This document shows, piece after piece, positions 1 through 64,000 of a stretch of 64,000 bases of DNA. Where the stretch lies: positions 248,001 through 312,000 of the forward strand of contig NZ_JAFBCN010000001.1 in assembly GCF_016907755.1 (NCBI RefSeq), given 5' to 3'. The position numbers were made by a program, and so were the translations under genes. The notes under the pieces were generated by a model, which was not told where the DNA came from, did not search any database, and saw nothing but the letters and a program-made list of their open reading frames with translations. This DNA is from Cellulosimicrobium cellulans. GTDB taxonomy: Bacteria > Actinomycetota > Actinomycetes > Actinomycetales > Cellulomonadaceae. Each line of letters starts with the position of its first letter. Position 1 is the stretch's first letter.

Positions 1-1
1 G

Positions 2-991
2 GGCGCGAACCTCGCGGCGTCGTTCGCGATCAACCTGCTCACGCTCACGGCGGAGGTGGGCGGCATCGCGCTCGCGCTGCACCTCGCGAGCAGCGTCGAG
101 CCGCGACTGTGGATCCCGGTGGCGGCGCTCGCCGTCTGGCTCGTGCTGTGGCGCGTGAAGTTCCAGGTCATGGAGAACGTCGCGGGACTGCTCGGGCTGC
201 TGCTCGTGGGGTTCGGGGTCGCGCTCTTCCTGCTGGGCCCGGACTGGGGCGAGCTGCTGCGCCAGGCCGTGCCGCCGTCGCCGCCCGCGACGGAGCACGT
301 CGCGACGTACTGGTACTACGCGGTCGCGCTGTTCGGCGCCGCGATGACGCCGTACGAGGTGTTCTTCTTCTCGTCGGGCGCCGTCGAGGAGGGGTGGACC
401 GCGAAGGACCTCGCGCAGAACCGGGTCAACGTGCTCGTCGGGTTCCCGCTCGGCGGGCTGCTGTCCGTCGCGATCGCCGCGTGCGCGGCGGTGGTGCTGC
501 TGTCGGCGGGGATCGAGGTGTCGTCGCTGTCGCAGATCGTGCTGCCCGTGGCGGAGGCCGGCGGGACCCTGCTGCTCGCGGTCGTGATCGTCGGGATCGT
601 CGCGGCGACGTTCGGCGCCGCGCTCGAGACCGCGCTGTCGAGCGGCTACACGCTTGCGCAGCACCTCGGCTGGTCGTGGGGCAAGTTCCGCCGCCCGGCG
701 CGCGCCGCGCGCTTCCACGTGACGATGGTGGTCGCGCTCCTGCTGGCCGTCGCGATCCTCATGACGAGCGTCGACCCGGTCGCCGTCACCGAGATGTCGG
801 TCGTGTTCTCGGCCGTCGCGCTGCCCCTCACGTACGTGCCGATCCTCCTCGTCGCGAACGACCCGGAGTACATGGGCGAGCACGTCAACGGGCGCGCGAC
901 CAACGCGCTGGGCATGGTGTACCTGGTGATCGTGGTCGTCGCGGCCGTCGCGGCGATACCCCTGATGATCGCGACGGGAGCGGGGTCATGA
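2..991 (+). CDS. Nramp-family divalent metal transporter (5' truncated by window)
   Basis: The reading frame is open from base 2, so the start lies outside the window. The 329 visible residues are mostly hydrophobic and form about eight membrane segments. They show Nramp-like features: an early helix reading NLAASFAINLLTLTAEVGG and an AMTPYEVFFFSSGAVEEGW stretch. Members are proton-coupled Mn/Fe importers of the plasma membrane. The stop overlaps the start of the next gene (ATGA at 988-991), so the two are probably translated together. The N-terminal DPGN metal-binding helix is not in view, so substrate cannot be judged. Confidence 0.85.
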   Translation, partial: GANLAASFAINLLTLTAEVGGIALALHLASSVEPRLWIPVAALAVWLVLWRVKFQVMENVAGLLGLLLVGFGVALFLLGPDWGELLRQAVPPSPPATEHVATYWYYAVALFGAAMTPYEVFFFSSGAVEEGWTAKDLAQNRVNVLVGFPLGGLLSVAIAACAAVVLLSAGIEVSSLSQIVLPVAEAGGTLLLAVVIVGIVAATFGAALETALSSGYTLAQHLGWSWGKFRRPARAARFHVTMVVALLLAVAILMTSVDPVAVTEMSVVFSAVALPLTYVPILLVANDPEYMGEHVNGRATNALGMVYLVIVVVAAVAAIPLMIATGAGS

Positions 992-1416
992 GCCGGGACG
1001 CCTCCACGCCGACGGGGGTGCGCGTCGTGGACGCGCGCCTGCACCTGCTCAGCCGCCAGGTGCTCGACGTCGACGGCGAGCCGGTCACGACCGTCGACGA
1101 CCTCGAGCTCGTCGCCGTGAGCGGCCCGGACGGCACCGGCGCGGACGACGGCCCGCGCGACGTCGTGCCCGGCGAGCCGGCGGAGGTCGGCGCGATCCTC
1201 ACCGGACCGGTGCTCGTGACGCGCCTCCTCGGCGGCCGACCGCCCGCGTCGCGCTGGGAACGCGTGCCGTGGTCCGACGTCGGGCACGTGGGGACGGCGA
1301 TCGAGCTCACCGTCCGCGCGGACTCGCTCGACCTGCACTGGACCGAGGACTGGCTGCGCGAGCACGTCGTCGGCCGCGTCCCGGGCGGACGCCACGATCC
1401 CGAGGAGGGGTCGTGA
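988..1416 (+). CDS. PRC-barrel-like hypothetical protein
   Basis: A 142-residue soluble protein starting at the ATG that overlaps the transporter stop. It has no signal peptide or membrane segment. The N-terminal half (VVDARLHLLSRQVLDVDGEP) and the WERVPWSDVGHVG stretch look like a beta-barrel of the PRC type, followed by an acidic C-terminus. The next gene overlaps it by 4 bp (GTGA) and looks like a second protein of the same kind. Co-transcription with a metal transporter suggests an accessory role at the membrane, but this is inference and no function is known. Confidence 0.6.
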   Translation: MSRDASTPTGVRVVDARLHLLSRQVLDVDGEPVTTVDDLELVAVSGPDGTGADDGPRDVVPGEPAEVGAILTGPVLVTRLLGGRPPASRWERVPWSDVGHVGTAIELTVRADSLDLHWTEDWLREHVVGRVPGGRHDPEEGS

Positions 1417-1820
1417 TCCTCGGCGACCTGCTCGACGCGCGCGTCGTCGGGCCCGACGGCGAGGACCTCGGCTTCCTCGTGGACGTCCGGCTCGCGCTCG
1501 ACAGGCTGCCCGACGACGCCCCGTCCGACGGCGACCCCGACGACGCGCACCCCGAGGACCGGGCGCTGAGCGCGAGCGTCCGGCGGCGGGACCGTGTCGG
1601 TCGGGCGCGCGTCGTCGGGGTCCTCGTGAGCCCGCGGACGGGCGCGTCGTTCCTCGGGTACGAGCGCACGGGCGTCACCGCGCCGTGGCCGGTCCCGCAG
1701 CTCGTCCGCCACCGGCACCGCGGCACGTTCCTCGTGCCGTGGGACGACGTCGCCTCCGTCGGGCGCGGCGAGGTCCGCCTCGCGCCCGGGTACAGGCAGG
1801 ACGACGCCGCACTGCCCTGA
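1413..1820 (+). CDS. PRC-barrel domain protein
   Basis: A 135-residue protein. The GTG at 1413 overlaps the previous stop, and a GAGGAGGGG ribosome-binding site sits just upstream at 1402-1410. The opening (ILGDLLDARVVGPDGEDLGF) and the later VPWDDVASVGRGEVRL segment are typical of PRC-barrel proteins, which bind partners in RNA processing, photosynthesis or stress. It is the last gene of the Nramp operon. About 210 bases without a recognisable gene follow before the next start. Confidence 0.65.
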   Translation: MILGDLLDARVVGPDGEDLGFLVDVRLALDRLPDDAPSDGDPDDAHPEDRALSASVRRRDRVGRARVVGVLVSPRTGASFLGYERTGVTAPWPVPQLVRHRHRGTFLVPWDDVASVGRGEVRLAPGYRQDDAALP

Positions 1821-2031
1821 CGTCGGGCGCGACGGCCGGCCGGAGGGGCACGTCCGGTCGGGAGAGGCACCTCCGCGTGCAGCGCTCGGCCGGGGATGCA
1901 GCAGCGCTCGGCGCGTTGCGAGCGGGCCGTGGCCCCGTGACGCTGGACGGGACGGTGAAGCCACCCGCCGTCGGCCGTCCGGGCGGACGCACGAAGGACC
2001 CGTCGCCCCGTCCGGCGACACGGGAGGACCC

Positions 2032-2610
2032 ATGAAGGCGCTGTTCGTGAGCTGCACGCTCAAGAAGTCCCCGGAACCGTCCAACACCGAGGCGCTCGGG
2101 CGGGTGGTCGCCGAGGCGCTGCAGGACCGCGGCGTCGAGGTCGAGCACGTCCGGCTCGTCGACCTCGACGTCCTGCCGGGCGTCGTCACCGACGCCGGCG
2201 AGGGCGACGAGTGGCCGCGCGTGCACGAGCGGCTCACGCCGACGTGGCTCGGCCGCCCGTCGTCGGTCGCCCAGCGCATGCTCGAGCGCATGGACGCGAT
2301 GCTCTCCGAGGAAGGTCCCGACGGCACGCCGGTCGCCTACAACCGGGTGGCGGGCGTCGTGGTGACGGGCAACGAGGACGGCGCGCACCACGTCATCTCG
2401 GAGGTCAGCGGTGCGCTCGGCGACATCGGGTACACGATCCCCGGCCAGGCCTGGACCTACTGGAACCAGGGCCCCGGCCCCGGCCCGGACTACGTGCAGA
2501 CCGGCCACGGCCACGAGTGGGCCCGGGAGACGGGCCGCCTCATGGCGCACAACCTGCACGCCGTCGCGACGGCGCTCGAGGCGCACCCGGTCCCGGCCCC
2601 CGGCTCCTGA
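2032..2610 (+). CDS. Flavodoxin-fold NAD(P)H-dependent FMN reductase-like protein
   Basis: A 192-residue cytoplasmic protein. It opens with the phosphate-binding segment of flavodoxin-fold reductases (KALFVSCTLKKSPEPSNTE) and has a middle YNRVAGVVVTGNEDGAHH segment that normally contacts the FMN ring. These proteins bind FMN and reduce quinones, azo compounds or other acceptors with NAD(P)H. The ATG at 2032 is preceded by GGGAGGACCC. It ends 10 bases from the end of the convergent ArsR gene. The substrate cannot be read from the sequence. Confidence 0.8.
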   Translation: MKALFVSCTLKKSPEPSNTEALGRVVAEALQDRGVEVEHVRLVDLDVLPGVVTDAGEGDEWPRVHERLTPTWLGRPSSVAQRMLERMDAMLSEEGPDGTPVAYNRVAGVVVTGNEDGAHHVISEVSGALGDIGYTIPGQAWTYWNQGPGPGPDYVQTGHGHEWARETGRLMAHNLHAVATALEAHPVPAPGS

Positions 2611-2620
2611 CCGACGACAG

Positions 2621-2941
2621 CTAGGACTCCGCGATGCGCTTGATCGCCGCGAGCCGGCGGTCCCAGGCCGCGCCGATGGCCTCGAGCGCGCGGGCGGTCT
2701 CCTCCAGCCGGGCGCCGACCGCGCGGTAGCGGACCTCGCGGCCCACCCGCACGGACTCGACGAGCCCGACCTCCGCGAGCACGGCGAGGTGCTTCGCGAT
2801 GGCCTGGCGGCTCACCGGCAGGCGCTCGGCGAGCGCGGACGCCGAGAGGTCCGCGCTGCCGAGCTCCTGCAGGATCCGCCACCGGGTGTCGTCCGCGAGG
2901 GCCGAGAACACGGGCGCGAGCTCCGTGGCGGGTGCGCTCAC
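2621..2941 (-). CDS. ArsR-family transcriptional regulator
   Basis: A 106-residue winged-helix repressor. The helix-turn-helix is ASALAERLPVSRQAIAKHLA (about residues 34-53), followed by a wing with VRVGREVRYRAVGARL. There is no clear Cys metal site, which fits the ArsR subgroup paired with SRPBCC proteins rather than metal sensors. The GTG at 2941 overlaps the upstream SRPBCC stop (GTGA), so the repressor is coupled to its partner. Two matching palindromes upstream of the pair (3460-3510) are the likely autoregulatory operators. Confidence 0.88.
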   Translation of the reverse strand: MSAPATELAPVFSALADDTRWRILQELGSADLSASALAERLPVSRQAIAKHLAVLAEVGLVESVRVGREVRYRAVGARLEETARALEAIGAAWDRRLAAIKRIAES

Positions 2942-3423
2942 GCGCGACCTCCGTCGACCGCGAGCGCCCCCTCGAGGAGCGCGACGAGCTCGTCGAGCTC
3001 GCTCGTCCAGCCCTGCTGGTGGCTCTCGATCCGCTCTGCGGTGTCCGTGACGAGGTCGAACCCGGTCTCGACGACGCGCAGGACGGTCGACGACCCCTGC
3101 GGCTCGAGCGTGAAGCGCGCGACGGTCGAGCTGGTCTCGTCCATGACCTGCCCGACCGGGGTCCCCCAGCGGAACGCGAACGTCGTCGTGGGGTCGTACT
3201 CCTCGATCCGCACCTGGACGTCGGGGACGTCGGGCCAGCTGAACACGCCCTCGCCGCCGACGCGCAGGTCGCGCAGCTCGGTCCGCTGGCCGAACCAGCC
3301 GCTGATGAGGTCCTCCTGCGTGAGCGCCGCCCAGACGCGCTCGGGCGTGGCCTCGATCGTCACGGTGCGGGAGACGGTGTACGCCTCGGTGTCGACGACG
3401 GCCGGCTCGTTGATGCTGGTCAT
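2938..3423 (-). CDS. SRPBCC (AHSA1-like) ligand-binding protein
   Basis: A 161-residue START/Bet v1-fold protein. The segment SRTVTIEATPERVWAALTQE is the family's opening strand and helix, FRWGTPVGQVMDE lies in the core, and the C-terminal helix runs from about residue 130. The ATG at 3423 has a GGAGAGG ribosome-binding site. It is the first gene of a two-gene operon with an ArsR repressor, a very common actinobacterial pairing. Such proteins bind small hydrophobic ligands or act as Hsp90 co-chaperones; the ligand is unknown. Confidence 0.87.
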   Translation of the reverse strand: MTSINEPAVVDTEAYTVSRTVTIEATPERVWAALTQEDLISGWFGQRTELRDLRVGGEGVFSWPDVPDVQVRIEEYDPTTTFAFRWGTPVGQVMDETSSTVARFTLEPQGSSTVLRVVETGFDLVTDTAERIESHQQGWTSELDELVALLEGALAVDGGRA

Positions 3424-3459
3424 GGTGCAACCTCTCCGTGGGAGGGAAACGGGCACATC

Positions 3460-3510
3460 TGCAACTTCAGAGTTGCACACTGTCCGACTGAACGCAACCC
3501 TTCGGTTGCG
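3460..3510. promoter_or_regulatory. Twin palindromes, candidate ArsR operators
   Basis: Two 18-bp inverted repeats with the same pattern GCAAC-N6-GTTGC lie 33 bp apart upstream of the SRPBCC/ArsR operon: 3460-3477 (TGCAAC TTCAGA GTTGCA) and 3493-3510 (CGCAAC CCTTCG GTTGCG). A lone left half (TGCAAC) recurs at 3426, next to the ribosome-binding site. Shared half-sites with different spacers are what a dimeric repressor would select, and 33 bp is about three helical turns. Binding by the adjacent ArsR is inferred. Confidence 0.65.
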
Positions 3511-3531
3511 CAGACGGTGGGGGTCACCCGC

Positions 3532-3909
3532 TCACACTCCCCCGAGCGCGATCCCCGCCACCGCCGCCGCGAGGCACACGACGAGCATCCCGAGCGCGTG
3601 CACCAGCGCGACGACGCCGCGGCCCGCGAGCAGGAGGCGTGCGCCCTCGACCGACGCCGTCGAGAACGTCGAGTAGCCGCCCAGGAACCCGACCCCGAGC
3701 ACCGCCGCGACGTCGCCGTGCCCCGGGTGCGTCCCGCCCCAGCCCGTGAGCAGCCCCAGCAGGAAGCACGCGGTGACGTTCACGACGACCGTCCCCAGCG
3801 GCGTCGACCAGCGGTTGTGCCGCGCCACGAGGGTGTCGAGCAGGAACCGGGACGCCGCGCCGAGCCCGCCCGCGACGGCGACGAGCACCAGCTCCGGGAC
3901 ACCCGTCAC
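3532..3909 (-). CDS. crcB: CrcB/Fluc fluoride channel subunit (second copy)
   Basis: A 125-residue membrane protein with four predicted helices. Family motifs are visible: GGLGAASRFLLDT near the N-terminus, the GTVVVNVTACFLLG helix carrying the conserved Asn, and GFLGGYSTFSTASVEG, which contains the Phe-box/Thr track lining the fluoride pore. The GTG at 3909 overlaps the stop of the upstream crcB. Fluc channels are dual-topology dimers that expel fluoride; two adjacent non-identical genes usually give an antiparallel heterodimer. Confidence 0.93.
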   Translation of the reverse strand: MTGVPELVLVAVAGGLGAASRFLLDTLVARHNRWSTPLGTVVVNVTACFLLGLLTGWGGTHPGHGDVAAVLGVGFLGGYSTFSTASVEGARLLLAGRGVVALVHALGMLVVCLAAAVAGIALGGV

Positions 3910-4343
3910 CGCGCCCCACCGCCCCGGGCGACGAGGCGGCGTCGGACCGCCGCGGCGAGCGCGACCCCGCCCACCGCTGCCGCGACGCCGAGCGCCACGC
4001 TCCCCAGCGCGTACGCGGCGCCGAGGGCGGCGTGCCCCCCGCTCGCGAGCCGCTCGGCCTCGACGACGAACGTCGAGTACGTCGTGAACCCGCCCAGCAC
4101 GCCCGTCCCGCAGCCGAGCCGGACGCCCCGCCGCCAGCCGGCGTCCGGCCCCGAGCGCAGCAGCGTCTCGAGGAGCGCGCCGAGCACGGACGACCCCACG
4201 AGGTTGATCCAGAACGTCGTCCACGGCCACGACCCGGGCCCGGGGGCGAACGCCTGCTCGAGGAGCGCGCGCGCCGTCGTGCCGACGGCTCCGCCCAGCG
4301 CGACGAGGCCCGCGAGCGCGAGGAGCGGGGTCCGTCGTCTCAC
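3906..4343 (-). CDS. crcB: CrcB/Fluc fluoride channel subunit (first copy)
   Basis: A 145-residue four-helix membrane protein. It has GGAVGTTARALLEQAF, the TTFWINLVGSSVLGALLE helix with the conserved Asn, and GVLGGFTTYSTFVVEAE, matching its downstream partner. The GTG at 4343 overlaps the uspA stop and follows a GGGAGAG ribosome-binding site. The C-terminal tail is longer and Arg-rich. It is the second gene of the riboswitch-led operon uspA-crcB-crcB and likely pairs with the 125-residue subunit. Confidence 0.93.
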   Translation of the reverse strand: MRRRTPLLALAGLVALGGAVGTTARALLEQAFAPGPGSWPWTTFWINLVGSSVLGALLETLLRSGPDAGWRRGVRLGCGTGVLGGFTTYSTFVVEAERLASGGHAALGAAYALGSVALGVAAAVGGVALAAAVRRRLVARGGGAR

Positions 4344-4900
4344 CTCTCCCACGGCGTGCGGAGCTCCTTCCAGTCCACGACCGCGAGCGGGACCGTGAGC
4401 ACCGGCCGGTGCTGGTGGTGGGCGAGGTGCGCCGCGACGGACCCCTCGACGAGCTCGCGCAGGTGCGCCGTCGACCCGGGGGCACGCGTCCCCACGACGA
4501 TCACCGCGGCGTCGACCGCCCGCGCGAGGTGCGTCAGCGCGCGGTCGGGGCGGCCCGCGAGGTAGCGCAGGTCCCACTCCACCGCGCCGTCGCCCGGGAG
4601 GCCCTGCACCCCCTCCCCCACCTCGGCCCGCAACCGCGCCTCGACGCCCTGCCAGGAGTCGTCGGCGGAGTCCGGGTCGAGCGGCGCGTGCGTCACCGAG
4701 CCGTCGGGGTGCTCCTCGACCACGTGGCGGGAGGTGTCGGCGTACGCGGCGACGACGCGGGACCCGGCAGCCACCGCCCAGGCCGCGGCCGTCCGGACGA
4801 CCAGCGGGTCGCCGCCCGGCACGACGCCCACGACCACGGGGTGCCCGGCGAACGGGACCATGCGGTCGAGCGCGGGCTGCGGCACGGGTCTGGCTCTCAT
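4340..4900 (-). CDS. Universal stress protein family (UspA) protein
   Basis: A 186-residue cytoplasmic protein with one Usp domain. The C-terminal part has the ATP-binding signature as AAVIVVGTRAPG followed by GSVAAHLAHHQHRPVLTVP, matching the G-2x-G-9x-G(S/T) pattern. Start is the ATG at 4900 with GAAGAGG upstream; an internal ATG at 4861 is an alternative. It is the first gene behind the fluoride riboswitch and overlaps crcB by 4 bp. This suggests a role in fluoride stress, perhaps through nucleotide binding, because fluoride mimics phosphate. That role is inferred. Confidence 0.88.
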   Translation of the reverse strand: MRARPVPQPALDRMVPFAGHPVVVGVVPGGDPLVVRTAAAWAVAAGSRVVAAYADTSRHVVEEHPDGSVTHAPLDPDSADDSWQGVEARLRAEVGEGVQGLPGDGAVEWDLRYLAGRPDRALTHLARAVDAAVIVVGTRAPGSTAHLRELVEGSVAAHLAHHQHRPVLTVPLAVVDWKELRTPWER

Positions 4901-4947
4901 GCGGACCTCTTCCCGCGGGCAGCACCCTGCCCGCCGACGCGCGACGA

Positions 4948-5013
4948 GACAGGAACCATCAGCCCTGGCGGCGGTTCGGGCGGCTACGCCCCGGCGGGAT
5001 CCATCACCGCCCC
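4948..5013 (-). ncRNA. Fluoride riboswitch (crcB motif)
   Basis: Read on the minus strand, about 50 nt before uspA, the sequence has the hallmarks of the crcB RNA motif: GGTGATGGATCCCGCC (5009 down to 4994), then CGCCCGAACCGCC, then GGGCTGATGGTTCCTG (4964 down to 4949). The GGATCC and GGTTCC segments pair with one mismatch as the closing stem, and the flanking GATGG and CTGATGG bases are the conserved ligand-pocket positions. Two CrcB genes downstream confirm the reading. The riboswitch begins only about 30 nt after the stop of the upstream gene, so its promoter probably overlaps that coding sequence. Confidence 0.85.
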
Positions 5014-5041
5014 CAGGGTACCCAGCCCGGCCGTCGACCGC

Positions 5042-6349
5042 TCAGCCTGCCTTCGTGTCCAGCCACTTCTTCTCGCCGAACGACTTGGCGAGCTCGTGGT
5101 CCGTGATGACGAACCCGACGGCCTGCGCGACCGGCAGGATCTGGTCGCGCTCCAGCCCGTCGTCGATGCCGAGCCGGTACAGCATGACGACGGTCCCGGT
5201 GTTGAGCATGACCCCCGGCGAGTTCCCGTCGTCGAGCAGCGCGTACGAGCCCTGGAACCCCGGCTGCGGCACCGCGGCGGCGAGGGTCGGGTGCGCAGGT
5301 CCCGTGGTGTCGGCGAGGGGGTCGCCCTGCGGTGCGTCGTTGAAGGCGGCGGCCACGCGCTCGGCCTCCTCCTCCGACCCGACGTCCACCAGGACCAGGT
5401 CGAGCGCGAGGGTCGGGCCGTCGTCGGACACGACGCGCGCCTCGAACCCGGCCTGGCACGAGCCCGCGAGCGCCTCGATCGCGGGGATCGCAGGGAGGTC
5501 GTCGCACGCGAAGTCGCGCCGCGCCACGAGCGCGATGCGGTCCTCGTTGACGAGGTAGTCGTTGTCGGAGAAGTAGTCCCACGACATGGGCGCGAGCGCA
5601 GGGCCCGACTCCGGGTCCATCTCCGCCCCCGCGCGGTACTGCTGCTCGAGCCACGGGTCGTCGTCGGTGACGTCGGTGTCCACCGGCTCCTCGGTCGCCT
5701 CGGGCTCGTCCGTCGCCTCCGGCTCCTCCGGGGCGTCCGTCGCGGGGGCCTGCTCCGCGGTGGTCGGCTCCGGGGCGGGCGGGGCGTCGTCGCGCACGGC
5801 CAGCCACACGCCGAGGCCGCCCGCGACGAGGACGAACGCGCCCACGCCGGCGAGGACGGGCACGAGCCACTTCCGCGAGCCGCGCCCGGGCGGCGTCGCG
5901 TACGGGGAGAAGCCGTAGGGGTCCGACGGCGGGACCGGCGGCCCCGGCACGACCGTCGCGTCGTCCGGCGCGCCGTAGGCGGGGCCCGACGGGGTCGGGT
6001 ACGGAGCGGTCGGGGTGCCGGACGGGCCGGGAGGAGGCGGGGGGCCCTGGTACGTGCCGGGCGGCGGGGGCGGCGCGTAGCCGGGCGCGGTACCCGCGGG
6101 CGGCCAGGTCGCCCCGGTCTCCGCGGGCGGGAGCGTCGCGTGGGGGTCGCCGAGCTGACCGGGCCCCCGGCGACCGCCCGTGCCGTAGGGGTCGGTGCCG
6201 TACGGCACCTGCGCGTGGGGGTACCCGTAGCCCGGCGGCGGGGGCGCCTGCCCGCCGGGGCCCGCCCCGCCGTCGTCCCCGTACCGCCGCGGCGGCCGCA
6301 TGACGGTGTGGTCGTCGACCGATTCGTTCGGGTCGGTGGGGTGAGACAT
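5042..6349 (-). CDS. Proline-rich single-pass membrane protein of unknown function
   Basis: A 435-residue protein with three parts. Residues 1-150 are disordered and rich in Pro, Gly and Tyr (PPPPGYGYPHAQVPYG). One membrane helix follows at about 155-180 (KWLVPVLAGVGAFVLVAGG). Then come an acidic, Pro/Thr/Glu-rich linker and an extracellular globular domain with two cysteines (DDLPAI near one, SCQAGFEARVV at the other). The layout is common for actinobacterial envelope proteins. No domain family was recognised. Its last codons probably contain the promoter for the fluoride operon. Confidence 0.75.
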   Translation of the reverse strand: MSHPTDPNESVDDHTVMRPPRRYGDDGGAGPGGQAPPPPGYGYPHAQVPYGTDPYGTGGRRGPGQLGDPHATLPPAETGATWPPAGTAPGYAPPPPPGTYQGPPPPPGPSGTPTAPYPTPSGPAYGAPDDATVVPGPPVPPSDPYGFSPYATPPGRGSRKWLVPVLAGVGAFVLVAGGLGVWLAVRDDAPPAPEPTTAEQAPATDAPEEPEATDEPEATEEPVDTDVTDDDPWLEQQYRAGAEMDPESGPALAPMSWDYFSDNDYLVNEDRIALVARRDFACDDLPAIPAIEALAGSCQAGFEARVVSDDGPTLALDLVLVDVGSEEEAERVAAAFNDAPQGDPLADTTGPAHPTLAAAVPQPGFQGSYALLDDGNSPGVMLNTGTVVMLYRLGIDDGLERDQILPVAQAVGFVITDHELAKSFGEKKWLDTKAG

Positions 6350-6495
6350 CGGACGGGTCCTCTCGTCGCGGGCGGCTCGTGCAGGGTAGCGGAGTCACGC
6401 TCGCGGTCGTGCTGGGCCCCGCTCCGCCGTCCCCACCGGTGCGCGGGTGCGGGCCACCCCTGGCGCGCGGGCCGTCGCGACGCGAGGATCGGTCC

Positions 6496-7392
6496 ATGAG
6501 GAGACGACTGAGCGTGGTGCTCGGCGCGGTCTGCGCCCTGGCCCTCGGCCTGAGCCCCGCCGCCGCGCACCCAGGGGACGTCGGTGCCGTGACCGGGGCT
6601 CTGGACGGGGACGCCGCACGTCCCGGGGCCACGTCCCCGCAGCCCGGGGGCTACGTCTTCCGGCCAGGTGACCCCATGATCTTCAACAACGGGGGGACGG
6701 CGTCCGGCGGCTACGAAGGAGCCTGCACCGGCGGCTGGGCGGTCGCCGGGGACAGCGGGACGTTCCTCCTCGGTCCGCGGGCCTGCTCGGTGATCTACTC
6801 CTCGGTGCGAGGCAGCGACCGCCTCTACGGCTGGACGTTCTCCCAGAACTACCCGGACGGGAACGCGCTCGTGCGCGAGATCCCGGGCGACGACGCGTAC
6901 CAGATCGTCCGTGACCCGCTCACCGGGAGGACGCCGGGCGACGGGCGCGTCGTGGGATGGACCGCGTCCGCGGCGCAACCGCTCGGGATGCTCGTGGGAA
7001 AGATGGGGATCGGGACCGGCTGGACCGAGGGCCGGATCACCGGTGCCGTCATGTTCCGCGGGGCGGCGCTGCTGTGCACGGACATGCGCACCGGCCCCGG
7101 CGACGCCGGCGCCCCGGTGTGGCGCTCCGACGCCACGGGACTGCGCGCGCTCGGCACGGTCCAGGCGTACGACCCGAGGACCGGGACCGGCTGCTACCGG
7201 CCGATCCAGGAGACCTTGGCGATCTACGGCGCGTACCTCCCCAGCTTCGGGCCGCCGCAAGGTCGCCCGGGGTTCGGCACTCTCGCACCGGGGATGCCGT
7301 GGCTCGACGGCGGGGACGCGCTGGCGGTCCCCGTGAAGAACATCCCGGTCGGCACGGACTGGCGGGCGCCCGTCACCCCGCTCGGTTCCTGA
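6496..7392 (+). CDS. Secreted chymotrypsin-fold protein lacking the catalytic triad
   Basis: A 298-residue protein starting at the ATG at 6496, with a clear signal peptide (RRRLSVVLGAVCALALGLSP, cleavage after AAA). The body aligns by eye with streptogrisin-like S1 proteases: CTGGWAV, then GTGWTEGRITG, then GDAGAPVW, then YRPIQETLAIYG. The usual TAGHC is replaced by LGPRAC, the usual NDYA by GNALV, and the usual GDSGGP by GDAGAP, so His, Asp and Ser all appear to be missing. It is probably a non-proteolytic secreted binding protein. Cysteines typical of the fold remain. Confidence 0.7.
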   Translation: MRRRLSVVLGAVCALALGLSPAAAHPGDVGAVTGALDGDAARPGATSPQPGGYVFRPGDPMIFNNGGTASGGYEGACTGGWAVAGDSGTFLLGPRACSVIYSSVRGSDRLYGWTFSQNYPDGNALVREIPGDDAYQIVRDPLTGRTPGDGRVVGWTASAAQPLGMLVGKMGIGTGWTEGRITGAVMFRGAALLCTDMRTGPGDAGAPVWRSDATGLRALGTVQAYDPRTGTGCYRPIQETLAIYGAYLPSFGPPQGRPGFGTLAPGMPWLDGGDALAVPVKNIPVGTDWRAPVTPLGS

Positions 7393-7560
7393 CGCGTCCC
7401 GCCGCCGTGTGACGTGACCGGCGGGTGATCTCCTCCCCAGGGTGGACACGCCCGTGGGGCGGGCAGCGTACGCTGCCGGTGGGTCACCGGACGACGGACA
7501 GGGGGAACTACCGCTCGACCGACGAGAGACCGGACCGCCGTCCGACCCGCACCAGCGCTC

Positions 7561-7998
7561 ATGAACATGCTCACCTGGACTGCCGTAGACGACGCGACCT
7601 GGCGTGCCCGCAACGCGTCGCGCGAGTACGTGATCCGGCGCGACGACGCCGACACCTGGACGCTCGACGGCCCCGAACGCACCTGGGTCGCGCTGCCGAA
7701 CCTCGAGGTCGCCAAGGAGGTCGCCGCGCTCGCCGACGAGGTCCACCACGACGACGACAGCATGACCAGCTACCGCGTGGTCACCGCCACGGGCGCACGC
7801 CGCGGGGAGCCGTTCGGCGCGGACAGCGACGAGGACGCGATCGACGTGCTCCGCGCGCGGCGCCGGGCCGGCAACCTCCCGCTCGCGCCGTTCCGGCTCG
7901 AGACGAGCGACGGCCGGCTGGTCGGGTCGTGGGAGAAGGCGGTGGAGATCCCGGCCCGCCCGGCGACGTCGCACGAGGGGACCGCCGGACCCGTCTGA
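7561..7998 (+). CDS. Hypothetical protein, 145 aa
   Basis: A soluble 145-residue protein rich in charged residues and tryptophan near the start (MLTWTAVDDATWRARNAS). No signal peptide, membrane segment or familiar motif is seen. An ATG at 7567 is an alternative start, and neither is preceded by a strong ribosome-binding site. The coding potential is good: GC-rich third positions throughout. It converges with the GntR gene 45 bases away. Function unknown. Confidence 0.6.
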   Translation: MNMLTWTAVDDATWRARNASREYVIRRDDADTWTLDGPERTWVALPNLEVAKEVAALADEVHHDDDSMTSYRVVTATGARRGEPFGADSDEDAIDVLRARRRAGNLPLAPFRLETSDGRLVGSWEKAVEIPARPATSHEGTAGPV

Positions 7999-8042
7999 TC
8001 CCGGCCCGCGACGCACGCCGAGGTCCGCGACGAGCGACCGGC

Positions 8043-8699
8043 TCAGTCCCCCGAGCGCAGCGCTGCGACGTGCGCGGAGCGCTGACGACGGCTGCTGTCG
8101 ACGTGCGCCTCGGCCAGGGCGGCGGCACGCTCGCCGTCGCGCGACGCGACCGCCTCGAAGAGCTCCGCGTGCTCCTCGGTGACGTGCGCGAGGTCGTCGT
8201 GCTGCGACAACGCCCAGCGCACACGGCTGCGGATGCCCTGCATCATGTCCCGCAGGAGCTGGTTGTCGGCGAGGTCGGTCACGATCTCGTGGAAGTCGGC
8301 CGCGGACCGACGCGACCCGACGCTGTCGGCCGTGCGCGCGCCCTCCAGCTCGCTCGCGAGCGCGCTCCGCAGCCGGTCCAGCCCCTCCGGGCCGTGCCGC
8401 TCGGCCGCGAGGCGGAACGCCAGCGGTTCCAGCACCTCCCGGACCTCGTCGAGGTCGGCGAGGTCCGCGTCGGAGAACTCCCGGACCACGGCCCAGGTGT
8501 GCGGGCGCAGCACCACGAGCCCCTCCCCCTCGAGCGCCTTGAGCGCGTCGCGCACGGGGATGCGGCTCACGCCGAAGTCGGCCGCGAGATCCCGCTCGAC
8601 CAGCCGGGAACCCGGGCGTCGCGCCCCGTCCAGGATCTCGTCGCGCAGCGTCGCCGCGACCCGTGCGGACTCCAGCACTCGCTCCTCGGCTCCGGCCAC
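8043..8699 (-). CDS. GntR-family (FadR/FCD) transcriptional regulator
   Basis: A 218-residue regulator. The N-terminal winged helix (about 10-75) has LRDEILDGARRPGSRLVERD, ADFGVSRIPVRDALKALEGEG and the wing VVLRPHTWAVV. The all-helical FCD effector domain fills the rest; FHEIVTDLADN and the later His-containing helices (SQHDDLAHVTEEH, AEAHV) are the usual metal/carboxylate-binding positions. The GTG at 8699 follows GGGAG. It is divergent from the DUF1080 gene across 146 bp and may control it; FCD regulators typically sense small organic acids. Confidence 0.88.
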   Translation of the reverse strand: MAGAEERVLESARVAATLRDEILDGARRPGSRLVERDLAADFGVSRIPVRDALKALEGEGLVVLRPHTWAVVREFSDADLADLDEVREVLEPLAFRLAAERHGPEGLDRLRSALASELEGARTADSVGSRRSAADFHEIVTDLADNQLLRDMMQGIRSRVRWALSQHDDLAHVTEEHAELFEAVASRDGERAAALAEAHVDSSRRQRSAHVAALRSGD

Positions 8700-8845
8700 C
8701 GGTCGATTCTCCCACCGCGCCCGACGCGCGCACGCGGGTGCGGGGGCGCCGCGCGGCCCCGGGCGCGCGCTCGCTCCCCGTGCCGTGGAGAGCGCCCGGC
8801 ATCCGTGCGAGGGTGGAGGGACACGCGTCGAACGAGGGAGTTCCG

Positions 8846-9979
8846 ATGTCGAGCACCACCCGTCCCCCCGTCCTCCGCCGGGCGCACCGCGCCCGCCTCG
8901 CCGGGGCGGCCGCGCTCGCCGTCGGGGTCGCGCTCGCCGCGCCGGCCGCGGCGGTCGTGCCGGCGGCACCGGAGACCCCGGCGCCCGAGGCCTCGACGGC
9001 CGTGGCAGCGGTGCCCCGGGCCGCGGCGCCCGACGACGGGTACGACGTGATCTTCGACGGCACCGCGGAGTCGTTCGAGGCCTGGGAGTACGCGGGCGAC
9101 GGCGGGTTCGACCTGCTCGACGACGGCACGATCCGCTCCCGGGCGGGTGCGGGCGGCGGGTTCGGGACGCTCTGGTACCCGGTCCGGCAGTACGGGGACT
9201 TCTCGCTCGTCGTGCAGTTCCGCGACGACGCGCCCGGGGACGCACGCGCCAACAGCGGCGTGCAGGTCCGGTTCCCGGACCTGTCCGGTCCCGTCGAGGG
9301 GTGCCCGACGACGTTCAACGGCAACGAGACGGGCAACCTCTCGTGGATCGCCGTCAACTGCGGGCACGAGATCCAGGTGAACGACTCCCCCGAGGGCGGG
9401 TCGAACGACCCCCGCAAGACCGGGTCCGTCTACGGGTTCGCCGACATCGGGCTCGACCGCGCGCGCCCCACCGCGAAGGGCACGTGGAACGAGCTGGAGG
9501 TGCGCGTCGTCGGGCAGCACTACACGGTGATCCGGGACGGGGTCGTCATCAACGAGTACGAGAACCTGCCCGGCGTCCCGTTCCCCGACCGCCCGCTCGA
9601 CCCGGACTCGAGCAGCCGCGGCCTCGTCGGGTACGTCGGTCTCCAGGCGCACGGGTCCGCGCCCGACGTCGTCACCTACCGCGACGTGCGGGTCCGCGAG
9701 CTCCCGCCCGTCCACGTCGAGGTCGACGCGCGGTGCCTGGCGGGCACGGCGCACGTCGCCGTGCGCGCGCTCAACGTCGGGGAGGACGCCGTGGACCTCA
9801 CCCTCGGCGCGGCCACGGGCGAGCGTTCGTTCGCCGACGTCCAGCCGGGCCGCAACGCCTACCAGGCGTTCAGCACACGGGCCGCGTCGGTCGAGGCGGG
9901 CGCCGCCACGCTGACGGTCGCGGGCGACGACGGCCCGGTCGTCGTCGAGACGCCGTACGCCGGGGTCGACTGCGGCTGA
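8846..9979 (+). CDS. Secreted DUF1080 (3-keto-disaccharide hydrolase-like) protein with C-terminal module
   Basis: A 377-residue secreted protein. The signal peptide is residues 1-36 (ARLAGAAALAVGVALAAPAA). The central domain (about 60-285) is a concanavalin-like DUF1080 fold: YDVIFDGTAESFEAWEY, then SGVQVRFPD, then GTWNELEVRVVGQHYTVIRD and GYVGLQAHG. Related proteins hydrolyse 3-keto-glycosides or bind glycans. The last 90 residues (VDARCLAGTAHVAVRA to YAGVDCG) match the C-terminus of the GH144-like enzyme at 29749-31677. The ATG at 8846 follows GAGGGAG. Probable extracellular sugar processing, with the GntR neighbour as candidate regulator. Confidence 0.82.
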   Translation: MSSTTRPPVLRRAHRARLAGAAALAVGVALAAPAAAVVPAAPETPAPEASTAVAAVPRAAAPDDGYDVIFDGTAESFEAWEYAGDGGFDLLDDGTIRSRAGAGGGFGTLWYPVRQYGDFSLVVQFRDDAPGDARANSGVQVRFPDLSGPVEGCPTTFNGNETGNLSWIAVNCGHEIQVNDSPEGGSNDPRKTGSVYGFADIGLDRARPTAKGTWNELEVRVVGQHYTVIRDGVVINEYENLPGVPFPDRPLDPDSSSRGLVGYVGLQAHGSAPDVVTYRDVRVRELPPVHVEVDARCLAGTAHVAVRALNVGEDAVDLTLGAATGERSFADVQPGRNAYQAFSTRAASVEAGAATLTVAGDDGPVVVETPYAGVDCG

Positions 9980-10021
9980 AAAGGGCGGGCGCCGACCGGT
10001 CCCGTCTGTGAGGGTGGGCCC

Positions 10022-10822
10022 GTGCGACCCTTCGACGAGCTGATCACCGAGGCCGAGCAGGCGGACGTCACCGGCTGGGGGTTCGGCTGGCTCGACGGCC
10101 GTGCCACCGAGGAGCGCCCGCCGTGGCGCTTCGTGACGCTCCTGTCGCAGCACCTCGGGCGGACGGACGCGGCGCTCGACCTCGACACCGGCGGCGGGGA
10201 GGTCCTGGCCGAGGCGCTGGCGGCCGCCGCCGACCGCGGCGACGCGACCCCGACGACGCTCGTCGCCTCGGAGGGGTGGGCGCCCAACGCCGCGCGCGCC
10301 CGCTCGCTCCTCGCGCCGTGGGGAGGGCGCGTCGTCGTCCCGGTCGACGGCGTGCTCCCGGTCGACGCCGGATCGTTCGGCCTGGTCACCGCGCGCCACC
10401 CCGTCGCGCCCGCGTGGCCCGAGGTCCACCGCGTGCTGCGCCCGGGCGGCACGTACCTCGGGCAGCACGTGGGCCCGGGCTCGGCGTTCGAGCTCATCGA
10501 GGCGTTCCTCGGCCCGCAGCCCGCGGCCCGCCGCGGCCGGGACCCGCAGGACGAAGCTCGGCAGGCACGCACCGCGGGTCTCGACGTCGTCGATCTCCGC
10601 ACGGCGACGTGCCGCATGGAGCTCCACGACGTGGGCGCCGTCGTCTGGCTGCTGCGCAAGTGCGTGTGGTGGGTCCCGGACTTCACCGTCGACCGCTACC
10701 GCGGCGTGCTCGAGGACCTCGACGCGCGGGTGCGGGTGGGCGCGCGCGACGACGGGACGACGTCCACCCCGTTCGTGGCGCACTCGACCCGCCACCTGGT
10801 CGTGGCTCGCCGCGCGCGCTGA
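10022..10822 (+). CDS. Class I SAM-dependent methyltransferase
   Basis: A 266-residue soluble protein with a Rossmann-type methyltransferase core. Motif I is a variant, LDLDTGGGEVLAEAL (about 55-69). It is followed by the LVASEGWAPNAARARSLL acidic-loop region and the late EVHRVLRPGGTYLGQHVG motif typical of small-molecule methyltransferases. The substrate is not evident. It starts at GTG 10022, 42 bases after the DUF1080 stop, and may be co-transcribed with it. A hairpin at 10833-10868 follows. Confidence 0.8.
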   Translation: MRPFDELITEAEQADVTGWGFGWLDGRATEERPPWRFVTLLSQHLGRTDAALDLDTGGGEVLAEALAAAADRGDATPTTLVASEGWAPNAARARSLLAPWGGRVVVPVDGVLPVDAGSFGLVTARHPVAPAWPEVHRVLRPGGTYLGQHVGPGSAFELIEAFLGPQPAARRGRDPQDEARQARTAGLDVVDLRTATCRMELHDVGAVVWLLRKCVWWVPDFTVDRYRGVLEDLDARVRVGARDDGTTSTPFVAHSTRHLVVARRAR

Positions 10823-10832
10823 CCCGGTCCCC

Positions 10833-10868
10833 TGACCCGGGCAGGCAACCTGATCGGCCCGCCCGGGT
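10833..10868. terminator. Hairpin between convergent genes
   Basis: ACCCGGGCAGGC at 10833-10844 pairs with the sequence ending at 10868 (GCCCGGGT), giving about 11 of 12 pairs with a short loop. It lies between the ends of the methyltransferase (+) and the DUF4190-like gene (-), so it can serve both. There is no T-run, as is usual in GC-rich actinobacteria. Confidence 0.5.
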
Positions 10869-10873
10869 GACCG

Positions 10874-11446
10874 TCAGAAGTACTGGCTGGCCGCCTGGTA
10901 CCCGCTGATCGCGCCCAGGACGAAGCCCACCGCGGTGCACGCGATCGCGACCGCGAGCGCGATCTTCGCCGTCTTCTCGTTCCGGCGGGCCGCGATCGCC
11001 GAGAAGACGATCGCGAGCACACCGAACACGATCGGCAGGAAGAACACCGCGATCGGGCTGAACACGTACGCGAGGATCGTGCGCCACGTCATCGGCTGCG
11101 GGCCGACGGGCGCGTACGCGCCGTAGCCGGGCTGGCCGTAGGGCGCGCCGTACGGCGGCTGACCCTGCGGCGGGTAGGGCGTCCCGTAGGGCTGCTGGCC
11201 CTGCGGCGGGTACGGCGCCGCGGGGGGAGCCTGCGGCGCCATCTGCCCGTAGGCCGGCTGGTGCTGCTCGGGCTGCGCGGGCTGGCCGTACGCCGGCTGG
11301 CCCTGACCGTACGGCGCCTGCGCGCCGTACGGACCGGGGGCGGCCGGCTGCCCGTAGGCGGGCTGGCCCTGCCCGTACGGGCCCGGGGCCTGCGGGGGCT
11401 GCTGGGCGTCGCCGCCCGGGTACGGCTGGTACGGAGGCTGGCTCAC
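10874..11446 (-). CDS. DUF4190-like membrane protein with Pro/Gln/Tyr-rich repeats
   Basis: A 190-residue protein. The first 115 residues are disordered repeats of the type QPAYGQPAQPEQ and PYPPQGQ. The C-terminal 75 residues hold two membrane helices, ILAYVFSPIAVFFLPIVFGVL and IALAVAIACTAVGFVLGAI, separated by a short basic loop (RRNEKTA), as in DUF4190 proteins. The start at 11446 has GAAGGAACACG upstream on the minus strand. These are abundant actinobacterial envelope proteins of unknown function. Confidence 0.8.
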   Translation of the reverse strand: MSQPPYQPYPGGDAQQPPQAPGPYGQGQPAYGQPAAPGPYGAQAPYGQGQPAYGQPAQPEQHQPAYGQMAPQAPPAAPYPPQGQQPYGTPYPPQGQPPYGAPYGQPGYGAYAPVGPQPMTWRTILAYVFSPIAVFFLPIVFGVLAIVFSAIAARRNEKTAKIALAVAIACTAVGFVLGAISGYQAASQYF

Positions 11447-11556
11447 GGCGTGTTCCTTCGTCGCGGGTGGCGCCGTCCCGACGGCGGCGTGGTCCGAAGG
11501 CTAGCGCCTCCCGCCCCCGCGCGGGACCACGCGACGCGGCGACGAGACCCGGGGGC

Positions 11557-14500
11557 CTACGACCCCGCGGGCACCGTGATCTCGACCAGGTCGGCGTCAC
11601 CCAGGTCGTCCGACGCGACGAGGACGCCGCGCTCGCGGTAGTCGCCGGCCCGCGGGGTGGTGGGGACGTCGACGAGCGCGCCGCGGTCGGACCCGGCGCG
11701 GACCCGGACGCCCTCACCGATCGTGGTGACCCGGTAGACCACGCGGCGCGTCCGCCCCGCGAGCTCGAGGTCGACGGCGAGGCCGTCGGCCGCCGCGGGC
11801 AGCACGGGGTCGACGACGAGCGCGCCGGTCGACCCCGAGCGCTCCGTGAGGCCGAGCACGCCCTGGACGAGCTGACGCAGGTAGATGCCCGGCCCGCTGG
11901 AGTACACGCGCCACCCGCCGCGCACGCCCACCGTGCCGTCGCGCAGCCGGTCGAAGTCGCGCGCGAAGCTCTGGCGGTCCGGGAAGTCGGCGTCGCTCGA
12001 CGAGAAGTACGCGTTGCGCTGGCGCGGCGCGGCGTGCGCGAGGCGGCTGCCCAGGTCGACGGGGCTGATGCGCAGCAGCTCGTCGAGCGCTCGACCGCGG
12101 CCCAGGGCGGCGAGCGCCTCGACGTAACGGATGTGCGCGTGCACGTACATGAGGCCGATCTCGCGGCCGACGTTCGCCGCCTGCTCGGCCCGCAGGAACG
12201 TGTGCGGGACGCCCTCGTCGAACGCGGCGGGGTGGTCCATGAGGCGCACGCCGTCGGGGAAGTGCAGGTGCTCGACCACGAGGCGCTCGTGGTGCTCCGC
12301 CTCCTCGGGCGTGAGGATGCCCGCGATGATCGACTGGGTCATGGGGATGAGGCGGTACCGCATCCCGGAGACCGTGTCGGACGGGTGGATGACGAGCTCG
12401 TCGCCGTCGGACCCGTGCCGCACGTACCCGGCCAGGACGCCGTCGACGAGCGCGCGCTCGCGCAGGTCCGCGCGCACCTCGGCGGCCAGGGTCCCGGCGC
12501 GCGCCGAGAGGGCGGCGTGGTCGTCGCTGCCGGACGTGGTGCGGGCGAGCAGCTCGGCGGCCTGCACGAGCAGCGCGGACGTCCACGTGGACGCGAGGTC
12601 CGTGCGCATGCGCGGGTCGGCGGGCTGGAGCGTGTCGTCCCAGTCGCCCTCGCCGTACGCGGGCAGGGCGGTGCCGGGCAGGCGGTCGCGGTCGAGGTGG
12701 TCGAGCAGGCGCGCGACGTGGTCGCGCACGGTCGCCGCGGCGTCGGCCCCCGACGCGGCGGGGCGCCGGTGCGCGTGGTCCCAGAACGGGACCGGCTCGT
12801 CGAGGACCGCGAGGTCGCCGCTCGCGTCGAGGTACTGCGCGAGCGCGAACAGCGGCCACACGACGACGTCGCCGTGCGAGGAGTCGTTGTAGCGCTCGCC
12901 GTACGCGTCGAACATGAACCACTGCGGGAACTCGCCCCACGTGTGCTGGTGCGCGAGGACGCGCAGCACGATCGCGCGCGCGACGTCGTGCCGCCCGCCC
13001 GCGAGGGCGAGCTCGAACGGCCCCTGGCACACGTCGCGCGTGCCCCACGCCGCACCCGAGTACTGCTCCAGGCCGTGCGGGACGAGGAAGTGGACCAGGG
13101 CGTCGTGCGCGTACCAGGGCACGAGCAGGTCGAGCTCGTGCGTCTCGAGCTCTGCGTGCGGCGCGAACCGCAGTCCGCGCACGACCCCGCGGACGGTCGC
13201 GAGGTGGCCCGCGAGCGTCGCGTCGAGGTCCGCGAGCGGGTCGTGCGCCGACCCCGTGAGGGCGAGCGCGGCGTCGGGTCCCCGCAGCGAGGCGGTGATC
13301 GCGATCCGGAGCGCGCCGGAGTCGGTCGCGCTCGTGAGGCGGCGCGCGGTCCCGGCGGACGTGCCCGCAGGGGTCTCGGTGTCGAGCGAGACCGAGGCGC
13401 TCGACGCCACGACGTACCGCAGGTCCGGGTAGTGCGCGTCGACGTCGCCGCCCGGGACCGGGTGCACGACGACGGCCTCGCCGGCGTCCGCCGCCGGGGC
13501 GACGTGCTCGACGACCCAGCCGCCCGCCTCGTCGTCGAGCTCGAGGGTCGCGGTGACGTGCAGCGGTCGGTCGCAGCGCACGTCCACGTCGATGCGGTTC
13601 TCGCGGTCGTGCGCGACGGTCCGCACGTCGACGCGGCCGAGCGGCGTCTCGTAGACCCAGCGGACGCCGCCGACGTCGAGGACGAGCGCGGAGGGCAGGC
13701 CGAGCAGCCACGGTCCGCGGCCGTCGTCGACGAGCACGCGCAGCCCGCTGCTGCGCAGCAGGTTGAGGTGGTGCCGGTGCACCGTCGCGAGCCGGTTGGC
13801 CGTGGTGTTGCCGAGCACGACGTGCGAGGCGAAGACGCCGGGCGCGAACGCCGTCGTGGAGAGCACGTCGTCGGTGGGCAGCACGTCGTCGCCCGCCTTG
13901 AGCACGTGCCCGTGCGAGCGCTCGGTCACCGTGTCCTTGCGCGCGTCCACGACGTGCGTCCCGGTCGCGGTGAAGAACGACAGCAGCGTGCCGTCGGCGT
14001 CGCGCTCGGGCAGGAGCACGTCGTCGGGGCCGAGCCCGACGGCGGCGAGCAGGTCGGCCTCGCCGAGCTCGTCGCCCGCGAGGAGCGGCGCGTCGCGCAG
14101 CACGGACCCGGTCCGCGGCAGCGGGGTGGTCGCGCGCTCGTCCGCCGCGGCGGCGACCGCGGCCGCGGCCCAGCCGGCCACCTCGTCGAGGTGCGCGGCG
14201 AGCGGGCCCGGCGCGTCGGGGTCGACGACGGTCACCGCGTGCACGCGGGCGGTCCCGCCGGACAGGTCGAGCGGACGCGAGACGAGGGTCGGCATCGCGT
14301 ACTCGTACTGGAGCACGCCGGAGTCCACGGGCCCGAGCAGCCCGTGCGGGACGCCGTCGCGCCGCGCCCGCGCCGTGAAGACCTGGAGCGAGTCCGTGAG
14401 GTGCGCGACCGCGCCCTCGACGAGGAACGCGACGGCGAGCGGGAGGCGCGGCTGGGCGGACATGGTCTGCCGGCTGACGAGCACGGTGCCCGCGTCGGGG

Positions 14501-14994
14501 TGCTCCATCGCACGGTGCAGCAGGTACTGGCACACGTACGGCTCGCTCGACAGCGCGGCGGCGGGCGGCGCGAGCGCGAGGTCCTGCGCGTGCACGACGT
14601 CGTAACGGACGTCCGCGGGCGTCGCGGGCCCGGCCGTGAGGTCGACCCGCCAGACGAGCGTGCGCCCGTCGAGCGTCAGCGCGACGCGCGTGGCGAGGCC
14701 GAGCGCCTCGCCCGACCACACGACGCGGTCGGTGCCGACCTCGACCGACGTCACCGCGGGCGCCGACCCCGTGAGGCGCGCGACCTCGACGCCGCCGTCC
14801 GCGCGGGTCGCGCGCAGCAGGACGCCGCCGGGCATGCGGTCGTGCTCGCCCGGCAGGTACTGGTTGACGAGCAGGCCGCCCGTGCTCACGGCGCGCACGT
14901 CACCCCCGCCGGTGAGCTCGACGGTCAGCTCGCCCGAGGCGAGCGTCGCGCCCGCGAGGGGGGTCGTGCGTGCGGGGCTGGCGGTGAGGGTCAC
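11557..14994 (-). CDS. GH94-family phosphorylase, probably 1,2-beta-oligoglucan phosphorylase-like
   Basis: A 1145-residue cytoplasmic protein with no signal peptide. The N-terminal half is beta-rich (sandwich domains); the C-terminal half is an (alpha/alpha)6 barrel. Motifs fit GH94: GTRDVCQGPFELAL, GEFPQWFMFD, and GEGDWDDTLQPADPRM, whose Asp corresponds to the proton donor of cellobiose phosphorylase. Length and the DWDDTLQP form resemble beta-1,2-oligoglucan phosphorylases, which release alpha-glucose 1-phosphate from sophoro-oligosaccharides. The GTG at 14994 overlaps the tetR stop (GTGA). It is divergent from an ABC importer and a GH1 glucosidase that would supply and finish its substrate. 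Family confidence is high; linkage specificity is moderate. Confidence 0.8.
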   Translation of the reverse strand: MTLTASPARTTPLAGATLASGELTVELTGGGDVRAVSTGGLLVNQYLPGEHDRMPGGVLLRATRADGGVEVARLTGSAPAVTSVEVGTDRVVWSGEALGLATRVALTLDGRTLVWRVDLTAGPATPADVRYDVVHAQDLALAPPAAALSSEPYVCQYLLHRAMEHPDAGTVLVSRQTMSAQPRLPLAVAFLVEGAVAHLTDSLQVFTARARRDGVPHGLLGPVDSGVLQYEYAMPTLVSRPLDLSGGTARVHAVTVVDPDAPGPLAAHLDEVAGWAAAAVAAAADERATTPLPRTGSVLRDAPLLAGDELGEADLLAAVGLGPDDVLLPERDADGTLLSFFTATGTHVVDARKDTVTERSHGHVLKAGDDVLPTDDVLSTTAFAPGVFASHVVLGNTTANRLATVHRHHLNLLRSSGLRVLVDDGRGPWLLGLPSALVLDVGGVRWVYETPLGRVDVRTVAHDRENRIDVDVRCDRPLHVTATLELDDEAGGWVVEHVAPAADAGEAVVVHPVPGGDVDAHYPDLRYVVASSASVSLDTETPAGTSAGTARRLTSATDSGALRIAITASLRGPDAALALTGSAHDPLADLDATLAGHLATVRGVVRGLRFAPHAELETHELDLLVPWYAHDALVHFLVPHGLEQYSGAAWGTRDVCQGPFELALAGGRHDVARAIVLRVLAHQHTWGEFPQWFMFDAYGERYNDSSHGDVVVWPLFALAQYLDASGDLAVLDEPVPFWDHAHRRPAASGADAAATVRDHVARLLDHLDRDRLPGTALPAYGEGDWDDTLQPADPRMRTDLASTWTSALLVQAAELLARTTSGSDDHAALSARAGTLAAEVRADLRERALVDGVLAGYVRHGSDGDELVIHPSDTVSGMRYRLIPMTQSIIAGILTPEEAEHHERLVVEHLHFPDGVRLMDHPAAFDEGVPHTFLRAEQAANVGREIGLMYVHAHIRYVEALAALGRGRALDELLRISPVDLGSRLAHAAPRQRNAYFSSSDADFPDRQSFARDFDRLRDGTVGVRGGWRVYSSGPGIYLRQLVQGVLGLTERSGSTGALVVDPVLPAAADGLAVDLELAGRTRRVVYRVTTIGEGVRVRAGSDRGALVDVPTTPRAGDYRERGVLVASDDLGDADLVEITVPAGS

Positions 14995-15734
14995 GCGGTC
15001 TCCTGCTCGGTGGTGCGGGTCTCGGGTGCTGCGGGGGTCGTGCCCTCGGGGCGCAGCAGCGCGAGGAACTGGTCGAAGAGCGCGACCATGTCGACGTTGT
15101 CGGGGTCCAGCAGCCACTGGAGCTGCAGGCCGTCCATGACGGCGGAGAAGAGCTGGCCGATCGCCTGCGGGTCGACCTCGGGGCGCAGCTCGCCACGCGC
15201 GACGGCGTCCTGGAAGCGCGTGTCGTCCTGGTGGCGCAGGGCGCGGTACCGGTCGCGCACGACGTCGTGGGCCGGGTGGGCGGTGTCCGTCGCCTCGGCG
15301 GCGACCACGACGTGCAGGGACACGAGGCCGGGGGTCTCGGCGTTGCGCCGGACCTGGTCGCGGATGGTCGTGAGGAGGTCCGCGCCGGCGGCCTCGTCCT
15401 CGGTGCGGCGCACGAGGTCGCGCCGGTCGCGCTCCTCGAGCGTCGCCGTCAGGAGGCCCGCCTTGCTGCCGAAGTGGTGCAGGAGCCCGGCCTCGGAGAT
15501 GCCGACGCGCGCCGCGATCTCGCGCAGCGAGCTGCCGCGGAAGCCCTGCTCGCCGAACACCTCGACGGCCGTGCGCAGGATCTCGCGGCGGCGCTGCTCG
15601 CCCCGGACGATGCGTCGGTCGGGCAGGCCGGCCGCCGTCGTGCCGCGGGTCGCGGTCGTCGTCGCTCGGTTCCCCACGGCCCCCGCCGTCCCCGTCGTGG
15701 CGCCGCCACCTGCGGAGTCGCTCTCGTTCATCAC
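14991..15734 (-). CDS. TetR-family transcriptional regulator of the GH94/ABC sugar locus
   Basis: A 247-residue regulator. A disordered Ala/Thr/Gly-rich N-terminus of about 45 residues precedes the TetR domain: RREILRTAVEVFGEQGFRGSSL, then REIAARVGISEAGLLHHFGS with the recognition helix. The C-terminal ligand domain is about 120 residues. A second ATG lies one codon in (15731). It is co-translated with the GH94 gene and divergent from the importer. The palindrome at 15795-15818 is its likely operator. It probably responds to an imported oligosaccharide, which is unusual because LacI proteins usually do this job. Confidence 0.9.
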   Translation of the reverse strand: MMNESDSAGGGATTGTAGAVGNRATTTATRGTTAAGLPDRRIVRGEQRRREILRTAVEVFGEQGFRGSSLREIAARVGISEAGLLHHFGSKAGLLTATLEERDRRDLVRRTEDEAAGADLLTTIRDQVRRNAETPGLVSLHVVVAAEATDTAHPAHDVVRDRYRALRHQDDTRFQDAVARGELRPEVDPQAIGQLFSAVMDGLQLQWLLDPDNVDMVALFDQFLALLRPEGTTPAAPETRTTEQETA

Positions 15735-15785
15735 CGTCTCCTTCGCCAGTCTCTCGGCGCCAACGGTACGGCCTGGACGCCCCGG

Positions 15786-15818
15786 TTGAAAATACTAACC
15801 GAGCGCACGCTAAGGTAG
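15786..15818 (+). promoter_or_regulatory. Promoter and candidate TetR operator between tetR-GH94 and the ABC importer
   Basis: A 24-bp imperfect palindrome at 15795-15818 has the symmetric pattern CTAnCnnAGCG-nn-CGCTnnGnTAG (16 of 24 positions symmetric). On the plus strand TTGAAA (15786-15791) and TAAGGT (15811-15816) could be -35 and -10 elements with a long 19-bp spacer. The palindrome would cover the spacer and the -10. It is the AT-richest spot in the divergent region. Assignment to the adjacent TetR is inferred from position. Confidence 0.6.
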
Positions 15819-15872
15819 TTTCCACAGCGGCTCACACCAGACGAGCCGACTGCTCGATGAGGAGGATTGCTC

Positions 15873-17162
15873 ATGAAGCTCGGACGCAAGGCGGTCGCCA
15901 TCGGCGTCGTCGGACTCCTGGCCCTGACCGCGTGCGGTCGCGCGGACGACGACTCGACGGGTGGCGAGAGCGCCGCCGGGTCCACCACGACGGTCGACGA
16001 CGCCCCCGCGGAGGGTGACATCACGATCTGGGCGATGGGTGAGGAGGGCGAGAAGCTGCCCGACTTCGTCCAGGGCTTCACGGACGAGAACCCCGACGCG
16101 AACGTCGAGGTCACCACGATCCCGTGGGCCGACGTCATGACGAAGTTCCAGACCGCCGTCGCCGCGGGCACCGTGCCCGACGCCATCATGATCGGCTCGT
16201 CCTTCATGCCGACGATGGTCGCCACCGGCGGCCTCGCGCCCGTCCCGGACGGCCTCGTCGACAGCGCCGACTTCGTCGAGGGTGCGGCCGCGTCCACCGT
16301 CGCGGACGGCGTCGAGTACGGCGTGCCGTGGTACGTCGAGACCCGCGTCCTGTACTACCGCTCCGACCTGGCCAAGGCGGCCGGGGTCGAGGCGCCCACG
16401 TCGTGGGAGGAGCTCACCGCTTTCGCGCAGGCCATGCAGGCGAACGGCTCGACCTACGGCCTCCAGCTCCCCATGGGCGACGCGGAGGACTCCACGCAGG
16501 TCATCCTGCCGTTCTACTCGCAGGCCGGCGGCTCGGTCCTCGACGAGGCGGGCGACGCGTTCGACCTCGACAACCAGGCGATGATCGACGCGCTCGACTA
16601 CTACGCGTCCTTCTTCGCCGAGGGCCTGTCGCCGCTGTCGGGCTACGGCGACTCGCAGAACAGCGCGTTCGTCGACGGCTCCGACCCGGCGTTCATCTCC
16701 GGCCCGTGGATGGTCAACGTGCTCGCCGACCTGCAGGGCGAGGACTGGGTCGAGCAGAACGTCGCGACCGTCCCGGTGCCCGCGGGCTCCGCGAACAACG
16801 ACTCGTACATCGGCGGCGCCCACCTCGGCGTGTTCGCCGAGGCCAAGAACGCCGACGGCGCGTGGAAGCTCGTGCGCTGGCTCGCCCAGCCCGAGACGCA
16901 GCAGGCCTGGTTCGACGCGACGAGCGACCTGCCCGCCCTCACCACCGCGTGGGACTACGAGCCGCTGACGTCCAACCCGCGCACCCAGGTGCTCCAGGAG
17001 CAGCTCGACAACACGATCGCCCCGCCGACCGTGCCGAGCTGGGACGAGCTCTCCGCGACGATCGAGACCGAGGCCGAGAAGGTCGCGAACGGTCAGGTCA
17101 CGTCCGAGGACGCCGCCAAGGCGATCCAGGCCAAGGCCGACACGCTCGGGCTCGGCTGGTAA
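15873..17162 (+). CDS. Sugar ABC transporter substrate-binding lipoprotein
   Basis: A 429-residue lipoprotein starting at the ATG at 15873, behind AGGAGG at 15860-15865 (a TTG at 15867 is less likely). The signal ends in a lipobox, LLALTAC, so the mature N-terminus is the Cys. The rest has family 1 solute-binding-protein features: ITIWAMGEEGEKLPDFVQGF, VPWYVETRVLYYRSDL, and the late LVRWLAQPETQQAW. It captures a sugar, probably a beta-glucan oligosaccharide given the neighbours, for the two permeases downstream. No ATPase gene is in the locus; a shared MsiK-type ATPase is likely. Confidence 0.93.
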   Translation: MKLGRKAVAIGVVGLLALTACGRADDDSTGGESAAGSTTTVDDAPAEGDITIWAMGEEGEKLPDFVQGFTDENPDANVEVTTIPWADVMTKFQTAVAAGTVPDAIMIGSSFMPTMVATGGLAPVPDGLVDSADFVEGAAASTVADGVEYGVPWYVETRVLYYRSDLAKAAGVEAPTSWEELTAFAQAMQANGSTYGLQLPMGDAEDSTQVILPFYSQAGGSVLDEAGDAFDLDNQAMIDALDYYASFFAEGLSPLSGYGDSQNSAFVDGSDPAFISGPWMVNVLADLQGEDWVEQNVATVPVPAGSANNDSYIGGAHLGVFAEAKNADGAWKLVRWLAQPETQQAWFDATSDLPALTTAWDYEPLTSNPRTQVLQEQLDNTIAPPTVPSWDELSATIETEAEKVANGQVTSEDAAKAIQAKADTLGLGW

Positions 17163-17177
17163 CAGGGCCCGTCAGTC

Positions 17178-18101
17178 ATGACCACCACCACCGAGGGACG
17201 GCGCCGGCGTACGGCCGGCGCCGTCCACCGGCGACGGCAAGCGCTCGTCGCCTGGCTGTTCGCTCTCCCGTTCGTCGCGGTCTTCGCGGTCTTCATGCTG
17301 GGGCCGCTGCTCGCGTCGTTCGGGATGTCGTTCTCGGACCTCACGATCCGTGACATCAAGACGCCGTTCGCGGTGAACTTCGTCGGGCTCGAGAACTTCA
17401 CCGGCGTCTTCCAGGACGAGCTGTTCCGCAAGGCGCTGCTCAACACCTTCTACTTCGTCCTCGTCGGCATCCCGCTGACGATGGTGCTCGGGCTCGCACT
17501 CGCCGTCGCCCTCAACTCGGGCATCGAGAAGTTCCGCAGCGTCTTCCGCGTCGGCTTCTACACGCCCGTCGTGACGTCGATCGTCGCCGTGGCGGTCGTC
17601 TGGCGGTTCATCCTCCAGGACTCCGGCCTCGTCAACACCGTGCTCGGCTGGGTCGGCATCGACGGCCCGGACTGGCTCAACGACAGCGCGACGGCGATGC
17701 CGTCGATCATCGTCATGGCCGCCTGGCGCAACATGGGCACGCTCATGATCATCTTCCTGGCCGGCCTGCAGGCGATCCCGCGCGACGTCTACGAGGCCGC
17801 CGAGGTCGACGGCGCCGGCTCGTGGCGCCGCTTCCGCTCCATCACGGTCCCGCTCATGCGCCCCACCCTGCTGCTCGGCGCGGTGCTGCTGTCCGTCGGC
17901 TTCCTCCAGGTGTTCGAGGAGCCGTTCGTCATGACCAAGGGCGGCCCGGTCAACTCCACGCTGACCATCAGCTACTACGTCTACAACCAGTTCGGCTACG
18001 GCAACTACGCGTTCGCCTCCGCAGCCGCGTACGTGCTCTTCGCGCTGATCGCCGCCCTCGCCGCCGTCCAGTTCCGCCTGCTGCGGTCGAAGGAGGATTG
18101 A
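17178..18101 (+). CDS. Sugar ABC transporter permease (MalF-type)
   Basis: A 307-residue protein with six predicted membrane helices after a basic N-terminus. The EAA loop that docks the ATPase is EAAEVDGAGSWRRFRSITVP (about 207-226). It starts 15 bases after the binding-protein stop with only a weak ribosome-binding site, so it may depend on coupling. It forms the channel with the next permease. Confidence 0.93.
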   Translation: MTTTTEGRRRRTAGAVHRRRQALVAWLFALPFVAVFAVFMLGPLLASFGMSFSDLTIRDIKTPFAVNFVGLENFTGVFQDELFRKALLNTFYFVLVGIPLTMVLGLALAVALNSGIEKFRSVFRVGFYTPVVTSIVAVAVVWRFILQDSGLVNTVLGWVGIDGPDWLNDSATAMPSIIVMAAWRNMGTLMIIFLAGLQAIPRDVYEAAEVDGAGSWRRFRSITVPLMRPTLLLGAVLLSVGFLQVFEEPFVMTKGGPVNSTLTISYYVYNQFGYGNYAFASAAAYVLFALIAALAAVQFRLLRSKED

Positions 18102-18102
18102 C

Positions 18103-18996
18103 ATGACCGTCACGTCCTCGCGGACCACCTCCGCGACGTCGACGCCGGAGGGCGCGCCCCGCCGTCGGCCGCGACGCCCGATCCGCTGGTCGCGCGGCGC
18201 CACCTACACGGCGCTCGTCGTCGGGCTGCTCCTGACCCTCATGCCGTTCATCTGGATGGCCCTCGGCAGCTTCAAGACGCAGGGCGAGCTCCTCCAGCGC
18301 CCCATCACGTGGTGGCCGCAGAACCCCACGCTCGACAACTACGAGCGGTGGCTCTCCCAGCTCAACTACGGGCAGTACTTCACCAACTCGATCGTCGTCG
18401 CGGTCGCCGTGGTGCTCGGCAACATCGTGTTCTGCTCGATGGTCGGCTACGCCCTGGCGAAGATGAGCTTCCCCGGCAAGCGGGTGCTGTTCGCCCTCGT
18501 CATGCTCACGCTCATGGTCCCGGGCGTCGTCACGCTCGTGCCGATGTTCGTGCTCGTGTCCAACATGGGGCTCGTCAACACCTACCCCGCGCTCATCCTG
18601 CCGTTCCTCGCCGGACCGCTCGGCGTGTTCCTCATGCGGCAGTTCATGCTCGGCATCCCCGACGCGCTCATCGAGGCCGCCCGGATCGACGGCGCCGGCG
18701 AGTTCCGCGTCTTCTTCCGGATCGTGCTGCCCCAGTGCGGCCCGCCGCTCGCGACGCTGAGCATCCTCACGTTCCTCGGGTCGTGGAACAACTTCCTGTG
18801 GCCCCTGGTCGTCGCGCAGACCGAGAACATGTACACCCTCCCGGTCGCGCTCTCGCTGTACTCGGTCGGCTCGAACGGAACCTACTACGGCCTCCTCATG
18901 GCCGGTTCCGTGCTCGTCGTGACGCCGATCCTCATCCTGTTCCTGTTCCTGCAGCGCTACTTCGTGCAGGGCATCGCCATGACCGGCATCAAGTGA
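18103..18996 (+). CDS. Sugar ABC transporter permease (MalG-type)
   Basis: A 297-residue, six-helix permease. The basic N-terminus (RRRPRRPIRWSRG) is cytoplasmic; the EAA loop is IEAARIDGAGEFRVFFRIVL. The ATG at 18103 is one base after the previous stop, with its AGGAGG inside that gene's end. Together with the gene before it, it makes the heterodimeric channel. The nearest ATPase partner is not in this cluster. Confidence 0.93.
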   Translation: MTVTSSRTTSATSTPEGAPRRRPRRPIRWSRGATYTALVVGLLLTLMPFIWMALGSFKTQGELLQRPITWWPQNPTLDNYERWLSQLNYGQYFTNSIVVAVAVVLGNIVFCSMVGYALAKMSFPGKRVLFALVMLTLMVPGVVTLVPMFVLVSNMGLVNTYPALILPFLAGPLGVFLMRQFMLGIPDALIEAARIDGAGEFRVFFRIVLPQCGPPLATLSILTFLGSWNNFLWPLVVAQTENMYTLPVALSLYSVGSNGTYYGLLMAGSVLVVTPILILFLFLQRYFVQGIAMTGIK

Positions 18997-19019
18997 CCGG
19001 CGACCGACGAGGAGTACCT

Positions 19020-20189
19020 GTGTCGATCACCTTCCCCGAGTCCTTCGTCTGGGGCGCCTCGACGGCGGCCCACCAGATCGAGGGCAACAACGTCAACAGC
19101 GACTGGTGGGCCCGCGAGGTCGACCCGGCCTCGACGCTCGCCGAGCCGTCGGGTGACGCCGCCGACTCCTACCACCGGTACGCCGAGGACGTCCGGCTGC
19201 TGGCCGAGTCCGGGCTCACCTCCTACCGGTTCTCGATCGAGTGGGCGCGCATCGAGCCCGCCGAGGGTCGCTTCTCGCGCGCCGAGCTCGACCACTACCG
19301 CCGCATGGTGGACTGCTGCCTGGAGCACGGCGTCACGCCGCTCATCACGCTGCACCACTTCACGTCGCCGCGCTGGTTCGCGGAGGACGGCGGCTGGACG
19401 GACCCGCGGTCCGTCGAGCGGTTCGCGCGGTACGTCGAGCACGTGCTGCCGCTGCTCGACCGCGCGTCGCACGTGTTCACCATCAACGAGCCGAACATCC
19501 TCGCGATGATGATCACGGCCGCCAAGGGCGCCGAGCAGCTCCAGGCGGGCACCATGCACGCGCCCGACCCGGTCGCGACCGAGCACCTGATCGCCGCGCA
19601 CCGCCGGGCCGTCGAGCTCGTGCGGACCGTCGGGGTGCCCGTCGGGTGGCCCGTCGCGCCGCAGCAGTTCTTCGCCGACCCGGGCGCCGAGGAGGTCCTG
19701 CGCGAGTACGCCTACCCGCGCGAGACGGTCTTCCTGGAAGCCGCGAAGGGCGACGACTTCATCGCCGTCCAGGCCTACACGCGCACGCGCATCACGGTGG
19801 ACGGCCCGCTGCCCGCCCCGGAGGACTCCGAGAAGACGCTCACCGGGTGGGAGTACTACCCGGCCGCCATCGCGGAGGCCGCGCGCCTCGGGCACGAGAT
19901 CACCGGCCTGCCGGTCCTCGTCTCCGAGAACGGCATCGCGACGGCCGACGACGCGCGGCGCATCGACTACACGCGCGACGCCCTGCGCGCGCTGCACGCC
20001 GAGATGGAGGCGGGCCTCCCGCTGCTCGGCTACCTGCACTGGTCGCTGCTCGACAACTACGAGTGGGGCTCCTTCGCCCCCACCTTCGGGCTCGTCGCCT
20101 GGGACCCGGAGACCTTCGAGCGCACGCCCAAGCCCAGCCTCGCCTGGCTCGGCGGCGTCGCCCGCGGCACCGTCTCGCTCGACGACTGA
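19020..20189 (+). CDS. GH1 family beta-glucosidase
   Basis: A 389-residue cytoplasmic TIM-barrel enzyme; shorter than typical 440-480-residue GH1 members. Motifs: FPESFVWGASTAAHQIEGN at the start, the acid/base Glu in VFTINEPN (about 158), and the nucleophile Glu in PVLVSENGIAT (about 300). YLHWSLLDNYEWGSF near the end is the aglycone-site signature. GTG at 19020 with GAGGAG upstream. It would hydrolyse the imported beta-glucoside or the final disaccharide left by the GH94 phosphorylase. It is the last gene of the importer operon, ahead of a strong terminator. Confidence 0.95.
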   Translation: MSITFPESFVWGASTAAHQIEGNNVNSDWWAREVDPASTLAEPSGDAADSYHRYAEDVRLLAESGLTSYRFSIEWARIEPAEGRFSRAELDHYRRMVDCCLEHGVTPLITLHHFTSPRWFAEDGGWTDPRSVERFARYVEHVLPLLDRASHVFTINEPNILAMMITAAKGAEQLQAGTMHAPDPVATEHLIAAHRRAVELVRTVGVPVGWPVAPQQFFADPGAEEVLREYAYPRETVFLEAAKGDDFIAVQAYTRTRITVDGPLPAPEDSEKTLTGWEYYPAAIAEAARLGHEITGLPVLVSENGIATADDARRIDYTRDALRALHAEMEAGLPLLGYLHWSLLDNYEWGSFAPTFGLVAWDPETFERTPKPSLAWLGGVARGTVSLDD

Positions 20190-20231
20190 CGCGACGCGGT
20201 CACGGCCGCGCGCCGCACTCTCCTGCAGGTC

Positions 20232-20270
20232 ACGACGCGGGGCGGGGACATCGTCCCTGCCCCGCGTCGT
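20232..20270. terminator. Strong bidirectional terminator
   Basis: An 18-bp stem (20232-20249 with 20253-20270, one G-T wobble) with a three-base loop, ACGACGCGGGGCGGGGAC against its complement. It lies between the convergent GH1 and transaldolase-like genes and can end both operons. Confidence 0.85.
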
Positions 20271-20289
20271 CGTCCGTCCGGAAGGGTGG

Positions 20290-20937
20290 TCACCCCGCCG
20301 CGCGGGCGTCGGTCTCGAACTGCGCCGCCGCGGCGACGGTGTCCGGGTTCTCCAGCAACGCCGAGCAGAGCGCGGTGGACAGCGTGAAGTCCTCGATCCC
20401 GCGGGCCGCGAGCGCCGCGACCTGGGTCGTGTCGCGCAGGCTCGCGGCGAGCACCCGGCACCCCTGACCAGACGCGCGCAGCGTGGCGTGGAGGTCGACC
20501 GTCTGCTCGACGCCGTCGAGCCCGAGGTCGCCCATCCGCCCCACGTAGGGCGCGACCCAGCCCGCGCCGGCCGCGTCCGCGAGGAGCGCCTGGGACGCGT
20601 GGTAGACGGCCGTGACGAGCACGGGCACCCCCTCGCGCGTCAGCCGGCGGGAGACGGCGAGGCCGTCGCGCGTCGCGGGCAGCTTGACGACGACGTCCGG
20701 CCCCAGGTCGACGAGCTCCCGGCTGTGCGCCTCCAACGCCGCCTCGTCCGGGCCGACGGCCTGGAGGAAGACCGTCCCGGCCCCGGCGGCGCGCGCCCAG
20801 CGGTGGACGGCGGGGACGTCGTCGACCGTGAGCCCCGACCGGTACAGGATCGTCGGGTTCGTGGTGACGCCGGCGAACAGGCCGGTCGCGAGGAGCCGCT
20901 CGACCTGGTCGCGGTCGGCGGAGTCGATGTACAGCAT
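20290..20937 (-). CDS. Transaldolase-like / fructose-6-phosphate aldolase-type protein
   Basis: A 215-residue TIM-barrel protein of the short TalC/MipB group. The N-terminal LYIDSADRDQVERLL and FAGVTTNPTIL are the family signature, and the Schiff-base Lys sits in DVVVKLPATRDG (about residue 87). It would catalyse aldol cleavage or transfer of a dihydroxyacetone unit from a ketose phosphate. It is the final gene of the RbsABC-type sugar operon. The true substrate depends on the sugar made by the kinase and isomerase upstream. Confidence 0.87.
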   Translation of the reverse strand: MLYIDSADRDQVERLLATGLFAGVTTNPTILYRSGLTVDDVPAVHRWARAAGAGTVFLQAVGPDEAALEAHSRELVDLGPDVVVKLPATRDGLAVSRRLTREGVPVLVTAVYHASQALLADAAGAGWVAPYVGRMGDLGLDGVEQTVDLHATLRASGQGCRVLAASLRDTTQVAALAARGIEDFTLSTALCSALLENPDTVAAAAQFETDARAAG

Positions 20938-20977
20938 GCGTTCTCCCTGGTGGTGCGGTCAGGCCGCGGTGGTGCGG

Positions 20978-22453
20978 TCAGGGCGCGGTCGGCCGGGGCC
21001 GGTCCGCGACCGTGGCGAGCAGGTCGTAGTAGGGGGCGTCGATCGTCGCGGGCACGTCGCGGGGCGGGACGGCGTCGAGCACGGCGGGCGCCCACGACGC
21101 GGCGACGTCCACGACGGTGGCGCCCTCGAGGACGGCGACGGCCTGGACGCACGCGCCGCGCGCCGTCGCCTCGGGGGCCGCGCGACGCACGACGGGGCGG
21201 CCGAGGGCGTCGGCGAGGACCTGCCGGTACGCGAGCGACCGGGCACCCCCGCCGTTGACGACGACCTCGCCGGTCGTGTCGACGCCCACGCGCTCGAGCG
21301 CGCGGGCCGCCCCGACGAGGCCGGCCACGACGCCCTCGAACGCGGCCAGCGCGAGGTCTTCCCGGGTGGTCTCGCCGGTGATCCCGCCGAGCACGCCGGT
21401 CGCGCCCGGTCGCCGCGGGGTGCGCTCGCCGTCGAGGTAGGCGACGAGCGTCGGCCGCTCCCCCCGGACGGGGGCGGCGAGGGCGAGGCGCTCCAGGGTC
21501 GCGTGGTCGACGTCGAGGAGCCGTGCGAACGTGTCGGTGACCTTGGCGGCGTTGAGCGTGCACGCGAGGGGCAGGTACCCGCCGGTCGCGTCGCACACGG
21601 AGTCGACCGTGCCGAGCGGGTCGACGACGGACGTGCGGCGCGGGCTGAGGACGACGCCGGAGGTGCCGAGGGAGACCCCGAGGTCGCCCTCGACGAGGCC
21701 GAGCCCGACGGCGGCGAGGTGCTGGTCTCCCCCGCCCGGCCCGACGACGACCCCCGGCCCGAGCCCGAGCTCGGCCGCCACGTCCGGGCGCACGGTCCCG
21801 GCCGGGGTGTCGGGCCCGAGGACGGTCGGGAGGACGTCCTCCCAGCCGACGTCCGGCGAGACGAAGCGGTCCAGGAGCTCGGGCCGCCAGACGCCGCGGT
21901 GCACGTCGAGGTAGCCGGTCCCGGCGGCGTCGGACCGGTCGGTGACCGTCGACCCGGTGAGCCGGTAGGTGAGGTAGTCGTGCGGCACGAGGACGTGCGC
22001 GACGCGCACGAGGAGCGCGGGGTCGGTCTCCGCCACGTGCGCGAGCTTCATGATCGTCAGGGCGGACGACGGCGCCATGCCGACGTCGCGCATCCACGGC
22101 TCGAGCCCGTACTCCTCGGCGATCCGCGCCGCCGCGGGGCCCGCCGTCGTGTCGTTCCACAGCGGCGCGGGAGCCAGGGGCTCGCCGCTCCGATCCAGCA
22201 GCACGAGCCCGTGGCACTGCGCGCCGACGGCGAGCGCGACGACCTGCGTCGGGTCGGCGTCGGCGTCGCGCAAGGCGCCCGAGAACGCCGCCCGGAACGC
22301 GGCCCACCAGTCCCGCGGGTCCTGCCGGCTGACGGGCGGTGCGGTCCGGGGGTGAGGCGCGGAGGCGGTCCCGACGAGCGCGCCGTCGTCCCGGCGGCGC
22401 AGCTCGACGGTGCAGGACTGGGTCGACGAGTCGACCCCTGCGACAAGGTCCAT
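20978..22453 (-). CDS. FGGY-family carbohydrate kinase (xylulokinase-like)
   Basis: A 491-residue cytoplasmic kinase with two RNase H-fold domains. The N-terminal phosphate loop is VAGVDSSTQSCTVEL; WNDTTAGPAA and GYLDVHRGVW lie in the sugar-binding lobe; the catalytic base is the Asp of GPGGGDQHLAAVG. The C-terminal ATP-site loop is EVVVNGGGARS. It phosphorylates a pentulose or related polyol with ATP. ATG at 22453, two bases after the SIS gene stop. Sequence resembles D-xylulose kinases, but the operon has no xylose isomerase, so the substrate may differ. Confidence 0.9.
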   Translation of the reverse strand: MDLVAGVDSSTQSCTVELRRRDDGALVGTASAPHPRTAPPVSRQDPRDWWAAFRAAFSGALRDADADPTQVVALAVGAQCHGLVLLDRSGEPLAPAPLWNDTTAGPAAARIAEEYGLEPWMRDVGMAPSSALTIMKLAHVAETDPALLVRVAHVLVPHDYLTYRLTGSTVTDRSDAAGTGYLDVHRGVWRPELLDRFVSPDVGWEDVLPTVLGPDTPAGTVRPDVAAELGLGPGVVVGPGGGDQHLAAVGLGLVEGDLGVSLGTSGVVLSPRRTSVVDPLGTVDSVCDATGGYLPLACTLNAAKVTDTFARLLDVDHATLERLALAAPVRGERPTLVAYLDGERTPRRPGATGVLGGITGETTREDLALAAFEGVVAGLVGAARALERVGVDTTGEVVVNGGGARSLAYRQVLADALGRPVVRRAAPEATARGACVQAVAVLEGATVVDVAASWAPAVLDAVPPRDVPATIDAPYYDLLATVADRPRPTAP

Positions 22454-22455
22454 GG

Positions 22456-23115
22456 CTACTTCCAGTAGGGCTCGAGGGGCGGCAGCTCCTGGGGCGCCTC
22501 GTCGATCTTGCCGACGGCCCCCGACGGGTGCGAGTGCAGGACGTTCGCCCACGAGTACCCGCGCATCCGCATGAGGACCACGGCGAGCGCGTCGCCCCAC
22601 GCTGCCGTCACGAGGGTAGATCCCATCGCGATGACCTCGCCGGGGTCGATCCCGGGGATCATCGTCAGCTCGACCACGACGTCCGCGTTCCGCGCGAGGC
22701 GCGAGGAGGCGTCCGCCGTGACCGCGACGACGGTGTCGACGCCGCGCTCCTTGGCGCGCACGACCAGGTCGTTGATCTCGTCGCTCCCGCCCCCGCGGGA
22801 GATCGCGACGAGGATGTCGCCCGGGGCCATCGCGCCCATCGTGCCGTGCAGCGCGTCCGCGCCGGAGATGAACACCGACGGGGTGCCGGACACGGAGAGC
22901 AGGTGCGCCATGCGGCGCGCGACCGCGCCGGACGTGCCCGCCCCGGTGACGAAGACCTTGCCCGTGCACTCGTACACCCGCTGGACCACGTCCAGGAACA
23001 CGTCGCCCAGGTCGGTCACGCTCGCCGCGACCCCCTGCGCCTCGTGCGCGACGACGGCCCGGGCGGTCTCGAGCACGGCGGCACGGCGTCGCGTCGTGGT
23101 GTCGGGGATGGTCAT
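22456..23115 (-). CDS. SIS-domain sugar-phosphate isomerase (6-phospho-3-hexuloisomerase-like)
   Basis: A 219-residue single-SIS-domain protein. KVFVTGAGTSGAVARRMAHL is the phosphosugar-binding loop, and ILVAISRGGGSDEINDLVVR is the second SIS signature. No CBS domains follow, unlike KdsD or GutQ. These proteins interconvert aldose and ketose phosphates, e.g. arabinose 5-phosphate or 3-hexulose 6-phosphate. The start is the ATG at 23115, 32 bases after the ATPase stop, with AGGAGTACCC upstream. Its role depends on the sugar taken up by the importer. Confidence 0.88.
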   Translation of the reverse strand: MTIPDTTTRRRAAVLETARAVVAHEAQGVAASVTDLGDVFLDVVQRVYECTGKVFVTGAGTSGAVARRMAHLLSVSGTPSVFISGADALHGTMGAMAPGDILVAISRGGGSDEINDLVVRAKERGVDTVVAVTADASSRLARNADVVVELTMIPGIDPGEVIAMGSTLVTAAWGDALAVVLMRMRGYSWANVLHSHPSGAVGKIDEAPQELPPLEPYWK

Positions 23116-23147
23116 GGGTACTCCTCGTCCAGGGGTTCTCGGTGAGG

Positions 23148-24707
23148 TCACGCGGCGCTCCAGGCCGCGTGCCGCAGGTCCACGGAGGACAGGTCGCCGG
23201 CCGCGACGACGTCGCCGTCGCACCGGCCCTCCGTGAGGGTGACGACGTCGTCCGCCAGCTCGAGGATCTCCTCCTCCTCGCTGGACACGACGACGACCGT
23301 GAGCCCGTCGTCGTGCGCGAGCGAGCGCAGGAGCCGGTGGATCTCGGTCTTCACGCCGATGTCGACGCCCTTGGTGGGCTCGTCGAGCAGCAGCACGCGC
23401 GGCGCCTGCGCCAGGACGCGGGCGAGGAGCACCTTCTGCTGGTTGCCGCCGGACAGGCGCTCGACGGGGCCCTCGCGGTCCCCGCGGACCTGCATGCGGT
23501 CCATGAGGGCCGCCGCCTCGCGGCGCATCCGTCGCTTGTCGAGCAGGCCGAGCCGCCGGTACCGGTCGAGGACCGGGAGGACGACGTTCGTCGTCGCGTC
23601 CAGCCCGCCGACGATGCCGTCGACCTTGCGCTCCTCGGTGAGGTAGACGAGACCGCGCCGCTGGGCCTCGGCGGGGGTCGCGGGCCGGTACGGCGCGCCG
23701 TCGAGCTCGATGCTCCCGGCCAGGACCCTGTCGAGGCCGACGAGCGTGCGCAGCAGCTCCGTGCGGCCGGCGCCGATGAGCCCGTAGACCCCCAGCACGC
23801 GGCCGGGATGGGCCGTGAGGCTGACGTCGGCGAGCGCGGGCGTGCGCAGGTTCCGCACCACGAGCGACGGGCGGGCGCCCGCGTCGAGCGGGACGACGTC
23901 GGTGCGGTGCGCCGCCTCCGTGACGCCACCCGTCGAGGCGACGGCCTCGTCCCCGGCGATCGCGTGGACGACCGCCTGCCGGTCGACCGTGCCGGCCGGG
24001 CCGGCGATGCGGACCTCGCCGTCGACGAGCGCGACGACGTGGTCGGCGACGGCGTACAGCTCGTCGAGCTTGTGGTCGACGAGCAGGATCCCCAGGCCCT
24101 CGGTGCGGGCCAGGTCGCGCACGGTCTCGAGGAAGCGCTCGACCTGCCCGCCCTCGAGGCTCGTCGTCGGCTCGTCGAGCAGCAGGTAGCGCGCGTCGCG
24201 CGCCACGGCCACCGCGATCTCGAGGAGCTGGCGGGTCGCGACGGGGTAGGCGCCGAGCTTGCGGTCGACGTCCACCGCGAGGCCGAACCGGTCCGCGAGC
24301 GCGCGGGACTGGTCGCGCATGGCGCGGCGGTCGAGCGCTCCCCCGCGCGTCAGCTCACGACCGAGGAACACGTTCTGCGTGACCGTGAGGTTCGGCAGGA
24401 GCGACAGCTCCTGGTAGACGGTCGAGATCCCCGCGTCGAGCGCGGCGGTCGGGGAGCCCTGGGGCAGCGCGTGGCCGTCCACGGACACCGTGCCCTCGTC
24501 GGCGGGGTGCGCCCCCGCGAGGACGCGGAGCAGCGTCGACTTGCCGGCGCCGTTGTGCCCGACGAGCCCGGTGACGGTGCCCGCCGCGAGCGTCAGGTCG
24601 ATGCCCTTGAGCACCCGCACGTGCGAGAAGCTCTTGACGATCCCGCTGGCCCGCAGGGCGCCGCCCTCGGCGGCGCCCCGCGGGACCGACGTCGTGACGT
24701 CGGTCAT
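23148..24707 (-). CDS. Sugar ABC transporter ATP-binding protein (RbsA/XylG type)
   Basis: A 519-residue peripheral membrane ATPase with two ABC domains. Domain 1 has Walker A GHNGAGKSTLLR and Walker B RYLLLDEPTT. Its signature loop before Walker B is degenerate (ATRQLLEIAVAVA). Domain 2 lacks a canonical Walker A (GLIGAGRTELLR) but has an intact signature (LSGGNQQKVLLARVL) and Walker B (VLLLDEPTKGVD). This asymmetry is normal for RbsA-type proteins. ATG at 24707, one base after the binding-protein stop. It energises import with the permease at 25740-26744. Confidence 0.95.
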   Translation of the reverse strand: MTDVTTSVPRGAAEGGALRASGIVKSFSHVRVLKGIDLTLAAGTVTGLVGHNGAGKSTLLRVLAGAHPADEGTVSVDGHALPQGSPTAALDAGISTVYQELSLLPNLTVTQNVFLGRELTRGGALDRRAMRDQSRALADRFGLAVDVDRKLGAYPVATRQLLEIAVAVARDARYLLLDEPTTSLEGGQVERFLETVRDLARTEGLGILLVDHKLDELYAVADHVVALVDGEVRIAGPAGTVDRQAVVHAIAGDEAVASTGGVTEAAHRTDVVPLDAGARPSLVVRNLRTPALADVSLTAHPGRVLGVYGLIGAGRTELLRTLVGLDRVLAGSIELDGAPYRPATPAEAQRRGLVYLTEERKVDGIVGGLDATTNVVLPVLDRYRRLGLLDKRRMRREAAALMDRMQVRGDREGPVERLSGGNQQKVLLARVLAQAPRVLLLDEPTKGVDIGVKTEIHRLLRSLAHDDGLTVVVVSSEEEEILELADDVVTLTEGRCDGDVVAAGDLSSVDLRHAAWSAA

Positions 24708-24708
24708 G

Positions 24709-25713
24709 TCAGCCGACCTCCCCCGGCGCGGGGGTCTCGCCGACGGTGAACGCCTTGAGCGGCAGGAGGATCTCCGGCTCGACGTCCTCGCCGTCGACGT
24801 ACGCGCGGATCTGCTCGGTCACCTGGGTGCCGTAGCTCTCCGGCTCCTGCGCGACGCAGCCGCGGTACACCTCGGTGAGCGGCTCCTCGGAGGCGCAGAA
24901 CCCGTAGAGCGCGACGTCGGTGCGGTTGCCCAGGGCCTGCAGCGCGCCGTAGACGGCGGGGCCGGTCGAGGCCCAGATGACGTTGATGTCCTGGTTGCCC
25001 TGGAGCATCTCGCCGGTGACGCGCAGCGAGTCGTCGGGCTTGACGTTGCCGTCGACCTTGGCGACGACCTCGGCGTTCGGGTTGGCCGACACCGCGTCGG
25101 TGAAGCCCTCGTCGCGGATGACGACCGGGCGCTCGTCGGGCTCGGTGATGAAGCCGATGCTCAGCGCGGCGTCGGCGCCGAGGTCCTCGAGGACCTTCTC
25201 GCCCATCGCGCGACCGCCCGCCTCGTTGTCCGCGCCGAGGTACTGGACGATCGTCGCCCCCTGGGCGGCGAGCGCGTCCTCGTCCACGATGACGTTCACG
25301 GTGAAGACGGGCACGCCGGCGTCGTTCGCCGCCTTGACGATCCCGGCGGCGGGCTCCGACTTCACGGGGTTCAGCGCGAGCGCGCACGGGTCCTTCTGCA
25401 GCATGGCCTCGACCTGGGCGAGCTGCTGGGCGTCGTCGTCGTTCGCGACCTGGACCTCGACGTCGAACCCGTTGGCGGCTCCGCCGTCCTCGAAGCCCTG
25501 CTTCATGGCCACGTAGTACGGGTTGGTGAGGTTCGGCAGGCTGACCGCGACGTACGGGTTCTCCCCGTCGCAGGACGCGGGCAGCGTGGTCTCGGCCTGG
25601 TCGGTCGAGCCGCTCCCGCTCGTGTCGCCGGTGCCGGTGTCGACGGCGGAGCAGGCGCCCGCGAGGGCGAGGGCGGTCACGGCGAGGGCCGAGACGATGA
25701 TCTTGCGTCGCAT
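24709..25713 (-). CDS. Sugar ABC transporter substrate-binding lipoprotein (RbsB-like)
   Basis: A 334-residue periplasmic-binding-protein-like lipoprotein. Signal RRKIIVSALAVTALALAGAC ends in a lipobox. The mature protein has a Ser/Thr/Gly linker, then VAVSLPNLTNPYYVAMKQGF and VTGEMLQGNQDINVIWAST, typical of the family that binds monosaccharides such as ribose or xylose. Two cysteines near residues 49 and 112 may form a disulfide. It sits between permease and ATPase in the operon. Confidence 0.93.
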   Translation of the reverse strand: MRRKIIVSALAVTALALAGACSAVDTGTGDTSGSGSTDQAETTLPASCDGENPYVAVSLPNLTNPYYVAMKQGFEDGGAANGFDVEVQVANDDDAQQLAQVEAMLQKDPCALALNPVKSEPAAGIVKAANDAGVPVFTVNVIVDEDALAAQGATIVQYLGADNEAGGRAMGEKVLEDLGADAALSIGFITEPDERPVVIRDEGFTDAVSANPNAEVVAKVDGNVKPDDSLRVTGEMLQGNQDINVIWASTGPAVYGALQALGNRTDVALYGFCASEEPLTEVYRGCVAQEPESYGTQVTEQIRAYVDGEDVEPEILLPLKAFTVGETPAPGEVG

Positions 25714-25739
25714 GAGTACTCTCCTTCGAGCGGTGGGGG

Positions 25740-26744
25740 TCAGGACGTGGCGCGCGAGGCGCGCCGTGGTTGCAGGAGCTGGAGGAAGAGGCGACCCTTC
25801 CCTCCGGTGGTCGAGAGCGAGCGGCGGTAGGTGTCGAGGCTGACGCCGGCGAGGATGATCACGCCGATGACGAGCGGCTGCCAGAAGCTGTCGACGCCGA
25901 CGACGTTCATGCCGTTCGAGACGGTCGCGATGAGCACCGCGCCGAGCAGCGCGCCGCCGATCGAGCCGACCCCGCCGAACAGGCTCACCCCGCCGACCAC
26001 CGCGGCGGCGATCGAGTAGAAGAGCTCGTTGCCCGAGCCGGCGGACGGGTACCCGACCATGAGGCGCGAGGTCGTCACGACGCCGGCGAGCGCGGCGCAC
26101 AGGCCGGAGACCGCGTAGACGAAGAGGGTCGTGCGCCCGGTGTGGATGCCCGCGAGGCGCGCCGTCTCCTTGTTGCCGCCGAGCGCGTAGATGTGGACGC
26201 CCGTGCTGGTGCGCGCCAGGAGGACGCTGAAGACGACGGCGACGAGCGCCACGATGAGGATCGGCGTCGGGATGCCGAAGACCCCGCCGCGCCCGAGGAA
26301 GGCGAACATCGGGTCGCGCACCGTGACCGACGCCGCGCCCGTGAGGATCATGGGGATGCTGCCGGCGATGCCGAACATCGAGAACGTCGCGATGAACGGG
26401 GGCAGGCGCAGGTAGTGCACGAAGATCCCGTTGACGAGGCCGACCGCGACGCCGACGACGAGCGCGAGGACCGTGGCGGCCCACCAGGGCAGCCCCGCCT
26501 GCATCCCGAGCGCCGCGGCCATGCCCGTCAGGGCGAGGTTGGACCCCGTCGAGAGGTCGATGCCACCGGTGAGCAGCACGAAGGTCTGGCCCAGCGCGAG
26601 CAGCGCCACCACGGCACCGTTCAGCAGCAGGACCTCGAAGTTCCCGGCGGTGCGGAAGTTCGGGGACAGCAGACTCATCACCACCACCACGAGGACCAAG
26701 ATCCCCGCGATCCCGACCTCGTCGGGGACGCGTCGTCGCGACAT
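25740..26744 (-). CDS. Sugar ABC transporter permease (RbsC-like)
   Basis: A 334-residue permease with about ten helices. LTGGIDLSTGSNLALTGM is the conserved binding-site helix of RbsC proteins, and IYALGGNKETARLAGIHTGR is the cytoplasmic loop that contacts the ATPase. Start ATG at 26744, with AAGGAGG at 26763 down to 26757 on the minus strand. It is the first gene of the six-gene catabolic operon. The palindrome at 26766-26781 starts 22 bp upstream, so a bound repressor would block transcription. Confidence 0.94.
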   Translation of the reverse strand: MSRRRVPDEVGIAGILVLVVVVMSLLSPNFRTAGNFEVLLLNGAVVALLALGQTFVLLTGGIDLSTGSNLALTGMAAALGMQAGLPWWAATVLALVVGVAVGLVNGIFVHYLRLPPFIATFSMFGIAGSIPMILTGAASVTVRDPMFAFLGRGGVFGIPTPILIVALVAVVFSVLLARTSTGVHIYALGGNKETARLAGIHTGRTTLFVYAVSGLCAALAGVVTTSRLMVGYPSAGSGNELFYSIAAAVVGGVSLFGGVGSIGGALLGAVLIATVSNGMNVVGVDSFWQPLVIGVIILAGVSLDTYRRSLSTTGGKGRLFLQLLQPRRASRATS

Positions 26745-26765
26745 GTACTTCTCGCCTCCTTGCGG

Positions 26766-26883
26766 GTGCTCATATGAGCACGCGATTGCTCGTATGTCGA
26801 TAGTATGGACACCGCGAGGCCACAAGCAACGCGCCTCGATCACAGATCGGTAACACATGCGCAGACGAGCGCTCAGATGAGCA
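26766..26883. promoter_or_regulatory. Three related palindromes, candidate SorC operators
   Basis: In the 142-bp divergent region a perfect 16-bp palindrome, GTGCTCATATGAGCAC, lies at 26766-26781. A degraded copy TGCTCGTATGTCGA follows at 26787-26800, exactly 20 bp centre to centre. A third copy, CGCTCAGATGAGCA, is at 26870-26883, three bases before the SorC start codon. Consensus TGCTCAnATGAGCA. The first two sit on the permease side and the third on the regulator side, which suggests control of both arms and autoregulation. Binding by the adjacent SorC protein is inferred. Confidence 0.7.
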
Positions 26884-26886
26884 AGA

Positions 26887-27846
26887 ATGGGTGACATGAC
26901 GGACTTCTCGCGCCACGAGCTCGCACACGTGGCCCGCCGCTACTACGTGGACTCGGCCTCCAAGGTCGAGATCGGCGAGGAGCTCGGCGTCTCACGGTTC
27001 AAGGTCGCGCGGATGCTCGAGCAGGCGCTCGAGGCCGGGATCGTGACCATCACCATCGACGACGCCGGCGTCGTCGACCCGGCCCTCTCCGCGCGTCTGC
27101 GCTCGCACCTCGGCCTGGACGAGTGCCTCGTGGTCCAGGGCCGCGACACCGTGTCCGAGCTGCGCGAAGACGTCGGCGCGGCCGCCGCCGAGCTGCTCAC
27201 CCGGTCCCTGCGCCCGGGGAACACCCTCGGCTTCGCCTGGGGGCGGACGCTCACCGCCATGACGGAGCGCCTCACCGCGCTGCCGCCCGTCACGGTCGTC
27301 CAGCTCACGGGCGCGGTCGGCTCCGACCTCTCCGACTCGCCCGTCGAGGTGATCCGCCGCGTCTCCCTGCGCGCCGGCGGCGACGCGCACGCGATCTTCG
27401 CGCCGCTGGTCGTCGAGGACGCCGCGACCGCGGCCACGCTGCGCCGCCAGCCCGACATCGCCCGTGCGCTCTCGCTCTTCGACCGGGTCGACGTCGCGGT
27501 CGTCGCGATCGGGTCGTGGGACCCGCCGATCTCCCAGCTCCGCGAGGTCCTCGGGCGCGACGAGCGGGACGACCTCACCGCACGCGGCGTCCGCGCCGAG
27601 ATCGCGGGCATCCTCCTCACCGCCGAGGGCGACCTCGTCCCCGACTTCGCCGAGCGGTGCCTCTCGATCTCCGCGCGCCAGCTCGCCCGCGTGCCCAAGG
27701 TGATCGCCGTCGCCGCCGAGCACGAGAAGGCGGCCGCCGTCCACGCCGTCACCCGGTCCGGCCTCGTCTCCGCCCTCGTCACCGAGCAGCGGTGCGCCGA
27801 GGCCCTGCTCGACCTCCCGCCCGTCGCGCGCGGCACCGACCGATGA
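26887..27846 (+). CDS. SorC-family sugar-binding transcriptional regulator
   Basis: A 319-residue regulator. The N-terminal helix-turn-helix is HVARRYYVDSASKVEIGEEL then GVSRFKVARMLEQALEAGIV. The remaining 250 residues form the NagB/RpiA-like sugar-phosphate-binding domain: LGFAWGRTLTAMTERL, VVQLTGAVGS and VAVVAIGSWD. An ATG at 26896 is an alternative start. It is divergent from the importer operon and overlaps the epimerase gene by 4 bp. SorC proteins usually sense a phosphorylated intermediate of the pathway they control. Confidence 0.92.
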   Translation: MGDMTDFSRHELAHVARRYYVDSASKVEIGEELGVSRFKVARMLEQALEAGIVTITIDDAGVVDPALSARLRSHLGLDECLVVQGRDTVSELREDVGAAAAELLTRSLRPGNTLGFAWGRTLTAMTERLTALPPVTVVQLTGAVGSDLSDSPVEVIRRVSLRAGGDAHAIFAPLVVEDAATAATLRRQPDIARALSLFDRVDVAVVAIGSWDPPISQLREVLGRDERDDLTARGVRAEIAGILLTAEGDLVPDFAERCLSISARQLARVPKVIAVAAEHEKAAAVHAVTRSGLVSALVTEQRCAEALLDLPPVARGTDR

Positions 27847-28505
27847 GCGCGCCCCGCACCCGGGTCGCCGCGTCGTTCTGGTCCACGCCGCGCGACCGCG
27901 TCGCCGCGGAGGCCGACCGGCTCGCGCGCGCCGGGCTCCGCACCGTCCACTGGGACCGCACCGACGGGCGCTACGCCGCGGCAGGCGGTTTTGACGCCGC
28001 GGAGGCGGCGGCCGTGACCGCCGGCAGCGGGCTGGCCGCCGAGGCGCACCTCATGGTCGAGGAGCCGCTCGGTGAGGTCGACCGCTGGACCGACTTCTGC
28101 GAGCTCGTCGTCGTCCACGCGGGGACGCGCGACTGGCGCGCCGCGCTCGACCGCGTCCGCGCCCGGGGCGCGCGTGCCGGCGTCGCGCTCTCGCCCGGCG
28201 TCGGGGTGCCGGAGGTCGAGCCCGGGACGGACGTCCTCGTCATGTCGATCACCCCCGGCCACGCCGGCTCGACGTTCCAGGTCGACGCGCTCGCCACGGT
28301 CGGGCAGGTTGCCGGCCCGGGTCACGCCGTCGGTCTGGACGGCGGCGTCACGCGCTCGATCGTCCCGCAGGCGCTCCGCGCCGGGGCCACGTGGCTCGTG
28401 TCCGGGACGGACCTCGTCGCGAGCGAGGACCCGCACGGCTGGCTCGCGGCGGCGCGCGCCACGGGGGTCGCTCCGCGGCGCGACGGAGACGAGGGAGCCG
28501 GATGA
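27843..28505 (+). CDS. Ribulose-phosphate 3-epimerase-like protein
   Basis: A 220-residue TIM-barrel protein related to Rpe/AlsE. EAHLMVEEPL carries the metal-site His equivalent, VLVMSITPGHAGSTFQ corresponds to the Rpe loop usually reading MSVNPGFGGQ, and GLDGGVTRSIV is the phosphate-binding segment. It is divergent from housekeeping Rpe in the central loop, so it likely acts on another ketose phosphate. ATG at 27843 overlaps the sorC stop; its own stop overlaps lacI. This tight coupling ties it to the sugar operon across the divergent region. Confidence 0.82.
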   Translation: MSAPRTRVAASFWSTPRDRVAAEADRLARAGLRTVHWDRTDGRYAAAGGFDAAEAAAVTAGSGLAAEAHLMVEEPLGEVDRWTDFCELVVVHAGTRDWRAALDRVRARGARAGVALSPGVGVPEVEPGTDVLVMSITPGHAGSTFQVDALATVGQVAGPGHAVGLDGGVTRSIVPQALRAGATWLVSGTDLVASEDPHGWLAAARATGVAPRRDGDEGAG

Positions 28506-29518
28506 GCACCGCGCAGCCCGGTGGGCGGAGCGTCCCGCTCGCCGCCGTCGCGGCCGACGCCGGGGTGTCGGTCCCGACGGTGTCGAAGGTGCTCAACGCA
28601 CGGCCCGACGTCTCGGCCGCGACGCGCGAGCGTGTCGCCGCGGTCCTGCGGCGCCACGGCTACGAGATCCGGCCTCCCACTCCCCGGCGGACGGGACTCG
28701 TGGACGTCCGCATCGTCGACTTCGAGGGTCCGTGGTCCGAGGCGGTGGTGCGCGGCGCGGTCGCCGAGGCGCGACGCCTGGGCCTCGACGTCGTGCTGTC
28801 CGTGGAGCTGGACCCCGACGACTGCGGCGCGTGGGTCCGGCACGCTCTGACCCGGGGCACCGACGGGCTCGTGAGCGTCGTCGCGGTCCCCGACGCCGAG
28901 GCGCGCGCGACGCTCGCGGCGGCCGGGGTGCCGCTCGTCGTCGTCGACCCGCGACGGCGCCCGCCCGAGGACGTGCTCAGCGTGGGCGCCGCGAACTTCC
29001 AGGGGGCGCTCGAGGCGACCGCGCACCTGCTGGCGCTCGGGCACCGGCGCATCGCGACGATCACCGGCGTCCCGGAGCAGGACAACGCGATCGCGCGGCT
29101 CGCCGGGTACCGCGCCGCGATGATCCAGGCGGGCGTGCCCGTCGACGACGACCTGGTCTGCCTGAGCACGTACGGCGTCCCCGCGGGCTACGAGGGGACG
29201 CAGCGCCTGCTCGCCCGCGACGACCCCCCGACCGCGATCTTCGCGTGCAGCGACGACACGGCGCTCGGCGCGCTGCGGGCGCTGCGCGAGGCGGGGCGGT
29301 CCGTGCCGGGCGACGTCTCGCTCGTCGGGTTCGACGACCTCCCCGTCGCGCCCTGGACCGACCCGCCGCTCACCACCGTCCGCCAGCCGCTCGTCGAGAT
29401 GGGCGCGTCGGCCGTCGGGCTCGTGCACCGCGCGCGCACCGCGAGCGGGCACACGCTGCGCACCGAGCTCGCGACGAGCCTCGTCGTCCGCGAGTCCACC
29501 GCTCCCCCGCGGTCGTGA
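28502..29518 (+). CDS. LacI-family transcriptional regulator
   Basis: A 338-residue repressor. The helix-turn-helix and hinge are AADAGVSVPTVSKVLNARPD with RRHGYEIRPP (residues 10-60). The periplasmic-binding-protein-like domain follows: LALGHRRIATITGVPEQDNA, IFACSDDTALGALRALREAG, LVGFDDLPVAPWTDPPLTTV. The ATG at 28502 overlaps the epimerase stop. Possible targets are its own operon or the convergent GH144-like gene, which has a perfect palindrome upstream. A second sugar regulator behind SorC suggests the locus integrates two signals. Confidence 0.92.
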   Translation: MSTAQPGGRSVPLAAVAADAGVSVPTVSKVLNARPDVSAATRERVAAVLRRHGYEIRPPTPRRTGLVDVRIVDFEGPWSEAVVRGAVAEARRLGLDVVLSVELDPDDCGAWVRHALTRGTDGLVSVVAVPDAEARATLAAAGVPLVVVDPRRRPPEDVLSVGAANFQGALEATAHLLALGHRRIATITGVPEQDNAIARLAGYRAAMIQAGVPVDDDLVCLSTYGVPAGYEGTQRLLARDDPPTAIFACSDDTALGALRALREAGRSVPGDVSLVGFDDLPVAPWTDPPLTTVRQPLVEMGASAVGLVHRARTASGHTLRTELATSLVVRESTAPPRS

Positions 29519-29626
29519 GCCTGCCCTGACGGCCCTGGCACGTGGCCCGGCGTGCGCGGCCCCGGGTCGGTCCGGACGCGCTGCACGACGCGCGGTCCTC
29601 ACGCGGTCCTGACACGCGCCCCGGCG

Positions 29627-29662
29627 CGCGTCCCGGCTCGCGTCCCGGCTCGCGTCCCGGCG
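29627..29662. repeat. Three tandem 12-bp repeats
   Basis: CGCGTCCCGGCT occurs at 29627-29638 and 29639-29650, with a third copy differing in the last base at 29651-29662. They lie in the noncoding gap between the convergent lacI and GH144-like genes, just before a terminator hairpin. Likely a slippage product. Confidence 0.8.
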
Positions 29663-29680
29663 CGTGCCGGGGCCACGGCG

Positions 29681-29713
29681 GACGGGAGGGACGCGGTCCG
29701 CGCCCCTCCCGTC
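29681..29713. terminator. Hairpin between lacI and the GH144-like gene
   Basis: A perfect 10-bp stem, GACGGGAGGG at 29681-29690 with CCCTCCCGTC at 29704-29713, and a 13-base loop. It is placed where both convergent transcripts should end. The outer stem is moderate in strength and no T-run follows. Confidence 0.6.
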
Positions 29714-29748
29714 GCCGCGTGCCGGTCGACCGACGAGCCGGCGGCCGG

Positions 29749-31677
29749 TCAGCCGCAGGAGACGCCCGCGTAGCGGTAGGACAGCTCCTGGGTCGTCGAC
29801 CCGTCGTCGGACGTGACCGTCACCGTCGCGGCGCCGGACGGGATCTCCGCCGTGCGCGCCGCGAACGACTGGTAGGTGCTGCGGTGCGGGACGACGTCGT
29901 CGAACGACCGCGACCCGTAGGGCGTGGCGAGCGCGACGTCCGCGCGGCCGTCCCCCGTGCTCGTCGCCCGGACGGCGACGGCCGCCCGGTGGCCGAGGCA
30001 GCGCGCCTGGACCTGGACGTCGGCGCCCACGCCGGGCGTGAGGTCGGCCGTGGCCGAGAACGTCTCCGCCTCCATGAGCGGCCGCAGGCGCTGCTCGAGC
30101 TCGTCGTCGACGAAGTAGTCCTTGAGGCGCGAGTCGTCGAGGACGTTGCCGATCGCGGCGACGATCATCGCCTGGTCGAGCGACAGGTAGCGCTCGGCGA
30201 CCGTGCCCGACCGCACGGCGACGGAGTCGTAGAAACCGCCCGGCCCGTAGGCGCCGAGGTCGTCGGCGAGGTGGGCCAGGTTGTCGAGCACGCCGTCCGT
30301 GTCGTACGCGAGGCCGAGGAACGACGCGTGCGGCGTCACGACGCCGTCGCCGAACTCCGGCGCGGGGTTGGTCGCCTCGCGGCAGCCGTCGAACCCGAGG
30401 TCGACGTCGGTCTCACCGTCGGACAGGTAGCCGTCCGAGCGCAGCCCGATCGCGTCGACGCCGTACTCCGCGTACCCGCCGAAGGGGTTGCTCGCGGGCG
30501 AGAAGCCCCAGGCCCCGTAACCCGCCTCGTCGAGCCCGTGCTCCTTGTGCGCGCGCACGACGAGCGGGTGGTTGACGCCCCACGACGCCGGACCCCACTC
30601 CGCCTCGGGCACCAGCATGTCCGGCATGAGCGCCTCGAACATCGAGCCGCCCCAGCCCGGCACGACCGCGAGGTCGCGGTACCGGTACGCGCCCTCGAAG
30701 ACCGGGACGCCCAGGTGCTCGCGCGTCTCGCCGATCGGCTTCTGCTCCTGCCACGACCAGTCGCACGTGTCCGGGAACGTCCGGTGGCTCGCGTAGTACG
30801 CCTCCGGAGGCACCTCGCCCTCCGCGATGCCGAGGTACGTCGCGATGCGCGTCTCCGAGACCGTCGTGTCGTAGTGGTGGCACGTGTAGAACACGTCCGT
30901 GCCCGTGCCGAGGTAGTCGCCCGCGACCGAGCAGCCGGGCGGCTCCTCGTCCCAGAACCCGCCGCGCAGCAGCCCGACGCCGAGGTCCGGACGCGCGTCC
31001 GGGTTGTAGAAGGCGCCGAAGTGCATGTCGTCGTAGATCGCGCGCGCCTCGTCCGCGAGGCGCGGCTCCGCCTCCGCGACGACGCGCAGGCCCGCGGCCA
31101 GCCAGCCGTTGTCCACCGAGCTGAGGAACTGGTGGACGACGTCGCCGCTGTCCGGCCACGTCTCGACCCGGTCGCCGGTCGCGGGGTCGTACCAGTTGTA
31201 GAACATCCCGCTCGCGTCGTGCCGGTCGAGCGACGCGACGGTGTCGAGCGTCGTCGCGAGGCGGTCGTGGGCCTCGTCGGCGTCGACCAGGCCCAGGTCG
31301 CGGGCCACGACGGTGGACCAGAGCCAGCCGCCGATGTTCGTCGGCGACGTGTACGCGCTGCTCGACGCCGGGTCCAGGTTGCCCTCGATGTTGTCCGCGG
31401 GCAGGCCGGTCCCCTCGTCCGTCATGGCCTCCAACGAGGTGTACGTGTCCTCCAGGTACGTCTCCAGCGTCGCGCGCTGCGCGCCGGTCAGGCCGTCGGG
31501 CCCGACGCCGGGCGTCGCCTTCGCGGGGACGCTCCCCGCCGCCGGGACGCTCTCCGCCGCAGCGGGTGCGGCGAGGCCGGCGGCCAGGGCCAGCCCGCCG
31601 ACGAGTCCGCTCGCGACGAGCGCGGCTCCGCGGTGGCGGTGCACGCCGCTCCGCGCGGTCGTGGTCGTTCCATCCAT
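29749..31677 (-). CDS. Secreted GH144-like (glycoamylase domain) glycoside hydrolase with C-terminal module
   Basis: A 642-residue secreted enzyme. Signal peptide residues 1-41 (ALVASGLVGGLALAAGLAAP). The catalytic (alpha/alpha)6 domain spans about 60-545, with motifs TSPTNIGGWLWSTVVARDLG, GMFYNWYDP, SSVDNGWLAAGL and GGSMFEALMPDMLVPE. These fit the 'glycoamylase' family that includes GH144 endo-beta-1,2-glucanases. The last 90 residues, VQARCLGHRAAVAVRA to YAGVSCG, match the DUF1080 protein's tail. ATG at 31677 with GAAGGAG upstream. It could release beta-1,2-gluco-oligosaccharides for the GH94/GH1/ABC locus 10-18 kb away; this link is inference. Confidence 0.78.
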   Translation of the reverse strand: MDGTTTTARSGVHRHRGAALVASGLVGGLALAAGLAAPAAAESVPAAGSVPAKATPGVGPDGLTGAQRATLETYLEDTYTSLEAMTDEGTGLPADNIEGNLDPASSSAYTSPTNIGGWLWSTVVARDLGLVDADEAHDRLATTLDTVASLDRHDASGMFYNWYDPATGDRVETWPDSGDVVHQFLSSVDNGWLAAGLRVVAEAEPRLADEARAIYDDMHFGAFYNPDARPDLGVGLLRGGFWDEEPPGCSVAGDYLGTGTDVFYTCHHYDTTVSETRIATYLGIAEGEVPPEAYYASHRTFPDTCDWSWQEQKPIGETREHLGVPVFEGAYRYRDLAVVPGWGGSMFEALMPDMLVPEAEWGPASWGVNHPLVVRAHKEHGLDEAGYGAWGFSPASNPFGGYAEYGVDAIGLRSDGYLSDGETDVDLGFDGCREATNPAPEFGDGVVTPHASFLGLAYDTDGVLDNLAHLADDLGAYGPGGFYDSVAVRSGTVAERYLSLDQAMIVAAIGNVLDDSRLKDYFVDDELEQRLRPLMEAETFSATADLTPGVGADVQVQARCLGHRAAVAVRATSTGDGRADVALATPYGSRSFDDVVPHRSTYQSFAARTAEIPSGAATVTVTSDDGSTTQELSYRYAGVSCG

Positions 31678-31701
31678 CAGGCACTCCTTCGTGTCGTGAC
31701 C

Positions 31702-31715
31702 CCCGAAATTTCGGG
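31702..31715. promoter_or_regulatory. Perfect palindrome upstream of the GH144-like gene
   Basis: CCCGAAATTTCGGG is a perfect 14-bp palindrome, 25 bases before the start codon. Its core resembles CGAAAnTTTCG elements described upstream of actinobacterial xylanase genes. It stands out as AT-rich in its surroundings. A LacI- or ROK-type repressor is the likely reader. Confidence 0.6.
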
Positions 31716-31856
31716 CGCACTTTCCGAATGGGGGCGCAGAGAGTAGCCCGGGTGCCGGACGGGGTCAACGGAGGCCGCGTCGGGCGGCGCCGCCGCGACG
31801 GGCGGACGTGCGCGCACCGCGCGAGCCTCTCCCTGCCGCATCGCGGCCAGCCGCGG

Positions 31857-32459
31857 TCAGGAGGCCCGGGCGAAGAGGTGCTCCAGGTGCTGGTCGATGG
31901 CGGCCAGCGCGGCCCGCGGCTCGATCACCTCGAGCTCGAGCAGCGGCGTGAACCCGGTCAACGCCAGGAGCAGGTCGGTCTCGACGTCCGGGTCGCGGTC
32001 CGGCGCGATCTGCCCCTGCGCCATCGCTTCGTGGACGAGCTGCGCGACCATCGCGCGGCCGTCACGGAGCCCGAGGCTCGCTCGCTCGCGCAGCGCCGGG
32101 TCGTGCAGCGCCTCCAGGACGTACGCGGCGCTCATGCGGCTCGACGCCCGCGCGTCGGGGCCCAGGGGGAGCATCTCGACGAGGACCAGCCGGAGCACGT
32201 CCCGCGGGTGCGGGGGCTGGTCGAGCGCGGCCAGTCCCCGCGCGACCCGGCCCGCGGTCTGCTCGGCGGCGTACTCCATCGCGAACGTCAGCAGCCCGGT
32301 CCGCGACGCGAAGTAGTGCTGCACGTGCCCGAGGGAGACCCCGGCCTCGCTCGCGACCTCGCGCATCGTGGCCTTGGTCCAGCCGTGCTGGTCGACGACC
32401 CGCCACAGCGCCCGCGCGAGCGCCTCGCGACGTTCCTGGTGATCCACCAGCTTCGGCAC
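31857..32459 (-). CDS. TetR-family transcriptional regulator
   Basis: A 200-residue regulator beginning at GTG 32459 behind AAGGAAGGGAG. DNA-binding part: RREALARALWRVVDQHGWTK, then MREVASEAGVSLGHVQHYFA with the recognition helix (about 31-50). The C-terminal effector domain resembles the BetI/AcrR-like C-terminal fold. It is divergent from the DUF1992 gene across 73 bp; an ATACA-GT-TGTAT palindrome lies between them. Likely represses itself and its neighbour. Confidence 0.9.
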   Translation of the reverse strand: MPKLVDHQERREALARALWRVVDQHGWTKATMREVASEAGVSLGHVQHYFASRTGLLTFAMEYAAEQTAGRVARGLAALDQPPHPRDVLRLVLVEMLPLGPDARASSRMSAAYVLEALHDPALRERASLGLRDGRAMVAQLVHEAMAQGQIAPDRDPDVETDLLLALTGFTPLLELEVIEPRAALAAIDQHLEHLFARAS

Positions 32460-32496
32460 CCCGGGCTCCCTTCCTTCTGGCGGTACGCGTGACACA

Positions 32497-32508
32497 ATAC
32501 AGTTGTAT
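32497..32508. promoter_or_regulatory. Short palindrome, candidate TetR operator
   Basis: ATACA-GT-TGTAT, 5-bp arms, in the divergent gap between the tetR gene and the DUF1992 gene. It is AT-rich against a GC-rich background and overlaps where a promoter would be expected. The arms are short, so confidence is modest. Confidence 0.45.
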
Positions 32509-32532
32509 GGCAAACCCTGGGAGGGAGAGACG

Positions 32533-33057
32533 ATGGCCGACCCGCACCCGCCCCCCGCGTTCTTCAACCCGTACGCCGTCGCCATCGACCACGAGGTGGC
32601 GATCGCCCTGCTGGCCGACCTGCACGTCCGCAAGGCCATCGAACGCGGCGAGTTCGACGACCTGCCCGGCAGCGGCAAGCCGCTCCCCATGCCCGACCGC
32701 TACGACCCCGACTGGTGGCTCAAGAACCTCGTCAAGCGCGAGCGGCTCGTGGTGCTGCCACCCTCCATCGAGCTGCGCAGAGAAGACGCCGCGCTCGACG
32801 AACGCCTCGACGAGATCTGGGTCGAGGACGACGTGCGCCACGAGGTCGAGGAGTTCAACCGGCGCGTCCTCCGCGGCCGCTACCAAGCACCCGCCGGCCC
32901 GCCGCTCGTCACCATGCCGCGGGACGTCGACCAGACAGTGGCGGCCTGGGCAGAACGCCGCGCAGCGCGGGCGGCGGAGGCACGGGCGGCGGCAGCTGTG
33001 GAGACCAGCGAGAAGAAGCGCCCCCGCCGTCGGTGCTTCCGTCAACGGCGCCGGTAG
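32533..33057 (+). CDS. DUF1992 domain protein (DnaJ-C28-like)
   Basis: A 174-residue soluble protein starting at ATG 32533 behind GGGAGGGAGAG. The conserved DUF1992 block covers about 20-90: VRKAIERGEFDDLPGSGKPL and DPDWWLKNLVKRE. The last 30 residues are very basic and Ala-rich (KKRPRRRCFRQRRR), perhaps nucleic-acid binding. This domain is found in the DnaJ homologue C28 and in small bacterial proteins of unknown role. It is the last core-like gene before the low-GC island. Confidence 0.85.
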   Translation: MADPHPPPAFFNPYAVAIDHEVAIALLADLHVRKAIERGEFDDLPGSGKPLPMPDRYDPDWWLKNLVKRERLVVLPPSIELRREDAALDERLDEIWVEDDVRHEVEEFNRRVLRGRYQAPAGPPLVTMPRDVDQTVAAWAERRAARAAEARAAAAVETSEKKRPRRRCFRQRRR

Positions 33058-33262
33058 CGCCGACGACGCGCGGCGGCACAGCGGCTCAGGGACATGCACA
33101 GTCGATCGTGATGCCGGTCGCGCCGACCGTCGTCGAAGCCCCTCTCGCATGTCCAAGGCACGTCGCCCAGATCGTGCCCCTCATCCCCGCCGTCGCCCTG
33201 GTCGTCTACTTGCGGCTGACGTTCACGGGCGAGGCGATCCCACCGCCACCGATCGAGCCGGT

Positions 33263-33430
33263 CTACGGCGCGCAGTCATCGTCACGGTGGTCGAACGGGT
33301 CGCCCTTCTCGGTCTGCCGGCGGATGTCGAGACGTGACGCCCGGGCGGCGTACCAGCCGATCAGGACGGCCAGGGCAATGATGCCGACGCCGAACAAGAG
33401 CCACCCGCTGCCGTTACCACTGCTGACCAT
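33263..33430 (-). CDS. Small single-pass membrane protein, 55 aa
   Basis: The ATG at 33430 starts a 55-residue protein with one strong membrane helix, WLLFGVGIIALAVLIGWYAA (residues 9-28), then a basic stretch (RASRLDIRRQTEKGD) and an acidic His/Asp tail. This is typical of real actinobacterial small membrane proteins. An in-frame earlier start at 33517 would add 29 residues of less protein-like sequence. About 200 bases between the DUF1992 stop and this gene hold nothing recognisable. Confidence 0.5.
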   Translation of the reverse strand: MVSSGNGSGWLLFGVGIIALAVLIGWYAARASRLDIRRQTEKGDPFDHRDDDCAP

Positions 33431-33654
33431 GCGCCTGACCGTACCCCGCGCCGGTACCTCTGGAGACGCGGTCTGGTACCAGACGAGGCGCACGAGCCCG
33501 CAGGTGCCGAGGCGCACGAGCTCGCACGTGCCGAGGACGCACGCCTACCAGTGCGCTTCTGGCTAGATGAAGGATCGGGCAGAGCGGCCCGCATCTGGAC
33601 AGCAAGCTCTGTGTCGACGTGCGGCGCAGATTGCAGGGACACGCCGCTCTGCCT

Positions 33655-33686
33655 TGCACGACCCCGGGCGTGTCGTGGGTCGTGCA
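33655..33686. repeat. 10-bp inverted repeat
   Basis: TGCACGACCC at 33655-33664 and GGGTCGTGCA at 33677-33686 are perfect inverse copies separated by 12 bases. It lies in the gene-poor stretch left of the island. It may be a terminator for a decayed gene or a protein-binding site. No function can be assigned. Confidence 0.5.
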
Positions 33687-33962
33687 CACAGTAGGTCGCC
33701 TTCGCCTGACTACTACTCGGGTGAGCCACGCCCTAACTCCGCCGGGCTGGCCGGTCGGAGATCCTTCAAGGACCGGCGCTCACCGCCGCTCAGGACGAAG
33801 GACTCGGCAACGCCAAATGGCGCCGGTGGGCCTCCAGTTCGTAGCGGACACCACACCGTGGCTGGAAGATGGCACTATCCGCACGGCTTGATGCCTAGTA
33901 CCTTCAGCGGGCGCCGGTAGCGTCCGACCGTGCAAAGACAAGATGACTCGAGCAAGGGGAGC

Positions 33963-34085
33963 GTGAGTCGCGTGCGGAGCGTCGTGGTTCCAGGCCTTTC
34001 CCTCCTTGTCGTGACCGCGATGGCCGCGGGCTTGCTGGGCGTGTTGCTTTCGCGTGTCGCGGATCGTGCGACTCCGGTGGCTTAG
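33963..34085 (+). CDS. Possible small membrane protein, 40 aa
   Basis: A GTG at 33963 follows AAGGGGAGC and opens a 40-residue frame that is mostly one hydrophobic helix, VVVPGLSLLVVTAMAAGLLG, after a short basic N-terminus. The ribosome-binding site is good and the composition fits a single-pass peptide, but no homologue is known to me and the surrounding region is gene-poor. Confidence 0.3.
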   Translation: MSRVRSVVVPGLSLLVVTAMAAGLLGVLLSRVADRATPVA

Positions 34086-34233
34086 GACGCGCTGCAGGCA
34101 GGTCCGTCCTCGACGATCTTTCGGGCGATGACCTCGGGCACGGGCAGGTTGTCGCGGTCCTCCAAGGATCGTCTTGCAGCCACACCGGCCATTGCGGTTC
34201 GGCCCTCCGCACGCATGTTCGTCGGACACTCCG

Positions 34234-34779
34234 TCAGAGTTGCGGAGACGGGCCTGCGGACGGACGGCGGCGCCTCCGCAGCGAAACCACGGTAGCGAGC
34301 CGGACTGCGGCCTCGTTCGAGTCTTCGTGCTCCCAGACGCGAACGACAGCCCAGCCCGCTGCCTCAAGCCTCGCGTTCGTATCAGCGTCGCGTGCACGGT
34401 TCTGAGTGATCTTCGCCCTCCAAAAGGCGGCGTTCTGCTTGGCGTTGGTCCCGTGCTGCGGGCATCCGTGCCAGAAGCAGCCGTCGACGAACACCGCTAC
34501 CTTCGCACCCGCGAAGACCATGTCGGCTCTTCGGTTCAAGTCGCGAACGGGTCTAGCGTCGACGCGATAGCGGAGCCCGAGTGCATACGCAGCTCTCCGG
34601 AGATCCATCTCCGGAGCCGTGTCTCGACGCCGGTTTGCTTGCATGCGTCGACGCGCAGCCGGCGACGATGCTCTCGAACCGGCCCTCGCGGCAGCCTTGG
34701 TCTCCTCGGCAGGGTCAGGAGTTGTCGTATGCCACCTGGATTCGGACTGTGCCCTGTGCGGTATGCAGCAGTGCGTCAC
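34234..34779 (-). CDS. vsr: Very short patch repair (Vsr) endonuclease
   Basis: A Vsr mismatch endonuclease that nicks next to T:G mismatches made by deamination of 5-methylcytosine. Family features: RRRMQANRRRDTAPEMDLRR, ALGLRYRVD, then the catalytic and zinc-binding block ADMVFAGAKVAVFVDGCFWH with GCP following, and WAVVRVWEHED near the end. The start is uncertain: GTG at 34779 or 34782 overlaps the end of the FtsK-motor gene by about 65 bp, while ATG 34644 would cut into the conserved N-terminus. Its presence with a C5-cytosine methyltransferase 9 kb away fits a Dcm/Vsr pairing within one island. Confidence 0.85.
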   Translation of the reverse strand: MTHCCIPHRAQSESRWHTTTPDPAEETKAAARAGSRASSPAARRRMQANRRRDTAPEMDLRRAAYALGLRYRVDARPVRDLNRRADMVFAGAKVAVFVDGCFWHGCPQHGTNAKQNAAFWRAKITQNRARDADTNARLEAAGWAVVRVWEHEDSNEAAVRLATVVSLRRRRRPSAGPSPQL

Positions 34780-37700
34780 CACGTCCCGCCAGCGACTCAG
34801 CTCCGGTCTCGTCGAGGACGATCCGGCTGTCTGTCGCCGTCTTGACCCGCAACGCGAGCTGCGCCGGGAAGTTGGACCTGATGGTCGTAGAGATGACGTC
34901 CGCGCTCGGGCGCTGTGTTGCCGCGATGACATGGATACCCGCCGCGCGAGCTTTCTGTGTCAATCGACGAAGAAGGTCTTCGATCGCTCGCTTGTCGTCT
35001 GGGTCGCTGGTCAGATCGGCGTACTCGTCGAGGACGATGACGATCCACGGTCTCCGCTCCACGGCCTCGACTTGCGCGTTGTACTCCACGAGCTTCCGCG
35101 CGCGGACGACCTTCATGGCTCGGTAGCGATCCTCCATCTCCTGAACGGCGGCCTCAAGGATCTCGATGGCGTCGTCTGCGTCCATCCCGATGGTGCCATC
35201 GACGTGCGGGTCGTCCTCGAAATCGACGAGTTCCGTTCCCTTGGGATCGACGAGTTGGAGCCTGACCGAGGAAGCGTCGTAGCGGATGAGACCTTTGAGG
35301 ATCGTGTCGAGGGCGACGGATTTTCCGGAGCCCGTCGTGCCGGCGACGAGCAGGTGTGGCGAGTCGGGCGAGGAGAAGTGGATCTCGACGGGGGTCCCAG
35401 CGATGTCGGCGCCGACCGGTGCGATGAGGTCGTTCGAGTTAACCGGACAGAGCTGCCAGAGCGTGGTTGTGGGCACGCCGTACTTCTCGTCCTCGACCTT
35501 TGGGATTTCGAATACGACGGCACCGCGATCGCTGCGGGTGCGGATGCTGTAGCCGGCAGGCAGCCCAAGCGCGAGGAAGATCTCCTCGCGTCGGTTGACG
35601 ACCTTGTCCACGGTGACGCCGGGTCGCGGGACGAATCGCAGCACGTAGAACCCGGGTCCCTCCTGCCAGGCATCGCCGGCCTCCGGTGGGCCGACCTGGA
35701 CGTTGTGGAGCGAGAAGACGCTGAGCACCTTGTTGTACCGGTGGCGGAGCTCGTCGTCGCCGAGGCCCGTGGCGGGGAAGGACGACGGCGCCGGACCTTC
35801 GTCTGCAACTCTAGGCGCGCTCTCACTACGCGCATCGAGTCGCTCGCTTTGAGCGTCGACGTCGCGACCGGTGGATGTGCTGCGCTCCTGGTCGTCCGGG
35901 GCTTCGACGCTTCTCGAGACACCACGTGATCGCAACTCGTCGGATTCCGCGATCTCCGCGTCCGCCACCAACGCTGGGTCCGTCCGAGCGCGGAGCAGGG
36001 CGATGACCTGCTGAAGTTCGGGGCGGTTCAGGCGCAGGAGAGTGTGGCTCCCGAGCGCCCGGGGAGCGGGTGCCGAGTCCTCCTGCCCTGCCGCAACCGC
36101 GACGGCCACACCCTTGACGGAGTTGAGGACCACGTTGCCGGAGCGAAGCTCCTCGATCACACGTGCGGCCAAGCCCGGGCACATTGGGCCGACGTGCTTT
36201 CTGGACGGGAGCTCCGCCGCGGGGAGTTCTTTATTGCTCGTCTGCTCGATGGCGGAGGCAAGCTCCTGGAGCCAGAACTTGTGATCGTCGGTCGCGTCGT
36301 CGCCGGACGCGAACGCGAACCGGCACAGATCCGTCGTGCGGTTCAGTTGCTCCTCGGCGGATCCGTGGTCATAGGTCTGCCGGAACTTGGACTCGGCAAC
36401 GAGGATGTCGAGCTTGACACTCCCGTCCTCGCTGAGGGCGAGCGCGAACCGGCCTAGGTCCGCCCGCGTCTTTGCCCCGCGACCGAACCATCGCTGCTGC
36501 TCGTCGAAGCTGAGCCAGACCACGAGGCAGCTCTGGTCATGTGGCACCGGCACCTGCCGCGCGATGACGTACCGCGTCGCGACCAGCCCCACGATCTCGT
36601 TGATTGTCGTACCGATGCCCAGCGAGCGAAGTACGGCACCCGGGACGACGTTCCGGCCAACCGAGTAGAACCTGGATGCAGTCGCTTCGGCCTCATCAGG
36701 ATCCACGACACCAATGTCGACAAGCCTTCGCTGGAGGCGTCGCACGACCAGCTGTCGACCCGTCTGGGAGCTCACAATCAGTGTGTAGGCCTCGTTCTTG
36801 CCCACGCCGGGCTTCACCAGAATGACGTCCGGTCGGTCGCGCAGGTTGTCGATCTGGTCACGCCCGATAAAGGCGTCGAGCGTCACGACCCAGTGAGCAA
36901 CTCGGTGAAGCGCCACGAAGAGGTCCTGATGTTGGTCGAACTGAATCTGCATCTCGAAGTAGTCGATGTTTCCTTCCGCCTCACGTGCAACTGCCGAGCG
37001 ACGGTCGTAACGGACACACAGGGTCGACCAGGTCTCGAGGACTTCGTCTGGCGAAGTGGGCAGCAACTCGCGGACGACGTTCTCGCTGGACTCGGCAAGG
37101 TTGTGCGCTGCCGGGTGCGTCCACGGGTCGTAGCGTCCGGCCAGCGTGGCCGACGGGTCGCGCGTGCTGGCGTTGAGGCTTGTCTGTGTGCCGAAGAGTG
37201 CTGGTGCCAGGGCGACGTCGATCGAGTCTTCGAGCCCCGAGAAGTCGATGTCCCGTTCGGAGTTCCACGGTTTGAGGACGAGCTGAACGTCGGGGAGGAA
37301 GCGCTCCTCTGCCACGTCCGAGTCTGTGAACTCGAAGTCGAACGCCTGGATGATGCCGTGGTGCGTCTCGCGTGGAGCAAGGACGACCAGGTCCAAGCGG
37401 AGTTTGGGGTTCTTGGCACGCATGCGCTTCGCGACGCGCACGGGGAGAACCGGGTCACCGTTGCGGTCCAAGAGCAGTACGGAGAGCCCGTCCATCTTGT
37501 GCGGGTAAGTCGCCAGATAGTCGGTGATGACGCGAACCATCTCCTCGATAGCCGTCTCATCCACGGCCGCCAGCCAGTCCCGCGACTCATTGCCGCCCTG
37601 TCTGACCGGTGCGTACTCCTCATGCCCGGCGGACTCCCGCATCGGGATGGCCACGCTCTGGTTCGGCCCGACGATCATCGCCGGCGTCCCGTGCGGCGAC

Positions 37701-39709
37701 ACCCGCTCAAGCGTGTCGAAGAACAGGTCGCTGTTCTCCGAGTTTAGCCTGAGGCACTCGTTCAGGGCCTTTGTGATCCACCCGGTCACCTCTGCGTAGT
37801 GCCGTGCAAGCCAGCGCAGTCGCAGCGGATGAGTTGCGAGCATCATCAAGCGTCCGTCTGACAGCCGGACGACATCGCTGAGGACGACGTCGGCGAGATC
37901 AGAATCTGGCGCGTTCGCTGGAACCAGGCTTGCGCGTGCGCGGCCGAAGACCTGCTCCCACTCATCGACGTACGCGCCGATCAGCTGGGCGTCGACACCC
38001 TCGGTGAAGCCCTCGAAGTGGCTCCTGCGCAGGTCGAACAGTTCCGCGCCAAACTGCCCGCTCGGTTGCGCGACGCCACTTCGTTGCCAGTCGCGCGGGT
38101 CACTAAATCGCTCTAGGAACCCGTCGAAGCTGCCTTCGTGCACCTCGCCGGGCGAAGTCTCGAATCCGCGCAGGAGTGCCGCGACTGCGATCTGGCCCGG
38201 CGTGGTGAACGGATCCCACCGGAAGCGTCGTTGAGCTCCCCCTTGCATCTCGACGACGACGCGGATGGGTGCCCAAGCGTCTGCCGTATCGAACGGCTCG
38301 TCGTCATCAGGCAGCTCGGGCGCCTCACAAGAGAGCAGGCTGGCTTCGACCTCTAGCCCGAGACGAAGACCAGCCGAGGCCTGAACTTGCTTGAGCGACC
38401 TCCCGTAGAGGAACGCAAACAGCCATCGAGTCCATCCACCGCTCTCGACGGTACCCTCGACACGGACGTTGACCGTCCCCTCGTCCTCGTCGTCGAAGTA
38501 GGTGAGTTCACGAAGGAGCGCACGAAGGGGGTCGAGGACAACCTGCGAGTCGGGGAACGCGATCTTCTCGGCGCGTCGGCGAAGAATCTTGGGCAACAGA
38601 TCGGCGAGCGTCTCGGCGTCCAGCGGCGGCTCCGCGAACAAGAACTGCTCAGCGGCCTCCTGATCGCTACGGTCCAGCCCGTCTTCGACGAGGAGTGCGT
38701 CGAACTCCTCGAGCCGGTCAGGGGCGACTCGCTCGAAGACATCGCGGATCTGGCGCCCGAGGCCGACCTTCGTCGAGCGCTTCTCGAAGATCTCTAGCCA
38801 AATCGGAAGGTCGAGCGCTCGGCGAGGATCTTCCGACCCCTCGCCCACCTCCATCACGAGGTTCCTCATGTGGGCTTTCGCAACGTCGCTCGAGAGGGCG
38901 ACCTTTTCGAGTGCCGCCGAGGTCAGTTCCGCTTCATCGATGCGGGCAAGCAGATCCTCCTCAGAGAGCAGTGCACCGCTCGGTTGTCTGAGCCCCGCAA
39001 CACGCACGTTCTTCTTGACGCGCGCCTCGACGGCGCTCTCGGAAGCGAAGAGGCCACTGTCGGGGAACAGGCCCAGGCTAGGCAACGCGCTGGAAGCGGC
39101 CTTCTGAATCACCTCGTCGGTGTGCACGCTGGAGGCAGTAACCGTCTCCGCGGACTCCACGAGATATCGAGCCAGTCGACGGAGCGAACGGCTCTCTTCC
39201 TGAGAGTCCGACACCGCGCGCCAGATCTGACGCTGGCATGCCACGAGCGCTGGAGGGGCTTTTCCTTCACCGCCGACGGCAAGCCACGCCTCGCGGGCAA
39301 AGAGTTCGAACCGGGCATCCTCGTCTGGCCCGGTGAGGAGAACGGCACCGTCGAGACGGTTGACGGCCGAAAGTCCTTCGGAATCTGGTGGCTGGCCCCA
39401 GTCGAAGAGCACGACCGACGCCCCTGTCCCGGGGACGTTCCGCCAGGCAGTGAGTTGCTCGCCGTCGTCCAACAGGAAGCCGTCCGGCACACCCTCAATG
39501 GGCTCAGTCGTGCCGACCTTCACGATGACGTCGGTTGTAGCCCCGTCGGCCAGCATCTCTGCGACCTCGCGCAACGCGGACTCCACGATCGGCTTCTCGA
39601 AGGCGGCGATGCGCAACGCTGCACGGGTTCCATCGGATCCTCGCGTGACCGAGTCCAATGCCACCCGCGCGACCACGCGTCCGAGAGTCGAGTCTGCCCT
39701 ATCGGTCAC
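34715..39709 (-). CDS. Very large protein with C-terminal FtsK/SpoIIIE motor (DptH-like)
   Basis: A 1664-residue protein. About 1,400 N-terminal residues have no recognised domain. The C-terminal motor has Walker A GTTGSGKS (1457-1464), Walker B VIVLDEYADL (Asp about 1561) and the FtsK block HVIAATQRPSADVIS with DSRIVLDETGAESLAGRGD. An acidic, Ser-rich linker precedes it. This is a translocase or DNA pump rather than a cell-division FtsK: no membrane helices and no gamma domain are visible. GTG 39709 overlaps the upstream stop. Size and neighbours resemble DptH of DptFGH restriction systems. It is the third gene of the putative effector operon. Confidence 0.8.
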   Translation of the reverse strand: MTDRADSTLGRVVARVALDSVTRGSDGTRAALRIAAFEKPIVESALREVAEMLADGATTDVIVKVGTTEPIEGVPDGFLLDDGEQLTAWRNVPGTGASVVLFDWGQPPDSEGLSAVNRLDGAVLLTGPDEDARFELFAREAWLAVGGEGKAPPALVACQRQIWRAVSDSQEESRSLRRLARYLVESAETVTASSVHTDEVIQKAASSALPSLGLFPDSGLFASESAVEARVKKNVRVAGLRQPSGALLSEEDLLARIDEAELTSAALEKVALSSDVAKAHMRNLVMEVGEGSEDPRRALDLPIWLEIFEKRSTKVGLGRQIRDVFERVAPDRLEEFDALLVEDGLDRSDQEAAEQFLFAEPPLDAETLADLLPKILRRRAEKIAFPDSQVVLDPLRALLRELTYFDDEDEGTVNVRVEGTVESGGWTRWLFAFLYGRSLKQVQASAGLRLGLEVEASLLSCEAPELPDDDEPFDTADAWAPIRVVVEMQGGAQRRFRWDPFTTPGQIAVAALLRGFETSPGEVHEGSFDGFLERFSDPRDWQRSGVAQPSGQFGAELFDLRRSHFEGFTEGVDAQLIGAYVDEWEQVFGRARASLVPANAPDSDLADVVLSDVVRLSDGRLMMLATHPLRLRWLARHYAEVTGWITKALNECLRLNSENSDLFFDTLERVSPHGTPAMIVGPNQSVAIPMRESAGHEEYAPVRQGGNESRDWLAAVDETAIEEMVRVITDYLATYPHKMDGLSVLLLDRNGDPVLPVRVAKRMRAKNPKLRLDLVVLAPRETHHGIIQAFDFEFTDSDVAEERFLPDVQLVLKPWNSERDIDFSGLEDSIDVALAPALFGTQTSLNASTRDPSATLAGRYDPWTHPAAHNLAESSENVVRELLPTSPDEVLETWSTLCVRYDRRSAVAREAEGNIDYFEMQIQFDQHQDLFVALHRVAHWVVTLDAFIGRDQIDNLRDRPDVILVKPGVGKNEAYTLIVSSQTGRQLVVRRLQRRLVDIGVVDPDEAEATASRFYSVGRNVVPGAVLRSLGIGTTINEIVGLVATRYVIARQVPVPHDQSCLVVWLSFDEQQRWFGRGAKTRADLGRFALALSEDGSVKLDILVAESKFRQTYDHGSAEEQLNRTTDLCRFAFASGDDATDDHKFWLQELASAIEQTSNKELPAAELPSRKHVGPMCPGLAARVIEELRSGNVVLNSVKGVAVAVAAGQEDSAPAPRALGSHTLLRLNRPELQQVIALLRARTDPALVADAEIAESDELRSRGVSRSVEAPDDQERSTSTGRDVDAQSERLDARSESAPRVADEGPAPSSFPATGLGDDELRHRYNKVLSVFSLHNVQVGPPEAGDAWQEGPGFYVLRFVPRPGVTVDKVVNRREEIFLALGLPAGYSIRTRSDRGAVVFEIPKVEDEKYGVPTTTLWQLCPVNSNDLIAPVGADIAGTPVEIHFSSPDSPHLLVAGTTGSGKSVALDTILKGLIRYDASSVRLQLVDPKGTELVDFEDDPHVDGTIGMDADDAIEILEAAVQEMEDRYRAMKVVRARKLVEYNAQVEAVERRPWIVIVLDEYADLTSDPDDKRAIEDLLRRLTQKARAAGIHVIAATQRPSADVISTTIRSNFPAQLALRVKTATDSRIVLDETGAESLAGRGDALLHTAQGTVRIQVAYDNS

Positions 39710-41076
39710 CGGGGTTCTCCTCGCACGATGCTCGTGGCGTCCGAGTACTGGGTGAGAAGCCCGGTTGCCGCCAGGCGCGAGCGGAAGGCGTCCAAGTTCC
39801 GCGCGAGAATCGAGGCGTCAACGTCGACAGTCAGGTCGTGTTCGCCGGCCGTTCGGTCGTCGACGATGACGCGGTACTCATCGAAGACTCGGGAGCAGAA
39901 GCTGTACAGCTCCTCCTCCTGGCCCGGAGCAAGCGACGCGCAGACCATGGCCTCCAGCATCGGCGGCTTCAACGTGAAGTGCCGGCGTCCGGTCGTCGCA
40001 TTGAGCGCGCCCACGGCGGCCAGCGACTCGGAGAAGAAGGCCACAGGAGATCCGGTCCCGGCTTTACTGGGGGTCATGTGTCGCGCGAACCGACGCGCCA
40101 CTTCGTCGTTGCCGCGAGCCACTGCCTTGCTGTGAAGGTCGGTCGCGCGGTCGATGATCGCGTTCACGATGTTCTTTCGGAACCCATCGAGGCCGTCTTG
40201 CGACAGTCGACGCAGCGGAGAGCCGTCCTTCAGCATGTCGACGAAGACGGTCTCCAGTGACAAGCCGAGGGACGCGCGGGCGAGATGGAGCTGGTGGCGG
40301 GCGAGACAGTACGGCGTCCAGTGCATCAGGCTCTCGATCCGCTTCGCCCGCGGGACCTGGGTGCGCGAAACGATGGAGTTCACGCCACGTCTCAGATACT
40401 CGGGCCAGGGACTGAGGTCATCGAAAGTGTTGACCTCCGCTTCGGTCTTGTCCGGGAAGGCCTCGTCTTCGGTGTCGTAGTCGTGCGCCCGAAGTGCGCG
40501 CGCGATCTCTCCCAGAGACGTCTCACCGTCGTGCACTAGCTCAAGCAAACCCTCGCGTGTGCCGGCTCGTCGCACGCCGTCTGGGTCGGAGCGGAGGACG
40601 CGATACGCCCACCCACCGCCACCACGCAGGACGTAGCGCTCGATGTGCGGCACCTTGGTACCGCGAGGGAGTCCGGGCGCCCGCCGTTCTGCTGCGTCGT
40701 AGTGGATGAGTTCCCCCACGAAGGGGTACAAGTGCGAGTTGTACCAGCTAGGAGACTTGCGGCGCCCGGGGATCTGCACCAGTAGTGACGACGTCAATGC
40801 CTGAAGGGTCGCAAGTGTCTCTTCATCATCGACGGCCGCACGAAGGGCCTCGGGGTCTATGGCCGCGGCAGCAGCTACTCGCCTCGCGAAGTCGTGGGAC
40901 GACCGCCGGTACGAGACGACGTTGACCGTCGGATCGAGAAGCTCCCACCGAGCTGATTCGTAGACGCCACGCGCAATCGCGAGGAGCTCAAGCGACACGT
41001 AGAACCCGCGTCCCTGCTGTTCGATGTTCAGACCAAACAGGTCGAGGACGACCTCGGCTTTCGACCTGTCCGCCAT
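39706..41076 (-). CDS. DptG-like protein of unknown domain, 456 aa
   Basis: A 456-residue soluble protein, starting ATG 41076 with one base shared with the upstream stop and ending in a 4-bp overlap with the FtsK-motor gene. No catalytic motif was recognised. Stretches such as HWTPYCLARHQLHLARASLG and SKAGTGSPVAFFSESLAAVG look conserved and helical. By position, size and tight coupling between a P-loop ATPase and a large FtsK-motor protein, it matches DptG of the DptF-G-H module. This is a contextual call; sequence alone does not prove it. Confidence 0.6.
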   Translation of the reverse strand: MADRSKAEVVLDLFGLNIEQQGRGFYVSLELLAIARGVYESARWELLDPTVNVVSYRRSSHDFARRVAAAAAIDPEALRAAVDDEETLATLQALTSSLLVQIPGRRKSPSWYNSHLYPFVGELIHYDAAERRAPGLPRGTKVPHIERYVLRGGGGWAYRVLRSDPDGVRRAGTREGLLELVHDGETSLGEIARALRAHDYDTEDEAFPDKTEAEVNTFDDLSPWPEYLRRGVNSIVSRTQVPRAKRIESLMHWTPYCLARHQLHLARASLGLSLETVFVDMLKDGSPLRRLSQDGLDGFRKNIVNAIIDRATDLHSKAVARGNDEVARRFARHMTPSKAGTGSPVAFFSESLAAVGALNATTGRRHFTLKPPMLEAMVCASLAPGQEEELYSFCSRVFDEYRVIVDDRTAGEHDLTVDVDASILARNLDAFRSRLAATGLLTQYSDATSIVRGEPR

Positions 41077-42866
41077 CAGACCCGAACCGATCTGATCTGG
41101 TCGCCGACGTCGATCGTGAGCTTTCGCGGCACAGCACCGACCAACACTTGAATTACCTCTCGTTCGCTCGCCGCATCCGCCAGCGCTGCCAGCGTGCTGG
41201 TCAGCCCACGGATCTCTGCCTCGTGCTGAGTGCCACTTCGCAGGCCGGCCGCCCACCGGTTGAGCAGCTCGAACCGCAGCAAATCGACCTCGACCGCGAT
41301 GGGGGCACGCCCCAAGGGGGCCGGAATTCGGACGAAGATTGCGCGGTTGAGCCACTCGACTGCCTCGTGCAGCACCGGACCTGGAGCTCCAGGCTTCGTC
41401 TCGCGACGCCATTGGCTTACCTGGTCGACGACTTGGACGTTTCGATTGGTCACGGTGCGCGACACCACAGCTGCGCGCGTGCGGTGGGAGAAGAACGCTG
41501 GATCGAGCACGAGGAAGTCGGGGTTGCTACCGGTCCGATGGACTCCCTGAACTGCCTCAAGCCCCTTCAGGATGACGTCGCGGACCGAGGTCTTGCTCGC
41601 TTCAGAAGCGATTCCCGTGATTTTGACGAAATCGTCGCCGGCACTGAGCCCGAGACGGGCAAACTGGTCGGAAGCATCGCCGCTAAAGAAGTCGGCCCGG
41701 CGCAAGAACTTGTAGAGGTCACGCAGCGCGCTCGCCTCGCGCTGGGCGTCCTGGGCTGTCCTCACGGGCCGTCCGCTGGCACCCGGCGTCGGCGGGAGGA
41801 ATGCGACCTTGGCTCCCTCGGGTTCGAGCATGTCGTCGACCTGGCGACGTGAGACCTTTCCAGGATCCAGGCGTCGCAATGCCGCGATCGCCGGGACCTG
41901 CTGGCGTTGCTGCGGGGAGAGCCGATCTCCAAACAACGCCTGGTGATACTGATACGGGTACTGCCACGAATCGTCCGTATGGGCGTTCCGGTACCGGCGG
42001 TGAACGTACTCGCAGGTGAGTCCACCTGTGATTGCGTAGGCGAGCACCGACAGCGCCTGGCGCGCGGTCACGATGGCACCAGTCCGCTCTGCCGCGCTGA
42101 ACACGTCGCGGACTGCACGGCGCCTCAGCGGGCCACTGACGCCATCCGAGAGCGCCTCGTGATTCGCGAGAATCGGACAGGCGTCTCGCGCGTCGCAACG
42201 CTTGCAGATCTGCCACGAGCGCTTGTCACCGGACCATGTCCGTGTCGCCCAGTCGACGAGGCCGTCGTTCCCGTTGTCTGGCGCCACCGACTGGTAGTTG
42301 AGATTGATGACGACAACTGCTCCGTCGCTGCTCGCGACGGTCCCGAGCGCGATACCCGAACCGAGGGTGTCGACGACGACTTGAGCGCGGCCGGATTGAT
42401 CCGCGGTGACGCAGTTTCGGAGCTGGCCTTCGTTCGCGCAGATGATCGCAACGCCGTCGTCCGATGGGTCCAGGAGATCGATGAGTCGCTGAGCCCCGAC
42501 GCGCGCGGAGAAGTCGCTCAGGTCCTTAAGCATGTAGATGGGGCGCCCAGCCGCCGTCGCACCGACTGGCTCAAGACCGTGCTTGCCAGCTTGCTCGATC
42601 TGCCGCGCGGCGTCCTCTTTGCTCGCGCCGAGGTCCTCGAGGAGGCTGGCACAGAGGCTCGTCTTGCCGTGGCCCGCGTCACCCGTGAGGACGATGGTGC
42701 GCGTTCCAGGCAGTTCCACCATGGACAGCAGGTAGTCACGCGTCACGACGCGAAATGTCGGCTGGTTGTGGTCGGTCTGACGCTCGAACACGAGGTCGGC
42801 GCTGTCCGCATCGAAGGGCTGAAACCGTTGCAGGCGCCCGACATGGCCGTTCACCTCAAGTGCCAT
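41076..42866 (-). CDS. P-loop ATPase with Cys cluster (DptF-like)
   Basis: A 596-residue protein with Walker A GDAGHGKT at residues 62-69 and a later hydrophobic strand with GVAIICANEGQLRN. A cysteine cluster, CKRCDARDAC (near residue 220), could bind zinc or an Fe-S centre. The C-terminal half is helical. These features, length and gene order fit DptF, the ATPase of phosphorothioate-dependent restriction. It is the first gene of the F-G-H-Vsr operon and is divergent from the methyltransferase across 262 bp. Third-position A/T is more frequent than in flanking genes, which suggests transfer. Confidence 0.65.
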   Translation of the reverse strand: MALEVNGHVGRLQRFQPFDADSADLVFERQTDHNQPTFRVVTRDYLLSMVELPGTRTIVLTGDAGHGKTSLCASLLEDLGASKEDAARQIEQAGKHGLEPVGATAAGRPIYMLKDLSDFSARVGAQRLIDLLDPSDDGVAIICANEGQLRNCVTADQSGRAQVVVDTLGSGIALGTVASSDGAVVVINLNYQSVAPDNGNDGLVDWATRTWSGDKRSWQICKRCDARDACPILANHEALSDGVSGPLRRRAVRDVFSAAERTGAIVTARQALSVLAYAITGGLTCEYVHRRYRNAHTDDSWQYPYQYHQALFGDRLSPQQRQQVPAIAALRRLDPGKVSRRQVDDMLEPEGAKVAFLPPTPGASGRPVRTAQDAQREASALRDLYKFLRRADFFSGDASDQFARLGLSAGDDFVKITGIASEASKTSVRDVILKGLEAVQGVHRTGSNPDFLVLDPAFFSHRTRAAVVSRTVTNRNVQVVDQVSQWRRETKPGAPGPVLHEAVEWLNRAIFVRIPAPLGRAPIAVEVDLLRFELLNRWAAGLRSGTQHEAEIRGLTSTLAALADAASEREVIQVLVGAVPRKLTIDVGDQIRSVRV

Positions 42867-43128
42867 GAGCGAGTGTTCCTTCGCTGTCGAACGTCGTCGT
42901 CACGATCGTATAGCCGCACGTGGAGGGTTATGTCGACACTCTGCCAGTCCCCCCGAGAAGTCACCCGCTGCGTCGCCGAGAGCGCCCTGTCGGTGGCGGC
43001 GCGGGAACGATGGGCAGCACGCAGGCGACAGGCCCTTCGCCCGGCGTTCTCCTACCACGGCTCGCGGCGCACCTCGAGTAGGCTGGCCCTTCGACCGAAC
43101 CGAGCGTACAGCCTGCGGAAGGGCATGG

Positions 43129-44286
43129 ATGGCGACCGAGCACCCCCTTCAAGGCCAGCGTCGACCTGCGTTTGAGCGCGGCGACCGGAACTTGGTTGTC
43201 GTTGACCTCTTTGCAGGGTGCGGAGGTCTGACGCTCGGGGCCGCCCAGGCAGCAAGGGACCGTCGTCTCGCCCTCAAAGTGCCCCTCGCCGTGGACTTCG
43301 AGCAGGCACCCGTGACGGTGTTCAGGAAGAACTTCCCGAAGGCGAACGTTCAGGTTGCATCCGTGGAGAGCTACTTCGACGGTGCCCTTGGCGCTAAGCC
43401 CACGGTCACGGAGCTGAAGACCCGCAAGCAAGTTGGCGACGTCGATCTGCTCATCGGAGGCCCTCCGTGTCAGGGACATTCGAACCTCAACAACCGCACG
43501 CGCAGGGACGACCCGAAGAACCGCCTGTACCTGCGGATGGCGCGTGCCGCCGAGGTCCTGCGCCCTCGGGTGATGGTGGTCGAGAACGTACCCGCAGTGG
43601 TGCACGATTCCCAGCAGGTTGTCGCCCGCACGCGAACCCACCTTGAGCGGTTGGGGTACAAGGTCGCCGCCACCCGGGTGGAACTCGTACGACTCGGGAT
43701 CCCACAGACACGGCGACGCCACATCCTGCTCGCGGTGCGAACGGATGCCCTGGCGGATGGGCAGTCGGTCGCCGACCTGCTTGAGTTCGCACCCCAACCG
43801 ACGCGGGACCTCCGATGGGCTATCGGTGATCTTGAGCATGCCGACACCGAGCGTTGGTTCGATGCGCCCTCCAAGATGAGCTCGGCGAACCGGGAACGCA
43901 TCCAGTGGCTCATCGACGAGAACGAAGTGAACCTGCCGAATGACCGACGCCCCAAGTGCCACCGCGGTGACCACTCGTACGTGTCCATGTACGGACGCCT
44001 CACTTGGAGTCAGCCCGCGCAGACCATCACCAGCGGCTTCGGAAGCTTGGGGCAGGGCCGGTACGGACACCCGTCGCAGCCTCGAACGCTGACGCCTCAC
44101 GAGGCCGCTCGCATCCAGGGGTTCCCTGACTACTTCCAGTTCGACGCGACGGTGACGCGCACGCAACTGTCCGTCATCATCGGCAACGCGGTACCGCCAG
44201 CGCTCTCGCGAGTGTTGACAACGCGGCTACTTGAGACGGGGATTCTTGGGCACGAGGCCGTCGCTGGGCTGGAGGAATCCGCCTAG
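43129..44286 (+). CDS. DNA (cytosine-5-)-methyltransferase
   Basis: A 385-residue enzyme with the ordered motifs of C5-cytosine methyltransferases: I VVVDLFAGCGGLTLG (SAM binding), IV GGPPCQGHS with the catalytic Cys, VI VVENV, VIII QTRRR, IX RTLTPHEAARIQGFPDYF and X GNAVPP. The target-recognition region lies between VIII and IX (about 215-310). ATG 43129 is chosen because motif I follows at a normal distance; an upstream open frame is not protein-like. It is divergent from the DptF-like gene. With Vsr it supplies modification for the island. Recognition sequence unknown. Confidence 0.93.
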   Translation: MATEHPLQGQRRPAFERGDRNLVVVDLFAGCGGLTLGAAQAARDRRLALKVPLAVDFEQAPVTVFRKNFPKANVQVASVESYFDGALGAKPTVTELKTRKQVGDVDLLIGGPPCQGHSNLNNRTRRDDPKNRLYLRMARAAEVLRPRVMVVENVPAVVHDSQQVVARTRTHLERLGYKVAATRVELVRLGIPQTRRRHILLAVRTDALADGQSVADLLEFAPQPTRDLRWAIGDLEHADTERWFDAPSKMSSANRERIQWLIDENEVNLPNDRRPKCHRGDHSYVSMYGRLTWSQPAQTITSGFGSLGQGRYGHPSQPRTLTPHEAARIQGFPDYFQFDATVTRTQLSVIIGNAVPPALSRVLTTRLLETGILGHEAVAGLEESA

Positions 44287-44375
44287 CGGCTAGGGATTCG
44301 TGCGAGAAATTGCTTCGCGTCCGGTGCTCGGAGGCGAACTAGTCGACGTGGGACTGCTGACTACTCCGCGGGGTG

Positions 44376-44531
44376 TTACTCGGGCGTCTCGTCCAGGTCA
44401 CGCCGCAGCCGCTCGACTTCCGCCTCGGCCTTCGCGAGCTGGCCCGCCACCACCTCGACAGGTGGTAAGCCACCTGCCGGGCAGTGTTTGTAACTAATAT
44501 GGAGGACTTTGCAATCTAGGTTGCACGTCAA
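44376..44531 (-). CDS. Possible small protein or gene remnant downstream of dnaB, 51 aa
   Basis: A frame from TTG 44531 to TAA 44376 encodes 51 residues. It has three cysteines in the first half (DCKVLHISYKHCPAGG) and a charged helical tail (AKAEAEVERLRRDLDETPE). The tail has clear protein-like composition on this strand. It begins 11 bases after the dnaB stop with a weak ribosome-binding site. It could be a real small gene or the surviving 3' end of a longer gene cut by island insertion. Confidence 0.3.
   Translation of the reverse strand: MTCNLDCKVLHISYKHCPAGGLPPVEVVAGQLAKAEAEVERLRRDLDETPE
44449..44476. repeat. Two overlapping, mutually exclusive hairpins
   Basis: ACCACCT (44449-44455) can pair with AGGTGGT (44460-44466), and CAGGTGG (44459-44465) can pair instead with CCACCTG (44470-44476). 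Both have 7-bp stems and four-base loops and share the central strand. This lies downstream of both the methyltransferase and dnaB, inside a possible small minus-strand frame. It could be a terminator pair. Confidence 0.5.
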
Positions 44532-44542
44532 AACTCTGGTTG

Positions 44543-47500
44543 CTACATCTGCATGTCTGCGAACCGTTGGTAATGGCCCTGGAACGCGACGGTGATCGTG
44601 TCGGTGGGGCCGTTACGGTGCTTGGCGACGATCAGGTCGGCCTCGCCCGCGCGCGGCGACTCCTTCTCGTAGGCGTCCTCGCGGTGGAGCAGGATCACCA
44701 CGTCAGCGTCCTGCTCAATACTGTTGTGTGCGGCGATGCCGTTGGCGACGAAGTTGTGCCCGTCGAGGACGGTGGCGTCGTAAACCTGCTTCTCGCCCAT
44801 CGGCTCTACGGAGACGACCTCATCCCACAGAAGGTCGTTCACGGCCATGATCTCGAGCTCCTCACTCTCGAGCACCGCCGCGATCTTGCCGAGGCGATGC
44901 CGTGACGGCGAGTTCTTCCACAGCGCGCTACCGCAGAACTGGGTCCCGATCGCTTCAGCGAACTCACGGTGCGTCATGCCGCGCTCGACGAGGATGTCGC
45001 GGACGTCGTCCCAGACCCGACGCGGAACGGTGTCCACGTTCGTGTTGGCGCGCGTCTCGCGGATGATCGTCAGCAGCTTCTCGGCGATATCGCCTCGGTC
45101 GCCGTGCACGCCGATCTCCTGGAGAAAGCGGCGCTGGTCGTCCACCCCGCTCACGTCCAGCGTGTACCCGGGACGGTACGACCCCTTGGGGGTCGCCGTC
45201 CGCACCCGCGTCGAGATGCCGAAGCGGAGCAGGAGGCGCGACAGCCCGTCGATAATCTCGCGCGACGTCGAGGCGTAGTAGATCCGCCCGCTGCGCCCGT
45301 TCTTGTTGATCGTCACCGAGCCGTCCGTGGCCCAGATGTGCTTGATGAAGAGCGCGATCTGGCGCTTCGGCAGGTGGAAGACGCTCGTCGGGATGAACTT
45401 CTCGTGGCTGCGTGCGCCGAACAGCCCCAGGTCGTCGAGCCACTCGGCGATGGGGTTCCGGCGGCCCCGGGCGAGGCGGTAGGGCGCCGGAAGGCGCAGG
45501 GTCGTGACCCTTGCGGCAGCGTAGTCGTCGCGGATCGGGGTGATGCCGAAAGCGCCTGCGGCCTCGGAGACGGTCGCAAGGTTCCGCTCGTCGATCGAGG
45601 CGTAGCGGATGGGCTGTCGCTTCACGAACGACCCGTCGCCGAGGAGGTGCGCCAGCATCACGACCTTGCGGTCGTCCCACTCGAGGTTTCGCTCCGGGCC
45701 GGGGACGTGGCGCGGCACGCCGATGCGCGAACCGACCTCCAGGTCACCGAGCGCCGTCCAGCCGTCGTACGTGAGGAACGGGTGGTTCGCCGTCGCCTCG
45801 ATCTCCTTGCCCGACGCCAGTCGCATCCGGAACACGGGCTTCACGCCCGTGGGGAACACGTGCGTCAGGTGACGGCGGACGTATTGGAGCCGGTCGTTGA
45901 GCGCCCACACCGGGACATCCTTGGCGTTGAGCGCGAAGAGCTCGCCCAGGCTCGTCTCTGCGCCGGTGTCGGCGCGCAGGATCTTCGTGTCCTCGGTGAG
46001 GCAGCCCGACTCACGCAGGTCGCTCATCTGCGGCTTCTTGTCGCCGCGCTGCTCCGGACCACGGTTCAGCTGCGAGATCGCGATGACCGGAACCTCGAGC
46101 TCCTTCGAGAGGAGCTTGAGCGCACGCGAGAACTCGGAGACCTCCTGCTGGCGCGACTCGACGCGCTTGCCCGAGCTCATGAGCTGGAGATAGTCGATGA
46201 CGACGAGCTTGAGGTCGTGACGCTGCTTGAGACGCCGGCACTTCGCCCGGATCTCCATGAGCGACATGTTGGGCGAGTCGTCGATGAACAAAGGCGCCTC
46301 CGCGACCTTTCCCATTGTCGACGCAAGCTTCTGCCAGTCCTGCTCGTCCATCTTCCCGGACCGCATCCGCGTCAGCGGCACGCGCGCCTCGGCAGCAAGA
46401 AGACGCATGGTGATCTCGTTGCGGCTCATCTCCAGGGAGAAGATGACGGACGCCATCTGGTGGTGCACCGCGGCGTGAGTCGCGACGTTGATGCCGAGCA
46501 CGGAGTTGTGCGTCGGCACCATCGATCGTCCAGCCAGGTACAGGTGCGAGGGATGGTCGACCTCGACGCAGCGCACCGGCACCGACTCGACCCGGCGGAC
46601 GTCGACGACGAACCGTGACGTGAGCCGCGCGGTGCCCGGACGGCGGCGCTCCTTGTGGACGAGGCGCTTGCGCTCCAGCCAGAACACGTCGTCCTCGGTC
46701 GTGAAGGTGATCGTGTACGCCGTCGACGACTCGGTCCGCCCCTTCACGGTCTTCGTCGACCAACCCGTGCGGTACCCGAGCGACAGGGTGAGTTCACGCG
46801 TCTCGCGCGCGAGACGCTCGTTCGTCAGGCTGATCTGGACGCTGCCCTGCGGCATGACGGTGCCGTCCGTGTCGAGCAACCCCGCCAGGAGCTCCCGGCG
46901 CTGGGACTCGCTCGCGCGGAGGTACGCAGCCGGGATGTGGTCGATTCCCGGCACACCGAAGGTGCGCAGGTCGTCCGCGCCCGGCCGCGCGACGGAGCCG
47001 AGCCCCTCGATCCGCATCGCGATCTCGGGGTCGGCGGACGTGAACTCGGCACGTCGGGAGCTGCCGTCACCCAGCCACACCCCGAGTGCGTACGGGTGGA
47101 TCGGGAGGTCCGCGTCCGGCAGGTCGAGCGGCGCCGCGGTGGCGATGGAGTGGTTCGCGCGCTTGTCGGCCGTCGCGGTCCGGAGCGTGGCAGCAAGCTC
47201 CTCGGTCGTGCGCACGGACGACTCGGGCGTCTCGCCGGCGCGCACCGCGCGACGCTGGGCGCGGGTCGAGGTCACCCACTGGTGCTGCGCGTCCGCGACG
47301 ATCACCGTGCCGTCGTCGAGCTCGACCTCGTAGCACGGGCGGTCGACCATGACCTCGGTCGCGGCGACGACGCGCGTGGGCGTCCCGTCCGCGGAGACGA
47401 GCAGGTCACCGACGGCGACGTCACCCATCGTCGTCCAGCCCGACGGCGTGGGGAGCGGCGTGCCCAGCGCGAGGGCCTTGCCGATAGCAGGTCGCGCCGC

Positions 47501-48163
47501 GACGACGATCATCTGGCCGGGGTGCAGGCCGTTGGTGAGCCGGTCGAAGTCGGAGTAGCCGGTCGGGACGCCGGTCATGCCCTCGCCGCGCCCCTGCGCG
47601 GCCTCGATCTCGTCGAACGTCGGGCCGAGGATCTCCGAGAGCGGGAGGTAGTCCTCGGTGGTCCGACGCTCGGTGACGGCGTAGACCTCGGCCTGGGCGT
47701 TGTTGACGATCTCGTCGACGTCGCCGCCGTCGGTCGCGTAGCCGAGCTGGACGATGCGCGTGCCGGCCTCGACGAGGCGCCGGAGCACGGCACGCTCGCG
47801 CACGATGCGCGCGTAGTACCCGGCGTTTGCGGCGGTCGGGACGCCGGCCATGAGGTCGTGGATGTACGGGGCGCCACCGATGCGCTGCAGCTCGCCGCGC
47901 TTGGTCAGCTCCGCGACGACGGTGATGGCGTCGGCGGGCTCGCCACGGCCATAGAGGTCGATGATCGACTCGTAGACGACCTCGTGCGCGGGACGGTAGA
48001 AGTCGGAGCCGCGGATCTGCTCGATGACGTCGGCGATGGCGTCCTTGGACAGCAGCATGCCGCCGAGCACGCTCATCTCTGCCGCGACGTCCTGCGGCGG
48101 CGTCCGGTCGAAACCTGACGGCCCCGGTCCCCCGTAGCTCTCCTCGAGCTCCTCGATCGACAT
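44543..48163 (-). CDS. dnaB: Replicative DNA helicase DnaB with two inteins
   Basis: A 1206-residue precursor. Host DnaB residues total 455 after removal of two in-frame inteins (230-553 and 721-1147). The N-terminal domain has TPPQDVAAEMSVLGGMLLSK and VPTAANAGYYARIVRERAVL; the RecA-like motor has RPAIGK-S split by intein 1, VIDYLQLMSS as Walker B, and SDLRESG-SIEQDADVV split by intein 2. DnaB unwinds DNA at the fork. Splicing of both is needed for a working P-loop and for the C-terminal motif. It is divergent from a MATE gene, with DnaA-box-like sites between. The accessory island begins directly after its 3' end. Confidence 0.97.
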   Translation of the reverse strand: MSIEELEESYGGPGPSGFDRTPPQDVAAEMSVLGGMLLSKDAIADVIEQIRGSDFYRPAHEVVYESIIDLYGRGEPADAITVVAELTKRGELQRIGGAPYIHDLMAGVPTAANAGYYARIVRERAVLRRLVEAGTRIVQLGYATDGGDVDEIVNNAQAEVYAVTERRTTEDYLPLSEILGPTFDEIEAAQGRGEGMTGVPTGYSDFDRLTNGLHPGQMIVVAARPAIGKALALGTPLPTPSGWTTMGDVAVGDLLVSADGTPTRVVAATEVMVDRPCYEVELDDGTVIVADAQHQWVTSTRAQRRAVRAGETPESSVRTTEELAATLRTATADKRANHSIATAAPLDLPDADLPIHPYALGVWLGDGSSRRAEFTSADPEIAMRIEGLGSVARPGADDLRTFGVPGIDHIPAAYLRASESQRRELLAGLLDTDGTVMPQGSVQISLTNERLARETRELTLSLGYRTGWSTKTVKGRTESSTAYTITFTTEDDVFWLERKRLVHKERRRPGTARLTSRFVVDVRRVESVPVRCVEVDHPSHLYLAGRSMVPTHNSVLGINVATHAAVHHQMASVIFSLEMSRNEITMRLLAAEARVPLTRMRSGKMDEQDWQKLASTMGKVAEAPLFIDDSPNMSLMEIRAKCRRLKQRHDLKLVVIDYLQLMSSGKRVESRQQEVSEFSRALKLLSKELEVPVIAISQLNRGPEQRGDKKPQMSDLRESGCLTEDTKILRADTGAETSLGELFALNAKDVPVWALNDRLQYVRRHLTHVFPTGVKPVFRMRLASGKEIEATANHPFLTYDGWTALGDLEVGSRIGVPRHVPGPERNLEWDDRKVVMLAHLLGDGSFVKRQPIRYASIDERNLATVSEAAGAFGITPIRDDYAAARVTTLRLPAPYRLARGRRNPIAEWLDDLGLFGARSHEKFIPTSVFHLPKRQIALFIKHIWATDGSVTINKNGRSGRIYYASTSREIIDGLSRLLLRFGISTRVRTATPKGSYRPGYTLDVSGVDDQRRFLQEIGVHGDRGDIAEKLLTIIRETRANTNVDTVPRRVWDDVRDILVERGMTHREFAEAIGTQFCGSALWKNSPSRHRLGKIAAVLESEELEIMAVNDLLWDEVVSVEPMGEKQVYDATVLDGHNFVANGIAAHNSIEQDADVVILLHREDAYEKESPRAGEADLIVAKHRNGPTDTITVAFQGHYQRFADMQM
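44723..46003 (-). mobile_element. DnaB intein 2: class 1 intein with LAGLIDADG endonuclease
   Basis: Residues 721-1147 of the precursor (427 aa). It starts with Cys (CLTEDTKILRADTG), has the block B TxxH motif in EATANHPFLTYDG, and ends VANGIAAHN followed by host Ser. Two dodecapeptide motifs of a LAGLIDADG homing endonuclease are LAHLLGDGS (837-845) and KHIWATDGS (941-949). A helical insert of about 70 residues (VPRRVWDDVRDILVERGMTH) follows. The insertion site, between LRESG and SIEQDAD, is a known DnaB intein site. Confidence 0.95.
46505..47476 (-). mobile_element. DnaB intein 1: class 3 intein (Ala-1, WCT motif) in Walker A
   Basis: Residues 230-553 of the precursor (324 aa), inserted between Lys-229 and Ser-554 of the P-loop ARPAIGK-S. 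It begins with Ala (ALALGTPLPTPSGW), so the usual Cys/Ser nucleophile is missing. The class 3 triplet is visible: Trp-296 in ADAQHQW (block B), Cys-532 in RCVEVDHPSHLYL (block F) and Thr-551 before the terminal His-Asn (PTHN, then Ser). The LAGLIDADG motifs are LGVWLGDGS (360-368) and LLAGLLDTDG (425-434), so the homing endonuclease may be active. Confidence 0.93.
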
Positions 48164-48357
48164 GCGCCCCTCGCTCCCCCGAGCCCGTCACGACCCACCG
48201 AGGGACGCGCGACCGGGACAAACCTTCGTCGTACACGTGTTCTACAGCGGGCCACCCACACGACTGTCCCGGTGACCGCGCCTCCCGCCTCCGACAGGCA
48301 CGACCCCGCGACACTAGATCGCGGTTCCACACCCCGCAAACGGCCCTGTGCACGCCC

Positions 48358-48432
48358 GGTGGACAGGGACCCCCGAACCTGTGGACACAGTCCCCGTCAC
48401 TGTGCACACCCGGTGGATAACGGTGTGGACAA
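48358..48432 (+). promoter_or_regulatory. DnaA-box-like cluster upstream of dnaB
   Basis: In the 337-bp divergent gap between dnaB and the MATE gene, four same-oriented sites resemble DnaA boxes: GGTGGACAG (48358-48366), TGTGGACAC (48380-48388), GGTGGATAA (48412-48420) and TGTGGACAA (48424-48432). The last is the exact complement of TTGTCCACA, the preferred actinobacterial box. The rest of the gap shows no gene. DnaA control of dnaB transcription is the simplest reading; no AT-rich unwinding element is present. Confidence 0.55.
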
Positions 48433-48500
48433 CGTCACGATCTCCCTGTGTACATCAGCAGGAGCGGCCTCTGACCAGCCTCGTCACTACCCTCAGGGGT

Positions 48501-49931
48501 GTGGAAGAAAGAAAGTCCGACGACACGCCGACGACACGCCGGACACCGCCCGGCCACTCCGGCGACACCCGGACGCCACCCGACCCCGCGGCGTCGTCCA
48601 CAGGTCGCCGCACCCGCTCCCTGCTCGACCGCGAGATCCTCGCGCTCGCCGTCCCCGCCCTCGGCGCGCTCGTCGCAGAGCCGCTCTTCGTCCTCGTCGA
48701 CAGCGCGGTCGTGGGCCACCTCGGCACCGCGCAGCTCGCCGGCCTCTCCCTCGCCTCGACGCTCCTGGTCACGCTCGTCGGGCTGTGCGTCTTCCTCGCC
48801 TACGCGACCACGGCCGCCGTCGCCCGGCGCATCGGCGCCGGGCACACGCGCGAGGCGCTCCAGTCGGGCGTCGACGGCCTGTGGCTCGCCGTCGGGCTCG
48901 GCGTGCTCCTCGCCGCCGCGCTGTGGGCGACCGCGCCCTGGGCCGTCGGGATGATGGGCGGGACGGGCGAGGTCGCCGAGCACGCCGTCGTCTACCTGCG
49001 CTGGTCGGCCCTCGGCCTCCCGGGGATGCTCCTCGTCCTCGCGTCCACGGGCGTGCTGCGCGGCATGCAGGACACGCGGACGCCCCTGTGGGTCGCCGCA
49101 GGCGGCGCCACGTTCAACGCGGTCCTCAACGTCGTCCTCGTCTACGGCGCGGGCCTCGGGATCGCCGGCTCGGGCATCGGGACGGCCGTCGCGCAGCTCA
49201 CCATGGGCGCGGTGCTCGTCGTCGTGGTCGTGCGCGGCGCCCGGCGCCACGGCGCGTCCCTGCGCCCCGCGGCCGGTGGCATCTGGTCCAACGCGCGCGC
49301 CGGTGCGCCGCTCTTCGTCCGCACGCTCTCGCTGCGACTCGCGATCCTCCTCACGGTCTTCGTCGCGACCGGGCTCGGCGAGGTGACGCTCGCGGGCTAC
49401 CAGGTCGTGAACTCCGTCTGGGGCCTGGCAGCGTTCGCGCTCGATGCGCTCGCCATCGCCGCGCAGGCGCTCGTCGGCTACGGCCTCGGGGCCGACGACG
49501 TCCCGCGCGTCCGCGCCGTCCTGCGCCGCACCCTGCAGTGGGGCGTCGCGGCCGGCGCGGCCCTCGGGGTCGTCATGGCCGCGGGCGGTTGGTGGTTCGC
49601 GCTGCTCTTCACGTCCGACCCGGACGTGCGCGCCGCCGTCGCCGTCGGCATGGCCGTGTGCGGGCTGCTCCTGCCCATGGCGGGCTGGGTGTTCGTGCTC
49701 GACGGCGTCCTCATCGGCGCCGGGGACGGCCGCTTCCTCGCCTGGGCGGGCATGCTCACGCTCGTGGTCTACGTGCCGTTCGCGCTCGCCGTCCGCCACT
49801 GGGCGCCCGACGGCGCAGCAGGCCTCGCGTGGCTGTGGCTCGCCTTCGCGGGGGTCTTCATGGCCGCCCGCGCCGTCACCACCGGACTGCGCGCCCGGGG
49901 CAGCGCCTGGATGGTCACCGGGACGGCGTGA
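48501..49931 (+). CDS. MATE-family efflux transporter
   Basis: A 476-residue membrane protein with 12 predicted helices in two homologous halves. Typical segments: LALAVPALGALVAEPLFVLV, DSAVVGHLGTAQLAGLSLAS in the first half, and STGVLRGMQDTRTPLWVAAG and LDGVLIGAGDGRFLAWAGML. The N-terminal 50 residues are hydrophilic and disordered. Starts at GTG 48501; longer upstream frames are not protein-like. MATE proteins export drugs or metabolites using Na+ or H+. This is the DinF-like branch common near dnaB in actinobacteria. Confidence 0.93.
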   Translation: MEERKSDDTPTTRRTPPGHSGDTRTPPDPAASSTGRRTRSLLDREILALAVPALGALVAEPLFVLVDSAVVGHLGTAQLAGLSLASTLLVTLVGLCVFLAYATTAAVARRIGAGHTREALQSGVDGLWLAVGLGVLLAAALWATAPWAVGMMGGTGEVAEHAVVYLRWSALGLPGMLLVLASTGVLRGMQDTRTPLWVAAGGATFNAVLNVVLVYGAGLGIAGSGIGTAVAQLTMGAVLVVVVVRGARRHGASLRPAAGGIWSNARAGAPLFVRTLSLRLAILLTVFVATGLGEVTLAGYQVVNSVWGLAAFALDALAIAAQALVGYGLGADDVPRVRAVLRRTLQWGVAAGAALGVVMAAGGWWFALLFTSDPDVRAAVAVGMAVCGLLLPMAGWVFVLDGVLIGAGDGRFLAWAGMLTLVVYVPFALAVRHWAPDGAAGLAWLWLAFAGVFMAARAVTTGLRARGSAWMVTGTA

Positions 49932-49937
49932 ACAGCA

Positions 49938-49974
49938 CGAAGGCCCGGCCCTCCGAGGAGGGACCGGGCCTTCG
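49938..49974. terminator. Strong bidirectional terminator between MATE and rplI
   Basis: A 17-bp stem with one bulged A: CGAAGGCCCGG + CCCTCC (49938-49954) pairs with GGAGGG + CCGGGCCTTCG (49957-49974). It sits between the convergent MATE and rplI genes and fits a shared terminator. Confidence 0.85.
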
Positions 49975-49993
49975 AGGACTGCTCAGCAGCAGA

Positions 49994-50440
49994 TCAGGCA
50001 GCGACGACCTTCACCGCGAGGGTCGCGGAGACCTCCGGGTGGAGGCGGACGGAGACCGTGTAGTCCCCCGTCGCCTTGATCGGCTGGCCGATCTCGATCT
50101 TGCGCTTGTCGACCGACGCGCCCGCGGCGGTCACGGCGGACGCGATGTCCGCCGTCGTCACGGCACCGAAGAGGCGACCGGCAGCGCCGGCCTTCGCCTC
50201 GACGACGACCGGCTTCGACTGCAGCGAGTCGCGGATCGCCTTTGCGTCGTCGAGCGACGCGATCTCGCGGGCCTTACGCGCCTTGCGGATCGCGGTGATC
50301 TCGGACTCGGCGCCCTTGGACCACGGCGTGGCGAGCTTGCGCGGGACGAGGAAGTTACGGGCGTACCCGTCCTTCACCTCGACGACGTCGCCGGGCTCAC
50401 CGAGACCGGTGACCTCGTGGGTCAGGATCAGCTTGGCCAT
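49994..50440 (-). CDS. rplI: 50S ribosomal protein L9
   Basis: A 148-residue protein of normal length for L9. It opens [20 protein letters not shown], followed by [19 protein letters not shown], which is the rRNA-binding N-domain signature. A long central helix and a small C-terminal domain ([20 protein letters not shown]) follow. It is the last gene of the rpsF-ssb-rpsR-rplI operon and has a GGGAAGGGAGAG ribosome-binding site. Confidence 0.97.
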
Positions 50441-50459
50441 GAGTTCTCTCCCTTCCCGC

Positions 50460-50696
50460 TCAGCGAGCCGTCGACGTGTACGGCAGCAGCGCCATCTCGC
50501 GCGCGTTCTTCACCGCACGGGCGATCTGACGCTGCTCCTGGACGGAGACGCCGGTCACGCGACGCGCACGGATCTTGCCGCGGTCGGAGATGAACTTGCG
50601 CAGCAGCGCGGTGTCCTTGTAGTCGACCGACTCGATCTTGGCCGACTTCAGCGGGTTGGACTTCTTCTTGGGCTTGCGCACCACAGGCTTCGCCAT
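50460..50696 (-). CDS. rpsR: 30S ribosomal protein S18
   Basis: A 78-residue basic protein. The family core [20 protein letters not shown] and [20 protein letters not shown] is intact. The N-terminus ([19 protein letters not shown]) lacks the CxxC zinc pair of the other actinobacterial paralogue, so this is the Cys-minus form. It binds S6 in the small subunit platform; rpsF is in the same operon. Confidence 0.96.
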
Positions 50697-50797
50697 GGTG
50701 TTGCTCCTCTACAAGGTGCGATCCCCGCGCGCGGTCCGCGCCGACGAGCGGCGCGGCACCCGCGGGGACGGGTGTGTGTTCTGGGAGTGGCGGACGA

Positions 50798-51343
<546 letters not shown>

Positions 51344-51488
51344 GGCCAGCTCCTTCGTGTGTCGTCAGCATCGTCGCGTTCGTGCTCGTAACGGGTCTCG
51401 CGTCGCTCATCCCATCACGCGGCGCCCACACGCGCTACGGCGTGGAGCGTCCCGGTGCGGGACGGTCGAACGGGGGACGCGGGGAGGA

Positions 51489-51779
51489 TCAGCGAGCGTC
51501 CGTGCGCAGGATCTTGGTCCGCAGGACGACCTCGTTGAGGCCGAGCTGACGGTCCAGCTCCTTGGCGGTGTCGGAGGTCGACGTGAAGTCGACGACCGCG
51601 TAGATGCCCTCGGACTTCTTCTTGATGTCGTACGCCAGGCGGCGACGACCCCAGATGTCCACCTTGTCGACGGAGCCGCCGTCGGTCTTGATGACCGACA
51701 GGTACTTGTCGAGCGACGGGGCGACGGTGCGCTCCTCGATCTCGGGGTCGAGGATGATCATCAGTTCGTACTGACGCAT
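51489..51779 (-). CDS. rpsF: 30S ribosomal protein S6
   Basis: A 96-residue ferredoxin-like fold protein of expected length. Motifs: [20 protein letters not shown] at the start, then [20 protein letters not shown]. It is the first gene of the rpsF-ssb-rpsR-rplI operon, with AGGAGGTGGG upstream. S6 pairs with S18 in the 30S subunit and in many bacteria can bind the leader RNA of this operon; the 150-bp leader here was not resolved into a motif. Confidence 0.97.
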
Positions 51780-51930
51780 GCGGATAACCCACCTCCTCTG
51801 GTCTTCGCGGTCACGGTCTCTCCGTGACAGGAGGGTTCATGCATTCGTGCTGCTGCCGTCCGACGAGCGGACGGCAGCTCCCCAGGGTACCCGCTCGGCG
51901 CGGACCCCTGGAAATCTGCGGTCGGCCGGG

Positions 51931-54327
51931 TCAGCCGCCTCCGCCCGGTCCACCGCCGTTCCCGTTCCCGTTCCCGTTCCCGTTCCCGGACCCGGGTTCG
52001 GTGGGCTGGTCGGTCGGCGTCTCGGTCGGGTCCGGGTCGGGCTGCTGGCCCGGGTCCGTCCCCTTGGAGACCACGAGGGCGATCGTCGACCCGGGCGGCA
52101 CCTCGCTCATCGACGACTGGCTGATGACGAAGCCACGCGGCTGCTGGTCGGAGAACTCCTCGGTGATCCGCACCTTGAGCCCCGCGGCCTCGAGCTGGGC
52201 GCGCGCGGCCCGGCTCTCCATGCCGACGACGCTGGGCACCGTGACGTTCTCCGGCTGCTCCGGCTCGACCGGCTCCTCCGGCTGCGTGTCCTCGGTCGGG
52301 GTCTCCGTCGGGGTCTCGGTGGGGGTCTCCGTCGGCTGCGGCTTCGGCGGCGTGTACGCCGGGAACTCGCCGACGGGCAGGTTCGCCACCGCCGTCTGCA
52401 TGTAGGAGGTCCAGGCCTCGACCGGCCAGGAACCACCCGTGATCTCGTCCCCGACCCACTTGCCGAACGGGGTGATCTGCTCCTGCTCGCCGTTCGGTCC
52501 GGACTGGTAGAGGCCGACGACCGTCGCGAGGCCAGGGGTGAATCCCGCGAACCAGGCCGACTTGTTGTCGGTCGAGGTTCCGGTCTTGCCGGCGGCCGGG
52601 CGGCCGATGGCCTGCGCCGGCTTGCCCGACCCCTTCTCGACGACCTGGGAGAGGGCGTACGTCGCGGCAGCCATGACGTCCGGAGCGAACTCCTGCTCGC
52701 GCTTGTCGGCGCCCGGTGCCTGGTACACGAGGTTGCCCCGGGAGTCGGTCACGGAGGCCACGATGTGCGGCGTCGACCGCATGCCCTGCGCGGCGATGGT
52801 CGCGTAGGCGTTCGTCAGCTCGAGCGGCGTCACCGTCGCGTCACCCAGCACGTTCGCCAGGTTCGACCCGACGTCGGCCTTGATGCCCAGACGTGCCGCG
52901 ACGTCCGCGGTCTTCTCCGGCCCGACCTCGAGGTTGAGCTCCGCGTAGGCGGTGTTCACCGACTGCGCGGTCGCCTCGGTGAGGTCGATGTTTCCCCAGT
53001 CGTGGTCGCTGAAGTTGCGGACCTTCCAGTCGCTGCCGTTGTCCGCTCCCGGGAACGTCTTGGGCGAGTTGCCGTCGAACCGCTCGTCGAGCGTGTGGTC
53101 GTTCTCGAGTCCGGCGATGAGCGTGAACGGCTTGAACGTCGAACCACCTTGAGCCGCGCCGCGGGTGGCGTTGTTGTACTGGTTCTGCAGGAAGTTCCGG
53201 CCACCGTAGAGAGCCCGGATCGAGCCGTCGTTCGGGTCGATGGAGACGATCGCGGCGCGGATGTTCTCCGAGACGGGGTTCTCCTCGCCGCGCTCGGCGC
53301 GAGGGAGAGACTCGGCCGTCGCCGCCGCCGCGTCCTGCATCCCCTGGTCGATCGTCGTCACGACCTTGTAGCCCTTGCTCGTCAGGTCGGCCTCGGAGAT
53401 GCCGATGCCCTCGCTCGCCAGCTCTTGCTCGACCATGGTGAGGAGGTACCCGGTCGGTCCGAAGTACTTGTCCGACTTCTCGTAGGGGTTCGCCGTCGGG
53501 AACCCGGCCGCGATCGCCTCGTCGTACTGGGCCTTGTCGATGTGGCCGTCGTCCCGCATGTTCTTGAGCGACCGCTCCCAGCGGTGCTGCGCCTGCTCGG
53601 GGTTGTTCGCGGGGTCCCAGTTCGTCGGGTTGGGGATGATGCCCGAGATCATCGCGGCCTGGGAGATCGTCAGGTCCGCCGCGTTCACGCCGTAGTACTT
53701 CTGCGCGGCCGCCTGGATCCCGTACGCGCCGCGGCCGAAGTAGATCGTGTTGAGGTAGTTGCCGAGGATGTCTTCCTTCTTCTGCTGCTGCGTGATCTTC
53801 AGCGCGAGGATGGCCTCACGAGCCTTGCCCGCGTAGTCCGTGACGGTGTCCGTGTAGTACCGCTCGACGTACTGTTGCGTGAGCGTCGAGGCACCCTGGC
53901 GGCCGCCACCCTTGAGGTTGTTGTAGAAGGCACGTGCGATGCCCCGGAAGTCCACGCCGGAGTTGGTCCAGAAGGTGCTGTCCTCCGAGGCGACGACCGC
54001 GTTGCCCACGTAGTCGGGCAGCGACGCGTAGTCGACGATCTCGCGGTTCTCGACCGCGTACGTCCCCATCTCGGTCGCCCCGTCGCCCCAGTACACCGTG
54101 GACGTCTGCGCCCCGACGCTCGGCAGCTTCGTCGGGACGTCGGTCGTGACCCACGCCGCGACGAGCACGCCCGCGACGAGCGCGACGCCGGTCAGCATGG
54201 TCCCGACGACGACGCGCCACGACGGCAGCCAACGGCGGAAGCTCTTGACGTGCGAGCGCGGGTAGTTGAAGAACCGACGGCGCCCGCGGGGGGTCGTCCG
54301 TCCGTTCGTCCTCGTGGATCGCGCCAC
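51931..54327 (-). CDS. Class A penicillin-binding protein (PonA-like) with PASTA domain
   Basis: A 798-residue bifunctional peptidoglycan synthase. A basic N-terminus and one membrane helix (VVVGTMLTGVALVAGVLVAA) are followed by the GT51 transglycosylase (about 70-260; VVASEDSTFWTNSGVDFRGI, GASTLTQQYVERYY). The transpeptidase has STFK, SVN and KTGTS motifs (about 395, 455 and 570). A Pro/Thr/Glu linker with PTETPTETPTE repeats leads to one PASTA domain (VTVPSVVGMESRAARAQLEA) and a C-terminal Gly/Asn tail. It polymerises and crosslinks peptidoglycan outside the membrane. Origin-proximal location matches ponA1 of mycobacteria. Confidence 0.96.
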   Translation of the reverse strand: MARSTRTNGRTTPRGRRRFFNYPRSHVKSFRRWLPSWRVVVGTMLTGVALVAGVLVAAWVTTDVPTKLPSVGAQTSTVYWGDGATEMGTYAVENREIVDYASLPDYVGNAVVASEDSTFWTNSGVDFRGIARAFYNNLKGGGRQGASTLTQQYVERYYTDTVTDYAGKAREAILALKITQQQKKEDILGNYLNTIYFGRGAYGIQAAAQKYYGVNAADLTISQAAMISGIIPNPTNWDPANNPEQAQHRWERSLKNMRDDGHIDKAQYDEAIAAGFPTANPYEKSDKYFGPTGYLLTMVEQELASEGIGISEADLTSKGYKVVTTIDQGMQDAAAATAESLPRAERGEENPVSENIRAAIVSIDPNDGSIRALYGGRNFLQNQYNNATRGAAQGGSTFKPFTLIAGLENDHTLDERFDGNSPKTFPGADNGSDWKVRNFSDHDWGNIDLTEATAQSVNTAYAELNLEVGPEKTADVAARLGIKADVGSNLANVLGDATVTPLELTNAYATIAAQGMRSTPHIVASVTDSRGNLVYQAPGADKREQEFAPDVMAAATYALSQVVEKGSGKPAQAIGRPAAGKTGTSTDNKSAWFAGFTPGLATVVGLYQSGPNGEQEQITPFGKWVGDEITGGSWPVEAWTSYMQTAVANLPVGEFPAYTPPKPQPTETPTETPTETPTEDTQPEEPVEPEQPENVTVPSVVGMESRAARAQLEAAGLKVRITEEFSDQQPRGFVISQSSMSEVPPGSTIALVVSKGTDPGQQPDPDPTETPTDQPTEPGSGNGNGNGNGNGGGPGGGG
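51957..51988. repeat. Short tandem repeat encoding the PBP Gly-Asn tail
   Basis: The hexamer CGTTCC is repeated about five times in frame, encoding alternating Gly-Asn residues (GNGNGNGNGNG) at the penicillin-binding protein C-terminus. The unit is a multiple of three, so copy-number change would alter tail length without breaking the frame. Confidence 0.8.
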
Positions 54328-54653
54328 GGTCTACCTTCCTCTGGGGGGCAACGGGAAGCCGGCTCCACGTCGTCCGCGGACCTGCTCGTGGCCCGCCGCG
54401 AGCGGACCACCTGCCCGACGGCGCGTCCCCGCCTCGGGCGCGGGACGTCGTCGGGCACGGGGTCGGCACACGCCGGACCACCCTGAACAATAGGGCGTCG
54501 CCCTGTCGGGACAAGGGTCTGCAGCACTGACAGCGCGATCGTGCGCCATTGATTCGCCGTGGCGTCCCGCCGCCTCCGCGGGTCCTTCACATCTGTGGCG
54601 CGATGCGCGACACTCCCCGAAGATTGCACGACGCATCGAGACGACCTAACCTG
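54328..54653. other. Intergenic region between the PBP gene and the PadR operon
   Basis: About 325 bases with no gene supported on either strand. Several overlapping open frames exist but have no motifs or ribosome-binding sites. It must hold the promoter of the penicillin-binding protein gene (minus) and lead into the PadR operator. No hairpin or riboswitch pattern was recognised. Confidence 0.5.
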
Positions 54654-54678
54654 TCGATGTATCGACTCGATACATCGA
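54654..54678. promoter_or_regulatory. 25-bp palindrome, candidate PadR operator
   Basis: Perfect 11-bp arms TCGATGTATCG (54654-54664) and CGATACATCGA (54668-54678) around a three-base spacer. It contains ATGTAT-N7-ATACAT, very close to the ATGTAT-N8-ATACAT pattern of PadR operators. It lies 64 bp before the padR start, so it probably controls the padR-ino1 operon. A partial further copy (CGAGTCGAT) follows directly. Confidence 0.8.
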
Positions 54679-54741
54679 GTCGATCATCAGGTCACAGCGA
54701 GCCCGCCGCGGCACGCCCGAGGTGCGTCAGGAGGTGGGTTC

Positions 54742-55437
54742 GTGCGCAGCAAGACACCGGTGCTCGAGACCGCGATCCTCGGCCTCCTCAAGGAGTCTCC
54801 GCTGCACGGGTACGAGCTGCGCAAGCGGCTCAACCTCATGCTCGGGTCGTTCCGCGTGCTGTCCTACGGCTCGCTGTACCCCGCCCTCAAGTCGCTGGTG
54901 GCCCGCGGGCTCATCACCGGCACGGAGCAGTCCGCGGCGCAGTCGACGCTCGCGCCCGCCCTCTCGGGCAAGCGCGCGCGGATCGTCTACGAGCTGACGG
55001 CCGAGGGCAAGGAGCACCTCCAGAGCGTGCTGGCCTCGTCGGGGCCGGCCGCGTGGGAGGACGAGAGCTTCGACGTCCGGTTCGCGTTCTTCGCGCAGAC
55101 CGACGCCGAGACCCGCATCCGCATCCTCGAGGGCCGGCGCACCCGGCTCACGGAGAGGCTGGAGGCGGTCAGGGAGTCCGCGGCTCGCACCCGCGAGCGG
55201 CTCGACGAGTACACGCTCGAGCTGCAACGTCACGGACTCGAGCAGGTCGAGCGCGAGGTGCGCTGGCTCGACGGTCTCATCACCACCGAGCGCGACCGGA
55301 GCTTCGGGCACTCCCGGAGCACCACCCGTGCGCGGTCCAGCAGCACCCCGCATCCTGCGGAACCATCCGAGCAGGAGCCCGACGGCGCGAGGCGTCCCGA
55401 GGACCCTGGAACAACGAACACCAAGGAGCGAGGATGA
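54742..55437 (+). CDS. PadR-family transcriptional regulator
   Basis: A 231-residue regulator, GTG 54742 behind AGGAGGTGGG. The PadR winged helix is [20 protein letters not shown], then [20 protein letters not shown] and the wing with [18 protein letters not shown] helical dimerisation domain with coiled-coil character (about 105-185) follows, and the last 40 residues are disordered. Its stop overlaps the inositol-phosphate synthase start (ATGA), the arrangement seen in mycobacteria and corynebacteria next to ino1. Probable regulator of inositol synthesis. Confidence 0.93.
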
Positions 55438-56525
55438 CCTCCATCCGCGTCGCCATCGTCGGCGTAGGCAACTGCGCATCGTCCCTCGTCCAGGGCGTGC
55501 ACTTCTACCGTGACGCCGACCCGAGCGCCACCGTCCCGGGCCTCATGCACGTGCAGTTCGGCGACTACCACGTGTCGAGCCTGGACTTCGTGGCGGCGTT
55601 CGACGTCGACGCGAAGAAGGTCGGCTTCGACCTCTCGGAGGCCATCAACGCCTCGGAGAACAACACGATCAAGATCGCGGACGTCCCGCCGCTCGGCGTG
55701 ACCGTCCAGCGCGGCCCGACGCTCGACGGCATCGGCAAGTACTACGCGCAGACGATCGAGGAGTCGGACGCGGAGGCGGTCGACGTCGTCGCCGCGCTGC
55801 GCGAGGCGCAGGTCGACGTGCTCGTCTGCTACCTCCCCGTCGGCTCGGAGCAGGCCGCGAAGTTCTACGCGCAGGCCGCGATCGACGCGGGCGTCGCCTT
55901 CGTCAACGCCCTGCCCGTCTTCATCGCGTCCGACCCGGAGTGGGCCGCGAAGTTCGAGGAGGCCGGCGTGCCGATCGTCGGCGACGACATCAAGTCGCAG
56001 GTCGGCGCGACGATCACGCACCGCGTGCTCGCCAAGCTCTTCGAGGACCGCGGCGTCGTGCTGGACCGCACGTACCAGCTCAACGTCGGCGGCAACATGG
56101 ACTTTAAGAACATGCTCGAGCGCGAGCGCCTGGAGTCCAAGAAGATCTCCAAGACGCAGGCCGTGACCTCGAACCTCGAGGGCCCGCTCGGCGGCAAGAA
56201 GGAGGACCGCAACGTCCACATCGGCCCGTCGGACTACGTCGCGTGGCTCGACGACCGCAAGTGGGCGTACGTGCGCCTCGAGGGCCGCGCGTTCGGCGAG
56301 GTCCCGCTGAACCTGGAGTACAAGCTCGAGGTGTGGGACTCCCCCAACTCGGCCGGCATCATCATCGACGCCGTCCGCGCCGCGAAGATCGCCAAGGACC
56401 GCGGCGTCGGCGGCCCGATCCTCTCGGCCTCGACCTACTTCATGAAGTCCCCGCCGGTCCAGATGGAGGACACGAAGGGCCGTGCGCAGCTCGAGGCCTT
56501 CATCGCCGGTGAGGTCGAGCGCTGA
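55434..56525 (+). CDS. ino1: Inositol-3-phosphate synthase (actinobacterial type)
   Basis: A 363-residue cytoplasmic enzyme that converts glucose 6-phosphate to inositol 3-phosphate with NAD. Motifs: [20 protein letters not shown] (dinucleotide loop), [34 protein letters not shown] and [14 protein letters not shown], the catalytic Lys region. It supplies inositol for phosphatidylinositol and mycothiol. Coupled to padR by a 4-bp overlap. Its last codons (GTCGAGCGCTGA) are the first bases of a 92-bp tandem repeat that runs past the stop. Confidence 0.97.
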
Positions 56526-56732
56526 CCTGGAGCGCAGTGCAGGGTGAGGGCCGAGGAACGAGGCACTCGCCCGGAGCGGAGCGCAAGGTCAGCGCGACCG
56601 AAAGGGTCGAGCGCTGATCCGGAGCGCAGTGCAGGGCGAGGGCCGAGGAACGAGGCACTCGCCCGGAGCGGAGCGCAAGGTCAGCGCGACCAAGAACGTC
56701 GAGCGCTGACCTGGAGCGCATCGCAGGTCGAG
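56514..56732. repeat. 92-bp tandem repeat starting inside the ino1 3' end
   Basis: A 92-bp unit begins at 56514, 56606 and 56698; the third copy is partial (about 35 bp). Copies 1 and 2 differ at only a handful of bases. Each copy starts GTCGAGCGCTGA, reproducing the final ino1 codons and stop. The unit is not a multiple of three and shows no gene. It lies between the ino1 stop and the terminator. Origin by tandem duplication is likely; a role in the 3' untranslated RNA is possible. Confidence 0.9.
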
Positions 56733-56739
56733 ACACGGG

Positions 56740-56772
56740 CGAGGCCCCTGCCGATGATCGGCAGGGGCCTCG
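56740..56772. terminator. Strong bidirectional terminator
   Basis: A perfect 15-bp stem, CGAGGCCCCTGCCGA (56740-56754) with its complement at 56758-56772, and a three-base loop. It ends both the padR-ino1 transcript and the convergent chitinase transcript. Confidence 0.88.
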
Positions 56773-56796
56773 CTCGTGTGCTCGTGGTGCTGTGCG

Positions 56797-58515
56797 TCAG
56801 ACGCAGGGGCTGCCCGCGTCCCAGGCGCCGTACGCATCGGTGCCGGGCTGGGACCCGGTGGTCCACCACTGCGCGGTGTGGTTCACGCCCGCGCGGGTGA
56901 CGACGTCGCCCGTGGTGTAGGTACGGCCGGCGTCCCAGGCGTCGCCGCACGCGGGTGCCTCTCCGGCGGGGGCGGTGCCGGCGCCGCCGATGGCGCGCCA
57001 GGGGCCGTTCGGCTGGCCGGGCTCCTGGTTCCGGGTCCACCAGGCGGCGCGGTACTCGACCCCGTCGTGGTAGACGACGTCTCCCGCGGTGTACACGCCG
57101 GTCGCGTACCAGGGGGCTGCCGCGTCGGCGGGGACGAGGGGTCCGGGGGTGGCGATCTCGAACGCGCCTCGGAGGGTCCCGAGGAGCTCGTTGTCGTCGT
57201 CACCGGCGAGGTCCCAGAAGTAGCCGCCGCCGTAGCCGTTGGTGGCGAGGTACTCGGCCTTGGCCGTCACGGACCGCGGGGTGTCCGCGGTCCACCACTC
57301 GCCGTCGCCGTAGAAGTAGCCCTGCCCGGCGACCTCGTCGTAGTACTCCGGGAGGCCCTTCGCCTTGATCTCCGAGTAGTACGTGAACGGGAGCGCGCCG
57401 TCCGCCGCGGCACCGGGCGTCGGGTCGGTGACGTTCTTCCAGCCGTAGCCGTACGCGGCCATGCCGAGCACGAGCTTCTCCTTGGGCCACCCGGCGGCGT
57501 GGTACGCGCCGAGGACGCCGTCGGCGGCGAGGCCCCAGTTGGCGGGCTCCCCCGTCGTCGGGTCCTCGTAGACGTGCAGGTTGCCCTGGTGACCCGTGCG
57601 GGTGGTGTTCCAGTCGCCGTGGTAGTCGTAGCCCTGGACGTTGATGAAGTCGAGCGCCTCGACGAAGCGCGGGTCGAGCCAGCCACCATAGGTGCGCGGG
57701 GCCCAGCCGGCCGGTGCGAAGCCGGTGAGGAGGTAGTCCTCGCCGGTCTCGGTGCCGAGCTCGTCGAGCTCGGCGCGCAGGAGCTGCGCGAACTGGACGA
57801 AGTTCTCCGCGTCCTCCTCGGGTCGCGGCGTGGGGTGCTCGCCTGTCGCGCCGGGCCACTCCCAGTCGAAGTCGACGCCGTCGAAGATGCCGGCGGCGAC
57901 GCCGTCGCCACCCTTGGTGCCGTTCTCCGCGTCCTGGACGACGGGCAGGTTCCCGCGGAAGTACACGTCGAGGCAGGACTCGACGAGCCGCTCGCGGTTC
58001 TCCGGCGTGGACACGGCGTCGGAGAAGTTGTCCGACCAGGTCCAGCCGCCGAGCGAGATGAGGACCTTCAGGCCCGGGTTGGCCTCCTTGAGCTTCTTGA
58101 GCTGGTTGAAGTTCCCCGCGAGCGCCTGGTCGGCGGTGTCCGCGACGCCGTCGACGGCCTGCCCGGCCGGCTTGAGCTGCACGTAGTCGTTGAGGGGGTC
58201 GCCCTGGAGCCCGCCGTCGACGGGGTCCTCCCGGTCGGTGATGTCGCAGACCAGGTCGGTCGTGACGTTGCCGAACGCATAGTTGAGGTGCGTCAGGTCC
58301 GACGCCGCCCCGGTGGTCTGGAGGTCGGCCACCTGGTAGCCGTCCTCGTTGCCGGCGTCCCACGCGGGGTAGTAGCCGACGGTCTTGTAGCCGTTGGCGC
58401 CGTCTCCGCCGGCGGTCGCGGGTGCGGCGTACGCCGTGCCGACCGTGCCGGCGACGAGCGCCGCCGTCGCTGCGAAGGCGAGCCCTGCGGCTGCCGTCCT
58501 GGGGGTTCGTGTCAT
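56797..58515 (-). CDS. Secreted GH18 chitinase with two chitin-binding modules
   Basis: A 572-residue secreted enzyme. Signal peptide about 1-31 (AAAGLAFAATAALVAGTVGT). GH18 catalytic barrel about 40-430: KVLISLGGWTW, the DxxDxDxE motif as GVDFDWEWPG with its catalytic Glu, and INVQGYDYHGDW. Two C-terminal CBM5/12 modules follow: YATGVYTAGDVVYHDGVEYR and AGRTYTTGDVVTRAGVNHTA, each with the aromatic WW pair. It cleaves chitin outside the cell. ATG 58515 is preferred over an ATG 60 bases upstream because the signal peptide begins there. Confidence 0.96.
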   Translation of the reverse strand: MTRTPRTAAAGLAFAATAALVAGTVGTAYAAPATAGGDGANGYKTVGYYPAWDAGNEDGYQVADLQTTGAASDLTHLNYAFGNVTTDLVCDITDREDPVDGGLQGDPLNDYVQLKPAGQAVDGVADTADQALAGNFNQLKKLKEANPGLKVLISLGGWTWSDNFSDAVSTPENRERLVESCLDVYFRGNLPVVQDAENGTKGGDGVAAGIFDGVDFDWEWPGATGEHPTPRPEEDAENFVQFAQLLRAELDELGTETGEDYLLTGFAPAGWAPRTYGGWLDPRFVEALDFINVQGYDYHGDWNTTRTGHQGNLHVYEDPTTGEPANWGLAADGVLGAYHAAGWPKEKLVLGMAAYGYGWKNVTDPTPGAAADGALPFTYYSEIKAKGLPEYYDEVAGQGYFYGDGEWWTADTPRSVTAKAEYLATNGYGGGYFWDLAGDDDNELLGTLRGAFEIATPGPLVPADAAAPWYATGVYTAGDVVYHDGVEYRAAWWTRNQEPGQPNGPWRAIGGAGTAPAGEAPACGDAWDAGRTYTTGDVVTRAGVNHTAQWWTTGSQPGTDAYGAWDAGSPCV

Positions 58516-58694
58516 TCGAGAATGCCTCGCTGCTTCTCTGGGCCCGGCCACTGTGGCGGGTCGTGACGAAAACACAAAGGTAACCTTCCTAATGATTCTT
58601 GCCCAGACGTTCCCAGGATGCGAGAACGGGACGTCGTCGGCCGGGCCCGTCGATGACGTCCCGGCCGAGCGCGTCGACCGCCTAGGGTTGAGGG

Positions 58695-60077
58695 GTGAGT
58701 GTCGTCGCCGAGCTGCGAGCGCTGCTGCGGCTGCGCGGCTTCCGCAAGCTGTTCGCCGTCCGGCTCGTGTCGCAGGCGGGTGACGGCATGTTCCAGGTCG
58801 GCCTGGCGTCGCTGCTGTTCTTCTCGCCCGAGTCGCAGGGCACCGCGGCGGCGATCGCGGGCGCGTTCGCGGTGATGCTGGCGCCGTTCACGATCGTGGG
58901 GCCGTTCGCGGGCGTGTTCCTCGACCGGTGGCAGCGCCGACAGGTGCTCGCCTGGGGCAACGCGGTCCGCGTGGTCATCACGCTGGGCATGGCGGCGCTC
59001 ATGCTCTCGGGCGGCGTGAGCGGGTGGATCTACGCCCTCGGGCTCGCGGCGCTGTCGGTGAACCGCTTCCTGCTCGCGGGCCTGTCCGCGGGCCTGCCGC
59101 GCGTCGTCGACGGTCCGCTGCTCCTCACCGCGAACTCCCTGACCCCGACGCTGGGCGCCGGTGCGGCGTTCGTGGGGGGCGGGATCGGGTTCGTCCTGGG
59201 GCTCGCGTTCGAGCCGGGCCGGGTCAAGGACTCGTCCGCGCTCGTGTGCGCGGCGCTCGTGTTCGGGATCGCGTCGCTGCTCGCGCTGCGTCTCGGCCGC
59301 ACGCAGCTCGGCCCGGAACGCCCCGCCGAGTCGGCGATCCGGTCGGAGATCGTCAAGGTCGCGCGCGGCCTGGCCGACGGCGCCCGGTACCTCGTCGCGC
59401 GCCGCACCCCGGGCCAGGCGCTGCTCGCGATGGCCACGCACCGCTTCCTCTACGGCGTGGTCTTCATCGCGTCGATCCTCATCGCCCGGAACCTCCTCGA
59501 CGCGGGCAGCCAGACGGCCGGCATGGCGACCTTCGCGATCGTCGTCGGGCTGACCGGCCTGGGCGGCGCCGGGGCCATGGTGCTCACGCCGACGCTCTCC
59601 CGGTACACGGGCCCGCAGGTGTGGATCGCGATCATGCTGCTGCTCGCCGCGGCGAGCCAGCTCCTGCTCGTCACGACGCCGTCGCGCGCGGTCGTGTACA
59701 CGGGCGCCGCCCTGCTCGGGCTGGCCGCGCAGGGCACCAAGATCGCGGTGGACACGATCGTCCAGCGCGACACCGACGACGAGTACCGCGGCCGGGCCTT
59801 CGCGTTCTACGACGTCCTGTACAACGCGGCGTTCGTCGGCGCGGCCGCCCTGGCAGCGTTCACGCTCCCCGACACGGGGTGGTCGCGCGGCGTGTTCGTC
59901 GCCCTCGCGGTCGCCTACGCGCTCGCCGCGCTCGTGATCTGGACGCGCGGGGCACGGACCCCGGCCGGGGCGGGGGACGCCGTCGTGCCCGACGGCGCAC
60001 GGCCCGTACCCGAGGCCGGCGCGCCCGACGAGGGGTCGGCCACCGACGACGTCCCGGCCGGGCGACCGGGCGCCTGA
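58695..60077 (+). CDS. MFS transporter
   Basis: A 460-residue membrane protein with about 12 helices. The N-terminus FRKLFAVRLVSQAGDGMFQV and the loop FLDRWQRRQVLAWGNAVR between helices 2 and 3 are typical MFS features. An acidic, disordered tail of about 40 residues ends it. GTG 58695. A similar gene sits in the origin region of other actinobacteria. The substrate is unknown. Confidence 0.9.
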   Translation: MSVVAELRALLRLRGFRKLFAVRLVSQAGDGMFQVGLASLLFFSPESQGTAAAIAGAFAVMLAPFTIVGPFAGVFLDRWQRRQVLAWGNAVRVVITLGMAALMLSGGVSGWIYALGLAALSVNRFLLAGLSAGLPRVVDGPLLLTANSLTPTLGAGAAFVGGGIGFVLGLAFEPGRVKDSSALVCAALVFGIASLLALRLGRTQLGPERPAESAIRSEIVKVARGLADGARYLVARRTPGQALLAMATHRFLYGVVFIASILIARNLLDAGSQTAGMATFAIVVGLTGLGGAGAMVLTPTLSRYTGPQVWIAIMLLLAAASQLLLVTTPSRAVVYTGAALLGLAAQGTKIAVDTIVQRDTDDEYRGRAFAFYDVLYNAAFVGAAALAAFTLPDTGWSRGVFVALAVAYALAALVIWTRGARTPAGAGDAVVPDGARPVPEAGAPDEGSATDDVPAGRPGA

Positions 60078-60101
60078 CAGGGCCCGGCCGCACCATCGGG
60101 C

Positions 60102-61319
60102 TCAGCCGAGCTCGGAGACGAAGGCCCGGACGTCGTCGACGACGAGCTGCGGCTCCTCGAGCGCGGCGAAGTGCCCGCCGCGCGGCATCGTGGTGAACCG
60201 CCGGACGTCGAAGAACCGCTCCGCGTACTCGCGCGGAGGCTGCGAGATGTCGCGCGGGAAGACGGCGACCGCCGTCGGTACGTCGATGCGCTGCGACCAG
60301 CCGGCGTCGGCGCTCTCCTCGCCCGACCATGCGGCGTCGGCGCCCTCCCCGCCCGACCATGCGGCGTCGTCCCCTGCGTCGCCCCCCGACTCACCGCCCC
60401 AGTCGCCGTCGAGCCCCTCGTTGTAGAGGCGCATCGAGGAGCGGATCGAGTTGCCGAGCCAGTAGAGCATCACGTTGGTGAGCAGGTCGTCGTCGGACGG
60501 CAGGGTGTCGGAGAGGTGGCCGAAGTGGTCGACGAGCCAAGCGGCGAGACCGACGGGCGAGTCGCTCAGACCGTAGGACAGCGTGAGCGGGCGCGACGAC
60601 TGGATCCCGACGTACCCGCCGTGCGTCTCGCCCCAGGCGTCGACCGCGGCGAACATCGCGCGCTCCCCCTCGCTCGCCGTGTCGCGGTCGACGAGGAACA
60701 GGTTGGGGAACGGGACGTCGGTGAGGTGGAGGCCGACGACGCGGTCGGGGTGGGCGCGCGCCACCTCCTGCGCGACGACACCGCCCCAGTCGCCGCCGTG
60801 CACGAGGTAGCGGTCGTAGCCGAGGCCCGCCATGAGGCTCGCGACGACCTCGGCGCTCTGCGCGCCGCTCACCGTCCCGGCCTCGGGCTGGTCCGAGAAG
60901 TCGAAGCCTGGCAGCGACGGGACGACGACGTCGAACACCGGCTCGTCGGGGCCGATCACGGGATCGCGGCCCGTGAGGCGGTCGACGACGTGCGCGAACC
61001 GGTAGAACGAGTCCGCCCAACCGTGCAGCAGAAGGATCGCCGGAGCGTCCGGGCGCACCGCACGCTCGTGGATCGCGTGGAGGTCGCGGCCGGCGATCGT
61101 GGCGACGAGGTGGTGGAAGCGGTTCAGTCGCGCCTCCTGCGCGCGCCAGTCGTAGCCGTCCACCCAGTGCGCGACGATGCGACGCATCGTCGACAGCTCG
61201 GTGCCGCGCTCCCAGCCCTGCTCCTGGAGCTCGGCGGGCCAGCGGGTGCGGGCGAGGCGCTCGCGCAGGTCGTCGAGCTCGGCCTGCGGGGCGTCGATCG
61301 TGAACGGTCGGAACTCCAT
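60102..61319 (-). CDS. Epoxide hydrolase family protein (EHN plus alpha/beta hydrolase)
   Basis: A 405-residue enzyme. An N-terminal EHN domain (about 1-105; FTIDAPQAELDDLRERLART, WRAQEARLNRFHHLVATI) precedes the alpha/beta-hydrolase domain. LLLHGWADSF is the oxyanion HGW motif, the nucleophile Asp lies in YLVHGGDWGGVV, and the catalytic His is in RGGHFAALEEP. It would open epoxides to diols with water. An insert at about 310-345, GDDAAWSGGEGADAAWSG, is made of 10-residue tandem repeats absent from the family. ATG 61319. Confidence 0.92.
   Translation of the reverse strand: MEFRPFTIDAPQAELDDLRERLARTRWPAELQEQGWERGTELSTMRRIVAHWVDGYDWRAQEARLNRFHHLVATIAGRDLHAIHERAVRPDAPAILLLHGWADSFYRFAHVVDRLTGRDPVIGPDEPVFDVVVPSLPGFDFSDQPEAGTVSGAQSAEVVASLMAGLGYDRYLVHGGDWGGVVAQEVARAHPDRVVGLHLTDVPFPNLFLVDRDTASEGERAMFAAVDAWGETHGGYVGIQSSRPLTLSYGLSDSPVGLAAWLVDHFGHLSDTLPSDDDLLTNVMLYWLGNSIRSSMRLYNEGLDGDWGGESGGDAGDDAAWSGGEGADAAWSGEESADAGWSQRIDVPTAVAVFPRDISQPPREYAERFFDVRRFTTMPRGGHFAALEEPQLVVDDVRAFVSELG
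60301..60369. repeat. 30-bp in-frame tandem repeat inside the epoxide hydrolase gene
   Basis: Two copies of a 30-bp unit (60301-60330, 60331-60360) and a 9-bp partial copy. On the minus strand they encode AAWSGGEGAD and AAWSGEESAD followed by AGWS. The repeat keeps the reading frame and lies in a loop before the catalytic His region. Likely a recent expansion. Confidence 0.85.
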
Positions 61320-61718
61320 CAGGGGCCTCCGGTGTCGGGGTGCGGGTCCGTCCTCGACGCTAGGCGGGGTAGCGGTCACCCGCCGTCCTCTTCTGGTCGC
61401 ACCTCCCCCGATCACCTCACGCGGCACGACCACGGCTTCTGCTGTCGGCAGCACCGATGAGTCCGCGAGCGAAAAGAGGTCGTCACGTCGGACGGGAATA
61501 ACGCAGGATGGTGGATGGTCGTACAGGGTACGGATCGACGTGGCTGGGCCGCGCCGATCGTCCCGGGTCACCCATCCCCCGTGGCCCGCCGACCGAGAAC
61601 CGACACCGTCGTCGCGTGCACCGCACGCGACTCCCGTGCTGCCCCCACGCAGCCCGCCCTGCCCCGACCGGGTCCGAACCTGGGCCCGGGCCGCCACCGA
61701 CGCGAGCGGAGACACCCC
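61320..61718. other. Divergent intergenic region
   Basis: About 400 bases between the epoxide hydrolase and MFS genes with no supported gene. A short palindrome CGTAC-AGG-GTACG lies at 61520-61532 and could be a regulatory site; the promoters of both genes must be here. No regulator gene is adjacent. Confidence 0.45.
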
Positions 61719-63275
61719 GTGACAGCCTCCCCCACCCACGACACCTCGGCGGCCCCCGTCGACCGGCTACCCCGGGCGGACTTCCTCGTCATCGCGCTGC
61801 TGCTCGGCTCCGCGTTCGTCGTGATCCTCAACGAGACGACCATGAGCGTCGCGCTGGCGCCGCTCATGGAGGACCTCGGCATCACGGCCAGCACGGGCCA
61901 GTGGCTCACGACCGCGTTCATGCTGACGATGGCGGTCGTCATCCCGGCGACCGGGTTCCTGCTCCAGCGCCTCGGGACGCGCGGCGCGTACCTGCTCGCG
62001 ATGTCGCTGTTCAGCGCGGGCACGCTGCTCGCCGCCGTCTCGCCGGGCTTCGCGTGGCTGCTGACCGGCCGCGTCGTGCAGGCGTCAGGCACGGCGATCA
62101 TGATGCCGCTGCTCATGACGACGATCATGACCCTGGTCCCGCCGACGATCCGCGGCAAGGTCATGGGGAACATCTCGATCGTCATGGCCGCGGCACCCGC
62201 GCTGGGCCCGTCGCTCTCCGGCCTCATCCTCAACTCGCTGAGCTGGCGGTGGGTGTTCGGGATCGTCCTCCCGATCGCGCTCGTCGCGCTCGTCCTCGGC
62301 TTCCTGTACATCCGGGACGTCGCCGACCGTACGCACTCGCGCCTCGACCCGTTCTCCCTGGTCCTCGCGGCGTTCGCGTTCGGCGGCCTGGTCTACGGGC
62401 TCTCCAGCATCGGTGAGGCCGCGCGCCACACGCCCGTCGTCCCGCCGGTAGTGCCGATCGCGTTCGGCGCCCTCGCGCTCGGCGCGTTCGTGTGGCGCCA
62501 GCTCGTCCTCCAGCGCGAGGACCGTGCGCTGCTCGACCTCCGCGTGTTCACGCACCGTGGCTTCAGCGTGCCGCTCGGCATCATGGCGGTCGGCATGGTC
62601 GCCATGTTCGGCTCCCTCATCCTCCTGCCGCTGTTCCTGCAGGACGCGATGGGTCTGGAGCCGCTCGCGACCGGCCTCATCGTGCTCCCGGGCGGGCTCC
62701 TCATGGGTCTGCTCGGCCCGACCGTCGGACGGCTCTACGACCGGGTGGGCCCGCGCCCGCTCGTCATCCCCGGCGTGAGCGTCGTCGCCGTCGCCCTCGC
62801 CGCGTTCACGACGATCCACGCGGACTCGTCGCCGTGGTTCGTCCTCGCGCTGCACGTGACGCTGAGCCTGGGTCTGGCGTTCATGTTCACGCCGCTGTTC
62901 ACGTCCGCGCTCTCGGCGCTCGAGCCGCACCAGTACTCGCACGGGTCGGCGTCGATCGGCACCGTGCAGCAGCTCGCGGGCGCCGCCGGCACGGCCATGT
63001 TCGTCGCCGTCATGACGACCCGCTCCATCGCCTACGGCGAGGCGGGCGCGTCACCGCAGGCGGCGCTGGCCGAGGGGGTCGGCGACGCGTTCGTCTGGGG
63101 CACGGCCGTCATGCTCGTGGCCGTGGGCCTCTCGTTCCTCCTGCGTCGCAGCGCGCCGCAGGAGCACGGCCCGGGTCACGGCCCCGCGCAGGACCGCACG
63201 CAGGACGCGCCGGTCGAGGATGCGCGCATGGAAGACGTCACGGTCGAGGCTGCTCTCGCCACCGACGACGTCTGA
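61719..63275 (+). CDS. DHA2-family MFS multidrug efflux transporter
   Basis: A 518-residue membrane protein with 14 predicted helices, as expected for drug:H+ antiporter family 2. Motifs: VVILNETTMSVALAPLMEDL in helix 1, QWLTTAFMLTMAVVIPATGF (helix 2) and GRVVQASGTAIMMPLLMTTI, then APALGPSLSGLIL (motif C). An acidic His/Gln-rich tail ends it. GTG 61719 with GCGGAG upstream; earlier in-frame codons are not protein-like. Probably exports toxic compounds. Confidence 0.92.
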   Translation: MTASPTHDTSAAPVDRLPRADFLVIALLLGSAFVVILNETTMSVALAPLMEDLGITASTGQWLTTAFMLTMAVVIPATGFLLQRLGTRGAYLLAMSLFSAGTLLAAVSPGFAWLLTGRVVQASGTAIMMPLLMTTIMTLVPPTIRGKVMGNISIVMAAAPALGPSLSGLILNSLSWRWVFGIVLPIALVALVLGFLYIRDVADRTHSRLDPFSLVLAAFAFGGLVYGLSSIGEAARHTPVVPPVVPIAFGALALGAFVWRQLVLQREDRALLDLRVFTHRGFSVPLGIMAVGMVAMFGSLILLPLFLQDAMGLEPLATGLIVLPGGLLMGLLGPTVGRLYDRVGPRPLVIPGVSVVAVALAAFTTIHADSSPWFVLALHVTLSLGLAFMFTPLFTSALSALEPHQYSHGSASIGTVQQLAGAAGTAMFVAVMTTRSIAYGEAGASPQAALAEGVGDAFVWGTAVMLVAVGLSFLLRRSAPQEHGPGHGPAQDRTQDAPVEDARMEDVTVEAALATDDV

Positions 63276-63334
63276 GTCCTCGCCGGGTCGCGCGCCCGCC
63301 CGGAGGCGACGCGACCGCCGAGGGCGAGGCCGGA

Positions 63335-63421
63335 GGGGCGGTCGTGCCGGGTCGTGGCGGGTCTGGCGGGAGCGGCGCGAGGAACGAGCGGCGCGGATGG
63401 TAGACCCGGCACGACCGCCCC
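63335..63421. terminator. Long inverted repeat between convergent genes
   Basis: Perfect 19-bp arms, GGGGCGGTCGTGCCGGGTC (63335-63353) and its complement at 63403-63421, separated by 49 bases. It lies between the ends of the MFS gene (+) and the CCA-adding enzyme gene (-). It is a probable terminator for both, although the loop is unusually large. Confidence 0.65.
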
Positions 63422-63458
63422 GGAGGTCTCGCCCGGACCGACCAGGACGCGTCGCCGC

Positions 63459-64000
63459 TCAGGAGGTGGACGACTCCGGTTGGGTCGACCACCAGGCCAG
63501 GAGGTCCGCTCGCGCCGTCTCCTCGTCGACCGGGCCGCGGTCGAGGCGTAGCTCGAGCAGGTGCTTGTACGCCTTCCCCACCACCGGTCCCGGCCGGATC
63601 CCGAGGATCGCCATGATCTGCTGACCGTCGAGGTCGGGGCGGACGGCGTCGAGCTCCTCCTTCTCCTGGAGGTCGGCGATGCGGCGCTCGAGGTCGTCGT
63701 ACGACTCGCGCAGCCGCTGGGCCTTGCGCCGGTTCCGCGTCGTGCAGTCGGCGCGCGTGAGGCGGTGCAGCCGCTCGAGGAGCGGTCCGGCGTCGGTCAC
63801 GTACCGGCGCACGGCGGAGTCGGTCCAGGCGCCGTCGCCGTAGCCGTGGAACCGCAGGTGCAGCTCGACGAGGCGGGCGACGTCCTTGACGACCTGCTTG
63901 TCGTACCGCAGCGCCCTGAGGCGCTTGGCGACCATCTTGGCGCCGACGACCTCGTGGTGGTGGAAGCTCACGCCTCCCCCCGGCTCGAAGCGGCGCGTCG
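63459..64000 (-). CDS. CCA tRNA nucleotidyltransferase (5' part outside window)
   Basis: The frame is open to base 64000, so only the C-terminal 179 residues are visible. They contain the HD-domain metal site start (GVSFHHHEVVGAKMVAKRLR) and the helical tRNA-binding region (HRLTRADCTTRNRRKAQRLR, then QIMAILGIRPGPVVGKAYKH), as in actinobacterial poly(A) polymerase/CCA-adding enzymes with an HD domain. The enzyme adds or repairs the 3' CCA end of tRNAs. Its presence near ponA, ino1 and dnaB supports an origin-proximal location. Confidence 0.9.
   Translation of the reverse strand, partial: TRRFEPGGGVSFHHHEVVGAKMVAKRLRALRYDKQVVKDVARLVELHLRFHGYGDGAWTDSAVRRYVTDAGPLLERLHRLTRADCTTRNRRKAQRLRESYDDLERRIADLQEKEELDAVRPDLDGQQIMAILGIRPGPVVGKAYKHLLELRLDRGPVDEETARADLLAWWSTQPESSTS

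Follow-up and report, generated by a model that had tools for sequence, protein, structure and literature searches.

The window analysed here is the whole 64,000-nucleotide stretch of Cellulosimicrobium cellulans DNA. Between positions 20290 and 29518 it carries all nine of the genes that the first-pass annotation had located there: those of an RbsABC-type importer, a SIS isomerase, an FGGY kinase, an aldolase, an Rpe-like protein and regulators of the SorC and LacI types (Table 1). Searches of the open-licence PMC literature listed no description of the cluster.

Table 1. Genes and putative operator sites of the cluster, with positions in the window.
Feature	Position	Strand	Basis
FSA-type class I aldolase, 215 residues, FSA/transaldolase family	20290..20937	-	Pfam TAL_FSA, TIGR00875
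FGGY kinase, XylB-like clade	20978..22453	-	XylB TIGR01312
SIS sugar-phosphate isomerase, single-domain	22456..23115	-	KpsF/GutQ family
CUT2 (RbsA-type) importer ATPase	23148..24707	-	Profile and Pfam matches
CUT2 sugar-binding lipoprotein	24709..25713	-	Peripla_BP_4, 133.1 bits
CUT2 (RbsC-type) permease	25740..26744	-	Profile and Pfam matches
Perfect palindrome GTGCTCATATGAGCAC, putative SorC operator ahead of the importer operon	26766..26781	.	Site search; kept in 18/18 loci
Second putative operator copy CGCTCAGATGAGCA, directly before the SorC gene	26870..26883	.	One mismatch to TGCTCANNTGAGCA
SorC/DeoR-type regulator, putative sugar-binding domain	26887..27846	+	Pfam Sugar-bind, 187 bits
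Rpe-like phosphoketose 3-epimerase (proposed), divergent clade; overlaps the SorC stop	27843..28505	+	PF00834, TIGR01163
LacI-family regulator; overlaps the Rpe-like stop	28502..29518	+	Profile match

The alignment of 25 loci allows us to define a conserved core of eight genes: FSA, the FGGY kinase, SIS, the three importer genes and, on the opposite strand, SorC and the Rpe-like gene. All eight are present together in 15 of the 25 loci (five of which, L029–L033, are close Cellulosimicrobium-like copies), and the conserved gene set in actinobacteria is thus real and beyond chance. Six of the ten incomplete loci end at contig ends; L008 and L049 have a different transporter, L038 is without FSA and L034 is without the binding protein and the permease. 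For the LacI gene, orthologs were found in L029–L033 alone, so this gene lies outside the conserved cluster and is a lineage-specific addition of the Cellulosimicrobium-like loci. Both SorC and LacI had been proposed as regulators of the system; SorC belongs to the core, but LacI was rejected as a core member. The neighbouring GH1 and MalEFG genes were also rejected as members, as they are not retained in other genera.

The gap between the importer genes and SorC contains the palindrome TGCTCANNTGAGCA in all 18 loci tested, and two operator copies are present in 16 of the 18. An exact search of 14 genomes, including four Cellulosimicrobium-like near copies, gave ten palindromic sites in nine genomes. 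Nine of the sites are at the cluster; the tenth is away from it, on contig C73 of genome G685, the FSA gene of which is on C7. Through the paired TGCTCANNTGAGCA operators, SorC would control both divergent units, and it probably senses a phosphorylated intermediate. A role in autoinducer-2 breakdown was considered and rejected (SorC gives 112 against 486 bits for LsrR, and Pfam finds no LsrF-like or LsrG-like gene in the cluster).

The aldolase gives 117.9 bits with Pfam TAL_FSA and 145.4 bits with TIGR00875 (fructose-6-phosphate aldolase), the latter under the curated cut-off of 245.95. All 13 FsaA positions compared are identical in the C. cellulans protein, including Gln59, Lys85, Tyr131, Arg134 and Ser166, and Gln59, Lys85 and Tyr131 are retained in all 19 FSA sequences compared. 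Gln59 and Tyr131 replace the transaldolase residues and presumably discriminate fructose-6-phosphate aldolase from transaldolase; a plain transaldolase was rejected on these two hallmarks. These residues correct the earlier description of the enzyme as ‘transaldolase-like’. The textbook substrate of FSA is fructose 6-phosphate. According to PMC6900487, E. coli FsaA cleaves arabinose 5-phosphate to glycolaldehyde and glyceraldehyde 3-phosphate, KdsD, FsaA and AldA operate in series in vitro and the physiological role of FsaA is described as still unclear. We propose that the C. cellulans aldolase is a D-arabinose-5-phosphate aldolase yielding the same two products.

The SIS protein scores 112–118 bits with KpsF/GutQ-type models, 117 with that of the KpsF/GutQ family, below their cut-offs of 203.7–505. 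The nearest folds (Z = 24.3–25.4) are PDB entries 5uqi (25.4) and 2xhz (24.9), both arabinose-5-phosphate isomerases, and 3fxa (24.8), with 3etn also among them. His88, Glu111 and His193, which we take to be the catalytic residues of KdsD/GutQ, are retained in 24 of 24 SIS sequences, and Thr replaces Lys59 of KdsD in 24 of 24 sequences outside KdsD/GutQ. In the SIS tree, the Listeria and L095 sequences and the Rbl-like ones from Pantoea and Duffyella split from the C. cellulans group (97/97). KDO-8-phosphate synthase has no match in the C. cellulans genome, so that a role for arabinose 5-phosphate in KDO is not evident. We propose a ribulose-5-phosphate/arabinose-5-phosphate isomerase.

The kinase, a proposed pentulose 5-kinase, reaches 372.2 bits with the XylB model, just short of the cut-off of 380.25. 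At positions 77, 100 and 234, presumably pocket residues, it has Cys, Thr and Gln where E. coli XylB has Met, Arg and Asn. Cys or Ala at 77 with Thr100 and Gln234 is found in all 15 cluster kinases and in L094; Met or Gln at 77 with Arg100 and Asn234 is found in E. coli XylB and in the second kinase of L049.

The Rpe-like protein gives 70.4 bits with PF00834, 72.5 bits with TIGR01163 (cut-off 212.6) and 34.1 bits with the AlsE model (cut-off 271), and its fold has Z scores of 27.5–29.7 to the first 15 Rpe entries and 25.6 to AlsE; by sequence and by fold it is nearer to Rpe than to AlsE. It was rightly called divergent: His36, Asp38, His69 and Asp166, which we assume to be the metal ligands, are invariant in 19 of 19 epimerase sequences, and the pocket is changed. 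All 22 sequences of the clade have Trp for Phe35, Thr, Ser or Ala for Met38 and Gly for Leu46, and Met38 and the VPNL loop of Rpe are replaced in every one. The loop MSITPGHAGS, remarked upon at the outset and read correctly, belongs to a form common to all 22, M(S/A)(I/V)xPGxAG. In a profile search across the phylum, 17 of 396 genomes matched the epimerase at E ≤ 1e-30; apart from C. cellulans, they score 107–116 bits against 320. There was no match in plasmids, and a PADLOC scan gave nothing or distant cousins. Given the changes in the kinase and epimerase pockets, a substrate other than xylulose is possible.

The binding protein gives 91 bits with the RbsB model (cut-off 337). Of the 16 RbsB positions compared, which we take to be ribose contacts, six are identical, two have Tyr for Phe and eight are different. 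Ser9, Phe164, Asn190 and Asp215 are replaced in 12 of 12 sequences; Asn13, Asn64, Asp89, Arg141, Phe214 and Gln235 are kept, the alignment near 89–90 being uncertain. The score and the eight differing positions disfavour plain ribose as the substrate, and ribose uptake was rejected or lowered as a candidate on these residues.

Among 297 genomes of the order, the best SIS matches (E ≤ 2.4e-64) are in 11 genomes. An FGGY kinase and SorC adjoin SIS in all 11, and in ten FSA is in the same cluster, within ∼8 kb of SIS. A search of nine of the 11 at E ≤ 1e-10 found exactly one FSA, at the cluster, in eight; G120 has SIS and the kinase, and no FSA was found genome-wide at this threshold. In five of the 11 the kinase is of the ribulokinase family (two above family cut-offs and three 57–91% identical to one of these). 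The families scored are named L-ribulokinase/ribulokinase, unlike the D-ribulokinase of Rbl, and the Pantoea kinase is 27–28% identical to these cluster kinases. Four of the five ribulokinase-family clusters have a binding protein of one kind (70–97% identical); a search with one of these proteins gave 168.8 bits to AauA (PDB entry 9I1M), a D-ribulose binder according to PMC12307932, and 218 bits to 5bra (‘with substrate ribose’), above AauA. The operator is exact in four of four clusters of the L090–L093 type and has one mismatch in L095; in L092 an operator with one mismatch is also found ahead of FSA. As the operator, SorC, SIS and FSA are common to the ribulokinase-family clusters with their AauA-like binding protein, the lower pathway common to both cluster types probably starts from a pentulose 5-phosphate. 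In nine genomes compared, a second Rpe is absent genome-wide from G225, G137, G131 and G232, which have a ribulokinase and FSA, and present in the four of the XylB type. This is the distribution expected if only xylulose 5-phosphate needs epimerising; G212, of the ribulokinase family, departs from it in having a second Rpe.

FSA occurs in 27 genomes of the order, and 18 of these are without a C. cellulans-type SIS at E ≤ 1e-45. Ten loci were viewed among these: FSA is paired with SorC in two, L124 and L130 (the latter with an operator-like site), adjoins a mannitol-dehydrogenase-like gene in two and lies ∼6 kb from one in a third. FSA, SorC and the operator alone therefore do not point to arabinose 5-phosphate. 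Of 396 genomes searched across the phylum, 11, including C. cellulans, have an SIS match at E ≤ 1e-40, and contexts were viewed for six of the other ten. In L066, L067 and L071 the SIS protein resembles KdsD more than it does that of C. cellulans; in L068 SIS adjoins an FGGY kinase 23% like the C. cellulans kinase, and in L069 and L070 it adjoins an Rpe-family gene, with an FGGY kinase (26%) 3–4 kb away in L070. None of these six loci has an FSA match. Four of the eight weaker order-level SIS matches were viewed (L098–L101); they are 49–50% identical to KdsD and show no match to an FGGY kinase or FSA. A search for AldA gave no match in the window, nor in the other stretches of cluster DNA covered.

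Taken together, the cluster probably serves to take up a rare five-carbon sugar, and the imported pentulose may be cleaved into fragments of two and three carbons. A free pentulose (D-xylulose, D-ribulose or a close relative) would be imported and converted to the pentulose 5-phosphate by the FGGY kinase; the Rpe-like epimerase would give D-ribulose 5-phosphate, SIS would give D-arabinose 5-phosphate and the FSA-type aldolase would release glycolaldehyde and glyceraldehyde 3-phosphate. The gene content and its conservation, the family and fold assignments, the retained catalytic residues, the operator and the module common to the ribulokinase-family clusters are observed; all substrates and reactions are inferred. 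For this whole route under SorC we estimate a probability of roughly 0.4. The linkage of SIS, FSA and SorC, the ribulokinase-family clusters and their operator, the SIS fold and the lack of a KDO-8-phosphate synthase match, the FSA hallmarks and the activity of E. coli FsaA, the likeness and distribution of Rpe and the loci L069 and L070 argue for it. Against it stand the loss of Lys59 and the tree split of SIS, the kinase and epimerase pockets, FSA without SIS, the lack of a linked AldA, G120 and the dispensable rblI, together with the L-ribulokinase/ribulokinase family names, the 27–28% identity of the Pantoea kinase and the position of 5bra above AauA. That pentuloses are naturally split at D-arabinose 5-phosphate into these products, without transketolase or phosphoketolase, can be put forward only tentatively. 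The early guess of a rare pentulose is supported; the tetritol and hexulose suggested beside it are less favoured.

The cluster could instead serve ordinary pentulose salvage, in which the kinase would form xylulose or ribulose 5-phosphate, the Rpe-like enzyme would link both, the carbon would enter the pentose phosphate pathway and SIS and FSA would have side roles. In C. rodentium, Rbl requires the importer and the kinase, and deletion of rblI causes no growth defect on D-ribulose (PMC12307932). The Pantoea and Duffyella loci, which have SIS and no FSA in the stretches listed, and L069 and L070, in which SIS is accompanied by an Rpe-family gene and no FSA match, also agree with salvage. We consider it rather unlikely given that FSA is kept in ten of 11 SIS clusters of the order and is preceded by an operator copy in L092, and that a dedicated Rpe-like copy seems idle beside the housekeeping Rpe.

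With fructose 6-phosphate as the textbook FSA substrate, with both pockets altered and with FSA in polyol/hexulose-like loci elsewhere in the order, a rare hexose is a further candidate. The kinase would form allulose 6-phosphate or a similar 6-phosphate, the Rpe-like enzyme, acting like AlsE, would give fructose 6-phosphate, FSA would cleave this to dihydroxyacetone and glyceraldehyde 3-phosphate and SIS would act on the matching aldose phosphate. AlsE falls below Rpe in sequence and fold scores, however, and the SIS–FSA–SorC–operator module is common to the ribulokinase-family clusters, so this is unlikely. A less usual ketose (a tetrulose, 1-deoxyketose, heptulose, L-sugar or branched sugar) would explain why both pockets depart so consistently from the known forms, in all 15 cluster kinases and all 22 clade epimerases compared, but nothing positive points to any such sugar and the shared module points to a pentulose phosphate; we regard it as improbable.

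The gene combination had been said to match no pathway that could be named. The reading as an uncharacterised ketose pathway is supported, but the cluster has a nameable relative in Rbl, the D-ribulose utilisation locus of Citrobacter rodentium (PMC12307932). Rbl has a CUT2 ABC importer, an FGGY kinase and a KpsF-like SIS together in one operon, as does the C. cellulans cluster, and the SIS of the Rbl-layout Pantoea locus shares with that of C. cellulans the Thr replacement and, over 155 residues, 39% identity. The C. cellulans cluster differs in its XylB-like kinase (24% to the Pantoea kinase), its RbsB-type binding protein (22% to the Pantoea one), its single permease and the addition of FSA, Rpe-like and SorC genes; its binding protein is not of the AauA/RblA type, nor its kinase of the Rbl type. 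The ‘glycoptimus’ (PMC6900487) and Ara5P-dependent GAA (PMC9947464) routes share the SIS-type arabinose-5-phosphate isomerase and FSA as aldolase, GAA with Rpe as well. Both were constructed with genes of E. coli (glycoptimus is termed non-natural), whereas the proposed C. cellulans set is a natural cluster; the synthetic glycoptimus route is kdsD + fsaA + aldA (PMC6900487), whereas no linked glycolaldehyde dehydrogenase was found in the C. cellulans cluster. The cluster is best read as the glycoptimus route in a natural rather than synthetic form, combined with a D-ribulose locus like Rbl; searches of the open-licence PMC literature listed no natural arabinose-5-phosphate cleavage route. To our knowledge, the splitting of a pentulose into two-carbon and three-carbon pieces by this route is so far known only in engineered strains.

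If the proposed route is true, it would give a physiological role to FSA-family aldolases and to the C. cellulans-type SIS, and front ends of the xylulose type and of the ribulose type would share one type of SorC regulon. It would add a further way to break five-carbon sugar phosphates, beside transketolase and phosphoketolase, and would provide enzymes for glycolate or ethylene-glycol work on pentoses. The conserved pairing of SIS and FSA under the operator, in which FSA is the only one found in each of eight of the nine genomes searched, makes the question of the role of FsaA directly testable.

Two other systems resemble the cluster in part. The E. coli D-allose operon has a CUT2 importer, a kinase and an Rpe-family 3-epimerase; it differs in that the portion of the operon viewed contains neither SIS nor FSA, and the AlsE model is a weak match to the C. 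cellulans epimerase. AlsK belongs to a different kinase family. The Listeria innocua polyol-PTS cluster (L053) brings together SIS (33% identical), FSA, two Rpe-family genes and RpiB, but has a PTS importer and a polyol-phosphate dehydrogenase in contrast to the ABC importer and kinase of C. cellulans; its SIS is closely like PDB entry 3fxa.

All nine genes that the first-pass annotation had placed in the window are present with open reading frames. None of the listed matches of the nine cluster proteins (for the ATPase, the best 25 of 195) reaches a curated NCBIfam cut-off, so 'xylulokinase', 'arabinose-5-P isomerase', 'FSA' and 'Rpe' are family labels rather than tested functions. A profile built from five Rpe-like proteins recovered 23 loci from the species-genome collection, which were aligned with two others. 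All eight core genes occur in a single order (aldolase, kinase, SIS, ATPase, binding protein and permease, with divergent SorC and Rpe-like genes) in 15 of the 25 loci, five of these 15 being close Cellulosimicrobium-like copies; six other loci are interrupted by contig ends. The nearest relatives of the cluster are from Cellulosimicrobium or Cellulosimicrobium-like genomes (87-95% for the Rpe-like protein), and at E<=1e-20 the epimerase clade is present in five of 297 genomes of the order, counting the 4.79 Mb source genome. FSA is the sole core gene absent from the cluster in L038, the genome of which has one weaker match (contig C15, 144.6 bits). Two loci (L008 and L049) retain the aldolase, kinase, SIS, SorC and epimerase with a different CUT2 importer and an extra zinc dehydrogenase; in L049 the top match of the dehydrogenase is L-idonate 5-dehydrogenase (226.7 bits, under the cut-off) and the binding protein is nearest to PDB entries 4yo7, 4rs3, 5hko and 4rsm, which we take to be polyol or inositol binders. 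The Spongiactinospora copy (L034) lacks the binding protein and permease and may be in decay. Among the 25 loci a LacI ortholog is seen only in the Cellulosimicrobium-like ones; these also keep the genes flanking the window cluster, which do not flank it in the other genera listed. Inspection by eye of the 16 loci with listed flanks found no further flanking gene that recurs across genera.

A match to the SIS protein is found in 19 of the 297 genomes (E<=1e-45), and the best 11 were compared in detail. An FGGY kinase and SorC adjoin SIS in every one, and FSA lies inside the cluster in ten. Six of the kinases are window-type and five belong to the ribulokinase family; two of these five were scored and exceed the NCBIfam (L-)ribulokinase cut-offs, and the remaining three share 57-91% identity with one of the two. 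The binding proteins of four of the five ribulokinase-family clusters are 70-97% alike, and the one searched has 5bra as its top match (218 bits; 'putative ... with substrate ribose'), followed by the D-ribulose binder AauA (9I1M, 168.8 bits). An L-ribulokinase, EHEC AraB, is reported to phosphorylate D-ribulose (PMC12307932). As SorC, SIS and FSA are the families common to both cluster types, they should share an intermediate, most simply a pentulose 5-phosphate, and we put the probability that the cluster works at the pentulose level at about 0.6.

The palindrome TGCTCANNTGAGCA, with up to two mismatches, lies in the permease/SorC gap of all 18 regions tested, in two copies in 16 of them. 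These regions come from the window and 17 loci, four of the 18 (the window among them) being Cellulosimicrobium-like near copies; the set does not include L029, L031 or the variant loci. Over 200 mononucleotide shuffles, the mean number of regions with a match was 0.2 and the maximum 2. In the window alone 1.35 matches are expected by chance, so that two are unremarkable, and the case for an operator therefore rests on conservation and position. Nine of ten exact sites in 14 genomes are at the cluster, and a reversed-pattern control gave no sites in these genomes. The palindrome also precedes the regulator or kinase in the ribulokinase-family clusters, without mismatch in L090-L093 and with one in L095; L092 has a one-mismatch site immediately ahead of FSA. 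In the same position it is exact in the variant L094 and departs by one or two mismatches in L008, L049, L096 and L097; in the Rhizobium plasmid locus L052, a whole-locus scan placed a site with one mismatch between SorC and SIS, beyond the preset region. The operator and SorC being common to both cluster types suggests a common inducer, probably a phosphorylated intermediate.

Each of nine genomes searched has one strong Rpe. A second Rpe-family gene lies at the cluster in all four XylB-type genomes (G000, G220, G256 and G120); one of the five ribulokinase-family genomes (G212) also has a second, and the other four have none. The numbers are small, and the pattern fits a need to epimerise chiefly when the kinase product is xylulose 5-phosphate. 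The epimerase clade keeps the four metal ligands (19/19), but in 22/22 rows F35 is replaced by W, M38 by T/S/A and L46 by G; L052, L095 and Listeria have Rpe-family proteins that retain M38. Confident AlphaFold2 models were obtained for the epimerase and SIS (mean pLDDT 92.5 and 90.4). Rpe structures occupy the first 15 rows for the epimerase model (Z 27.5-29.7, 1.7-2.7 Å), followed by AlsE (3ct7; Z 25.6, 2.3 Å, 200 aligned); 3cu2, titled Rpe, falls below AlsE (Z 22.4).

The known reaction of KpsF-type SIS proteins on a pentulose 5-phosphate converts ribulose 5-phosphate to arabinose 5-phosphate. The cluster SIS would catalyse this step, and FSA would split the product into glycolaldehyde and glyceraldehyde 3-phosphate; the two predicted assignments converge on one compound, arabinose 5-phosphate. 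The SIS protein retains KdsD H88, E111, D172 and H193, and the closest folds to its model are arabinose-5-P isomerases (5uqi, Z 25.4, 1.5 Å, 187 aligned; 2xhz, Z 24.9, 1.4 Å, 173), followed by 3fxa (Z 24.8, 2.0 Å, 190), 3etn (Z 24.3, 2.0 Å, 186) and 1vim (Z 21.2, 2.7 Å, 180). The window FSA is identical to FsaA at 13/13 positions compared, and the sole departures in 19 FSA rows are N28T and L163V (L096) and L163M (Listeria). FsaA is reported to split arabinose 5-phosphate into these two products with a KM of 0.65 mM and a kcat of 3.6 per s, and its specificity is cited as higher for this substrate than for fructose 6-phosphate (PMC6900487). The same source terms a kdsD-fsaA-aldA route non-natural, and the same steps are described elsewhere as used or proposed in the assembly direction (PMC9947464, PMC6298115). 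Among the open-licence papers listed in our literature searches, none describes such a route in nature, and the source genome gave no match to KDO-8-P synthase.

The arabinose 5-phosphate split itself is possible but somewhat doubtful. Thr replaces KdsD Lys59 in 24/24 SIS rows outside KdsD/GutQ, which makes the full route less likely; in the tree one branch (100/99) parts 22 Thr59 rows from five Lys59 rows, with long branches meeting there. Unusual kinase and epimerase pockets also count against it, as does the lack of a linked glycolaldehyde dehydrogenase. Positions 77, 100 and 234 of the window-type kinases match neither E. coli XylB nor the second L049 kinase; in the same comparison, by eye, the source genome's own XylB has GQQHG, NDTR and GDN. 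Of the 16 RbsB positions that we take to be the ligand contact list, the binding protein keeps six; two carry Tyr in place of Phe and the other eight are different.

The full route is further weakened by FSA, and FSA-SorC pairs, that exist without SIS. Exactly one FSA, located at the cluster, was found in eight of nine SIS-bearing genomes searched, and none in G120 (E<=1e-10); the G212 FSA is 68% identical to that of the window, against 48-58% for the window-type clusters compared. FSA is found in 27 of the 297 genomes and 18 of these lack SIS (both E<=1e-45), so the FSA-to-SIS association is weaker than the reverse. Among ten of the 18 loci viewed, a gene we take to be mannitol-dehydrogenase-like adjoins FSA in two and lies ~6 kb off in a third, a XylB-like FGGY kinase (31-38% to the window's) lies 3-6 kb from FSA in four, and SorC (41-42% identity) is next to FSA in two, L124 and L130. 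An operator-like palindrome, CGCTCAGTTGAGCG, lies between FSA and SorC in L130; none was seen in the L124 pair. FSA, alone or with SorC, is thus insufficient to show arabinose 5-phosphate chemistry. In L131 and L132 the same aldolase family has a different context, next to a sugar ABC importer and a gene resembling mannitol-2-dehydrogenase.

The last objection comes from the D-ribulose locus of Citrobacter rodentium, rblABCD-rblK-rblI, in which rblI, a KpsF-like SIS, is reported to be dispensable for growth (PMC12307932). Plasmid-borne Pantoea and Duffyella loci have the same layout; the SIS of Pantoea also carries the GTSG motif, but the Pantoea kinase and binding protein show only 27-28% and 37% identity, respectively, to their counterparts in the actinobacterial ribulokinase-family clusters. 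A 97/97 branch separates the Pantoea, Duffyella, Listeria and L095 SIS rows from the window group, which makes the window SIS a cousin of RblI, short of an established ortholog. The Rhizobium sp. L51/94 locus brings together SorC, SIS, kinase, importer and an Rpe-family gene, and the Listeria innocua set may be a pentitol counterpart of the lower pathway proposed here.

Coordinates of flanking, variant and related features
Locus	Position	Feature
Window	15867-20189	MalEFG-type importer and GH1-like gene
Window	29749-31677	Large secreted protein
L034 (Spongiactinospora)	5951-10609	First half of ATPase also absent; kinase match in two pieces
L124	7689-9350	Divergent FSA-SorC pair without SIS
L130	8384-10071	Divergent FSA-SorC pair without SIS
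L052 (Rhizobium plasmid)	12612-14077	FGGY kinase annotated as two overlapping CDS; no single open frame
L053 (Listeria innocua)	5051-13806	RpiB, two Rpe-family genes, FSA, 3fxa-like SIS, polyol-phosphate dehydrogenase, PTS
L094 (G120, variant)	5362-15711	Two zinc dehydrogenases, an SDR, very divergent Rpe-family gene
L094	14011	Further exact operator site, before one dehydrogenase
L094	1746	Further exact operator site
L069 (low GC)	9124-10399	SIS adjoining Rpe-family gene
L070 (low GC)	3195-8495	SIS adjoining Rpe-family gene; FGGY kinase near
L098-L101 (actinobacterial)	near 7800-8700	SIS 49-50% identical to E. coli KdsD, apart from any FGGY kinase or FSA match
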